Source: Candidatus Methanomethylophilaceae archaeon
GTDB lineage: Archaea > Thermoplasmatota > Thermoplasmata > Methanomassiliicoccales > Methanomethylophilaceae
Direction of reading: 5' to 3'
NCBI GenBank assembly: GCA_017935945.1
Contig: JAGBGN010000118.1
Span: forward strand, 1 to 34,846
DNA length: 34,846 nucleotides
The position numbers were made by a program, and so were the translations under genes. The notes beneath the pieces were generated by a model that saw only the letters and a program-made list of their open reading frames with translations, was not told where the DNA came from and made no database searches. Within the stretch, counting starts at the first letter, position 1; every line of letters starts with the position of its first letter. This document shows, piece by piece, positions 1 to 34,846 of this stretch.

Positions 1-66
1 CACTTAATCGCACCTCCTACCGTTTCTTAACGGTGTTGAGGAAATCGATGCGATTGGATAAAAGGG
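1..66 (-). promoter_or_regulatory. Promoter, operator and RBS of a gene cut by the left edge
   Basis: On the minus strand a T/A-rich box (cttttatcc, about 57-65) precedes a copy of the virus-wide element (TTAACGGTGTTGA, 27-39, one change from consensus). A strong Shine-Dalgarno GGAGGT follows at 12-17, then a GTG codon at 3-1. The element also forms a 6-bp dyad, ACCGTT-TCTT-AACGGT (19-34). The arrangement implies a gene starting at the very edge and continuing out of the window; nothing of its product can be read. Confidence 0.55.
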
Positions 67-70
67 AGAG

Positions 71-110
71 TTAAGGGTGTTTACTCGGTGTATTTGTGAT
101 TATACACCGA
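71..110 (-). promoter_or_regulatory. Variant operator copy plus 8-bp dyad after the 122-370 gene
   Basis: TTAAGGGTGTTTA at 71-83 is one mismatch from the 13-bp element. Beside it is a perfect 8-bp inverted repeat, TCGGTGTA (85-92) and TACACCGA (103-110), with a 10-base loop. The dyad begins 11 bases past the stop of the preceding gene, so it could act as a transcript-end hairpin or as an operator for the gene at the left edge. No T-run follows it, so a terminator role is not clear. Confidence 0.4.
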
Positions 111-121
111 TTCAGTGAGCA

Positions 122-370
122 TCATTCCAGACGAAGCCTGTCAAAATTGTGCTTGTGGCAACGGGGACACTTGTATTGGAACTTGTAGACGAAGAGCGAG
201 CCTACGGCGATGCCCAGGATGAAAAATCCTACCTTCACCAATATGCTGTCGAACCATAGCAGTGGGGATACGATCAGCACACATATCACGGCACCCAATG
301 TCACCATGATGCTATCATACTCGCATTTGACCTCAGCTTGGCAATTCAAGCAGTACATGGTTTTGTCCAC
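122..370 (-). CDS. Small membrane protein with a zinc ribbon split by two TM helices
   Basis: The 82-aa product has a CxxC pair near the N-terminus (CLNC) and another near the C-terminus (CPRC). Two hydrophobic segments lie between them, around residues 22-40 and 46-64. Both cysteine pairs would therefore be on the same side of the membrane and could form one zinc ribbon. The frame opens with GTG at 370, but ATG at 358 is a possible start; neither has a clear Shine-Dalgarno. It has its own promoter with an operator copy (412-424) and follows a hairpin, so it is a separate transcription unit after the tail genes. Function unknown; a moron or membrane accessory protein is possible. Confidence 0.6.
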   Translation of the reverse strand: MDKTMYCLNCQAEVKCEYDSIMVTLGAVICVLIVSPLLWFDSILVKVGFFILGIAVGSLFVYKFQYKCPRCHKHNFDRLRLE

Positions 371-411
371 GAGGGGGTGGGATTTAAGACTAGGGTTTAG
401 GATTGAGAAAA

Positions 412-429
412 TTAACGGTGTTTATGAAG
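412..429 (-). promoter_or_regulatory. Operator/TATA element upstream of the 122-370 gene
   Basis: A perfect copy of the 13-bp element (TTAACGGTGTTTA on the plus strand, 412-424) is fused to a TATA-like CTTCATAAAC on the minus strand (about 420-429). Transcription would begin near 398, giving a leader of 30-40 bases. Confidence 0.5.
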
Positions 430-435
430 GGGTTT

Positions 436-453
436 CCCGGGAGTGATCCCGGG
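436..453 (-). terminator. 7-bp GC hairpin ending the DGR/tail transcript
   Basis: CCCGGGA (436-442) and TCCCGGG (447-453) are perfectly complementary around a 4-base loop. The hairpin lies 16 bases past the stop of the 469-909 gene and just before the next promoter. No T-tract follows it, so it may be a processing or stabilising hairpin rather than a true terminator. Confidence 0.45.
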
Positions 454-468
454 GCCGACCTCATGCGG

Positions 469-909
469 TCAATTCATATCGGGTTCTTCGGGCCACACGG
501 GGTCGTTTGTAGGATATCCCTGAGCATACTGCGTCTGCCTCACGGCCTCGCAGTACTCGTCGATGAGGCGCAGATGCTCGGTGTGCACATCCGTATCGAT
601 CCCCAGACGGATCATCCTCTCGCACTTGGCCCTCCTGCCGTCCATGCGCTGGTAGCGGACGGACCTGCCTGCCTCCTGCAGTCCTGCGGTCCATTGTCCT
701 GCGGGGACGATGGATTGGAGATCCTTGAAGCGGTCGTACTCCGCACGGCTCATCTCCACCTCGTCGTACAGCCACAGCCATTCCTCGATGCCGTTCTCGA
801 CCTCCGAGATGAGGTCGATGTTGCCACGGATGTAGACGGTATCCTCATTCACTTCGATGTTCTGAGGGCGCAGGTCCTGCGTCCCTTTCACTCTGTCTCT
901 ATAGATCAT
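469..909 (-). CDS. Tail-fibre assembly chaperone-like protein downstream of the RT
   Basis: The product has 146 aa. Its C-terminus (IDEYCEAVRQTQYAQGYP then VWPEEP) resembles the end of phage tail assembly chaperones, which typically read L..Y...L.....GFP...WP..P. The N-terminal part is beta-like (NEDTVYIRGNIDLI). The ATG overlaps the RT stop as ATGA, so the two are translationally coupled. Its position directly after a DGR and its adhesin fits a chaperone that folds or attaches the adhesin. It could instead be a non-standard DGR accessory factor, but it is not the usual small basic helical Avd protein. The family call is by eye. Confidence 0.5.
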   Translation of the reverse strand: MIYRDRVKGTQDLRPQNIEVNEDTVYIRGNIDLISEVENGIEEWLWLYDEVEMSRAEYDRFKDLQSIVPAGQWTAGLQEAGRSVRYQRMDGRRAKCERMIRLGIDTDVHTEHLRLIDEYCEAVRQTQYAQGYPTNDPVWPEEPDMN

Positions 910-1964
910 TTCAATGCCTCCGGTCCGAACTCCAAGGCTATGTACACCTTAGAGCTATGGATTTTTAACAGGTTTCTGGAGTCACACCAATTCAACATAC
1001 CCTCATACGAGATCTTCGAGGCAAACATGTGCGCAGTCAATCCCATCTTATGTTTGATGTTCCTGACGATGTGGTTGCACACACGGATGTACTTCACCTT
1101 GTTCCGCTTACGGATCTTCGTATGCGAGTGGCGGAAGACGAATCCCATGAAATCCAGCCCACGGGCCCCCATGGGGAAGATCTGCCAGTTCGATTTGACA
1201 GTCAATCCATAGGAGTTCAGCATTCTGCGCATGAAGTTCAGAGCGTTCCTGAGGACGTTCTTGGATGAGCCCAGTACCACGATGTCGTCCATGTACCGAT
1301 AGTAGAATCTCAAACCGAGGGTCTGCTTGCAGTACCTGTCGAACTCGCAGAGGTAGAACGCCGAGAAGATCTGCGAGGGGTACATCCCGATAGGCAGTCC
1401 GGAATCGCCCGGACACTCAAAGATTATCGTCTCCAGCAAGGAGAGGGTCCTTCCGCACTTGATCTTCCGCTTCACCATCTGGAAAAGGATATCCCGATTG
1501 ATCGAGGGAAAATACTTCTTCACGTCGATCTTAAGACAGTAGCGTGTGTGATCGGGATCGGCCCTGAGATCCTTGCGGATCTGGACTGAGCCTGCATGCA
1601 GACCCTTGCCCTTGATGGCAGCATAGGAGTCCCTGATGCACGTACCTAAAAGGATGGGTGCGACCACACGGAGGACGCAATGCTGGATTATCCTGTCGGG
1701 AAAGGTGCGGGTGTAGCATAGCTCCCTCCATTTCCCGCGTTCAAATATTCTCCTCTGTTTGAATCCCGAGGGACGGTAGTTCTGAGCTTCGAGTATCTCC
1801 TGGACTACGTCTGCATACTTGTCGGGGTTCTCCTTGATGTTGATGACCGCAGGGTCCTTGGCATGGTCCCTGCAGGCATCCTTTATCGCACCGAGGACGT
1901 TCGCCCTGGATTTGATTATGTCGTATAGTTTTACTCCATCTATCTGTGAAACACGTTTTACCAT
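906..1964 (-). CDS. DGR reverse transcriptase
   Basis: This 352-aa reverse transcriptase would copy the template-repeat RNA into adenine-mutagenised cDNA. Visible motifs are the first catalytic Asp in KIDVKKYFPSI (D147), the DGR-type IGMYPSQ (192-198), YMDD (224-227) and LDFMGFVF (270-277). In DGR enzymes the fourth motif typically ends SQ, as here, unlike group II intron or retron RTs. There is no maturase or endonuclease domain, and the length matches DGR RTs. The gene lies 151 bases downstream of the template repeat, in the standard order target gene, TR, RT. The ATG at 1964 has only a weak Shine-Dalgarno (GAGAG). The next gene overlaps its stop. Confidence 0.93.
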   Translation of the reverse strand: MVKRVSQIDGVKLYDIIKSRANVLGAIKDACRDHAKDPAVINIKENPDKYADVVQEILEAQNYRPSGFKQRRIFERGKWRELCYTRTFPDRIIQHCVLRVVAPILLGTCIRDSYAAIKGKGLHAGSVQIRKDLRADPDHTRYCLKIDVKKYFPSINRDILFQMVKRKIKCGRTLSLLETIIFECPGDSGLPIGMYPSQIFSAFYLCEFDRYCKQTLGLRFYYRYMDDIVVLGSSKNVLRNALNFMRRMLNSYGLTVKSNWQIFPMGARGLDFMGFVFRHSHTKIRKRNKVKYIRVCNHIVRNIKHKMGLTAHMFASKISYEGMLNWCDSRNLLKIHSSKVYIALEFGPEALK

Positions 1965-2115
1965 GTCGATCTCTCATGATGTGTCCGGCGCGTTCCCACG
2001 CCCTTCCGGGGGTACCAGCGACGGGATCGTATGTTCGTGATTTTTTGCCGAGAGGCATGGCTGCAGGGATTTTCCCTCCGGTCGGGAATATTCCACTGTT
2101 GGAGCGTGATGATTC

Positions 2116-2261
2116 ATGAGATGCGGGACCCGATATTGGAGTTAGTTTCAGTAGCCGAATTGTTGAAGTTCAGATTGAAACAACCAGCATTGTCACCGTT
2201 GTTATAGTTGCCACCGAAATTCGGGAAATTCGAGGCATTGACATTGCCATTGTCACACCAA
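2116..2261 (-). repeat. DGR template repeat (TR)
   Basis: These 146 bases align without gaps to 2389-2534. Read on the minus strand, TR contains 40 adenines. Nineteen differ in the variable repeat, and none of the 106 non-adenine positions differs. TR is rich in AAT/AAC codons, 15 in the frame matching the target gene; 12 of these, plus two ATC codons, are altered in VR. Mutagenised AAY codons are the hallmark of DGR templates because they can reach many residues but never a stop. TR ends with its own TGA right after the GC-rich CGGGTCCCGC block. Confidence 0.95.
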
Positions 2262-2368
2262 GACCAGTCGTACCCTGCCGCCGTTTTCGGGAAAGGGGTT
2301 TCGGGCGTGGTTAGCGGTCCATCGCACCTCCGTTAAGGTCGGTCACTGCGTTCCCTCCTTGAAAGCGG

Positions 2369-3997
2369 TCAGGCTCCGCCTGCCCGGTATGAGAGGCGGG
2401 ACCCGACATAGGAGCTAGTTTCAGTAGCCGAATAGTTGAAGCCCAGAAAGAAACAACCAGCACTGTCACCGTTGTTATAGCGGCCACCGAAACGCGGGAA
2501 ATACGAGGCAAGGACATAGCCATAGTCACACCAATATGTGGTTGCAGATCCAGAGCAGGCCTGCGGGAAGAACCCTGTCTCCGAGGTGCCCACGACGTCC
2601 GAGATGTATCCCGACAGGTTCGAGGACAATACCGGAGTGTTCTGCAGGGTGAAATCCGCCTCGTTGATGGATGCTAATCCATCGACGATGGTCATCAGCT
2701 GTCTGCTGGAGTTCGTCTTCATACCTCCGATGAACTGGTAAATGTTGCCCCAGAAATCATGGATCCAGAAGAACGACATCCTAGCTGTGGTACTCGTGGA
2801 CCCCGCCATACCGTAGTCGTTCGAGAACGACAGTGCAGTGTTCGCTTGAACCGCAGACCCTCCGACATAACCCTGTCCGAGTGCCGTCTGGCAGTTCGTG
2901 GACCTGTACAGCAGGGTGAAGAGCGCCTGCAGGTAGATCACGTGGTGGCCCATGAAGAGGTCATATCCTGCGCCACGGTTATGTGAATAGGTGATGAAAT
3001 CCGTGATGCTCGTGTTGACTGTGGGAGTGTTTCCGATTCTGGAGTACAGCTTCGAGTTCAGATTATATCCAAGGAAGCAACCCACGGCGAACTGCCCCAC
3101 ATCCTCCCCATCGAACATCGATGCATACCTATGATATGAGCTATCGACCTGTTTGTTGGAGAACCGTATGTAGATATAGGTACTATCGTTTGTGATGGAT
3201 AGCCACCATGTAGGGATGACTGTCAATGCATCATTGCCTGCGACATCGATATTGGATGCAGATCCATCGATGGTCTTCGTCAGATCCCTCTTGTTCAGAT
3301 CCGTGAACGTTTTTCCATTGAAGACCACGGGCCTGATGCCGGAGATGAGATTATTCCCCGCCCATGAGTTCAGAGCTGTACCTGATGCGGGGGTGAAACT
3401 AGCACAATCATCGATATAGACACACCTAGAGGTAGGGGAGGACGTGGAACGTGCGATCCTCACACCGTAGATATACGTCGGTTCGAGATTCACCTGAGTC
3501 ACCAAAGTGCTGATGACTACAGTCTTGGTGGTGCCCTGCGGAATCGAGAAAGTCCATTCCGAGTTCGCAGGAAGACCGTTGAACGTCGCGATACCCGATG
3601 CGTTGGAGGTCTCCGTGTATGTCGTCTCCCCATCGGTCGCAGTGACCACCGTGTTCTCCGAGGTCTGAACAATGACCACGGTCGATACCGCCGCATAGCT
3701 GAACAGGTCGAACAGCACCCCGTACTGCATCGTGCTCTCGGTGATGACCGTCTGGGGGTCATCGTTCTCATAGTTGCCCTGATGGGTCAACGTGACCGTG
3801 TATGTGATCCCGGCATCCACCTCTATGTACGCCCTGCCGGATGCATCCGCGTTCACCGTGTAGGTCTTCCCTCCACCGGTCAAGGTCCATGAGGCAGTGG
3901 ACAGGTTCTGTCTGTCCGTGGTGTTCACACTCAGGCTGATACCCGCCTTTCCTGCGGGTACATCGGGAGGATTCCCACCCAGGAATGCTCCGATCAT
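2369..3997 (-). CDS. DGR-diversified receptor-binding/tail-tip protein
   Basis: The product has 542 aa. The N-terminal 180 residues read as two beta-sandwich (carboxypeptidase-regulatory or Ig-like) modules, for example GKTYTVNADASGRAYIEVDA and ETSNASGIATFNGLP. A long middle domain follows, and the C-terminus (WCDYGYV, FGGRYNNGD, FNYSATE, SYVGSRLS) has the Trp/Gly/Asn-rich look of the C-type lectin fold that DGRs diversify. The last 50 residues are the variable repeat. The likely role is binding the host surface at the tail tip, with the DGR changing specificity. The ATG at 3997 was chosen; TTG at 4003 is an alternative, spaced closer to the AAGGTGA Shine-Dalgarno. It lies at the end of the tail operon and just upstream of TR. 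Confidence 0.88.
   Translation of the reverse strand: MIGAFLGGNPPDVPAGKAGISLSVNTTDRQNLSTASWTLTGGGKTYTVNADASGRAYIEVDAGITYTVTLTHQGNYENDDPQTVITESTMQYGVLFDLFSYAAVSTVVIVQTSENTVVTATDGETTYTETSNASGIATFNGLPANSEWTFSIPQGTTKTVVISTLVTQVNLEPTYIYGVRIARSTSSPTSRCVYIDDCASFTPASGTALNSWAGNNLISGIRPVVFNGKTFTDLNKRDLTKTIDGSASNIDVAGNDALTVIPTWWLSITNDSTYIYIRFSNKQVDSSYHRYASMFDGEDVGQFAVGCFLGYNLNSKLYSRIGNTPTVNTSITDFITYSHNRGAGYDLFMGHHVIYLQALFTLLYRSTNCQTALGQGYVGGSAVQANTALSFSNDYGMAGSTSTTARMSFFWIHDFWGNIYQFIGGMKTNSSRQLMTIVDGLASINEADFTLQNTPVLSSNLSGYISDVVGTSETGFFPQACSGSATTYWCDYGYVLASYFPRFGGRYNNGDSAGCFFLGFNYSATETSSYVGSRLSYRAGGA
2370..2382 (-). other. Hairpin just 3' of the variable repeat
   Basis: On the minus strand CAGGC-GGA-GCCTG forms a 5-bp stem with a 3-base loop. 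It overlaps the last codons and TGA of the target gene and starts six bases beyond the VR. The TR lacks it. In the Bordetella phage DGR a hairpin or cruciform a few bases downstream of VR marks the target site; this is the equivalent position. Confidence 0.65.
2389..2534 (-). repeat. DGR variable repeat (VR)
   Basis: The VR encodes roughly residues 488-536 of the target protein (counted from the ATG at 3997), covering FPRFGGRYNNGDSAGCFFLG and what follows. Compared with TR, Asn codons have become Tyr, Leu, Arg, Ser, Phe and Gly, and two Ile codons have become Val and Leu. Every change is at a template adenine. A GC-only block, CGGGTCCCGC, near the 3' end is identical in both repeats and is the likely initiation-of-homing region. 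Confidence 0.95.
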
Positions 3998-4016
3998 CGT
4001 CAAATAATCACCTTCA

Positions 4017-4910
4017 TCATATCACGCTCGAAGAATTGTACATCACACCGATGGGCAGGTCTATGGAGGGCTTCTCCAGGATCGCCCTTATCGTCAGGCT
4101 CGTACCGTTGACCGCACTGGCAGAGATGCCTGCGGATGTGAACGCCCTGACCTGTGCATCCGTCATCGTTTCGACCGCACCGATGACCGCATCGGCCACG
4201 GCATTGGACAGGGTTATCGTCTGTGTCCACGGCCCGGACCCTGCCCATCCCGATGCCGTTAGCGTCTTCGTCTCTATCATCCTGAAAACTCCCAGTGTCA
4301 TCCTCATGGGGATGTTGATGTGAGGACGTTTGGAGAGTGCCCATACGCGGACCTTCCTGTCCCCTGTCGTAACCGCCCTGAGCAAGGCGTGACGTTCAGC
4401 CATCCTCTCCTCAAGGGTGGCTGTGTGGGGGACGTATGCGATCACATCGCGGTCCGCGTAAACCATGGGAACATCCAGATCCATGTAGTACGGGCCGTTA
4501 CCCCTCCATGCCCCTGCGAAAAGGGTTGCGTTGACCGTGTGCAGGAACTTGTCCGAGGGGATCCTCTCCCCCACCCCGCCCATGGTCTTGTAGAGAGCCC
4601 AGTTGTTGGACTCCCATCTCTCGAAGTCGGAATACGACAACGACCTCCCGGCATGCCAGTAGGTCTTGATGGTCAGGGGCACGCCCATGGCGTCGCCTAT
4701 GGCCTTCTGCAAACCCTCCAGCTTGGTCGCTTCCGAGTAGTAGAATTGGTCGGCACGGGTGACCTCCATGAAGCTCTCCTGCTCCACGCCGGCCTCCCTC
4801 GCCAATATGTTGGTGTTGTATGCCAGGCGGTTCATGTCGACCGCTCTGAACCTCTCATCCGGGTCTCCGTCCCAGATCCTCATCATCAGTTCCGGCAGCA
4901 TCTTATGCAC
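4017..4910 (-). CDS. Tail-tip/baseplate protein with duplicated GTGPW-type modules
   Basis: The product has 297 aa. The N-terminal half (ELMMRIWDGDPDERFRAVD and following) is unique. The rest consists of two modules, one around WRGNGPYYMDLD...AYVPHTATLEERMAE and one around WAGSGPWTQTITLS...LTIRAILEKP. Both modules recur in the next gene (4903-5514), so the two genes are partial duplicates. The frame opens at GTG 4910 inside the upstream stop; ATG at 4901 with AGGTG upstream is equally possible. It sits between Ig-like tail proteins and the DGR adhesin, so it is probably part of the tail tip. No named family is recognised. Confidence 0.6.
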   Translation of the reverse strand: MHKMLPELMMRIWDGDPDERFRAVDMNRLAYNTNILAREAGVEQESFMEVTRADQFYYSEATKLEGLQKAIGDAMGVPLTIKTYWHAGRSLSYSDFERWESNNWALYKTMGGVGERIPSDKFLHTVNATLFAGAWRGNGPYYMDLDVPMVYADRDVIAYVPHTATLEERMAERHALLRAVTTGDRKVRVWALSKRPHINIPMRMTLGVFRMIETKTLTASGWAGSGPWTQTITLSNAVADAVIGAVETMTDAQVRAFTSAGISASAVNGTSLTIRAILEKPSIDLPIGVMYNSSSVI

Positions 4911-5514
4911 CTGCCACTCCGATGGTTATCGCCGAGGTGGGTTTCTCGAACATCGCACGGAACACGATGGTGAGCCCCGACAGGGAGCACACGTGGATCC
5001 CCGCCCTGCCTATGGCCTCGGCCATGGCTGTGGACGTCAGCTCCGTCGCTCCGCACACGGCGGTCTTGAGGCCCTTGGACAGGGTCATCGCCGCCATCCA
5101 CGGGCCCGTGCCCGTCCATGCGGACGCGGGTATCGATACGGTGGTCTGATAGGGGAAAGGCCCGGAGATCACCCTGATGGGCAGGTTCTCCTTGGGCAGG
5201 ACGGAGTGGGCCTTGAGCTGGACCTGTCCATCCGCCACGATTATCCCCTGCAGCAATCCGTTGTACTCCGCCATCCTCTGCTCCAATGTCGCGTTGTGGT
5301 CCACGTAGGCGATGGCCTCCGAGGACATGTCAATCCCATCCGTCGCGATCGTCATCGCATAGGGTCCCGTGCCCGTCCACGCGACCGCCGGGGCCGTGTA
5401 GAGCCCTGCGACCAGCATCCTAGGTCTCACCGAGACCATGAACGTCTGACCTGCATCGACTGTCGAGGGGGTGACCCCGATATGCTCGATGATGACCGCT
5501 TGGACGGAAGTCAC
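4903..5514 (-). CDS. Tail-tip protein, paralogue of the 4017-4910 product
   Basis: The product has 203 aa from GTG 5514, which overlaps the upstream TGA. It contains the same two-module body: WTGTGPYAMTIA then AYVDHNATLEQRMAEYNGLL, and WTGTGPWMAAMTLSKG then LTIVFRAMFEKP. The sequence is beta-rich with no signal peptide. It ends in TAA, eight bases inside the next gene. It is probably a structural protein of the tail tip that arose by tandem duplication; exact function unknown. Confidence 0.6.
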   Translation of the reverse strand: MTSVQAVIIEHIGVTPSTVDAGQTFMVSVRPRMLVAGLYTAPAVAWTGTGPYAMTIATDGIDMSSEAIAYVDHNATLEQRMAEYNGLLQGIIVADGQVQLKAHSVLPKENLPIRVISGPFPYQTTVSIPASAWTGTGPWMAAMTLSKGLKTAVCGATELTSTAMAEAIGRAGIHVCSLSGLTIVFRAMFEKPTSAITIGVAGA

Positions 5515-5789
5515 ACGACCGCCCTCACGTTGATGCGATGGACCTCGGTCCACCTGTCGTTACCCATGGTCCAGGTCACGGCGATATCGTGGACCCCTAC
5601 CCTGGTGGCCTCAAAGCGGAACGAAATGAGGTTACCCTCACCGATCGCCATGTCGCCGGCCTGCACCACCGCGCCGTTGACATAGACGGTGAAGATGGCC
5701 GAGCTCACCTTGCGGTCGGGATCCGTCGTGTCCTTCACCGTGAAGCTCACGGGGAAACGGTCTCCTACGTATGCATCCTGCATCCTCAT
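5511..5789 (-). CDS. Small Ig-like tail protein
   Basis: The 92-aa product is almost entirely beta-strand (FPVSFTVKDTTDP, SAIFTVYVNGAVVQAG, HDIAVTWTMGNDRW). It resembles the single Ig-like domains often found in phage baseplate or fibre operons. The ATG at 5789 overlaps the upstream stop as ATGA. It is a member of the tail-tip cluster; role in assembly inferred from context only. Confidence 0.55.
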   Translation of the reverse strand: MRMQDAYVGDRFPVSFTVKDTTDPDRKVSSAIFTVYVNGAVVQAGDMAIGEGNLISFRFEATRVGVHDIAVTWTMGNDRWTEVHRINVRAVV

Positions 5790-6175
5790 GCCTCCGCACG
5801 GGGACAGACGATGGGTAGCATGTCACAGACGGGGCGCAGGATCTCGACCATCTCGGAGCAGGCCTTCGGGTGCATGATGCACAGGGGCCTGTCCTCCGTG
5901 ATGGTGTACCCGGGCCTGCGTATGGGGTGCATGATGCACTCCCCGCCCGTGTCCAGCCAACGGATGCACTTCCTACCGCCGAGGCTGATAGTCAGGATGG
6001 CGGCGCGGTAACCAATATTACCGACGTCATCCTGCGCCCAGAACTCGCAGTACAGGTCCCCGATGAACCCATCGGGGACCGTGAAGAAGAAGTCGTCTCC
6101 GTTGCGATGGAAGGGGAGGGAGTCCTTGCCGTCAACCCTCCCCCACATGTTGACCACCGTCATGTCTGACCTCAC
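5786..6175 (-). CDS. Cys-rich tail-cluster protein with paired CIMHP motifs
   Basis: The product has 129 aa from GTG 6175, in a GTGA overlap with the upstream stop; ATG 6163 is an alternative. The first 65 residues are beta-rich (DDFFFTVPDGFIGDLYCEFW). The last 60 hold seven cysteines, including two CIMHP motifs 18 residues apart and a C...C...CP tail. This suggests metal binding or disulphide stapling, which is unusual in a tail protein. No family recognised. Its place between two Ig-like proteins suggests a virion role. Confidence 0.5.
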   Translation of the reverse strand: MRSDMTVVNMWGRVDGKDSLPFHRNGDDFFFTVPDGFIGDLYCEFWAQDDVGNIGYRAAILTISLGGRKCIRWLDTGGECIMHPIRRPGYTITEDRPLCIMHPKACSEMVEILRPVCDMLPIVCPRAEA

Positions 6176-7101
6176 GCATCGGTTGCTGTGACCTTGATCA
6201 CGGTCGTCTTTCCGACGTCTATGGGATTCTCGGTCAACTCGACGTTGGTCACAGTGGGCGCAGAGGTATCGAGGATGACGATCCTTGTCGCCTCGGTGAC
6301 GTTACCGGCGGCATCCACGACTCTGAATCCGATGGTGTTGGAACCGTTGGACAGGGTGATGTCCTGGGTTCCCGCTCCGCCGGAGATGGTGGGCGTGTAG
6401 GTCTTGGATCCGTGGGTGATGGTCACAGTAACGCCTGTCTGATCGGACACCATGAACATCAGCTTGAGTGCCGCCACGTTGGTCCTGGTGGTCTCCTCCG
6501 CAGGGTTGGTGATGTTGAGTGTGGGGTTGGTTCCATCGATGGTGAACGCTGCGGATGCGACCGCTGACTGGTTGCCGTCGTAATCGGATCCGTAGACCTC
6601 CACGGTGTGGTCCCCGTCCGAGAGTGCGGGACTGGGGATGTATGTTGCGGTGGCCACCCCTCCGCTTATCGACGGTGTGACCGCTATGGCGTTGCCGCTG
6701 TCGATCTTCACGAACACCGCGTTGGGGTTGACTCCCGAACCCGTATCCGTGATGGTCCACTTGATCTCGGGCGCCCTGTTGTTGATGTATGCCCCTGCTG
6801 TGGGGTATGAGAGGACTGCAGTGGGTCCAGTCTTCTCCAGGACCTTGAGCCTGAGGGTCTCTCCCCATGTGGGGTCTGTAGAATCGATTGTGGTGACGTT
6901 CCCGACGTCATCGGTCAGTGTGATGGTGATGGGATAGTATCCTTTACCCTGGGCCTCTGCTCCGATATCCACTCCCTGTCCGGAGTTGTTGGATCCGGAT
7001 GATTTGGACGGTGCAGTGAGCGTACCCGTCCATACCCCTCCCGATTCGGTGAGGGTTGTGGTAACACCCGCTTGGGTTGCGGTTACAGACACGATGGTCA
7101 T
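6172..7101 (-). CDS. Ig-like repeat adhesin/tail fibre protein
   Basis: The product has 309 aa in three or more bacterial Ig-like modules. Each carries conserved motifs such as SDGDHTVEVYGSDYDGN, FTIDGTNPTLNITNP and GSNTIGFRVVDAAGNVTE, with D.S.P.V linkers. The N-terminus is short and there is no signal peptide, which fits a virion-attached fibre rather than a secreted protein. The ATG at 7101 has no Shine-Dalgarno, but a TATA box and a perfect operator lie 14-30 bases upstream, so the mRNA is probably leaderless. It heads the tail-tip and DGR transcription unit. Confidence 0.7.
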   Translation of the reverse strand: MTIVSVTATQAGVTTTLTESGGVWTGTLTAPSKSSGSNNSGQGVDIGAEAQGKGYYPITITLTDDVGNVTTIDSTDPTWGETLRLKVLEKTGPTAVLSYPTAGAYINNRAPEIKWTITDTGSGVNPNAVFVKIDSGNAIAVTPSISGGVATATYIPSPALSDGDHTVEVYGSDYDGNQSAVASAAFTIDGTNPTLNITNPAEETTRTNVAALKLMFMVSDQTGVTVTITHGSKTYTPTISGGAGTQDITLSNGSNTIGFRVVDAAGNVTEATRIVILDTSAPTVTNVELTENPIDVGKTTVIKVTATDA

Positions 7102-7114
7102 GGACTCTCGATGG

Positions 7115-7132
7115 TTAACGGTGTTTATAAAT
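7115..7132 (-). promoter_or_regulatory. Promoter/operator of the tail-tip and DGR operon
   Basis: On the minus strand TTTATAAACACCGTTAA combines a TATA box (about 7123-7131) with a perfect 13-bp element (7115-7127). The ATG is 14 bases beyond the element, which puts the expected transcription start at or near the start codon. Confidence 0.65.
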
Positions 7133-7192
7133 ATGTGTTAAAGATATTCGATGAGTGAGCATCTGCTCTGTTCCAATCGGGCATTCTCCTTA

Positions 7193-7215
7193 GGGCCGAA
7201 AGGCCCACCTTTTTA
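7193..7215 (+). terminator. GNRA hairpin with T-run, plus strand
   Basis: GGGCC-GAAA-GGCCC (7193-7206) is followed by ACCTTTTTAA, like an intrinsic terminator for plus-strand transcripts. Its reverse complement recurs at 7428-7441. No plus-strand gene lies upstream, so it may instead insulate or structure the intergenic region. Confidence 0.4.
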
Positions 7216-7223
7216 ATGATTAT

Positions 7224-7260
7224 CGATAAAAATTGGTTTACCCCTGGTAAACAGTGTTAA
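7224..7260 (+). promoter_or_regulatory. Putative plus-strand promoter with inverted operator
   Basis: TAAACAGTGTTAA (7248-7260) is the 13-bp element in the orientation that suits plus-strand transcription, opposite to most other copies. It overlaps a 7-bp dyad, GTTTACC-CCT-GGTAAAC (7237-7253). An A/T-rich CGATAAAAATT (7224-7234) could be the TATA box, placing a start near 7258. Confidence 0.4.
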
Positions 7261-7473
7261 ATACCCTGATTCCAATAAAAGGGACGTCGAGCCCAGTTGG
7301 AGCTAGGCCCGACAAGAAGAAGAGTGATCGCTTGGTAGATAAGTCGACCACACCCGGGTGGATACAGTGTATAGTATCCATACTCCACTTGATAGTGGAG
7401 GCTTTCAACCAATAACCGTATCCTAATCGGCCTTTCGGCCCGGAGCTGTAGCATCAGCTACGGCTCCGTTTTT
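7258..7473 (+). ncRNA. Candidate structured non-coding RNA
   Basis: No convincing gene occupies 7102-7533. The plus strand carries a series of hairpins: GTCG/CGAC enclosing CCA/TGG (7286-7313), GGATAC/GTATCC (7360-7379), CTCCACT-TGAT-AGTGGAG (7383-7400) and GGCC-TTTC-GGCC (7429-7440). The last is a 12-bp stem with loop ATCA (7441-7468) followed by TTTTT, a textbook terminator. Together with an operator copy at the 5' side, this suggests a discrete RNA of about 215 bases, the only plus-strand unit in the window. The start is a guess; no RNA family is recognised. Confidence 0.45.
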
Positions 7474-7533
7474 CTATATTGGTAATTTGTTTCGGGGTAT
7501 TTATAACGTAAGGTAAGAAGTTTCCAACCGGTT

Positions 7534-7797
7534 TCAAGGATCGAATCTGACCTGTGATCTTGGAAGCTTCGGGATCAGGTCCTCCTCATCCGGGAACTCA
7601 TAGCCCTCATCCTCTTCTCCGTACTCCACACCGTCCCTCACGCTCGCCAGCACCCTGATGATCTCATCGAGGTCGGAATGTGCGACAGTTAGACTGGATG
7701 TCGTGAACTCGCTGACGAACTCGATCTGTACGAGTCCGTTTTCCAGATCGTCGACATAGAGTCCGTGATACTCTAGCTCTGCCTTCATCCTCTCCAT
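7534..7797 (-). CDS. Small acidic protein, unknown
   Basis: The 87-aa product is strongly acidic, with the stretch VEYGEEDEGYEFPDEEDLIP near the C-terminus after an alpha/beta N-terminal half. The ATG at 7797 lacks a Shine-Dalgarno but has TTCATTTATACC about 26 bases upstream, so it looks leaderless with its own promoter. It is alone between the hub operon terminator and the candidate RNA. High acidity is seen in DNA-mimic inhibitors and in many small viral proteins; no function is claimed. Confidence 0.5.
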   Translation of the reverse strand: MERMKAELEYHGLYVDDLENGLVQIEFVSEFTTSSLTVAHSDLDEIIRVLASVRDGVEYGEEDEGYEFPDEEDLIPKLPRSQVRFDP

Positions 7798-7873
7798 ATT
7801 TGTGGAATCGAACGTGATGGTATAAATGAAATGTCGTAAGATAGACAGAATAGGTGTAATTGTGTATTATGCC

Positions 7874-7925
7874 CTCGGACATATTCCGAGATGTGTCTAA
7901 GGGGGAACAAATCCCCCAGGACACA
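7874..7925 (-). terminator. Tandem hairpins ending the hub transcript
   Basis: Immediately past the stop at 7929, TGTGTC (7892-7897) pairs with GACACA (7920-7925) around GGGGGA-ACAAA-TCCCCC (7901-7917). A second 6-bp hairpin, CTCGGA/TCCGAG, follows at 7874-7890. These strong consecutive stems fit transcript termination or 3'-end protection after the tail operon. Confidence 0.5.
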
Positions 7926-7928
7926 CCC

Positions 7929-9461
7929 TCACATTACTGTGGTGATGTCCCCGCTCATGCCCCCGTCGTACCTGATGCTCTGCGACACGATCCTCCTCTC
8001 CCTCGCATCCGACCACCTGCCCGGGAATCCTATCCTGTCCCCCACCTCCACGGAGGGATCACCGACCCACTGTACGGACAGCTCCTCGTTGTGCAGGTTC
8101 GCCCTCACCCTCTCCGCTATCGTCCTGGCCTCCGCCTCGGTCTCGACCAGCGGGTTCGACACGGAGATCTGGTTGACCGCCTGTGCCGTGGAGTTGCCCC
8201 TGAGGTCGATGTTGTACGACCCATCCCCGTACCTCACCGAGATGTAGTTGTACGCTCTGAGGTTGGACTGCTTCTGAGGGAAGGAGTACATCGCGGAACC
8301 GTCCACGACCCCGTAGGACTGGACCTCAGGGTACTGCCTGAACTGCAACACCCCCTTGGCATCGGGCCACATCTGCAGGCCCATGAGTTGCAACAGGTTG
8401 TGGATATCTTCCATATACGTCGTGTCCTCGGTGAAAACGAGGTCCCTCGGGGGATACATCTCGTAGAGGGATTCCTCGCAGGTGTGGATCACGTACAGGG
8501 CCTCGCAGACGCTGTCTAGCGTGTCCCCTATGCTGACCGATGCAGGGGCCGTCCATGCCTCGTGGACGTCCGTGAACACCACCCTCGGGTCATCCGCAGT
8601 GACGTTGGCGACTCCCTGCCCCATGTCTATCATACGGATGTAGAAACGCCCGCAGGGCACCGTCACGGGCCCGTTGTCGGTCTGCACCTGGTAGGACAGC
8701 ATCACGGGCTTCCCCACGGTTATCGCCTCGTTCTGGAGGGAGGGGGAGTCGTAGTCGTAGACGTGGCCCTCGTTGATGATCGCGAACGTGACCTCATGCA
8801 AAGGCACCCTCAGATCCGTGGGGTCGAGCTGTGCGACGTACTCCGTGACGCCTGTGAGCGTTCCATCCGACACGGTGATAGAGGCCCCGAACTCCACCTC
8901 CGTGATACGGACGTGGTGGTAGGGCTGGTCTATCCTGGTGACCTTGATGTCTATCCTGTCGTAGTCGTGCACCTCCGGGATCTGCAGCCTGTCCGTGGTG
9001 GCCGTGTACGTGTCCCTGTGCGTCTCGGATCCTCCGACGGAGAACACCACCTCCGCCTCCAGGATGTTCACCTCCCCGGTGTAGATCGTGAGTGCAGAGG
9101 AGTGGGTGGAGGAGAACGCGATGGACAGGTCCCAGTCGATGTTGCCGTCCGCATCGCTGATGATGTCCGACCACAGCCCCGATTGGATGGGCATCTCCGC
9201 AGGATCCTCGGGAGGGACGACCATGCCGGCGGACTTGGCCGTGGGGATGCCGTCACCCTCGAACGTGGCGAGGTTCTGGGTGATGGAGTAGTTGGCATCG
9301 ACGAGCTGGTCCTCGTTGGACAGGGGCAGGACGTAGGCGTCCATGGCGGTTATGTCGTCTGCGGACGTGTTGTCGATACCCGTCCCGATGTGCATGAAGA
9401 GCTTGACGCTCCTGTCGGGTGACAGGATGGCATCCCTGTATCCTTCCGGTGTCGAGTACAT
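7929..9461 (-). CDS. Tail hub / tail-associated protein
   Basis: The product has 510 aa. The C-terminal 150 residues have the organisation of phage tail hub (gp27/Tal-like) proteins: YISVRYGDGSYNIDL, ETEAEARTIAERVRANL, then EVGDRIGFPGRW and a final beta region. The middle carries a galactose-binding-like or beta-sandwich segment (TGEVNILEAEVVFSVGG...DRIDIKVTRIDQPYHHVRITEVEFG). It follows the distal tail gene in the standard order tape measure, distal tail, hub. The ATG at 9461 lies six bases past the upstream stop. No peptidase motif could be seen. A structural tail-tip role is well supported by position. Confidence 0.7.
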   Translation of the reverse strand: MYSTPEGYRDAILSPDRSVKLFMHIGTGIDNTSADDITAMDAYVLPLSNEDQLVDANYSITQNLATFEGDGIPTAKSAGMVVPPEDPAEMPIQSGLWSDIISDADGNIDWDLSIAFSSTHSSALTIYTGEVNILEAEVVFSVGGSETHRDTYTATTDRLQIPEVHDYDRIDIKVTRIDQPYHHVRITEVEFGASITVSDGTLTGVTEYVAQLDPTDLRVPLHEVTFAIINEGHVYDYDSPSLQNEAITVGKPVMLSYQVQTDNGPVTVPCGRFYIRMIDMGQGVANVTADDPRVVFTDVHEAWTAPASVSIGDTLDSVCEALYVIHTCEESLYEMYPPRDLVFTEDTTYMEDIHNLLQLMGLQMWPDAKGVLQFRQYPEVQSYGVVDGSAMYSFPQKQSNLRAYNYISVRYGDGSYNIDLRGNSTAQAVNQISVSNPLVETEAEARTIAERVRANLHNEELSVQWVGDPSVEVGDRIGFPGRWSDARERRIVSQSIRYDGGMSGDITTVM

Positions 9462-9467
9462 CCCGGA

Positions 9468-9848
9468 TCACCTCTCGATGAGGGACATGGACACGTCCCC
9501 GATGTAGCGGAAGTTGCTGGGCTCCCCGTTGACCTCCTCGAACGGTCCTATAGGCTTGTAGTCGACGTTACCACGATAGCATATGATGCTGGAGAACCCG
9601 TTGATGGTGGGGTTCCAGAATGAGATGGACAGGTCGTCGCTGTCCGTGATCCTCCACAGCCTCGCGAACTCGGCAGGGGATAGGAGGTTCCAGGTCATGT
9701 CGATCTGGTACTTGGATGCGATACGGTGGATGTGGAGGTATGCGGTCGTGTCGCGCTTGGTCTCCTCTGAGTAGATGACATTCACGCGGGGGACGTATGA
9801 GGAAGGCGTGGGTAGCTCTTCGCCACTGGAGGAGATGATCTCGGTCAT
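9468..9848 (-). CDS. Distal tail-like small protein
   Basis: The product has 126 aa with the pattern of small Dit-like or baseplate proteins found between tape measure and hub (TAYLHIHRIASKYQIDMTWNL, FARLWRITDSDDLSISFWNP). The ATG at 9848 touches a perfect operator copy. A TATA box (TTTTTATATC, 9871-9880) lies about 27 bases upstream, so translation is probably leaderless. The function call rests mainly on gene order. Confidence 0.5.
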   Translation of the reverse strand: MTEIISSSGEELPTPSSYVPRVNVIYSEETKRDTTAYLHIHRIASKYQIDMTWNLLSPAEFARLWRITDSDDLSISFWNPTINGFSSIICYRGNVDYKPIGPFEEVNGEPSNFRYIGDVSMSLIER

Positions 9849-9880
9849 TAACGGTGTTTAGGTAGTTGGAGATATAAAAA
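9848..9880 (-). promoter_or_regulatory. Promoter/operator of the distal tail-hub unit
   Basis: A TATA box at 9871-9880 is followed by a perfect TTAACGGTGTTTA (9848-9860, plus strand) that ends on the start codon. Bound protein would cover the transcription start and initiation codon. Confidence 0.6.
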
Positions 9881-9898
9881 GAGGTTTGAGAAATGGTT

Positions 9899-10696
9899 TC
9901 AAATGCGGATAATCTCCATACCTCTCTCGGGAGAACCAGTCCAATCCAGTGATATGTTTTCAAGAGTGTATTCCTCATCAAAGTATATCTCAAACTCTAG
10001 TGTAAATTCAATGGAATTTCCAATTGTCGCAGTTGGTGGGTTCAAAATAAGGTGCAAGGCCCCAGCGTAATCCAACATACTGTTCACACCAGATAGATTA
10101 AAATGTTCTGGTTGAGGAGTCAGTCCGTTCTCGTAACTGATATTTTCCATAACGACGTCTGCATATACAACATCAGATGAGGTATCTTTGCGTAACTCGT
10201 AAGTGATTTTTCCATACAACTGGCCTTCCGCTCTGTAAGGGATCTCCATCAAAGATAACTCCTCGTCGAGGATCAGATCCCAACCTGAAATCTTCAAGAT
10301 GCAATCTCCATGATTCTCAGGAATCATGTATGTATTTACACCACTATGGTCAACATACGACCCAATCTCCCAAGAACCATCTAGATTTTCAGCTAGGATG
10401 TATGGTTTATATTCCACACCATCAACAGATAAAACGACTTGATCCCACATGTAAGTTTTAGTTTCTCTCGTATTGTTGTCAATATTGAACGAGACTACTG
10501 AAAAAATCATCCCTTCATCAGGAATTAATGATCCGCCGCCATACTTTTCCACAATGAGTTGGTCTTCATATTCATAATTAAAATAGACCCCTTCATCACG
10601 AATATGATGGTCTGTAGATATGAATAAACCCAGAGCGACAAGAGCAATGCTCGCCACCAGCACCACCAACCACTCTTTCCGACTGAATAATCCCAT
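9899..10696 (-). CDS. Membrane-anchored extracytoplasmic protein (moron candidate)
   Basis: The product has 265 aa. Basic residues (FSRKEW) precede a single hydrophobic helix at residues 9-26 (LVVLVASIALVALGLFIS), then about 235 residues of beta-rich sequence. That is the layout of a type II anchored surface protein. It sits inside the tail gene block yet has its own TATA box (10717-10725) and a leaderless ATG. Its DNA is visibly richer in A/T than the flanking tape measure and hub genes. These are signs of a later-acquired moron, possibly expressed in lysogeny for superinfection exclusion or host surface change. No family recognised. Confidence 0.65.
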   Translation of the reverse strand: MGLFSRKEWLVVLVASIALVALGLFISTDHHIRDEGVYFNYEYEDQLIVEKYGGGSLIPDEGMIFSVVSFNIDNNTRETKTYMWDQVVLSVDGVEYKPYILAENLDGSWEIGSYVDHSGVNTYMIPENHGDCILKISGWDLILDEELSLMEIPYRAEGQLYGKITYELRKDTSSDVVYADVVMENISYENGLTPQPEHFNLSGVNSMLDYAGALHLILNPPTATIGNSIEFTLEFEIYFDEEYTLENISLDWTGSPERGMEIIRI

Positions 10697-10707
10697 GAAA
10701 AAACATG

Positions 10708-10725
10708 TTAAAGAGGTTTATAAAA
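10708..10725 (-). promoter_or_regulatory. Promoter of the membrane-anchored gene with degenerate operator
   Basis: TTTTATAAA on the minus strand (10717-10725) lies about 25 bases before the ATG at 10696. The adjoining TTAAAGAGGTTTA (10708-10720) matches the 13-bp element at 10 of 13 positions. The TATA plus element geometry matches 7115-7132, but weaker operator binding is expected. Confidence 0.5.
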
Positions 10726-10738
10726 TGGTTTTCGCAGA

Positions 10739-12886
10739 TCACATCGGATTTCCACGGCGTAAAGAGTCCTGCTGAGTGTACTTGTAGATTCCACGAGCCA
10801 CCTGCCTGCCATCGAGCTCCACAGTCATGTTGATCTCGATCGGGCGGTTGGTCGTACTGCCTCCCATCTTCTGTAGTGCACGGATGACCGATTCCTCGAT
10901 CATGCTCTCTGGTGCGATGACTTCGCGCTCACGAGGGTTGTCTCCGACCATAATCAGAGCAGGGTTGCGAGGCTCGATTACTCCACCTGTGGCATAACCA
11001 CGATTCTTGCGGATGTAATCCATCTCTATATCCGCCTGATTAGACCAGAACTCATTCTCCGAACCTCCACGCCATTCGTTAATTTCTGCCTTAAGGTTGT
11101 CCCACAGGGACGTAGGTTTCGAATTCTGAGCTTTAGACAATTGCTCAATACGGTTTTCCGCTTCCTCGATTTCTCCCCGTATATTATTGATCTTGGCTTC
11201 CAGAGAGGCCATTTCTTTTCCAAGCCCTTCGAATATAGTATTATAGTTCGTTTCGATTGCTTCTAGTTTCCGAGCGAAGGCATCTTCCATTATCAATGCA
11301 AGCTCATCACTTACGAATCCAAATTCTGTGGTAAGTTCTGCCCAGGTATCAGACATCAGGGTCTGATATTTGTCATAAGTATTCTCCAAAGCTTCGTCCC
11401 TACTCTCTTCGAGGGCTTTTACAGTCTCTTCCTCTCCTGCCAACCGCGCCTCATTGATCGCCTTGTCAAATTCTTCGTTGATAAGACGCTCCTCTTCCTT
11501 GAACTCCAAGACCTTGTCGTATAGGTCCTCATAGAACTGATCCATGAGGGCCTCTTTCTCAGCCTGTGTGAGTTCCTGGTTGGCCAATTCGGACTTGAGC
11601 ACCCAGTCGAAATACTGATCGTACTGTCTCCTCAGATCTTCTACAGAGTCATATGAACCATCCAGAATCTCGTTCCACATGTCATCCAGAGCATCCACGG
11701 CCCTTTCCGGCTCGGTCTCGAACAGCTTTACCCATTGGAGGAATGCCTCTTCCCCATCCTTGAACTCATCCGAAACACCTTCAGCCTTGTCGAACTTCAG
11801 GATGTTCAGTTGGTCGAATCCCAACAGACCCACCATCGCCGCCCTAGCCTCATCCGCAGACTTCGTGACGTGGTCCAGCATGGCATCCAATGCGGACGTG
11901 TCCGCTACAGCCTCGTCTGCATCCAGGTCGAAGATAGGATCCTGACCCAGGAATCCAGCAAGCTCATTGGCCCCTTTCCGGATCCACGTCCATGCCTCCT
12001 TCGCGTTCTCGATGACCTCGTTGAGCTTCGCCGTGGCACGGTCCGCCAGAGCTGTGAGTCCATTGGCGACTGCAGTGACGGCGGGACTCAGCACCGTACC
12101 TAGTGCCTCCTTCAGCTCCCTCGCGGATGCATCCAGGTTGTTCAATGCCTTGGATGCGGATAGGGACTCCTCCCCGTACTTGCCCATGTCATCACCGTAC
12201 TCCTCCATCAGGAGGTTGTACGCGGCGAGTTGCTTGGCCTGTACGGTCAGCTCTTCGCCGACCTGTGCGATCTTCGAGCGATACGCCTCGGCCTTCAGGG
12301 CCTCCTCGTCGAAACCAGGCAACAGCTTTTCCAGAGCTTCCTCCCCACCACCTACCGCAAGATCCTGCAGCAGGTCCTGTATGGTGGCCACATCCATATC
12401 CTTCCTGACCGCAGAGATGTCGTAGGCCAGCTGTGTGAAGTCCTTGGCCATCTGGAACGCCTGCGATGCCCCGTTGCCCGCACGCTTGAACCCCTCGTTC
12501 AGCTTGGCGGAGTACTGCTCCACCTCACCCGAGTACACTCCGTAGGCCTCGGACAGCTCTTCGGCCCATCCCCATGCCTCCTCGGAGAACACCCCGAAGG
12601 ACCTCTCGAAATACGAGTCGACACCCTCGGCCTTGGATGCGAACTTCGCCATATCCACGGCCATCGCAGATAGTGCGGTACCTGCGACCAGTGCTGCGCC
12701 CACCCAGCTGGCCTTGAACCTGTCAGCCGAGTCCGAGGCCTTCTTGAAGCTCCTGTCGATGTCGTTGCTCGCCTCGCGGGCCCTGGTCTTCAGCTCCCCC
12801 ATCTTGGCCTTGGCCTGCTCCACACCACGGAGGAACCCGGACGTATCCGCTGTAAAACGAGTGTTGACCGGCTCTGTATCAACCAT
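10739..12886 (-). CDS. Tail tape measure protein
   Basis: The product has 715 aa. The N-terminus (residues 1-60) is the typical start of tape measure proteins (DTSGFLRGVEQAKAKMGELK). A short hydrophobic stretch (WVGAALVAGTALSAMAVDMA) follows, then long helical and coiled-coil regions rich in Glu, Lys and Ala, including LEESRDEALENTYDKYQTLM. It scaffolds tail length and helps DNA pass. At about three residues per 0.5 nm, a tail near 100 nm is expected. The C-terminus has YATGGVIEPRNPALIMVGDNPRE, a motif common at tape measure ends. The ATG overlaps the upstream chaperone stop by eight bases. Confidence 0.88.
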   Translation of the reverse strand: MVDTEPVNTRFTADTSGFLRGVEQAKAKMGELKTRAREASNDIDRSFKKASDSADRFKASWVGAALVAGTALSAMAVDMAKFASKAEGVDSYFERSFGVFSEEAWGWAEELSEAYGVYSGEVEQYSAKLNEGFKRAGNGASQAFQMAKDFTQLAYDISAVRKDMDVATIQDLLQDLAVGGGEEALEKLLPGFDEEALKAEAYRSKIAQVGEELTVQAKQLAAYNLLMEEYGDDMGKYGEESLSASKALNNLDASARELKEALGTVLSPAVTAVANGLTALADRATAKLNEVIENAKEAWTWIRKGANELAGFLGQDPIFDLDADEAVADTSALDAMLDHVTKSADEARAAMVGLLGFDQLNILKFDKAEGVSDEFKDGEEAFLQWVKLFETEPERAVDALDDMWNEILDGSYDSVEDLRRQYDQYFDWVLKSELANQELTQAEKEALMDQFYEDLYDKVLEFKEEERLINEEFDKAINEARLAGEEETVKALEESRDEALENTYDKYQTLMSDTWAELTTEFGFVSDELALIMEDAFARKLEAIETNYNTIFEGLGKEMASLEAKINNIRGEIEEAENRIEQLSKAQNSKPTSLWDNLKAEINEWRGGSENEFWSNQADIEMDYIRKNRGYATGGVIEPRNPALIMVGDNPREREVIAPESMIEESVIRALQKMGGSTTNRPIEINMTVELDGRQVARGIYKYTQQDSLRRGNPM

Positions 12887-13202
12887 TCCTCATACCCCCA
12901 TTCCCGAAACCTGCCATCATGCGGTCCAGCATCTCCTGCTGTCTCCTGCGTTCCTGCTCGATCCTCTGCGACTCACGTCTCTCCTTGACGACTCCGTCAG
13001 GATACAGGTGTTCGACCAGGTCCCAGTAATCCATCTTCGCACCACGCGAGAAGGCTGCGACGTTGACCATCGTCAGGGCCTGCAGACGCATGGCCTCCCT
13101 GTCGGTCTCGACGCGGACGCGGATGGCGCGGTAAAGGGTTGTGGCGGGGAGGGACGCATCCATTCCATAGGATACCGCGACCTCGCGGACCCCATCGGAC
13201 AT
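12879..13202 (-). CDS. Tail assembly chaperone, second ORF (gpT-like)
   Basis: The product has 107 aa from ATG 13202, preceded by a G-rich Shine-Dalgarno (GGTGGGGG). It ends in a charged coil, VVKERRESQRIEQERRRQQE, then MAGFGNGG. The position between a chaperone and the tape measure gene matches the gpG/gpGT pair of lambda-like tails. The frame is open back to 13379, 150 bases into the preceding gene and in the -1 frame, so a longer fusion by programmed frameshift is possible. No canonical slippery heptamer was found in the overlap. Confidence 0.6.
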   Translation of the reverse strand: MSDGVREVAVSYGMDASLPATTLYRAIRVRVETDREAMRLQALTMVNVAAFSRGAKMDYWDLVEHLYPDGVVKERRESQRIEQERRRQQEMLDRMMAGFGNGGMRNG

Positions 13203-13228
13203 GCGTCCCCCACCCGTCAGGTGTTCGG

Positions 13229-13534
13229 TTATGCACCCTCCGGCGGGGGATCCAACCTCGTCGCGGATGCGTCTGAAAACCCCAGCTCCGGCAACACGAC
13301 CCCCATGATGGAGATCAGGTCGTTGAAGGTGAAGCCGTCGTCCACGAACTCGGCCCACGAGGTCCCCATCGCCCTGCACAGACGGTCCGCTGAGGACAGC
13401 CTCATGCGTGCGGTCAGGGAGGAGTACTCACGGACCAGGTGGAAGGACTTGTCCTGCTCCTCCATCGCGAGCACGCCCTCGATGGAGAGTTTGAAGTCCC
13501 TCTCCACCCCCTTGGCCGAAAGGTACCTCACCAT
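13229..13534 (-). CDS. Tail assembly chaperone, first ORF (gpG-like)
   Basis: The 101-aa helical protein (VERDFKLSIEGVLAMEEQDKS, YSSLTARMRLSSADRLCRAM) has the size and position of tail assembly chaperones between major tail protein and tape measure. The ATG at 13534 abuts the upstream stop. The C-terminus ends DPPPEGA before TAA. It is identified mainly by synteny. Confidence 0.6.
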   Translation of the reverse strand: MVRYLSAKGVERDFKLSIEGVLAMEEQDKSFHLVREYSSLTARMRLSSADRLCRAMGTSWAEFVDDGFTFNDLISIMGVVLPELGFSDASATRLDPPPEGA

Positions 13535-14220
13535 CAGATACCACCCTCAGGGGTCCAGATGGCGTACAGTGTGATGTTGCCGGTCATGGGGATGGTGTCA
13601 TCGGGTGCGTAGATCTTACCGGCTCCGGAGGAACTCTCGTTCCATCCCACGAACCTGTATCCCTCGACCGTCCAGGTGTTGGCCTTGATGGTCGCCTCGG
13701 ATCCTGCGCTGTATGTCAGGTTGTCCACGACACCCTCTCCTGCAGCCTCTGCACCCTCGGGTGCGTTGGCGTCGTAGGTGACGGTGAAGTCGGAATCCAA
13801 GGGGAGACGTGTGGGTTCGGATGTTGGTGTGATCGCGATGATGAGATCCTGGATGGAGTCCACCGAGGATGCTGCGATCCTACCGCTGAGCTGTGCCTGG
13901 TAGACCACCATGGTGTTGAGCAGAGGGTAGTCGAACCTCACAGGGTAGCTCTTGGTCTCGGAAAGCGAGTCAATCAGTGCGAGGTTGGATCCGGGTGCGT
14001 CCCAGGGCATGGCGTTGGCTGTGACGGTCTGCCCTGTACCGGGGTCCCTCACACCGGGCTTGTAGACCCTGACCCGGTTCTTCAGATGGGTTGCATCCAG
14101 CTGGGAGGGCGAACCTCCCTGCTCGGGTGTGGATTTGATCTCCCTGACCTCCTCCCATCCCTCTCCACGGTCCACGTACATCGCGGTACCGATCGTTGAT
14201 ACTGCGTAAGTTTCTGCCAT
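13534..14220 (-). CDS. Major tail protein with C-terminal InlB-type repeat
   Basis: The product has 228 aa. Residues 1-150 are beta-rich with the N-terminal pattern of major tail tube proteins (TIGTAMYVDRGEGWEEVREI, LDATHLKNRVRVYKPGVRDPG). From about residue 165 there is a surface-type module, GYRFVGWNESSSGAG then GNITLYAIWTPEGG. This is the signature of the InlB B-repeat (Listeria-Bacteroides repeat) fold, which is abundant in surface proteins of gut microbes. Such added domains decorate the tail tube. The ATG at 14220 has GAGGTAA upstream. The order tail completion, major tail, chaperone supports the call. Confidence 0.78.
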   Translation of the reverse strand: MAETYAVSTIGTAMYVDRGEGWEEVREIKSTPEQGGSPSQLDATHLKNRVRVYKPGVRDPGTGQTVTANAMPWDAPGSNLALIDSLSETKSYPVRFDYPLLNTMVVYQAQLSGRIAASSVDSIQDLIIAITPTSEPTRLPLDSDFTVTYDANAPEGAEAAGEGVVDNLTYSAGSEATIKANTWTVEGYRFVGWNESSSGAGKIYAPDDTIPMTGNITLYAIWTPEGGI

Positions 14221-14229
14221 TGTATTACC

Positions 14230-14601
14230 TCATGCGAAAGTGTTGCCGCGCCTGTCCAGACCGCCCGAGAACGTGGCGACCATGAACGGGCCGTAGGTTG
14301 AATCGTTGTATGCCGGGGAGGTCCCCATCAGATGGAGGTGGTAGGGGTTCAGGGCCTTGGCCGTGCGTTGGCACAGGTCGAGGAGGTTCCTCTGCCCCTT
14401 CGCGTAGATCCTGACGATGTAGACGAGCTGGGAGGCGACCGCATCCCCGTGCCTGTCACGGAGGAGGGCCTGATTGGACGGCATGGAGATGACCGCCCAC
14501 GGCTCGGTCTTGGAGAACCCCTGCTCGGGGTAGCTCAGGAAGACCTTGCCCCCGATGGCCTCGGAGACCAGGTCCTGCACCTGCGTGATGTTGTAGATCA
14601 T
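14230..14601 (-). CDS. Tail terminator/completion protein
   Basis: The 123-aa alpha/beta protein (VSEAIGGKVFLSYPEQGFSK, VYIVRIYAKGQRNLLDLCQR) lies between the HK97 gp10-like protein and the major tail protein, the usual place of the tail terminator. The ATG overlaps the upstream stop (ATGA). The fold suggestion is by pattern; the position is strong. Confidence 0.6.
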   Translation of the reverse strand: MIYNITQVQDLVSEAIGGKVFLSYPEQGFSKTEPWAVISMPSNQALLRDRHGDAVASQLVYIVRIYAKGQRNLLDLCQRTAKALNPYHLHLMGTSPAYNDSTYGPFMVATFSGGLDRRGNTFA

Positions 14602-15038
14602 CTGATCGCCCTCTGCACAGCCTCGCGAACCATCCTCTTGTAGGTATCAGCGTAGTCGTACAGGGCCGGGCGCAGGTACGGGCGTGCGCGCACACCCGGC
14701 CACCCGGCCGTGTACGTTACAGGAGTGACGATCCCGCGATGGATCTCCCCACGGCTCATGCTACCGGCGTCACCGGTTCCGAACTCCACATAGGGGGCGT
14801 AGTGCATGTTGGTCCCCACATCGGTCCAGTATGTTCCGGCACCATCGGTACCCTCTTCGTGGGTGATGGAGCGGGCGAGGTGACCTGTGACCTTCGGGAC
14901 CATGTCCTGTGCGAGATCCTGCATCGTGAGTCCGATGCGGGCCATGGCTCTGGGCATCTCGCGGTTGAGGTCCGCGAGCTTGAGGTCCATGGACTTCTCC
15001 CATGCACTTGAATCCATAACGACGGATCCAGCCCTCAT
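14598..15038 (-). CDS. HK97 gp10-family tail completion protein
   Basis: The product has 146 aa from ATG 15038, which overlaps the upstream stop as ATGA. It shows the family hallmarks: an N-terminal helix, a central TGHLARSITHEEG, then YAPYVEFGTGDAG, and a C-terminal ARPYLRPALYDY followed by a helix. The usual family length is 120-150 aa. It joins head and tail during assembly. Confidence 0.8.
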   Translation of the reverse strand: MRAGSVVMDSSAWEKSMDLKLADLNREMPRAMARIGLTMQDLAQDMVPKVTGHLARSITHEEGTDGAGTYWTDVGTNMHYAPYVEFGTGDAGSMSRGEIHRGIVTPVTYTAGWPGVRARPYLRPALYDYADTYKRMVREAVQRAIR

Positions 15039-15352
15039 AGCCTCACCCCGATGCAGGAGGCACGACCCTCCACGGTCTTGACCTCCTCGAGATGGTACTC
15101 GGGCCCCGTGACCCCTCCGAGGCGGTCCCCCGCTTTCACGGTGTGACCGACCTTCAGAGGGAAGATGATACGATAGAGGTCCCGGCACACCTGCCCGTCC
15201 TCCGTCTGCGTCCTGGAAGCTCCCAGAGGGTAAACCGAGGCGAACACGGTCCTGCGTGTCTGCCTCCACTCCTGGGTGACGTCCCCGTGGTCGTCCACGG
15301 GCACACACTCCCAGATCCTGAACTGGCGACCTGCCAGGGCCATCGGGATCAT
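15035..15352 (-). CDS. Head closure/stopper protein
   Basis: The 105-aa beta-barrel-type protein has the pattern of SPP1 gp16-like head closure proteins: FRIWECVPVDDHGDVTQEWR, TVFASVYPLGASR and GDRLGGVTGPEYHLEEVK. It closes the connector after DNA packaging. It is flanked on both sides by other connector genes with four-base overlaps. Confidence 0.72.
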   Translation of the reverse strand: MIPMALAGRQFRIWECVPVDDHGDVTQEWRQTRRTVFASVYPLGASRTQTEDGQVCRDLYRIIFPLKVGHTVKAGDRLGGVTGPEYHLEEVKTVEGRASCIGVRL

Positions 15353-15657
15353 CTACGGGACCTCTTGGCTACCATGGGCCTGCGCCACCTGTCCATGCGC
15401 ACGCGCAGGGACTCGGGGAGGGCATCCCATGAACGGGACACATCGCCCTCGGATGCCGAGGAGGAACCCTCGGCCCCCAGCATGTTCAGCTTGATGCATG
15501 CTATCTCGACGATGACCGAATCGGCCTGCTTGCCGGGGTCCGGGCGGTTGGTGTATGCCTCGAAGTCCAGCGAGGCCTCGTCCAGCATCGCCATGCAAAT
15601 AGTGTCATCCAGATGCTGATACTGGGGGCGTGCGCGTATGCTCGGAAGGCGCGACAT
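15349..15657 (-). CDS. Head-tail connector (gp6/gp15-like adaptor)
   Basis: The 102-aa mostly helical protein has the typical adaptor pattern YTNRPDP...VIVEIACIKLNMLG followed by EGSSSASEGDVSRSWDALPE. It forms the first ring under the portal. It lies directly after the capsid gene, as in HK97 and SPP1-like phages. Confidence 0.75.
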   Translation of the reverse strand: MSRLPSIRARPQYQHLDDTICMAMLDEASLDFEAYTNRPDPGKQADSVIVEIACIKLNMLGAEGSSSASEGDVSRSWDALPESLRVRMDRWRRPMVAKRSRR

Positions 15658-15666
15658 GGTTCAACC

Positions 15667-16662
15667 TCAGGCAGAGGGTGCAGTGAGTGCGTAGAGTCCT
15701 CCGACCTTGTTCTTCATGATGAGACAGTCATGGTAGATCCTGTAGTCCAGCCATGTGGAGTTGATGATACCGGGAACGGTTCCGGGCGCGAAGATCTGGC
15801 TTGCCTCGGAGGCGACGAGTCCGTTTGCGACGCCCTGTGCGACGATGAGAACTGCGACCTCGGATGCATCGTCTTTAGGGGAGAATCCTCCGGTGGGGAC
15901 GTCTGCGGCGGTTGCGGGCTCCTGGTCGGAGATACCGCTCGCATAGTCGTATGCGGAGTACATGTAGTCCGAAGGGGTCCAGATGATCTCTGCATCGTTG
16001 ATCATGTCCACGCCGGTGTCGAGCTTCCTGTATCCTGTGTCGATGCCCTTTGTACGGGTGTACTCTGAGGAGTTCTCGAGTACGCTCATGTACTTGTCGT
16101 TGATGTGGATCTTCATCCCTGTGGCACCCTTGTGCTTGAGGTTGATCTTGACCTTGGTAATGGCCTCGGTGATATCGGAGAGGAACGATGCTTTGGAGGG
16201 AGTGATCTCCTTGGTGTTCTGAGCCTCGATAGCCGTGTCCGCACAGGTGGAGAGCCTTGTGACATCGATCTCGGGAACGACAGAGAGTCTCATGAACTCC
16301 GAGAGGACGGCGGTCCCCCTGATGAGTCCGTTCTGCTGCATCATGTCCACACCATCGAGGACGAAGGACCTAGCACGGTCGAATCTCAGCCTGTAGTCGG
16401 TGAACTCGGAGCTCACTGCACCAAGGGGGCTTCCCTTGAACTTGCTGTAGTTTCCGAGTCCGGAAAGGGAAAGAGTGGGAACACTGAACACTCCAGCCTC
16501 CTTGGATGCCTGGAAGAGTGCAGGGTTCGGGGTCATGTAGCTTGTAAGCACGTCAGCCGTGGCGATCTCGTCGGTGATCTGAGTGAGGTACTTCTTGATC
16601 TCCTCGAAGCCGTTGGGCTGGCCCTGGGGCAGGGTCTGATTGGTCAATGTCATTGCAGCCAT
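15667..16662 (-). CDS. Major capsid protein (HK97 fold)
   Basis: The product has 331 aa. It begins with a short N-arm and helix (NGFEEIKKYLTQITDEIATA), followed by an E-loop/P-domain-like region (YRLRFDRARSFVLDGVDMMQ). It ends with A-domain-like strands (GIINSTWLDYRIYHDCLIMK then KVGGLYAL). The ATG at 16662 has GGAGG seven bases upstream. The gene follows a scaffold gene and precedes connectors, the canonical order. No separate protease is visible, so maturation probably uses the scaffold without cleavage or a divergent protease. Confidence 0.85.
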   Translation of the reverse strand: MAAMTLTNQTLPQGQPNGFEEIKKYLTQITDEIATADVLTSYMTPNPALFQASKEAGVFSVPTLSLSGLGNYSKFKGSPLGAVSSEFTDYRLRFDRARSFVLDGVDMMQQNGLIRGTAVLSEFMRLSVVPEIDVTRLSTCADTAIEAQNTKEITPSKASFLSDITEAITKVKINLKHKGATGMKIHINDKYMSVLENSSEYTRTKGIDTGYRKLDTGVDMINDAEIIWTPSDYMYSAYDYASGISDQEPATAADVPTGGFSPKDDASEVAVLIVAQGVANGLVASEASQIFAPGTVPGIINSTWLDYRIYHDCLIMKNKVGGLYALTAPSA

Positions 16663-16675
16663 GTTTTAGCCTCCA

Positions 16676-17179
16676 TCAGAGGCCCGCGGCCTTGCGCATG
16701 ATCGACAGCATCTCGGAGCCTCCGTCGGTTCCCGTCGGTGCAGGGGGTGCCCCCTTACCGACCATATCCGCGTACATCTTGTTGGCCCACTCGCGTGCGA
16801 CCTTCTCGATGCTCTTGATGTTGGACATGGTCTCCTCGTCCGTCTCTCCCATAAGGGTGCGTGCCAGCGATGTGTCGAGACCGACCTTAGCCAGCTCCCT
16901 CTCCGTGGTTCCGATGCGGACCTTCAGCTCAGCATCCTCAGCGCGTTTCTTGTATGATGCCATCTGCTCGTCGGCTTCCGCCTTGAGCCTGTCGGCCTCG
17001 TCCATCTTACTGCGCTCGATCTCCTTCTGGTGCTTCTTCTCCAGGTCCTTCAAGGCGTTCTCGTGCTTCGCGTTTATCGCATTGATGCGCGAGGACACGA
17101 TCTCGTCGATCTTGGCCTGCTGTTCGGCTGTGAAGGTGACCTCTTTGGATTCCGATATGTCGATATTGTCTTCAGCCAC
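16676..17179 (-). CDS. Capsid scaffolding protein
   Basis: The product has 167 aa with a long charged coiled coil (residues 12-75, including KIDEIVSSRINAINAKHENA and KKHQKEIERSKMDEADRLKA) and a Gly/Pro-rich tail (GKGAPPAPTGTDGG). That is the layout of phage scaffold (DUF4355-like) proteins immediately upstream of the capsid gene. The start is GTG 17179 with GGAGGG seven bases upstream. Its promoter includes a 40-bp element shared with the terminase operon. Confidence 0.8.
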   Translation of the reverse strand: MAEDNIDISESKEVTFTAEQQAKIDEIVSSRINAINAKHENALKDLEKKHQKEIERSKMDEADRLKAEADEQMASYKKRAEDAELKVRIGTTERELAKVGLDTSLARTLMGETDEETMSNIKSIEKVAREWANKMYADMVGKGAPPAPTGTDGGSEMLSIMRKAAGL

Positions 17180-17246
17180 GGTTTACCCTCCGTTATGGTA
17201 CGGTAAACACCGTTAATCTGGTATATAAGCATTTTAACAGTGTTTA
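17177..17246 (-). promoter_or_regulatory. Capsid-operon promoter with paired operators
   Basis: A TATA box, CTTATATACC on the minus strand (17220-17229), is flanked by two inverted copies of the 13-bp element: TAAACACCGTTAA at 17204-17216 and TTAACAGTGTTTA at 17234-17246. Bases 17177-17216 are identical to 21544-21583. The segment includes the Shine-Dalgarno GGAGGG and the GTG start of the scaffold gene, plus a dyad of GTTTA/TAAAC and CCGT/ACGG around it. Expected start near 17197. Confidence 0.7.
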
Positions 17247-17289
17247 CGAGGCATCCGACTGTGATTACACATCTTCCGAGAAAATACAC

Positions 17290-18360
17290 TCATCTGGATT
17301 CTGAATCCGACACGAGTTTCGGCAACCTCTTCAACTGCAGCGTTCCCGCCTTGGTTCCGAATCTCCTTTCCCACTCATCGTAGCTCATGTCCTGCGGAAT
17401 GGTGATGTGCTTACCCTCTGCGTTCCTTGCAGCCTTCCTGGCGGTCGCTTGGATCTCCGGAGGGAGCACCTGACGGATCCTGCATCTGCAGTTGGGGTGG
17501 AAGGTCGGTTTCACTGCCTTCGGGTCGTCGAGTCTGTACCTCTTCTTGTCGTACTTCCTGCAGATCGGGCAGGTGCGCTCGTCATAGGTGCATTGGATCT
17601 CGTACTCCTCTATGCCGAGCTTCCTCAGCTCCTCCTCCTCGGCATCGACCGCCGCCTGTGCTATGGTGGTCCTAACCAGCCTGCGGGCCTTGTACGCCTC
17701 CTTCCCGGTGTAGAGCTCCACCTCCCTCGTCATGGTCTTCAGGTCACGCCCTGAAAGCATGCCCTTGGTGACGATCTCCTTGACGCCCTCCATCTCCTGC
17801 TTGGAGAACAGCTTGACCAGGTCGTACACCCCGGTCCCCGTGACCACCTGATCGATGTTCCTGGTGGAAGGGAGGTCGAAGCGGAACCCCATACCCAACT
17901 GCTTCTGAGTGGAGAACACGGTGCGCTTGGCCCCCTTCTCGGCGGTGTCCTCCAGTGCCGGGATCAGGCGCCCCTCTATGTCGGACCTCAACCTCTTGGA
18001 TGCGAGCTTCTGGGCCTTGTCGATGGCCTGTGCGCGTGTGATGCGCCAGTTGTATGCCGAGGAGGAGAGGCGGGTCAGCTCCCTGGTCCTCTCGGGCTCA
18101 GGGAGCCTGCGTGCGGCCTCGATCAGCACGGCACGGTCCTTGGGCTCTATGAAGCCCTGCAGGTACGCCCTCGCCTCCTCTGTGGACTCGAACCCGCCTT
18201 TGGCGGCGTAGGTGGAGAGGATGGACCCCATATCGTCCACGAGGTCCCTGGAGGCACGCCGTGATGCCCTTGCTATCTGCACTGACACCACGGCCACCAA
18301 TGCCTGGTAGTCCAAGACTGCATCGGTGTTCTCCTGCTCCTTGTCCTCCTCAGATGTCAT
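17290..18360 (-). CDS. Minor head protein, MuF / SPP1 gp7 type
   Basis: The product has 356 aa. The N-terminal 200 residues are helical. The C-terminal MuF domain shows RRLVRTTIAQAAVDAEEEEL, then CTYDERTCPICRKYDKKRY and HPNCRCRIRQVLPPE. The CxxC and HPxCRC cysteines and histidine are the conserved metal-like cluster of the family. It is packaged with the head near the portal and may accompany DNA. The ATG at 18360 overlaps the portal stop by 11 bases. Confidence 0.88.
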   Translation of the reverse strand: MTSEEDKEQENTDAVLDYQALVAVVSVQIARASRRASRDLVDDMGSILSTYAAKGGFESTEEARAYLQGFIEPKDRAVLIEAARRLPEPERTRELTRLSSSAYNWRITRAQAIDKAQKLASKRLRSDIEGRLIPALEDTAEKGAKRTVFSTQKQLGMGFRFDLPSTRNIDQVVTGTGVYDLVKLFSKQEMEGVKEIVTKGMLSGRDLKTMTREVELYTGKEAYKARRLVRTTIAQAAVDAEEEELRKLGIEEYEIQCTYDERTCPICRKYDKKRYRLDDPKAVKPTFHPNCRCRIRQVLPPEIQATARKAARNAEGKHITIPQDMSYDEWERRFGTKAGTLQLKRLPKLVSDSESR

Positions 18361-19732
18361 CCTCGTCCTCCGGGATCATGTCCTGACCGAGGTTGCCGTT
18401 GAGGAAGTCCACCTCCTGCCTGCGCTGACGTGCGTCCTGCTCCTCCTCCTCACCCCTGATGCGCTCGAGCTCCTCCTGCACATCGTCCACATAGGGCACG
18501 AAGCCGAGTGCGGTCTCACGGGAGAGGAGGCCGTTCTGGATGAAGATCTGGAGACTCTGGGCCTCGAAACTGGGGTCTGTGGGGAGGTTGAAACGGAACT
18601 TAACATCCATCGACCTGACATCTGCACCTGCATCACCGAACATGGCGCTGGAATACAGCCTGCACCTCCTGCGGAAACCCTTGCGGAACTCGGCCTCCAG
18701 GGCCTGCGACACGTTGAGCAGTCCGAGCAGCTTGTATTTCATGGCCACGCCTGAGGTGTTGGATGCGAACTGCTCATCCGACAGGTCGGGGATTCCGGTG
18801 ATCTTGTGGATGTTGGTGGTGACGTCGTCCACGAGGATCTGCACGGAGGCCTCGTCGAAAACCTTGGTCAGGTATGTAAGATCGGAGTCACGGGGGATGG
18901 AGATGTACTCGTCCTCCTTGACGGTACCCATGACCTCGTCTACCTCCTCGTCCGAATCACCGAAACTCATTCCCTTGGCGACCATGATGGCGGAGGCGAA
19001 ACGGTTCTTGTCGCGGATCCTATCGGACAGCATCTCGTTGAGGGAGGTCTGCAGGTCGAGGATAGGCTCGAAATCACCGATGCAGTCAGGGTTGTTCAGA
19101 TACTCGACCATGGGCACGGATGAAAATCCATGGAGCCTGCGTGTGCCGGGAACCTCCACCCATGCGGAGGATTCCGCCGCCCCTGTCATCTGGTACCTCA
19201 CGACCTCCTTGTCATCGTAGACGTCCAGGAAGTCGTCGACGGTCCCGTCATCGCGCTCCACGGCGTAGTGGATGGCACCGAACACGGGTTTGGGGTTGAG
19301 TGTCTGGTCGTATGCGATGAAGCCGTCCAGGGGACTGACCTGCACGGATTGGGGCGTCAGGGCGCCGTCGACCATGTCCATGTACTCCAGCTCGATGCCC
19401 CTGCCGTAGCGGGATGCATCCTTGACCAGTTGCTGGTCGAGTGTGGCCAGCGTCTGCTCGTTGTAGAGGTCCACGATCTCCTGCCCCTTCACGTCCCCTG
19501 CATCTGCCTCGTACACGGGCGGGATGCCCGCCACAAAGGATGCTTTGGTATCGCTGATGTACTTGCAGTAGTTGACGGAGAGCTTGGCGAGCTTGGCCTC
19601 CGTCCCGGTCCTCCCTGTGAAATACGCGTTGTCCAGGATCCTGAGGTGTTCGGCCCTCCTTCTGAAATGGTCGTATGCGTTCTTGATGCTGGTCTCCGTG
19701 TACGGAGTAGGTGTCCTGATGATGTCTTTCAT
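18350..19732 (-). CDS. Portal protein (SPP1 gp6 family)
   Basis: The product has 460 aa. Family features include the opening helix with FRRRAEHLRILDNAYF, KLSVNYCKYISDTKASFVAG, the central FSSVPMVEYLNNPDCIGDFE and LQTSLNEMLSDRIRDKNRFA, and a C-terminal acidic tail (IRGEEEEQDARQRRQ, then PEDEDDI). It forms the dodecameric DNA gate at one capsid vertex and is the docking site for the terminase encoded just upstream. The ATG overlaps the terminase stop (ATGA). Confidence 0.9.
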   Translation of the reverse strand: MKDIIRTPTPYTETSIKNAYDHFRRRAEHLRILDNAYFTGRTGTEAKLAKLSVNYCKYISDTKASFVAGIPPVYEADAGDVKGQEIVDLYNEQTLATLDQQLVKDASRYGRGIELEYMDMVDGALTPQSVQVSPLDGFIAYDQTLNPKPVFGAIHYAVERDDGTVDDFLDVYDDKEVVRYQMTGAAESSAWVEVPGTRRLHGFSSVPMVEYLNNPDCIGDFEPILDLQTSLNEMLSDRIRDKNRFASAIMVAKGMSFGDSDEEVDEVMGTVKEDEYISIPRDSDLTYLTKVFDEASVQILVDDVTTNIHKITGIPDLSDEQFASNTSGVAMKYKLLGLLNVSQALEAEFRKGFRRRCRLYSSAMFGDAGADVRSMDVKFRFNLPTDPSFEAQSLQIFIQNGLLSRETALGFVPYVDDVQEELERIRGEEEEQDARQRRQEVDFLNGNLGQDMIPEDEDDI

Positions 19733-20985
19733 TTCCTCACCCTTGGCTCGATGAACGTGGCGACCATATACCTGGTCTCGTCCACGGTGTCATCGTATTG
19801 CTTAACCGGTTTCGTCTCACCCCTCTCGCTGGCCTTCTCGTCCCAGTGGTAGAGGTATATCCCGTCGATGGTCTGGGGGCAGTCCGGGGAAATGAAGAGC
19901 CTCCCCGTGTTCAGCATCCTGGCCATCTCGCTGATGCCGTCCAGAACCGATTTGTTAGGGTTCTGTGGCATCCAGCGGCGTTTCTCGAACTCGCGTGCGA
20001 GGGCTTCCCCTCCCCCTCCGTAGTCGATGGCTACATTCATGCGGTTGATACCGCCGAGCTTGTCGGTGATCTCCTCGAAAACGCGCAGATAGTCCGCCGT
20101 GGTCATGCTGGCGGACTGTTCAGGGGTCGCCACCCACTCCCGGACCTTGTACCACTCCTTGGTGGACGGTGAACGCCCATACCACCCCATCGCGGTAGGG
20201 TGGACCGCACCGTAGTCTATTGCAGCGTAGCCCACCTTGACATCGGAGGGAGGGGTCTTGATGCACTGCGGGCCGAAGAAGGGAAACACCAACCCCTCGG
20301 CTATGCACCTCTCCCCGAGGATCTTGCGCTTGTACTCCATACCCGTGTAGCGGAGCTTGAGCGCCGCGATCTTCTTCGGGGTCATGATGGGGTTGTCCTC
20401 GAGGACGAAGTGGAACTCGTGGTAGCCTCCGAATGCCTCTTTCTCCTCGGGTGACATGTGGAGGTACTTGTCGGTGTGCTCCACATACAGGGGATGCCTT
20501 GGATTGTCGGGATTGCTCGTCCAAACCATGTACGGATAGTCGGATGCTGCGAGACGCGCCATGGCCTCGTTGATGAAATTCTGGTGATGCTTCGTGATTT
20601 CGTCCGCATACCAAAATTCGGCGGTGACTCCCCTCAGCTGGTCATCACTGTTCGCCTTGCCTCCTCCGAAGAGGTAGATCGTCACGTCCCCGTGGTCGGT
20701 GGGCACGAGGATCTGGTTGACGTTGTCCCTCATCCCGTGCTTGGCCTTGGGACACAGGTCCAGGAAACCCATCTTCGACTTGATGCAGTTACGGATCAGA
20801 GACCCGATGGTGTTCCCGGACATGATCCCGACCTTGACGGGGTGGGTGGCGATGTAGTACAACAAAGACATGAGGCTGGCCTGCGTCTTCCCCGACCTGA
20901 CGGGACCCTCGTAGAACTGCAATGCATCACAGCACACGATACGGCGATTCACCTTGGCGGAGAACGGTCTGAGACCTTCGCTCAT
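19729..20985 (-). CDS. terL: Terminase large subunit
   Basis: The 418-aa packaging motor has an N-terminal ATPase with Walker A GPVRSGKT (27-34) and Walker B FWYADE (124-129). The C-terminal RNase H-like nuclease has Asp in AAIDYG (D257), AIDYGGGG (D321) and the YDDTVDE region (about 398-402). It cuts and pumps DNA through the portal. The length is normal for the PBSX-type family. The ATG overlaps the small subunit stop. Confidence 0.93.
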   Translation of the reverse strand: MSEGLRPFSAKVNRRIVCCDALQFYEGPVRSGKTQASLMSLLYYIATHPVKVGIMSGNTIGSLIRNCIKSKMGFLDLCPKAKHGMRDNVNQILVPTDHGDVTIYLFGGGKANSDDQLRGVTAEFWYADEITKHHQNFINEAMARLAASDYPYMVWTSNPDNPRHPLYVEHTDKYLHMSPEEKEAFGGYHEFHFVLEDNPIMTPKKIAALKLRYTGMEYKRKILGERCIAEGLVFPFFGPQCIKTPPSDVKVGYAAIDYGAVHPTAMGWYGRSPSTKEWYKVREWVATPEQSASMTTADYLRVFEEITDKLGGINRMNVAIDYGGGGEALAREFEKRRWMPQNPNKSVLDGISEMARMLNTGRLFISPDCPQTIDGIYLYHWDEKASERGETKPVKQYDDTVDETRYMVATFIEPRVRK

Positions 20986-21533
20986 GGCTTGGCCTCCCAG
21001 TCCTCGACCTCCACATCCTTGAGAGAGGCCTGCATGACCTTGGCGTACTCGGACAGGATCGCATTGTCCTTATCCACTGTACTGTCCAGTCCACCCCACT
21101 TGCCTAGCTGTACTGCGGACTGATGCAGGACCTTGAGGAACTGCGTTTCCATCCACGCCCTGTCGCGGGCATCCTCGCAGAGGACGGCACGGGAGTATCC
21201 CTCCTTGGCACGGTCTGCGATGAAAGTCAGGTACTTCTTGGCCTCCTCGGCCATCTGCGACCTGGTCACCTCCAAGGCCGTGGTCGGTTCGGTCGGTTCG
21301 GTCGTTTGGTCGGTCGGTTCGGTCGACCGAACGCCTTCGGTCGGTTTCCCCTCTATACGCGCGTGCGCGCCTGCGTGCGCGCCTGACTCTTTCCAAGCCT
21401 TGCGCATGGCGTTGACGGTGGACTTGCTGGCGCCCGTCTCCTCGACTATGACCCTCGTTGGAGCACCCTTCTTGAACATCGCATAGATGCGACCCTTGGT
21501 CTTCTCATCCAAGGCCGTTGCCAAAATATCCAC
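20982..21533 (-). CDS. terS: Terminase small subunit
   Basis: The product has 183 aa. An N-terminal helix-turn-helix (GAPTRVIVEETGASKSTVNA, about residues 25-44) binds the packaging site. A Thr/Pro/Glu linker follows, including TEPTDQTTEPTEPTT and encoded by short tandem repeats, and then a helical oligomerisation region. The start is uncertain: GTG 21533 has AGAGG almost touching it, and TTG 21524 is better spaced. A GTG at 21546 with the shared ideal Shine-Dalgarno instead opens a 13-codon out-of-frame ORF that overlaps the start. Confidence 0.82.
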   Translation of the reverse strand: MDILATALDEKTKGRIYAMFKKGAPTRVIVEETGASKSTVNAMRKAWKESGAHAGAHARIEGKPTEGVRSTEPTDQTTEPTEPTTALEVTRSQMAEEAKKYLTFIADRAKEGYSRAVLCEDARDRAWMETQFLKVLHQSAVQLGKWGGLDSTVDKDNAILSEYAKVMQASLKDVEVEDWEAKP

Positions 21534-21543
21534 CCTCTGTTTT

Positions 21544-21611
21544 CACGGTTTACCCTCCGTTATGGTACGGTAAACACCGTTAACCGAGTATAAAACCATT
21601 AACGGGGTTTA
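21544..21611 (-). promoter_or_regulatory. Terminase-operon promoter with paired operators
   Basis: On the minus strand the TATA box GGTTTTATACTC (about 21587-21598) is flanked by inverted element copies, TAAACACCGTTAA (21571-21583) and TTAACGGGGTTTA (21599-21611). Bases 21544-21583 are a perfect copy of 17177-17216. This is probably the main late promoter and is likely switched by the same regulator. Confidence 0.7.
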
Positions 21612-21708
21612 CTTCGCTTTTGAGTAAACGTTTTGAGAAAAATCGAGGAAGTGCGGTGCAGAGTTCACAGAGCCACCACACTTCAAAAGGATTAGTCTAT
21701 GGAGTTAC
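21612..21708. other. Intergenic region between accessory and late operons
   Basis: No gene is seen. On the minus strand it holds T-rich stretches (GATTTTTCTC near 21631-21640), which in archaea can end transcripts, so the long accessory operon may stop here. A partial element, GAGTAAACG, lies at 21622-21630. Together with the possible extension of the 21829 gene and the promoter, this fills the 295-base gap. Confidence 0.35.
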
Positions 21709-21828
21709 TTAGTGGTAAGGGGTGTTTTGTCGAGAGGACCGCCAGGGCTTACAATCATCCCGTCTAAACGGTGATTCATTAGGATTGTAGGGTGCCAGTT
21801 CAGCCGCCTCCAAACGCTTCAGGATTTC

Positions 21829-22146
21829 CTATATACGGAACCTATAGTGTCTCCTTGCCAATGGAGTCAGAATATCAGGGAGATTAGGGACAATCTCATG
21901 CAGTTTTGTGTTTGTGATGCAGATTTGTTCCCTGCATATCGGGCAGAACCAACCTTTGACTCCCCATATAGACAGGTCTTCCCACCCTCCCATCTCTGCA
22001 TCCCTTCTCATGATCTCCATACTTGTTTTTCCACATTTCATACAGGTTAGATCACATTCGTCATACACCTCTCTGCAACGCTCGACTCCATCCTTGTAGT
22101 AGGTCGGGGCTCTGCATTTAGGGCGGGTTATTTGACTCTCGTCCAT
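21829..22146 (-). CDS. Zinc-ribbon protein ending in TAG, possible readthrough
   Basis: The product has 105 aa from ATG 22146, which overlaps the upstream stop (TGATG). It has cysteine pairs DLTCMKCGK and FCPICREQICI, with another cysteine in PKCRAP and one in ERCREVYDEC, so it may bind two zinc ions. It is the only gene seen here that ends in TAG (21831-21829). The frame continues for 39 codons (EILKRLEAAELAPYNPNESP and more) to TAA at 21711-21709. If the host decodes TAG as pyrrolysine, the full product would be 145 aa spanning 21709-22146. Confidence 0.7.
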   Translation of the reverse strand: MDESQITRPKCRAPTYYKDGVERCREVYDECDLTCMKCGKTSMEIMRRDAEMGGWEDLSIWGVKGWFCPICREQICITNTKLHEIVPNLPDILTPLARRHYRFRI

Positions 22147-22472
22147 CACGCCACCTCCCAGGGCAGGGGGCCGTACAGGGTACGGTATGTCTCACACAGC
22201 ATCTCGTACTCCCCGACGTCGACCTGGACGAGCAGGGCAGAGAGCACGAGGATCACGGCGAGGGTCACGGACAGCACACGGGCAAGGGTCAGCTTCTCTG
22301 TGTCATACCAGTGTTCGCGCCTGTACCAGACCCACACCAGCAGGTGTATCAGCACTGCCAGCACCACGGAGATCACCACTGCAGTGGAGAGGTCGAGCCA
22401 ACCGACATCCACCACCGTCTCCCTCAGCTCCATGATCTCATGGAACATGAGGAACTGTTCGGGGTCACTCAT
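22146..22472 (-). CDS. Small two-TM membrane protein
   Basis: The product has 108 aa from ATG 22472, inside the upstream stop (ATGAGTGA). It has two hydrophobic helices, VVISVVLAVLIHLLVWVW and VLSVTLAVILVLSALLVQV, separated by a basic/acidic loop (YRREHWYDTEKLTLAR). Two-TM proteins of this size include holins, but nothing else in the window marks a lysis cassette. Function unknown. Confidence 0.65.
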   Translation of the reverse strand: MSDPEQFLMFHEIMELRETVVDVGWLDLSTAVVISVVLAVLIHLLVWVWYRREHWYDTEKLTLARVLSVTLAVILVLSALLVQVDVGEYEMLCETYRTLYGPLPWEVA

Positions 22473-22776
22473 CCCCGAATACCTCTTTCCTGATTCCCAA
22501 TGCCATGCAGACACGTGGGAGGAGACCGTTGACGAAATCCACCACGGATTCATCCTCTCCTTTGGATGTGAGATCTATATGGAAAGGCCTTGTGAAATCA
22601 GGACCTCTCATCACTCCGTCGAGATACACCTCTCCATCGTCATAGTACTCGAAAAGTCCGCTCCATTCCACTTTACCGATTTTGCCTGATGCACATACTT
22701 CGTCTTCCACTGCTTCATCTCCATAGCTTTGTGCCGGATGTTGATTACTTGCTGTGGTTGGAGTCCCATCCGGCAA
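22465..22776 (-). CDS. Unknown small acidic protein, TTG start
   Basis: The product has 103 aa. The only usable start in frame is TTG 22776, preceded by GGGGAG four bases away. It is Asp/Glu-rich with a beta-like core (KVEWSGLFEYYDDGEVYLDG) and a helix near the end (SVVDFVNGLLPRVCMALG). The region is richer in A/T than most of the operon. No family recognised. Confidence 0.55.
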   Translation of the reverse strand: MPDGTPTTASNQHPAQSYGDEAVEDEVCASGKIGKVEWSGLFEYYDDGEVYLDGVMRGPDFTRPFHIDLTSKGEDESVVDFVNGLLPRVCMALGIRKEVFGDE

Positions 22777-22813
22777 GGACTCCCCATACCTAATGTTGGA
22801 ATTACATCCGAGT

Positions 22814-23068
22814 TTATTTCTCTTGAACCTTGCGTTTCTTCAGCAACCGCCTCTTCGGTGGTGCTGCAACCTCCGTTTCGGAACCGGTTGGATCCGCGAC
22901 ATCAACGACATCTTGTGCGACATGATCCGCGACATCCGCGACACTCCACTCCCTCTGGCATCTGGAGCATGTGCCCCTCAGCCCATCGAGATTCATGTAT
23001 AGACCCTCTCCACATGAGGGGCAGACGTTTTCCTGCATGATATCACATTTTCTCCTAGCTTTAAGCAT
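22814..23068 (-). CDS. Zinc-ribbon protein with basic tail
   Basis: The product has 84 aa with a single four-Cys ribbon (CPSCGEGLYM, then CSRCQREW). A low-complexity VADVADHVAQDVVDVADPT segment follows, encoded by a repeated GACATC-like unit, and then a strongly basic tail (PPKRRLLKKRKVQEK) that could bind nucleic acid. The ATG overlaps the previous stop by eight bases. The stop is TAA, one of few in this operon. Confidence 0.6.
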   Translation of the reverse strand: MLKARRKCDIMQENVCPSCGEGLYMNLDGLRGTCSRCQREWSVADVADHVAQDVVDVADPTGSETEVAAPPKRRLLKKRKVQEK

Positions 23069-23369
23069 TTTTCAGGATTTCCTCTGATTCTGTACAGATA
23101 CTGCGCAATTCATCCAGGGTGAACTCCTCGTAGCGGCTGGAGAAGAAGATCCTCACCGTACCCTCATCCTTGCCCTTCTCTATCACGTATCTCTGTGGGG
23201 TGTAGAAGCTCGGGTAGGTCACCCATACATCCGGTAGGGGCAGGGCTTGGACTGTGCGCGTACCGTCCTCCTGGAGATGTCCGCAGTACGGACATGTGGA
23301 CGATACCCTGTGGTTGTGCCATTTTATCACGTACCTCTTACCGCACTTCCTGCATCTCTTCATCGACAT
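23061..23369 (-). CDS. Zinc-ribbon protein
   Basis: The product has 102 aa. The N-terminal ribbon is CRKCGKRYVIKWHNHRV then TCPYCG; a beta/alpha C-terminal part follows (GTVRIFFSSRYEEFTLDELR). GGGGGAG precedes the ATG at 23369. It may bind DNA or RNA or act by protein contact. It is one of the larger Cys-rich members of the operon. Confidence 0.65.
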   Translation of the reverse strand: MSMKRCRKCGKRYVIKWHNHRVSSTCPYCGHLQEDGTRTVQALPLPDVWVTYPSFYTPQRYVIEKGKDEGTVRIFFSSRYEEFTLDELRSICTESEEILKNA

Positions 23370-23545
23370 CGGAGCTCCCCCCTGTGCCTGAGGTTCCTTC
23401 CGACCTTGCGGCGGTTTATGGACTCCCAGAGACGTCCCCTCTCGAACCCCTCACGGAAGACCCTTGCACACTGGTCGCAGAGGCGGAACGTCATCCCGAT
23501 CTCCACCTCGTGTTCCGCCTGGCGGGTGCAGTACTGACACTTCAT
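23360..23545 (-). CDS. Cys-rich mini-protein
   Basis: The product has 61 aa with CQYC at residues 3-6 and CDQC at 23-26, a complete zinc ribbon, then a basic helix (RGRLWESINRRKVGRNLRHR). The ATG overlaps the upstream stop (TGATG). Similar small Zn proteins with Arg-rich tails occur in many phages; function unknown. Confidence 0.62.
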   Translation of the reverse strand: MKCQYCTRQAEHEVEIGMTFRLCDQCARVFREGFERGRLWESINRRKVGRNLRHRGELRCR

Positions 23546-23727
23546 CAGACCACTCCTGTGATGATTCCGAGCGACAGCAGGGTGAACAGGGCGACCTGGG
23601 CCACGGTGTAGAGTCTGATGCGATGAAGGTCCCTTTCCAAATCACGGATGTGGCACCAGAGGGCCCTTGTCTCCATCTCAAGGGCACCTATCCTCTGCTC
23701 GCAGATCTCCAGTAGCCTCTCGGTCAC
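23545..23727 (-). CDS. Coiled-coil plus C-terminal TM mini-protein
   Basis: The product has 60 aa from GTG 23727 (GTGA overlap). A heptad-like helix (RLLEICEQRIGALEMETRAL, then IRDLERDLHRI) is followed by one hydrophobic segment at the very end (VAQVALFTLLSLGIITGVV). This tail-anchored layout resembles XhlA/haemolysin-type phage proteins that work with holins. A lysis role is only a possibility. Confidence 0.55.
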   Translation of the reverse strand: MTERLLEICEQRIGALEMETRALWCHIRDLERDLHRIRLYTVAQVALFTLLSLGIITGVV

Positions 23728-23906
23728 TGTACCGCCCCCGTGAGCTTGTCGGCGGGACACCAGTCGGGGAAGTCCTCCGTATCGTCCAGATCCCTGCGCT
23801 TCCTCTGGCAGTACTGCCTGCCTGAAGCTGTGCGGTTGTAGGGGCACTGGGAGCAGGAGGACATCAACCAGGTTTCATCTCCCTTCATGATACGTCTGCG
23901 ATTCAT
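23724..23906 (-). CDS. Cys-rich mini-protein with WCP motif
   Basis: The product has 60 aa from ATG 23906 after GGAGGAG. The motif CSQCPYN...YCQRKRRDLDDTEDFPDWCP is shared in outline with the 24246-24437 product (CYNCPC...PDWCPL), so the two are paralogues. It is a probable single-zinc protein. Confidence 0.58.
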   Translation of the reverse strand: MNRRRIMKGDETWLMSSCSQCPYNRTASGRQYCQRKRRDLDDTEDFPDWCPADKLTGAVQ

Positions 23907-24109
23907 TCGGACTCCTCCGCGCGACGGATGCGTGCGCATAGGATCTCCTCGTATGCGTGCATGACATCCGCCTGGATGGTCAGCAGGAACCTGTCCGGAC
24001 TTGGAAGGCCTGCGTACTCGGGAGAGTACATGAATCCCTCCAGCTTGCATAGCCGTTCGTTAACCTCGTCCCTCTCGGCCTTTAGCCTGTCCAGCCATCC
24101 GTCTGTCAT
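23903..24109 (-). CDS. Small helical/coiled-coil protein
   Basis: The product has 68 aa, almost all helix (WLDRLKAERDEVNERLCKLE then FLLTIQADVMHAYEEILCAR). It matches the style of a widespread small phage helical-hairpin protein that begins MT.WLDRLK.ER.EL..R. and has a SPEY...SP.DR turn. It has a good GAGGTGA Shine-Dalgarno. Function unknown; dimerisation is likely. Confidence 0.65.
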   Translation of the reverse strand: MTDGWLDRLKAERDEVNERLCKLEGFMYSPEYAGLPSPDRFLLTIQADVMHAYEEILCARIRRAEESE

Positions 24110-24249
24110 GCCGTCACCTCCTCATGATAGGCATGCTCCCACTTGCAGGTACCTCCGTAGGGGCACTGGGAGGGGAAATACACATCCAGAGGGTCGTCGG
24201 TGATGATCTCGCAGGCACGGTGGCAGGCGTTGCAGGTGAAGATCTTCAT
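24106..24249 (-). CDS. Cys-rich mini-protein (47 aa)
   Basis: This short gene is recognised from its ATG 24249 (ATGA overlap with the upstream gene), a stop that overlaps the next ATG, and a four-Cys pattern: TCNACHRAC, then QCPYGGTCKW. It is a probable zinc ribbon. The tight fit between both neighbours is the strongest evidence that it is translated. Confidence 0.6.
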   Translation of the reverse strand: MKIFTCNACHRACEIITDDPLDVYFPSQCPYGGTCKWEHAYHEEVTA

Positions 24250-24437
24250 TCCTTCACCTCCCTCAACGGACACCAGTCTGGAACCCCATTACCGAAGTAA
24301 TCGACACAGCTGTCGAACAGGGGTGCTTTAGGATGCCTGCAACAGGCTCCCCATCCATCGTCTCCACCATCCACACAGGGACAATTGTAACAATACGGCA
24401 CATTGTACCTCTCCCCATCTATCTCTATGAATCTCAT
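24246..24437 (-). CDS. Cys-rich mini-protein with WCPL motif
   Basis: The product has 63 aa. Cysteines lie in CYNCPCVDGGDDGWGACC, CVDYF and PDWCPL. GGAGGTG stands upstream of ATG 24437. It is a paralogue in outline of the 23724-23906 product. It is a metal-binding candidate; role unknown. Confidence 0.6.
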   Translation of the reverse strand: MRFIEIDGERYNVPYCYNCPCVDGGDDGWGACCRHPKAPLFDSCVDYFGNGVPDWCPLREVKE

Positions 24438-24601
24438 TCACACACCTCCAGATATTTTGTCAGGTCTGTAGAGGGGAGTCTGGAGATGCACCTCTCATGG
24501 ATCTTCCCCTCTTTCCTCAGCTCTCCCTTCACCTTTATGGTGAGTTTCGCCGGCTTGCGGAAGATCAGATGGTTGCATACCATGCACTTTTCGATATTCA
24601 T
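24434..24601 (-). CDS. Cys-rich mini-protein (55 aa)
   Basis: Starting at ATG 24601 (ATGA overlap), the product reads KCMVCNHLIFRKPAKLTIKV...KIHERCISR. A CxxC pair and a later HxxC could make one zinc site around a beta hairpin. No family recognised. Confidence 0.55.
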   Translation of the reverse strand: MNIEKCMVCNHLIFRKPAKLTIKVKGELRKEGKIHERCISRLPSTDLTKYLEVCE

Positions 24602-24804
24602 TCGACCACCTTCACGTTCCTCTGGTGCCTGATAGCGAGAAAAATCCAATTCCTCATCCATATCTCGGAGACATACCAATCATCCATGCCCTTGCCACAT
24701 CTGGGGCAGGTTTCACGCATCCACACCCATCCGGGGTCGTCCATAGGTACTGAGATTTCATCCTTGTCGAAAACATCACCACAGAATCTGCATGAGAATC
24801 TCAC
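24598..24804 (-). CDS. Zinc-ribbon mini-protein (68 aa)
   Basis: GTG 24804 was chosen because it overlaps the upstream TGA (GTGA) and follows AAGGTGA; an earlier in-frame GTG at 24819 would lie inside the neighbour. The product has CRFCGDVFDKDEI and CPRCGKGMDDWY, a complete ribbon, then an aromatic and basic tail (IWMRNWIFLAIRHQRNVK). Confidence 0.58.
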   Translation of the reverse strand: MRFSCRFCGDVFDKDEISVPMDDPGWVWMRETCPRCGKGMDDWYVSEIWMRNWIFLAIRHQRNVKVVE

Positions 24805-25178
24805 TCGATCACCTTCCACTTGGATTTCTGCTCGGACTCACCGATATGGGTCGCCTTCCAATCTCCATCGCTTCTTGTCTGATACTCGAAACACGAACGC
24901 ACGCAGTTGAACCTGTATTGAAGTCTGATCTCGGCGATGGGGGCCTCTGGCATCACAACCCTGCTCCCGAGCATCGCACGGAGGGCTTGGGCGAATGTGA
25001 GGGGGAATTCCTCAAGAACCTCTTCGATCTTGTTCAGGTCGGAGTCGGTGTACCAATCGAGTCCCTCGTTGCAGCTTATGGCCAATTTCCCATTATGCAC
25101 CCTGTACAGCATGTCATCAGATGAGCGGAGAGTCTTGCCCTCCAGCAGAAGGTGGAGTGCAGCAGTCGTATCTATCAT
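24801..25178 (-). CDS. Duplicated A..LLEGK protein, copy 1
   Basis: The product has 125 aa. Two internal units begin DTTAALHLLLEGKTLRSSDD and LTFAQALRAMLGSRVVM. The C-terminus is FEYQTRSDGDWKATHIG...QKSKWKVIE. The neighbouring gene 25175-25558 has the same plan and the same K.KWKV.E ending, so the two are tandem paralogues. The F.QAL..ML.G motif recalls DUF2829 and related phage proteins of the type F.EAL..L..GK..RR..W. Function unknown. Confidence 0.6.
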   Translation of the reverse strand: MIDTTAALHLLLEGKTLRSSDDMLYRVHNGKLAISCNEGLDWYTDSDLNKIEEVLEEFPLTFAQALRAMLGSRVVMPEAPIAEIRLQYRFNCVRSCFEYQTRSDGDWKATHIGESEQKSKWKVIE

Positions 25179-25558
25179 TCAACCACCTTCCACTTAGCTT
25201 TCTGCTCTACGTGGGCGAAATATGTGTCCCGCCATTCAGCATCATCTTCTTTGAATTCGAAGCATCCATCATGGAACCTCTGCTTGAGATGGGGGTAAAG
25301 GTCGCTTGTCACGATCTTACCGTCCAGCATAGCACGGAGGGCCTGCTCGAAATTGAGGGGATACTCCTCGATGACGTCCTCGATGCCATTCAAAGGAATA
25401 TACATCGTCTCCATCCAACCATTGTCGAACCATTCTACGGTTTGACCCTTCTCTGACAGTTTGAACATATATTTGCGCTCGGAGTCATCGAAACCCCTGC
25501 GATAGATAGTCTTCCCCTCCAGCAATGCCTGCATGGCCTCTCTTGCGGTCAGTGTCAT
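25175..25558 (-). CDS. Duplicated A..LLEGK protein, copy 2
   Basis: The product has 127 aa from ATG 25558, preceded by GGGAGGTGGT (the longer frame from GTG 25573 would include the Shine-Dalgarno). Internal units are TAREAMQALLEGKTIYRRGF and LNFEQALRAMLDGKIVTSDL. The middle reads GIEDVIEEYPLNFEQALRAM, close to copy 1 (IEEVLEEFPLTFAQALRAML). It ends QKAKWKVVE. The phage-typical GK-x(3)-R-x(2) pattern suggests a small accessory or counter-defence protein, without proof. Confidence 0.6.
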   Translation of the reverse strand: MTLTAREAMQALLEGKTIYRRGFDDSERKYMFKLSEKGQTVEWFDNGWMETMYIPLNGIEDVIEEYPLNFEQALRAMLDGKIVTSDLYPHLKQRFHDGCFEFKEDDAEWRDTYFAHVEQKAKWKVVE

Positions 25559-25776
25559 TCTACCACCTCCCACACGGTGGTCTTGTCACCATGCGAGTTG
25601 ATGACCTCGCCTGCGATGCGGACCTCTCCGGCCTTGTACAGCTCATTGATGTCGTGGTGCAGATTCTTATGGAGATGCTTGCTGGGCTCCCCTCCGATGG
25701 CAATCATCAACTCCCTCACGGTGGCCCTGCCTCCGAGACTGCGGAGGGTGGACAGGATGGTGTGTTTATATCTCAT
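25555..25776 (-). CDS. Small winged-helix protein
   Basis: The product has 73 aa. It has a helix-turn-helix (TILSTLRSLGGRATVRELMI, NLHHDINELYKAGEVR) and a wing (GEVINSHGDKTTVWEVVE). It is one of at least five proteins of this build in the operon, several ending WEVVE or similar. It probably binds DNA; target unknown. Confidence 0.65.
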   Translation of the reverse strand: MRYKHTILSTLRSLGGRATVRELMIAIGGEPSKHLHKNLHHDINELYKAGEVRIAGEVINSHGDKTTVWEVVE

Positions 25777-25940
25777 TCATCCACCTCCAGATCATCCTCC
25801 GGATCATCCTCCCTCTCCCACTCGGTGTAATCGTCCATGTACGGGCAGTATTCACCTTGTAAGGGGAAGTCCCATGGATCCTCAGCTTCATCCTCGCGCA
25901 CGCAGTTGTTATTGCAGGTCACACATATCCATGTGGTCAC
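25773..25940 (-). CDS. Acidic Cys-containing mini-protein (55 aa)
   Basis: The product starts at GTG 25940 (GTGA overlap). N-terminal ICVTCNNNC and a later EYCPY give four cysteines. The tail is highly acidic (WEREDDPEDDLEVDE), which is unusual next to the basic-tailed ribbons nearby and could mimic nucleic acid. Confidence 0.52.
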   Translation of the reverse strand: MTTWICVTCNNNCVREDEAEDPWDFPLQGEYCPYMDDYTEWEREDDPEDDLEVDE

Positions 25941-26164
25941 TCGCTCACCTCCTCCCAATCGAATGACAGCAAGGTGTCCGAGCCGGGTATGAACGGGACG
26001 ATCTGCTTGCTGGGTCCCCTGTAGATGACCACTATGGGCAAGTACAGTCCTGTGTACTCCCTCACGGTGATGAACACATATGGATCCCAGTGTACCTTCC
26101 TGAACTTCTTTGTGGGGTCCTTGGAGAGCTTGTGCAGGACGGATCCGAAATCCAATCTGTTCAC
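25937..26164 (-). CDS. DUF2829/Tad2-like protein
   Basis: The product has 75 aa from GTG 26164 with GGAGGTGG upstream. The pattern matches what I know of DUF2829 (Tad2, Thoeris anti-defence): an opening LDFGSVLHKL (family: FG.AL..L), R..W then VFI (RKVHWDPYVFI), an internal proline strand, and a closing segment VPFIPGSDTLLSFDWEEV (family: W.PS..DLLA.DW). It is slightly shorter than typical Tad2. Tad2 proteins sequester cyclic signalling molecules of Thoeris immunity. The homology is by eye; the activity is inference. Confidence 0.5.
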   Translation of the reverse strand: MNRLDFGSVLHKLSKDPTKKFRKVHWDPYVFITVREYTGLYLPIVVIYRGPSKQIVPFIPGSDTLLSFDWEEVSE

Positions 26165-26373
26165 TGCACCACCTCCTCCTCGTCGCTGAGTGCGGACCGT
26201 TTCCTGTCGTGGAGTTCGAGCTCATAATCTCTGGCCCTGTTTCTGGCGGCCTCCAGATGGATGCCTCCCTCGATGTTCTTACCTATCATCATGCACTCTA
26301 TGGCTCTGTCCAGTTCGGTGCGGACGACATGCATCATGCGGATGGCCTGATTGTATGCGGTTTCCTCGCTCAC
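26161..26373 (-). CDS. Small helical protein
   Basis: The product has 70 aa from GTG 26373 (GTGA overlap). It is wholly helical (YNQAIRMMHVVRTELDRAIE, then GGIHLEAARNRARDYELELH). No family recognised; a small oligomeric accessory protein is likely. Confidence 0.55.
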   Translation of the reverse strand: MSEETAYNQAIRMMHVVRTELDRAIECMMIGKNIEGGIHLEAARNRARDYELELHDRKRSALSDEEEVVQ

Positions 26374-26576
26374 TGGCAGGCCCCCTGCATCTCCTTCTCG
26401 AGGTACTCCGAGACATACGCCTCATGGATCTTGATTGAGTCTGCCATGATCTTGAGGAAGATGTTGGCCCTTCCCAAGTCCAACTCCTCCATCTCCTCCA
26501 TGCTGGATACGATACCCTCCAGAAGGGTGTGTGCTCTTGTGCAAGTCGCAATTGTACGGATCCTATCATCCATCAT
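26370..26576 (-). CDS. Small helical protein
   Basis: The product has 68 aa from ATG 26576, with AAGGAGG seven bases upstream. It is helical throughout (IRTIATCTRAHTLLEGIVSS, ANIFLKIMADSIKIHEAYVS). The regular helical pattern suggests a bundle with its neighbour at 26161-26373. Function unknown. Confidence 0.55.
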   Translation of the reverse strand: MMDDRIRTIATCTRAHTLLEGIVSSMEEMEELDLGRANIFLKIMADSIKIHEAYVSEYLEKEMQGACQ

Positions 26577-26577
26577 T

Positions 26578-26766
26578 TCACTGCCTCCTTGAAGGGGTTT
26601 TGTAAGGGGTTTTGAGAGGACATCCGATGGCAGTACCATCTGCAGCGGTATGGATCCCGACACAGTCCCACTCGAGCTCCCTCTTGAGTGCACACAGTGC
26701 CACACCTGTCCAGTGGATGTCACGGTGACGGCAATCGCTGCAGCATGGGAAGGTTCTCTTGCTCAT
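26578..26766 (-). CDS. Cys-rich mini-protein (62 aa)
   Basis: From ATG 26766 (ATGA overlap), the product has CCSDCRHRDIHWTGVALCAL, a further WDC and IGCPL, followed by a basic end (KTPYKTPSRRQ). Six cysteines could hold one or two metals. The plan C..C....C......C...GCPL resembles the other WCPL mini-proteins. Confidence 0.55.
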   Translation of the reverse strand: MSKRTFPCCSDCRHRDIHWTGVALCALKRELEWDCVGIHTAADGTAIGCPLKTPYKTPSRRQ

Positions 26767-26915
26767 GCCATCCCTCCAAAATCCAACAGGCTGGTCTGTC
26801 CGGACAGGATGGTACTGGTCCAACGACTGCATCCCCCATCCCCTCCATTCCATCCCTCTACGGGCCATACGCCCCTGCAGGTTGTGTGGAATCTCGCACA
26901 GGTCTTGCAGAACAT
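26763..26915 (-). CDS. Cys-rich mini-protein (50 aa)
   Basis: This short gene fits exactly between two neighbours: its ATG 26915 overlaps the upstream TGA (TGATG) and its TGA overlaps the next ATG (ATGA). The product begins MFCKTCARFHTTCRGVW and has a fourth cysteine in GGCSRW, a possible zinc knuckle. The Shine-Dalgarno (GGTGGAG) is moderate. Confidence 0.55.
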   Translation of the reverse strand: MFCKTCARFHTTCRGVWPVEGWNGGDGGCSRWTSTILSGQTSLLDFGGMA

Positions 26916-27088
26916 CAGCTCTCCACCTCGAAATCATCCAAACTTGTCTGCTTGGGGAACTCCGTTGCGTGCTCCAGATCTTTGAATAACTGATGCACCT
27001 CTGGACCGAATCTCTCTGCGTTCCTTACATGCATCCTGAGAGCGAACCCTGTGAGTGGGTTCCTTTTGCAGACGTTGTAGTCGGTCAT
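26915..27088 (-). CDS. Small unknown protein (57 aa)
   Basis: The product is read from ATG 27088 with GCAGGAGG upstream. It contains NPLTGFALRMHVRNAERFGP and a helix, VHQLFKDLEHATEFP, with an acidic end (DDFEVES). No family recognised. It is supported by overlaps on both sides. Confidence 0.52.
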   Translation of the reverse strand: MTDYNVCKRNPLTGFALRMHVRNAERFGPEVHQLFKDLEHATEFPKQTSLDDFEVES

Positions 27089-27138
27089 TCCTCGGCCTCC
27101 TGCAGGATCCTGTGGATATCGATTCCGATGGGAATCAT
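27085..27138 (-). CDS. Micro-ORF of 17 residues
   Basis: MIPIGIDIHRILQEAEE is encoded between ATG 27138 and a TGA that overlaps the next ATG. The ATG overlaps the previous stop, and GGAGGTG lies seven bases upstream. It obeys the same start, stop and spacing rules as the bigger genes around it, so translation is plausible. It may serve only to keep ribosomes coupled. Confidence 0.4.
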   Translation of the reverse strand: MIPIGIDIHRILQEAEE

Positions 27139-27425
27139 TCAGGCACCTCCGGAACAGGGATCTCCGAGAACAACGGCTCCGTCCCATTCGGAACCCAATC
27201 CTCGGAGACGTTCTCCAGATAGTATCCGCTGATGGACCTGCGCCATGGGATCTCGGTCCCCCTCTTCTCCGACATCACTCCGACCCACTGGGATGCGCTG
27301 ACCTGTCTGGCCTGCTCGGGGGTGGCTTTCCACATCCATACTCTGGTGCATCCGACTCTGTGGGAATCCTCCACGATGGGGGAAGGGTCGCCCATGGACA
27401 CGAAAACGAGACTCGGTGAGGTCAT
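27135..27425 (-). CDS. Small unknown protein (96 aa)
   Basis: The ATG at 27425 follows GGAGGTG and overlaps the upstream stop. The product includes a beta start (SPSLVFVSMGDPSP), several tryptophans (VWMWKATPEQARQVSASQWV) and a Pro/Glu-rich end. The mid region TRVWMWKATPEQARQV hints at a nucleic acid or small-molecule binding surface, but no family is recognised. Confidence 0.52.
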   Translation of the reverse strand: MTSPSLVFVSMGDPSPIVEDSHRVGCTRVWMWKATPEQARQVSASQWVGVMSEKRGTEIPWRRSISGYYLENVSEDWVPNGTEPLFSEIPVPEVPE

Positions 27426-27631
27426 TCCACACACCTCCAGATTGCATCCCCGTCCACGACTGTACGGGTGACCTCACCGAACCTCTCGCAGAGCCTCAGG
27501 GAGTTGTAGACCCTTGACCTACGGGAACCCCTCTCCCATGCAGGTACATCGCCGAAGATCTCACGGACGACTTCCATCGTCGTGCAGGGCCCGATCTCGC
27601 GGACCGCCTTCAGAACCTCTGCCTGACTCAT
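27422..27631 (-). CDS. Small winged-helix protein
   Basis: The product has 69 aa. Helix-turn-helix features are EVLKAVREIGPCTTMEVVRE and SRVYNSLRLCERFGEVTRTV, with a wing ending DAIWRCVE. It resembles the 31170 and 31385 proteins (LR.LG.ST..E.....G). It is a putative DNA-binding protein. Confidence 0.62.
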   Translation of the reverse strand: MSQAEVLKAVREIGPCTTMEVVREIFGDVPAWERGSRRSRVYNSLRLCERFGEVTRTVVDGDAIWRCVE

Positions 27632-27783
27632 TCGACGACCTCCTCATGGTCCAGATGGATGAGCTCGGTGGAACCGCAGTAAGGGCAGCACTGCTCTAGC
27701 TCCCCCTCGATGCGACATGTATCCACTTCGTCCCACTCCAGGAGCTCCCCGCAGCAATCACACTCGATTGTGCAGAACCTCAT
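27628..27783 (-). CDS. Zinc-ribbon mini-protein (51 aa)
   Basis: From ATG 27783 (ATGA overlap with the methyltransferase stop), the product reads MRFCTIECDCCGELLEWDEV then CCPYCGSTELIHLD. The CxxC pairs make a clear ribbon. It is acidic at the end (HEEVVE). Confidence 0.6.
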   Translation of the reverse strand: MRFCTIECDCCGELLEWDEVDTCRIEGELEQCCPYCGSTELIHLDHEEVVE

Positions 27784-28532
27784 GCGAACGCCTCCAACGT
27801 CACACGGCCAGAGGTTTTACGCTTGGCTGCGTTTATGCGTTCCACTGCAATCCTGTAGTATTCAGGGTCTCTTTCGATCCCTATGAAATCCCTTCCAGTC
27901 TGGACCGCAGCGACACCTGTCGTTCCGGATCCCATGCAGTTGTCGAGAACAGTCATACCCTCATCCGTGTATGTGCGAATCAGGTACTCGCAAAGAGGTA
28001 CGGGTTTCTGGGTCGGGTGTAATTTATCTTTTGACTCAACTTTGAAATCAAGTACGTCTTGAGGATAACGGACACCGGTCAGTTCGTCCGGCATTGTATG
28101 ATATCCTCCATAATTGGATGAACGAGATCCCATCCCAGGACTTTTTGCTGGGGCCCTTTGAGATACTTGAGGATTATAGGGGGCACCTTTTTCGCAAAAT
28201 ATCAGGATATCCTCATGACTTTTCAAGGGTGCACGATTTGCATTAAGGAATCCTGTTACAACATTCTTCCTCCAGATCCACTGGTATCTGAACCATGGGA
28301 GATTGGAACAACCCAATGTAAAATTAAACGGATGTTGTGCAAACAACGCAACCACCCCTCCTTCAATAAGTATCCTCTTATACTGTTCCCATAGTGAATC
28401 GAAGGGAATGACTGCGTCCCATGAGTTCTTAGTCGTGCCATAGGGCAGATCGCAAAGAATCATGTTGACCGAATGGTCTGGAATGTTGTCCATTTCAACC
28501 AGACAGTCCCCGCAATAGGTCGTTACAGTCAT
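27780..28532 (-). CDS. Orphan DNA adenine methyltransferase (beta class)
   Basis: The product has 250 aa from ATG 28532. Catalytic motif DLPYGTT (about residues 28-34) precedes the AdoMet-binding motif DNCMGSGTTGVAAVQTGRDF (about 196-215), the order that defines beta-class enzymes. DLPY points to N6-adenine methylation. Also visible is KLHPTQKPVPLCEYLI, typical of the family. No restriction gene is nearby, so it probably protects viral DNA from host restriction or marks it for regulation. Confidence 0.88.
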   Translation of the reverse strand: MTVTTYCGDCLVEMDNIPDHSVNMILCDLPYGTTKNSWDAVIPFDSLWEQYKRILIEGGVVALFAQHPFNFTLGCSNLPWFRYQWIWRKNVVTGFLNANRAPLKSHEDILIFCEKGAPYNPQVSQRAPAKSPGMGSRSSNYGGYHTMPDELTGVRYPQDVLDFKVESKDKLHPTQKPVPLCEYLIRTYTDEGMTVLDNCMGSGTTGVAAVQTGRDFIGIERDPEYYRIAVERINAAKRKTSGRVTLEAFA

Positions 28533-28768
28533 GCGTAGTCCTCCAAGGTCATCCTGCCGTGGCACTTGCGCACGTGGAGGTCCCATTCCCACGCCTGCAT
28601 GCGTAGGTCGTGCCATCTGGCCCTATCGAGGGTGAAAAGGTCGCAGGTGTGCCTGGCATCCCCTCCGGTGTAGAGGGGGTTGACGGCACAGGCCCTGCCA
28701 TGCTTCCGCCTGTGGGCGCACTTGAAGCAACAGGGCCCCCCGAGGTGGGTTCTCCTGACCTCAGTCAT
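28529..28768 (-). CDS. Cys/His-rich small protein (79 aa)
   Basis: The ATG at 28768 has a Shine-Dalgarno-like GGAGG. The cluster CCFKCAHRRKHGRACAVNP and then HTCDLF holds five cysteines and two histidines, a probable zinc site. A Trp/His-rich helix follows (RARWHDLRMQAWEWDLHVRK). It may assist the methyltransferase encoded next, but only adjacency suggests it. Confidence 0.58.
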   Translation of the reverse strand: MTEVRRTHLGGPCCFKCAHRRKHGRACAVNPLYTGGDARHTCDLFTLDRARWHDLRMQAWEWDLHVRKCHGRMTLEDYA

Positions 28769-28980
28769 GCCCTCAGCCTCCAGCTTACGTTCGCGTGGCT
28801 CACATTGTGCTCATGCGTGCAGATCTCTGCCAGGCACTTGGCGATATAACGCCCCTCCACGTGGTCGATGGGGTGCCCATCGGCCCAGCATGCGAAGCGG
28901 ATATCGTCCACGGTGATGGGTGCACCCATACGGAAGGACCTTGCAGCCGCGTGGATCGCCATACGGTCGGACTCGATCAT
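28765..28980 (-). CDS. Small unknown protein, possible winged helix
   Basis: The product has 71 aa from ATG 28980 after GGGAGGAG. The pattern APITVDDIRFACWADGHPID suggests a helix-turn-helix with a second helix (VEGRYIAKCLAEICTHEHNV) and a short end like a wing (ANVSWRLRA). It could be a divergent member of the winged-helix set. Confidence 0.5.
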   Translation of the reverse strand: MIESDRMAIHAAARSFRMGAPITVDDIRFACWADGHPIDHVEGRYIAKCLAEICTHEHNVSHANVSWRLRA

Positions 28981-29168
28981 GCCCTCTCCTCCCACATGCC
29001 GCACTCATCGCAGTCGCGGTCGTACACGGTGCCCCTGCCCATGGTGCAGGATCCGACGATGACCAGCCCCTCCACCGTGGTCCCCGTGAGTGCCGATGGC
29101 CTGAGGTATGCGCACCTGCCACGGTGGGCGGTGCCACGCTCCATCGAGAGGAAATCAAGCTGAGTCAT
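28977..29168 (-). CDS. Cys-containing mini-protein (63 aa)
   Basis: The ATG 29168 lies inside the preceding gene's end. The product has CAYLRPSALTGTTVEGLVIV, then SCTMGRG and DCDECGMWEE: four to five cysteines with a hydrophobic centre. It is a possible small zinc or iron site; unknown. Confidence 0.52.
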   Translation of the reverse strand: MTQLDFLSMERGTAHRGRCAYLRPSALTGTTVEGLVIVGSCTMGRGTVYDRDCDECGMWEERA

Positions 29169-29330
29169 TGGAATTCACCTCATACACCTCTGCCTCTGTG
29201 AATGTGATTTTCTGATTCACAGGCACGTCGATGGCCACATTCAGCATCATCTTGGCAAAATCACGATCAGCATAGACCCCCAGAATCGTGCTAGTGTCTC
29301 TGCAAACCGCGAGATGATGTAGACGATCAT
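29155..29330 (-). pseudogene. Frameshifted small protein gene
   Basis: ATG 29330 (ATGA overlap, AGGAGG upstream) opens MIVYIISR but runs to a TGA at 29247. The adjacent -1 frame continues with VCRDTSTILGVYADRDFAKM then KITFTEAEVYEV to TGA 29155. Joined, they give a typical small phage protein (VY.V.CRDT..ILGVYADR...TEAEV). One base appears lost near TCGCGGTTTGC (about 29305-29315). It is a real broken gene, a sequencing error or, less likely, a programmed shift. Confidence 0.55.
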
Positions 29331-29506
29331 TCCACAGTCCTCCTGACGTGTGCGTGGAAAGCCACCAGAGCGGCGGAGATGCGGTCCATCTCCTTGTGGT
29401 CCTCGACGGTGAGGACACCGGACTCGCGTGCGATGGCCATGCAGTCGGAAACGTCCTTGAGGATGCACCTGTCCAGCTGGTCCAGGACCTCGAAGCGGGT
29501 AGTCAT
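29327..29506 (-). CDS. Small helical protein (59 aa)
   Basis: ATG 29506 follows AGGAGGAG. The product is helical (RFEVLDQLDRCILKDVSDCM, then HKEMDRISAALVAFHAHVRR). No family recognised. Confidence 0.55.
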   Translation of the reverse strand: MTTRFEVLDQLDRCILKDVSDCMAIARESGVLTVEDHKEMDRISAALVAFHAHVRRTVE

Positions 29507-29682
29507 TCGGACTCCTCCTGAAAACAATGCGTATCCAGCCAGCGATTCAAATCGGAGCTTAGAACCCCCAGTACATACGCCATCTCTGCAGGGCTCTCAG
29601 CAAGGGTTGCGCTGCGGATTCTATCTATAGTCTGGTAGATGCAAAATGACACCTCCTCGTAGGGAATGTCCGTGAAGGTCAT
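29503..29682 (-). CDS. Small helical protein (59 aa)
   Basis: The ATG 29682 (ATGA overlap) and TGA (overlapping the next ATG) define it. The product includes YEEVSFCIYQTIDRIRSATL then EMAYVLGVLSSDLNRWLD, two helices. It has the same length as its neighbour and may have arisen beside it. Unknown. Confidence 0.55.
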   Translation of the reverse strand: MTFTDIPYEEVSFCIYQTIDRIRSATLAESPAEMAYVLGVLSSDLNRWLDTHCFQEESE

Positions 29683-30026
29683 TCGGACTCCTCCCCTTTG
29701 CCGAAGTATCTCCTATCAAGGTTCCTGAGGTAGTCCTTGAGGATGAAATTGAGTCTGAGGATGTCCCCCTCCATCTTCAAAAGGATGATGTCGATATCAT
29801 CGGCGGTCCTCTTGCCCATCTCCTTGAATTGAAGGTTATGGAACTCCGAAATGGTACTCTGCATGTGATCGAGATAGCTTATCCCACCGATCGCCGTGGA
29901 TACGACTCTCAAGTCCTCGGACCAGAGAGGGTCATCTCTTGCCTCTTCTGCGAGAATCTCGAGGAGCTTCTTCAGACTCATCCTCACGTTGCCCTCGGGC
30001 GTGATCTTGAGCTTGTCCTCAGTCAT
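29679..30026 (-). CDS. Helical protein (115 aa), unknown
   Basis: ATG 30026 follows GAGGTGGGAGG. Helices include SLKKLLEILAEEARDDPLWS and DIDIILLKMEGDILRLNFIL, with a basic C-terminus (KDYLRNLDRRYFGKG). It is larger than most genes here. No family recognised. Confidence 0.55.
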   Translation of the reverse strand: MTEDKLKITPEGNVRMSLKKLLEILAEEARDDPLWSEDLRVVSTAIGGISYLDHMQSTISEFHNLQFKEMGKRTADDIDIILLKMEGDILRLNFILKDYLRNLDRRYFGKGEESE

Positions 30027-30256
30027 TCCTCCCACCTCGCTGAGAAGCGTGCCGCCTGACCCTCGTGGACGGTCAGGTGACGGGCATGCTCGTCGAATGC
30101 GATGATGCCCCTTGCGGTCAGATCCAGGAGCAGGGACTGCATCAGCTCCCTGTCCCCTCCCATAGCATCCATCAACAGCCTCTCTGTGAGGGAACCGGCA
30201 CGGACCCTGTCGATCATCTCGCGGGCGAGGGCGTAGTATCCCCTGGACTCAGCCAT
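30023..30256 (-). CDS. Small helix-turn-helix-like protein (77 aa)
   Basis: ATG 30256 was chosen because it overlaps the upstream stop; ATG 30265 is an alternative with AGGGAGG nearby. The product contains AREMIDRVRAGSLTERLLMD and LMQSLLLDLTARGIIAFDEH, then HLTVHEGQAARFSARW, a layout compatible with a winged helix. Confidence 0.52.
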   Translation of the reverse strand: MAESRGYYALAREMIDRVRAGSLTERLLMDAMGGDRELMQSLLLDLTARGIIAFDEHARHLTVHEGQAARFSARWEE

Positions 30257-30413
30257 CGAGATCATCCTCCCTTGCGTCGATCGTGGCCTGCTTGAGCATG
30301 TCGATGTACTCCATCGCCTGCTCGGGGTAGAGGGCGATGGTGTCGTCCTGACTGATGACGACACGGCCGTCGCTGACCTCGATGGTGGCGATGATGTCGC
30401 CGTAGGGACTCAT
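30249..30413 (-). CDS. Small unknown protein (54 aa)
   Basis: From ATG 30413 the product reads as a beta hairpin (DIIATIEVSDGRVVISQDDT) followed by a helix (PEQAMEYIDMLKQATIDARE). The beta-hairpin-helix layout resembles small phage dimeric proteins. The Shine-Dalgarno is weak and it starts four bases after the upstream stop. Confidence 0.5.
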   Translation of the reverse strand: MSPYGDIIATIEVSDGRVVISQDDTIALYPEQAMEYIDMLKQATIDAREDDLDG

Positions 30414-30417
30414 GAGT

Positions 30418-30573
30418 TCACTCATCGCCGTCCCTCCCGCATCTGCACTCCTTGAGCATCGCGTACCTCGCGAACTCGCTGATCGTCATCCCGCACTCGT
30501 GGGCGTGCGTGGCCACCTTGTCGTAGACCTCTTCGTCCACCCTTGCGCTGATCATCATCCACTTCAGGCTCAC
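30418..30573 (-). CDS. Ribbon-helix-helix protein
   Basis: The product has 51 aa from GTG 30573 with AGGAGG upstream and a GTGA overlap. KWMMISARVDEEVYDKVATH then MTISEFARYAML is the classic Arc/CopG ribbon-helix-helix pattern. The end CRCGRDGDE has two cysteines. It is a good candidate for a DNA-binding regulator, possibly of the 13-bp element, though that link is speculation. Confidence 0.65.
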   Translation of the reverse strand: MSLKWMMISARVDEEVYDKVATHAHECGMTISEFARYAMLKECRCGRDGDE

Positions 30574-30779
30574 TGTCTCAACCTCCTGTATCTGGCCCAT
30601 CTGGAGGGACCCTTGGGGGACCACACCTGCACGACCGCTCCCCTGTAGGTGAGGATGCGGAGGGCCGCGCGCACCTTCTCGACTGTCAATCCTGTGTCCT
30701 CGGCGAGTCCGCGGACGGACCTCGGCCCGTCAACGTACTCCAGGACACGTTCCACCTGCTCGGCGTTGGGGTACCTCAT
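30570..30779 (-). CDS. Small winged-helix protein (69 aa)
   Basis: ATG 30779 follows GGAGGTC. The product has AEQVERVLEYVDGPRSVRGL, then TGLTVEKVRAALRILTYRGA and a basic wing (SPKGPSRWARYRRLRQ). It has a clear DprA/MarR-like helix-turn-helix layout. It probably binds DNA. Confidence 0.62.
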   Translation of the reverse strand: MRYPNAEQVERVLEYVDGPRSVRGLAEDTGLTVEKVRAALRILTYRGAVVQVWSPKGPSRWARYRRLRQ

Positions 30780-30985
30780 GGACGGACCTCCACGGACGCC
30801 TGGCAGAATGGACAATAATTCACGGGGATGGCCTCCCTCTCACCGATGCGCAGGGCCACCACGGGGGCGCGGTTGGACGTGCCCGGGTAGATGACCTTGG
30901 AGTGGATGGCGCGATGCATCGATGCACAGCAGGGCTCGATGACCTTGCCTGCGAGGATCAGGTGTCCGTCGTAGGTGGCGGTCAT
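30776..30985 (-). CDS. Cys-containing small protein (69 aa)
   Basis: ATG 30985 follows GGAGGGG. The product has PCCASMHRAIHSKVIYPGTS and a closing NYCPFCQASVEV, with an IGEREAIPVNYCPFC strand. The two Cys pairs may form one zinc ribbon around a beta core (NRAPVVALRIGE). This plan is common in small phage proteins. Confidence 0.58.
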   Translation of the reverse strand: MTATYDGHLILAGKVIEPCCASMHRAIHSKVIYPGTSNRAPVVALRIGEREAIPVNYCPFCQASVEVRP

Positions 30986-31173
30986 TCCAACCCCTCCAGC
31001 AGGATGTCCACATCGATGCCCTTGACACGCTCGGCGATATACTGGCGCTTGGCCTCGTAGGTCCAGCCACGACGGGTCAGGAACTGCCTCCATGTGAACG
31101 CGACCCATGCGCGGGCCTGCTCGAAGTACACCTCCCTCCATCCGTTGTAACGGGGGCGGATCTGGATGGTCAC
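30982..31173 (-). CDS. Small basic/aromatic protein (63 aa)
   Basis: The start is GTG 31173 (GGAGGTGG upstream, GTGA overlap). The product is rich in Arg, Trp and Tyr (WREVYFEQARAWVAFTWRQF), then QYIAERVKGIDVDILLEG. Unknown. Confidence 0.52.
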   Translation of the reverse strand: MTIQIRPRYNGWREVYFEQARAWVAFTWRQFLTRRGWTYEAKRQYIAERVKGIDVDILLEGLE

Positions 31174-31388
31174 TCGACCACCTCCCACAGGATCATAGGT
31201 CTGTTAGACCATGGTCTGCGGACATGCCCCGCCTTGCGGACGAAGCCGTACCTCGACAGGGCGTTGAGCCTGTTCCTCGTGCGGATCAGCTCGGTCGCGG
31301 ATGCCTCTCCGTACAGTACCCTTGCGACCTCGATGTTGGTCGCACTGCCGCCGAGACCACGCAGGGCTTCGAGGGTGGGGTCGGTCAT
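31170..31388 (-). CDS. Small winged-helix protein
   Basis: The product has 72 aa. TLEALRGLGGSATNIEVARV, NRLNALSRYGFVRKAGHVRR and a closing MILWEVVE show a winged helix. It is clearly related to the next protein (31385-31606), sharing LR.LG.S...E.A, YGFVRK.G and EVVE, so the two are tandem paralogues. Confidence 0.65.
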   Translation of the reverse strand: MTDPTLEALRGLGGSATNIEVARVLYGEASATELIRTRNRLNALSRYGFVRKAGHVRRPWSNRPMILWEVVE

Positions 31389-31606
31389 TCGACCACCTCG
31401 TAGATGGGGGACGGCACGCCGGAACGCTGGTTCCTCCTCTCCCCGACCTTCCTGACGAATCCCTGCCTCAGCAAGGTGCGGAGCCTTGCGTGTGCGAGGT
31501 TCCTCACGGACATGTTGTAGTCGTCCCCGTGGATGTGCATCGCGATCTCCACTGCCGTACTCGGCCCGAGCTCGCGGAGGCTGTTCAGAATCTCCTCCTG
31601 CCTCAT
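31385..31606 (-). CDS. Small winged-helix protein, paralogue of 31170-31388
   Basis: The product has 73 aa. EILNSLRELGPSTAVEIAMH, LRTLLRQGFVRKVGERRNQR and a closing PIYEVVE show the fold. ATG 31606 overlaps the upstream stop. It is probably a DNA-binding accessory regulator. Confidence 0.65.
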   Translation of the reverse strand: MRQEEILNSLRELGPSTAVEIAMHIHGDDYNMSVRNLAHARLRTLLRQGFVRKVGERRNQRSGVPSPIYEVVE

Positions 31607-31815
31607 ACCTGCCACCTCCATCTGGTGGTGACTCCTGCACGGCCTGCCTTGCGGATGGCCCCGATATCCTGTAAGTACCTGATGTCCCTCTGGACGTCGC
31701 GACCGAGGTAGCTGGAGACCTCTGCGCAGGTGATGGGACCCACTGCCCTGATGTAGTCGTAGACGGGTTGGGCGGATGCCTTGATGGACCTGGTGGGCTT
31801 GCCGAACCCGCTCAT
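31603..31815 (-). CDS. Small winged-helix protein
   Basis: The product has 70 aa. A basic lead (GKPTRSIKASAQ) precedes VYDYIRAVGPITCAEVSSYL and DVQRDIRYLQDIGAIRKAGR, then a wing (TTRWRWQV). It is the third consecutive winged-helix gene here. Confidence 0.62.
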   Translation of the reverse strand: MSGFGKPTRSIKASAQPVYDYIRAVGPITCAEVSSYLGRDVQRDIRYLQDIGAIRKAGRAGVTTRWRWQV

Positions 31816-31955
31816 TCGGATTCCTCCAGATCCTCGATGTACCCATCCGTACCGCAGTACGGGCATACATAGATGTAATCCGGGCCATCCATCGATAGAT
31901 ACAGATCCAACGCATCCTCGAAGATGCGCATGCATTCACTGCACCTGTAGGTCAT
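31812..31955 (-). CDS. Zinc-ribbon mini-protein (47 aa)
   Basis: This short gene has overlaps at both ends and a strong GGAGGG Shine-Dalgarno. The product has YRCSECMRIFEDALDLYLSM and YVCPYCGTDGYIEDLEE. The two CxxC pairs 24 residues apart make a classic ribbon. Confidence 0.62.
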   Translation of the reverse strand: MTYRCSECMRIFEDALDLYLSMDGPDYIYVCPYCGTDGYIEDLEESE

Positions 31956-32113
31956 GCGCTCACCCTCCTGCGACCCATGATGGAATAGGAGTCCCCGTCG
32001 AGGAAGATCTCACGGTCGGGGAACTCCCTGATCATCCACTTTATGCACGTCATCATCTGGTCGAGCGTGAAACCGCAGGTCTCGATGGGGATCATGACGA
32101 CGTCCCTCATCAT
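31952..32113 (-). CDS. Small unknown protein (53 aa)
   Basis: ATG 32113 overlaps the upstream stop (ATGA). The product begins VVMIPIETCGFTLDQMMTCI, then KWMIREFPDREIFLDGDSYS and a basic end (MGRRRVSA). It is a compact alpha/beta candidate; family unknown. Confidence 0.52.
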   Translation of the reverse strand: MMRDVVMIPIETCGFTLDQMMTCIKWMIREFPDREIFLDGDSYSIMGRRRVSA

Positions 32114-32346
32114 GCCCACCCCCCATGCTGGCGCATGGACTCCTGACGGGTCAGTCTGGCATGCTCCTCGACGATGCGCTTGCGCTCGGCCTCGTCCTCC
32201 TCATCCCATCTGGCGAGGACCGCCGGGGGGATGCGGTATGCCCTGTAGGAGCAGTTGGTGCAGTCGATCCAGAGCATCCCATCACCGGACTCGGTGATGT
32301 GGGTCTGACCCTGACACTTGATGCAGGTTCCGATGGAGGAGGACAT
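32110..32346 (-). CDS. Zinc-ribbon protein (78 aa)
   Basis: CIKCQGQTHITESGDGMLWI and DCTNCSYRAYRIPPA form an N-terminal ribbon. A charged helix follows (WDEEDEAERKRIVEEHARLT). The ATG overlaps the ERF gene stop (TGATG). It may act on DNA with the annealing protein. Confidence 0.6.
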   Translation of the reverse strand: MSSSIGTCIKCQGQTHITESGDGMLWIDCTNCSYRAYRIPPAVLARWDEEDEAERKRIVEEHARLTRQESMRQHGGWA

Positions 32347-33182
32347 CAGAGCACCCCCTCGTCCTGGAGGTCCAGGTAGCAGTCGATGACCTCCTTGTCA
32401 GACCACTGACCGATGCCCGGTCCGTAGATCTCCAGGTAGGCCGTGAGTGTCGTGGGGGTATCGTCAGAATCCCTGAGCCTGGCCAATGCGCCTTTTGCCT
32501 GGGCGATGTTGACGGATGCACGGCGCTCTCTTGCCTTTTCAGCGAGGTCGTCCAATGGGATCTCGTCTGCTGTGACAAACTCGGACGGCTCCGAAGGAGT
32601 CTCGGTCTCTGCCGGCTTCTCGACAGGCTTTACTGCAGGTCTGAAGAACGCGTCGGCCTGCTGTGCCATCTTCCTGCGTCTTGCCTTCTTATCCTCCGTG
32701 ACCTCATTGGCTTTCTCGATATCGCTGTCAGTTTGGAGACTGTCGGGATCGTCCTTGGGGCCCTCGGAGATGTTGAACTCGGCTTTGTAGAAGTTCTTGA
32801 GGATAGCTGTGTACGCTTTGCTGTAGTTCTTGTCCGAGTTGTCCTTGGCATCTGCCTTGATGATGAAATTACACCTATCCTCGGGATCATCCATGTTCAC
32901 GAGGACGATGTTGGCAGTGTACACACCGTGGAACCACATCGACTCCTTTCCGTAGTTGGACACGGTGATCCATGGTTCGCGCAGGGACTCGTACTCGATA
33001 TCGAGGATATCCATGACGACTCCAGCATTGTTCCATGCGTCCTCGACCACGGGCTTTATCGTCTCTACGGGCAAATATTTGTAGTTCAACCCCTCGCCGG
33101 TGATCTTCTCGAAGGTGTGGGCGCGAACCTCCTTCTTGGCGGCGTTGCGCCTCTGGTAGATGTTCATGACCTTCTCGGTCAT
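32346..33182 (-). CDS. ERF-type single-strand annealing protein
   Basis: The product has 278 aa. The N-terminal domain (residues 1-135) has the ERF-like order: IYQRRNAAKKEVRAHTFEKI, YKYLPVETIKPVVEDAWNNA, then beta segments and SKAYTAILKNFYKAEFNI. A Pro/Glu-rich linker (KPVEKPAETETPSEPSEFVT) leads to a helical C-terminal end. Such proteins anneal single strands in viral recombination and replication. It appears leaderless, with a TATA-plus-operator about 25 bases upstream inside the preceding ORF. It heads the long accessory operon. Confidence 0.72.
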   Translation of the reverse strand: MTEKVMNIYQRRNAAKKEVRAHTFEKITGEGLNYKYLPVETIKPVVEDAWNNAGVVMDILDIEYESLREPWITVSNYGKESMWFHGVYTANIVLVNMDDPEDRCNFIIKADAKDNSDKNYSKAYTAILKNFYKAEFNISEGPKDDPDSLQTDSDIEKANEVTEDKKARRRKMAQQADAFFRPAVKPVEKPAETETPSEPSEFVTADEIPLDDLAEKARERRASVNIAQAKGALARLRDSDDTPTTLTAYLEIYGPGIGQWSDKEVIDCYLDLQDEGVL

Positions 33183-33544
33183 GCGTCCACCTCCTCGTTA
33201 ACGCTGTTTATGTGTGTGTGTCTCTCTCCCCCCGCCTCTGCCTCTACGAGAAGCGAGAGTGCGGTGCCCGACATGAAAGATCTGAACTTCGAAAGGTCGA
33301 GATAGGTCTGAACACCACGGGTGGAAGTCTTCTTCTCGATGACGATGTTGTCCGCCTGAAGGATCTTCCATTTCTGCTTGATTGTGCGTCCGTCGGCGAT
33401 GAATCCGTCGGCATACATGTCTTTCTCAAAATGGCCGTAGTTGTACGGCATGAGGACCATGCCCAGAGACAATGTCCCGGCTATGGCCTCCGTTCTGCGC
33501 TCGTAGAGTGCTTTTTGAACTTCTTGCGTGGTTATTTTACGCAT
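33179..33544 (-). CDS. Unknown protein preceding ERF (121 aa)
   Basis: The sequence includes TTQEVQKALYERRTEAIAGT, MPYNYGHFEKDMYADGFIAD, WKILQADNIVIEKKTSTRGV and FRSFMSGTALSLLVEAEAGG. The opening helix and beta body suggest an alpha/beta fold, possibly related to DNA metabolism since it precedes ERF. The last codons encode an operator copy (33198-33210), so the C-terminal residues may be dictated by regulatory DNA. ATG 33544 has no close Shine-Dalgarno. Confidence 0.55.
   Translation of the reverse strand: MRKITTQEVQKALYERRTEAIAGTLSLGMVLMPYNYGHFEKDMYADGFIADGRTIKQKWKILQADNIVIEKKTSTRGVQTYLDLSKFRSFMSGTALSLLVEAEAGGERHTHINSVNEEVDA
33198..33214 (-). promoter_or_regulatory. Promoter/operator of the ERF operon inside the upstream ORF
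   Basis: On the minus strand CACATAAACAGCGTTAA joins a TATA-like box (about 33207-33214) to a one-mismatch copy of the 13-bp element (33198-33210). The ATG of the ERF gene is 16 bases past the element, the same geometry as at 7115-7132. The site lies within the last codons of the 33179-33544 gene. Confidence 0.5.
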
Positions 33545-33751
33545 TCGTGCTTTCCCTTCTTTTTCGATAGTCGAATCGAAAAAGCGGGGAAATCGTGGTG
33601 ATTCATGGCAATCAAAGAGACAAATGATTGCCAGGCCCCTCCTTACCGTTTGACGGAAAGGAGGGTCTGGATGATATTTGTCCCCGAAAAGCCGATGTTG
33701 ACGATTCTCCGTTTTTTCGGTTCGCTGTCCTACGTAACGTCAAACGGCTAT
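33545..33751. promoter_or_regulatory. Intergenic cluster of four dyads between int and the early gene
   Basis: Perfect or near-perfect inverted repeats lie in a row. CTTTTTCGAT/ATCGAAAAAG (33559-33584) has 10-bp arms. TGGCAATCA/TGATTGCCA (33606-33633) has 9-bp arms. CCCTCCTT...AAGGAGGG encloses CCGT-TTG-ACGG (33637-33665). CCGAAAA/TTTTCGG is the last (about 33684-33721). No gene fits. The cluster could end the integrase transcript, bind a repressor, or be integrase arm sites. Confidence 0.5.
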
Positions 33752-34666
33752 TTAAAAGTAGCCCTTCATCACTTCTTCAAGGTTGTCCTGAGCCTTCCTG
33801 CACCTAACAGGGTCCGCGTTGATGTAACACCTATAGGTCACAGAGATATCGGAGTGCCTCATGAGCGTCTTCAAGGTGTTGGGATCGACCTCGACCTCGT
33901 TGTAGAGGGTGGAGGCGAACAGCCTCCTGAGCGAGTGTGTGGTGACATCGACACAGCAGAGCTTGCCGAGGTCGCTCACCTTCTTACTCATGGCGGCGAC
34001 GCACAGTCCTCCCCATACTCCGTACTGGAGGCCCTGCACCAGATGGTCGTCATCAGGATCCTCGATGCCCGTTGTGGATCTGTACTCCTTGGCATGGATG
34101 ATGGCCTGCATCACAGGCTCCGGGATCTCCATGTTCGCCTCCAGTCCCTTGCCGTGTCCCTTTCCGTAGACGTGGAGCTTCCCACAGCTGATGTCCCTCC
34201 ATCTCGCACCGCAGATCTCCGCGCGCCTGAGTCCCATCATGGACCCCAGCAGTAAAGCCGCCCTCATGTTCGGATCAGCGTTGCGGAGCATCATCTTGAA
34301 CTGCCCGAGACTGATGAACTTCCTGTCGATGGATTCCCTGTTGTAGAGGATCCCTGCCATCTTCTCAAGGTCCTGTCCGGTGAAGTGGGCGCAGAACCTC
34401 GAAACCAGACGGAGGTTGGACTTGGCAACCGTATCCTTGACCTGCATCGCTGATTTGAGATACTGGAGGTCGTCGATTGTGATCTCCTCTGCCCTTGTGG
34501 GCCTTCCTGCCGCCTCAAGGATCTTGAGGAGTCTGACGAGGTCGTACCTGGTTGTCCTGCAGGTCGATTCCTTGCGTCCTGTGCGCTTGAGGAAATCGAT
34601 GAAAACATCGACCTGCTCGTAGATTCCAACCCTTCCTGCTTGCTCTGTGCTGATTTTTCCGTCCAT
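33752..34666 (-). CDS. int: Tyrosine recombinase (integrase)
   Basis: The product has 304 aa from ATG 34666. An N-terminal SAM-like core-binding domain spans residues 18-105. The catalytic set is complete: R147 in GLRRAEICGARW, K169 in YGKGHGKG, H244 and R247 in HSLRR, H271 in MRHSDIS, and nucleophile Tyr281 (or 278) in YRCYI. It integrates and may excise the viral genome, implying a temperate life cycle. A longer frame opens at GTG 34711 but would start before the predicted transcription start. The TAA stop leads into the dyad cluster. The N-terminal domain is not fused to an arm-binding domain. Confidence 0.9.
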   Translation of the reverse strand: MDGKISTEQAGRVGIYEQVDVFIDFLKRTGRKESTCRTTRYDLVRLLKILEAAGRPTRAEEITIDDLQYLKSAMQVKDTVAKSNLRLVSRFCAHFTGQDLEKMAGILYNRESIDRKFISLGQFKMMLRNADPNMRAALLLGSMMGLRRAEICGARWRDISCGKLHVYGKGHGKGLEANMEIPEPVMQAIIHAKEYRSTTGIEDPDDDHLVQGLQYGVWGGLCVAAMSKKVSDLGKLCCVDVTTHSLRRLFASTLYNEVEVDPNTLKTLMRHSDISVTYRCYINADPVRCRKAQDNLEEVMKGYF

Positions 34667-34723
34667 TTCTTCACATCCTTTCCTGGGATGCGGAGGGGGA
34701 GAGAGACACACACATACGGACAG

Positions 34724-34732
34724 GTTTATACT
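34724..34732 (-). promoter_or_regulatory. Integrase promoter TATA box
   Basis: GTATAAAC on the minus strand would start transcription near 34701, leaving a leader of about 35 bases before ATG 34666 that includes AAAGGATG. This supports the ATG over the upstream GTG. Confidence 0.45.
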
Positions 34733-34772
34733 TAGTCACGTCGTTTTGTGTCTTGAGGACCCTTCCTCCGCG

Positions 34773-34812
34773 ACTCCGAGGGTTATATCGTGCTGTTTCC
34801 CACCCTCGGAGT
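34773..34812. promoter_or_regulatory. 11-bp inverted repeat enclosing a TATA-like box
   Basis: ACTCCGAGGGT (34773-34783) and ACCCTCGGAGT (34802-34812) are perfectly inverted around 18 bases. A TATATC / GATATAA box sits just inside the left arm. This is typical of a repressor operator over a promoter, or of a recombination site. It lies upstream of the integrase gene at the right edge. Confidence 0.5.
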
Positions 34813-34846
34813 TCGTCGAATCCGCCCACTCTCCCATCCGGGCGGA

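Follow-up and report, generated by a model that had tools for sequence, protein, structure and literature searches.

Can a virus of methane-producing archaea use this locus to rewrite the terminal part of its tail protein? The window, i.e., the whole 34,846-nt stretch of DNA that was analysed, had been described in an earlier note as holding a complete diversity-generating retroelement (DGR), on one strand and in canonical order. The target gene, variable repeat (VR), template repeat (TR) and reverse transcriptase (RT) were all located as claimed (Table 1). The order on the minus strand is the target gene with VR at its 3′-end, TR, the spacer, and RT. The distance between TR and RT, given in the note as 151 bases, was exactly 151 nt, and the motifs IGMYPSQ and YMDD were both found in the RT ORF. 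We read the locus, with a probability of roughly 0.95, as the DGR of a temperate tailed virus infecting Methanomethylophilaceae archaea (order Methanomassiliicoccales).

Table 1. Coordinates of the DGR parts and of the main viral genes in the window.
Feature	Position	Strand	Description
Small gene	469..909	-	Overlaps RT stop; 45% identical to the post-RT gene of L086
DGR reverse transcriptase	906..1964	-	352 aa; IGMYPSQ and YMDD intact; RVT_1, phrog_1423, DGR clade
Spacer TR-RT	1965..2115	-	151 nt
Template repeat (TR)	2116..2261	-	15 AAY codons in target frame; stop codon unreachable
Hairpin	2366..2386	-	CGGgCAGGC-GGA-GCCTGaCCG; directly after VR, overlaps target stop codon; -8.8 kcal/mol, z -2
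Variable repeat (VR)	2389..2534	-	146 nt, near target end; differs from TR at 19 positions, each a TR adenine
DGR target gene	2369..3997	-	542-aa tail protein; N-terminal beta domains and predicted C-terminal C-type-lectin-like variable domain
Tape measure protein	10739..12886	-	phrog_1535, E=2e-18
Major head protein	15667..16662	-	phrog_422, E=4e-47; 34% to vir215
Portal protein	18350..19732	-	phrog_64, E=4e-89; 50% to G055 provirus
Terminase large subunit	19729..20985	-	phrog_2, E=7e-31; 63% to G055 provirus
Tyrosine integrase (temperate virus context)	33752..34711	-	phrog_1, E=2e-24; 41% to vir215 integrase

The repeats of a DGR are near-identical and differ almost only at TR adenines, and this pattern was found here. 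TR and VR (146 nt each) aligned without gaps and were 87% identical. Every mismatch fell at a template A (19/19; 8 A>T, 7 A>G, and 4 A>C) and none at a T, C or G of TR, so the polarity is correct. With adenine making up 40 of the 146 bases of TR, the chance of such an adenine-only pattern is P = 4e-13. Twelve of the 15 AAY codons of TR are rewritten in VR, and the encoded amino acid is changed in 14 of 48 codons. In the target frame, an adenine change can turn none of the TR codons (0) into a stop codon, and the number of proteins reachable from TR has an upper bound of ~4e22. VR ends 20 bases short of the end of the target ORF, counting the stop codon. No second VR or further TR was found, as BLAST of TR against the whole host MAG returned these two copies only.

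The nearest relatives of the cassette are one IMG/VR contig and the virus vir215, and the cassette order is common to both. The contig, IMGVR_UViG_3300014039_000036 (L086), is a 65.9-kb contig of an uncultivated virus; it was reached via the target family and missed by an RT-only query of the viral contigs. It has VR/target, TR, RT, and the small gene in the order of the window, with identities of 49.5% (RT), 44% (target C-terminus), and 45% (small gene), and its 146-nt TR and VR show 20 differences, at A only. It differs in its longer TR-RT spacer (285 nt) and in a target N-terminus unlike that of the window. The second relative, vir215 (Caudoviricetes sp., BK063676), is a virus of Methanomassiliicoccales whose virion genes are syntenic with those of the window. 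It carries a phrog_5302 tail protein, TR, a phrog_1423 RT, and the small gene, and its 122-nt TR and VR show 15 A-only differences. However, its RT and target are only 35% and 32% identical to those of the window, and its RT belongs to another DGR sub-lineage. Both vir215 and vir525, which are deposited as methanogen viruses, were tested in the present analysis and carry DGRs. The TR/VR differences in the relatives (at A/at other bases) were 20/0 in L086, 15/0 in vir215, 18/0 in G053, 21/0 in G055, and 22/1 in G058.

An inverted repeat downstream of VR that can form a hairpin or cruciform is another DGR feature. The one found here has a stem of 5 bp, one mismatch, and 3 bp, closed by a GGA loop. 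Taken by itself, it departs only moderately from expectation (z -2), and equivalent hairpins lie near the same place in vir215, G053, G055, G058, and BPP-1, but no hairpin was found after the VR of L086 under the identical test. The hairpin is probably a cis element of retrohoming. The spacer of the window (151 nt) compares with 144 nt in BPP-1 and 136 nt in vir215, and its role would probably be as part of the template RNA of the DGR. An IMH-like G/C stretch (GGGTCCCGC) is common to TR and VR. The homology after the last mutated A covers 6 nt only, with no fixed TR/VR difference and no clear IMH/IMH* contrast, and the TGGGGT/TGGAAT IMH pair of published archaeal DGRs was not seen in the window (PMC4372165).

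The DGR of BPP-1 needs Avd. The search with bAvd (PF22296) gave nothing above the cut-off in the genome of the window, in ten related DGR-bearing genomes, or in vir215 and vir525, and the positive control, BPP-1 avd, was found at 2e-37. Avd or another known accessory protein is common in DGRs but not universal, and is therefore non-defining. Pfam, NCBIfam, and PADLOC scans of the small gene were empty or at chance level, and its positional equivalents in vir215 and G058 showed a weak Phage_tail_APC match under the cut-off of that model. The small gene does not resemble Avd in sequence, and is probably a tail-module gene, e.g., a tail assembly chaperone, and not a substitute for Avd.

A DGR that was formerly active and is now silent, with a defunct RT or RNA and a fixed VR, would agree with the lack of an Avd homologue, with the long branch of the RT in the tree described below, and with the lack of close relatives carrying a different VR; no close copy turned up when viral and genome contigs were scanned for VR alleles by exact pattern, with the variable positions left free. 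We consider this unlikely, since the RT ORF and its catalytic motifs are intact, the zero non-A mismatches over 146 nt argue for recent retrohoming, and the related cassette of L086 is equally clean. In the preferred reading, that of a working DGR, hypermutation would be ongoing at present.

The contig encodes the terminase large subunit (TerL), portal, minor and major head proteins, tape measure, tail proteins, and integrase, and the TerL, portal, major head, tail, and tape-measure genes are those that mark a member of Caudoviricetes. The contig was binned in a 1.57-Mb, 99% complete MAG containing mcrA. The best relatives of the virion genes were found in the Methanomassiliicoccales virus vir215 and in syntenic proviruses of the same genus (TerL 61–63%, portal 50–52%). 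Syntenic DGR proviruses are present in same-genus (Methanomethylophilaceae) genomes, and the G055 provirus lies inside a single-contig 1.66-Mb archaeal genome. It is flanked by a seryl-tRNA synthetase stretch on one side, and on the other by an integrase with diphthamide-synthesis and queC genes beyond it. Diphthamide synthesis is archaeal/eukaryotic. An archaeal host is thus supported, indirectly through MAG and provirus context, because mcrA is present in the MAG and a syntenic DGR provirus sits in a same-genus chromosome; with the head and tail genes, this agrees with the probable archaeal tailed virus of the earlier note. CRISPR spacers gave no support for the host, because none of the five near-matches (32–35 bp) in same-genus genomes sits in a repeat array (0/5). 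Neither terminal repeats nor a tRNA att site was found within the window.

A bacterial phage contig mis-binned into an archaeal MAG would fit this absence of a spacer match, and the RT and head proteins are also like those of bacterial phages (25–38%). This origin is nevertheless very improbable, given that the virion genes find their best matches in vir215 and in proviruses of the same genus (TerL 63%, portal 50%) and that the G055 provirus stands beside a diphthamide-synthesis gene in its archaeal genome.

In the profile search, the REVERSE TRANSCRIPTASE (352-aa RT, 906–1964) matched RVT_1 (E=9e-18), and its match to phrog_1423, the family that also contains Brt of BPP-1, reached 315 bits (E=2e-93). 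The scores against the group II maturase, retron, and DRT models were far under the cut-offs (group II 93 vs. 300 bits). The maximum-likelihood tree, with group-II-like RTs of the same archaeal family as outgroup and retron RTs left out, placed the RT in the DGR clade with support of 100/99. In the phylogeny proposed as a check, the RT thus stood with DGR RTs and apart from group-II-like RTs; the comparison with retrons is by model scores only. When L086 was added to the tree, the long branch of the window RT was shortened, and the two RTs paired at 100/100. The RT combines a place in the DGR clade with the IGxxxSQ and YxDD motifs of DGR RTs. A tail-gene duplication beside an unrelated RT (group II intron, retron, or defence RT) can be dismissed as next to impossible, since the weak scores against the group II maturase and DRT models, RT domains being shared, stay far under the cut-offs, and both the tree and the adenine-only bias contradict it.

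The target gene most likely starts with the ATG at 3997, the start implied in the note; the TTG at 4003 is merely the first start of the ORF finder. Its product matched the tail protein family phrog_5302 (E=6e-51). The AlphaFold2 model, made with 24 relatives from viral contigs, had a mean pLDDT of 84.4 and a pTM of 0.75. The best three PDB matches of the model in Foldseek were chains of TaqVP (5vf4, E=5.5e-11), a solved C-type-lectin DGR variable protein of the bacterium Thermus aquaticus with 16% identity to the target. The TM-score normalised by the target was moderate (~0.49), which may reflect a different arrangement of the N-terminal beta domains. This top match answers the proposed check for a C-type lectin fold. 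VR forms the 3′-terminal part of a target gene whose product has a predicted fold of the kind (C-type lectin or similar) seen in DGRs. As to the "tail-tip adhesin" of the note, a tail protein whose variable domain is C-type-lectin-like is supported, while its exact place in the virion is a presumed one. Among 37 examined loci with relatives of the target in viral contigs, about 20 have an A-biased TR/VR pair of their own, so the target family is often under DGR control.

Residues ~1–98 of the target are 47–52% identical to a gene in the G055 and G058 proviruses, and residues 110–540 are closest to L086 (44%) and vir335 (44%), the latter with no RT within the stretch read. The target is apparently chimeric, and the simplest reading of these identities would be that the adhesin C-terminus was exchanged in one block that also held TR, RT, and the gene behind it. 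Domain fusion to C-terminal lectin regions has been proposed in general (PMC8144416). The virion genes and the target N-terminus match same-genus proviruses, while L086 is the match for the C-terminal part of the target, the RT, and the small gene. We tentatively suggest that the adhesin C-terminus, TR, and RT may travel among viruses as one mobile cassette, and that the DGRs of methanogen viruses may be Avd-free, relying either on RT by itself or on an accessory protein that has escaped recognition. We regard this suggestion as possible rather than probable.

The layout shares its order, C-terminal VR, and post-VR hairpin with the DGR of Bordetella phage BPP-1 (mtd, avd, TR, brt), as well as a similar spacer length and A-directed mutagenesis, the latter known for BPP-1 from the literature. 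However, avd lies between mtd and TR in BPP-1, and the window has no recognisable avd. A compendium of methanogen viruses, published in Nature Microbiology in 2023, reportedly found DGRs to be enriched in gut methanogen viruses. The note had stated that DGRs of archaeal viruses were already reported, and this is so: the first was that of ANMV-1 in 2015 (PMC4372165). Because such DGRs are published and the cassette is also present in vir215, a deposited sister virus, the present locus is a new instance of a known mechanism. The archaeal-virus or archaeal DGRs of ANMV-1 and DUSEL4 (PMC4372165) were likened by description, with no direct alignment. ANMV-1 differs in being drawn with Avd. The DUSEL4 DGRs are cellular and nanoarchaeal, and have hairpins with GRA trinucleotide loops within the target gene, which resemble the GGA-loop hairpin of the window that overlaps the stop codon. 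A second, cellular class of DGRs, with internal variable repeats in membrane-anchored surface proteins, was observed in related archaea.

In the proposed mechanism, TR and the spacer would be transcribed, and RT would copy the RNA into cDNA with misincorporation opposite adenines. The cDNA would take the place of the 3′-terminal VR of the tail-protein gene (retrohoming), at a recipient site that the hairpin, along with the short stretch of 3′ homology, may mark. Diversification would be repeatable because TR stays unchanged. The product would be a receptor-binding protein in which as many as 15 Asn positions can vary freely while the C-type-lectin-like scaffold stays stable, with no risk of stop codons. 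Variant virions could then fit new ligands on the surfaces of the methanogens that they infect.

The window is from a virus of gut-type methane-producing archaea with a well-formed copy-and-mutate cassette, a mechanism known in bacterial phages and a few archaeal viruses. This clean and complete case joins the small set of methanogen-virus DGRs, with syntenic proviruses in same-genus genomes. It opens host-range switching of archaeal viruses and the requirement for Avd to tests in an archaeal setting. From the cellular DGRs of related archaea, it seems that these methanogens may diversify their own surface proteins too.

Analysis of 102 genomes of the archaeal family showed that, window aside, 14 loci carry template repeat (TR)/variable repeat (VR) pairs with mismatches biased to TR adenines. 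These loci are spread over 10 of the genomes, and four genomes (G004, G058, G076, and G077) have two DGR loci each. A second DGR class occurs in this family, which is also that of the window's host. Its gene order is TR-RT-target, and the RT stop is either overlapped by the target start or followed immediately by it.

Loci and features noted (L, individual locus; G, related archaeal genome of the same family)
Locus	Source	Feature	Coordinates
L037	G004	second-class DGR	
L038	G074	second-class DGR	
L040	G060	second-class DGR	
L069	G004	second-class DGR	
L070	G070:C1	second-class DGR; RT	9803-10753
L071	G058	second-class DGR	
L072	G076	second-class DGR	
L073	G077	second-class DGR	
L011	vir335 (BK063680)	target homologue	5356-7218
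	window	direct repeat, copy	17177-17247
	window	direct repeat, copy	21544-21612

The second-class targets open with a signal-peptide-like segment, and the VR is internal, starting at about residues 360-460. Flg_new and PKD domains were found downstream of the VR in both of the two targets scanned, and four complete targets end in a membrane-helix-like segment. These targets are apparently the methanogen's own cell-surface proteins.

The RTs of the second class formed a monophyletic group in the tree (support 100/99). In them, SP replaces SQ of the DGR hallmark IG...SQ. Three of them (L038, L072, and L073) have YADN where YxDD is expected; despite this, the TR/VR mismatches of these loci are almost all at template adenines. 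The RT match of L070 contains an in-frame TGA, its TR and VR differ at three non-adenine positions, and the adjoining target ORF is at least 3052 aa long. L070 is possibly a decaying DGR.

The virus vir335 encodes a homologue of the window's target (44% identity). Within the 13 kb examined, a TR/VR pair was not found and the annotated genes do not include an RT. This homologue would be an orphan adhesin or one that was formerly diversified. The window itself contains an imperfect direct repeat of about 70 bp (87%), the copies of which lie immediately upstream of a scaffold-like gene and of a terminase-small-like gene.

A relative of the window RT is encoded in the assembly of Methanogenium cariaci JCM 10550 (L201, NZ_BBBG01000005.1). 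This places an RT relative in a named methanogen strain, possibly a case open to experiment.
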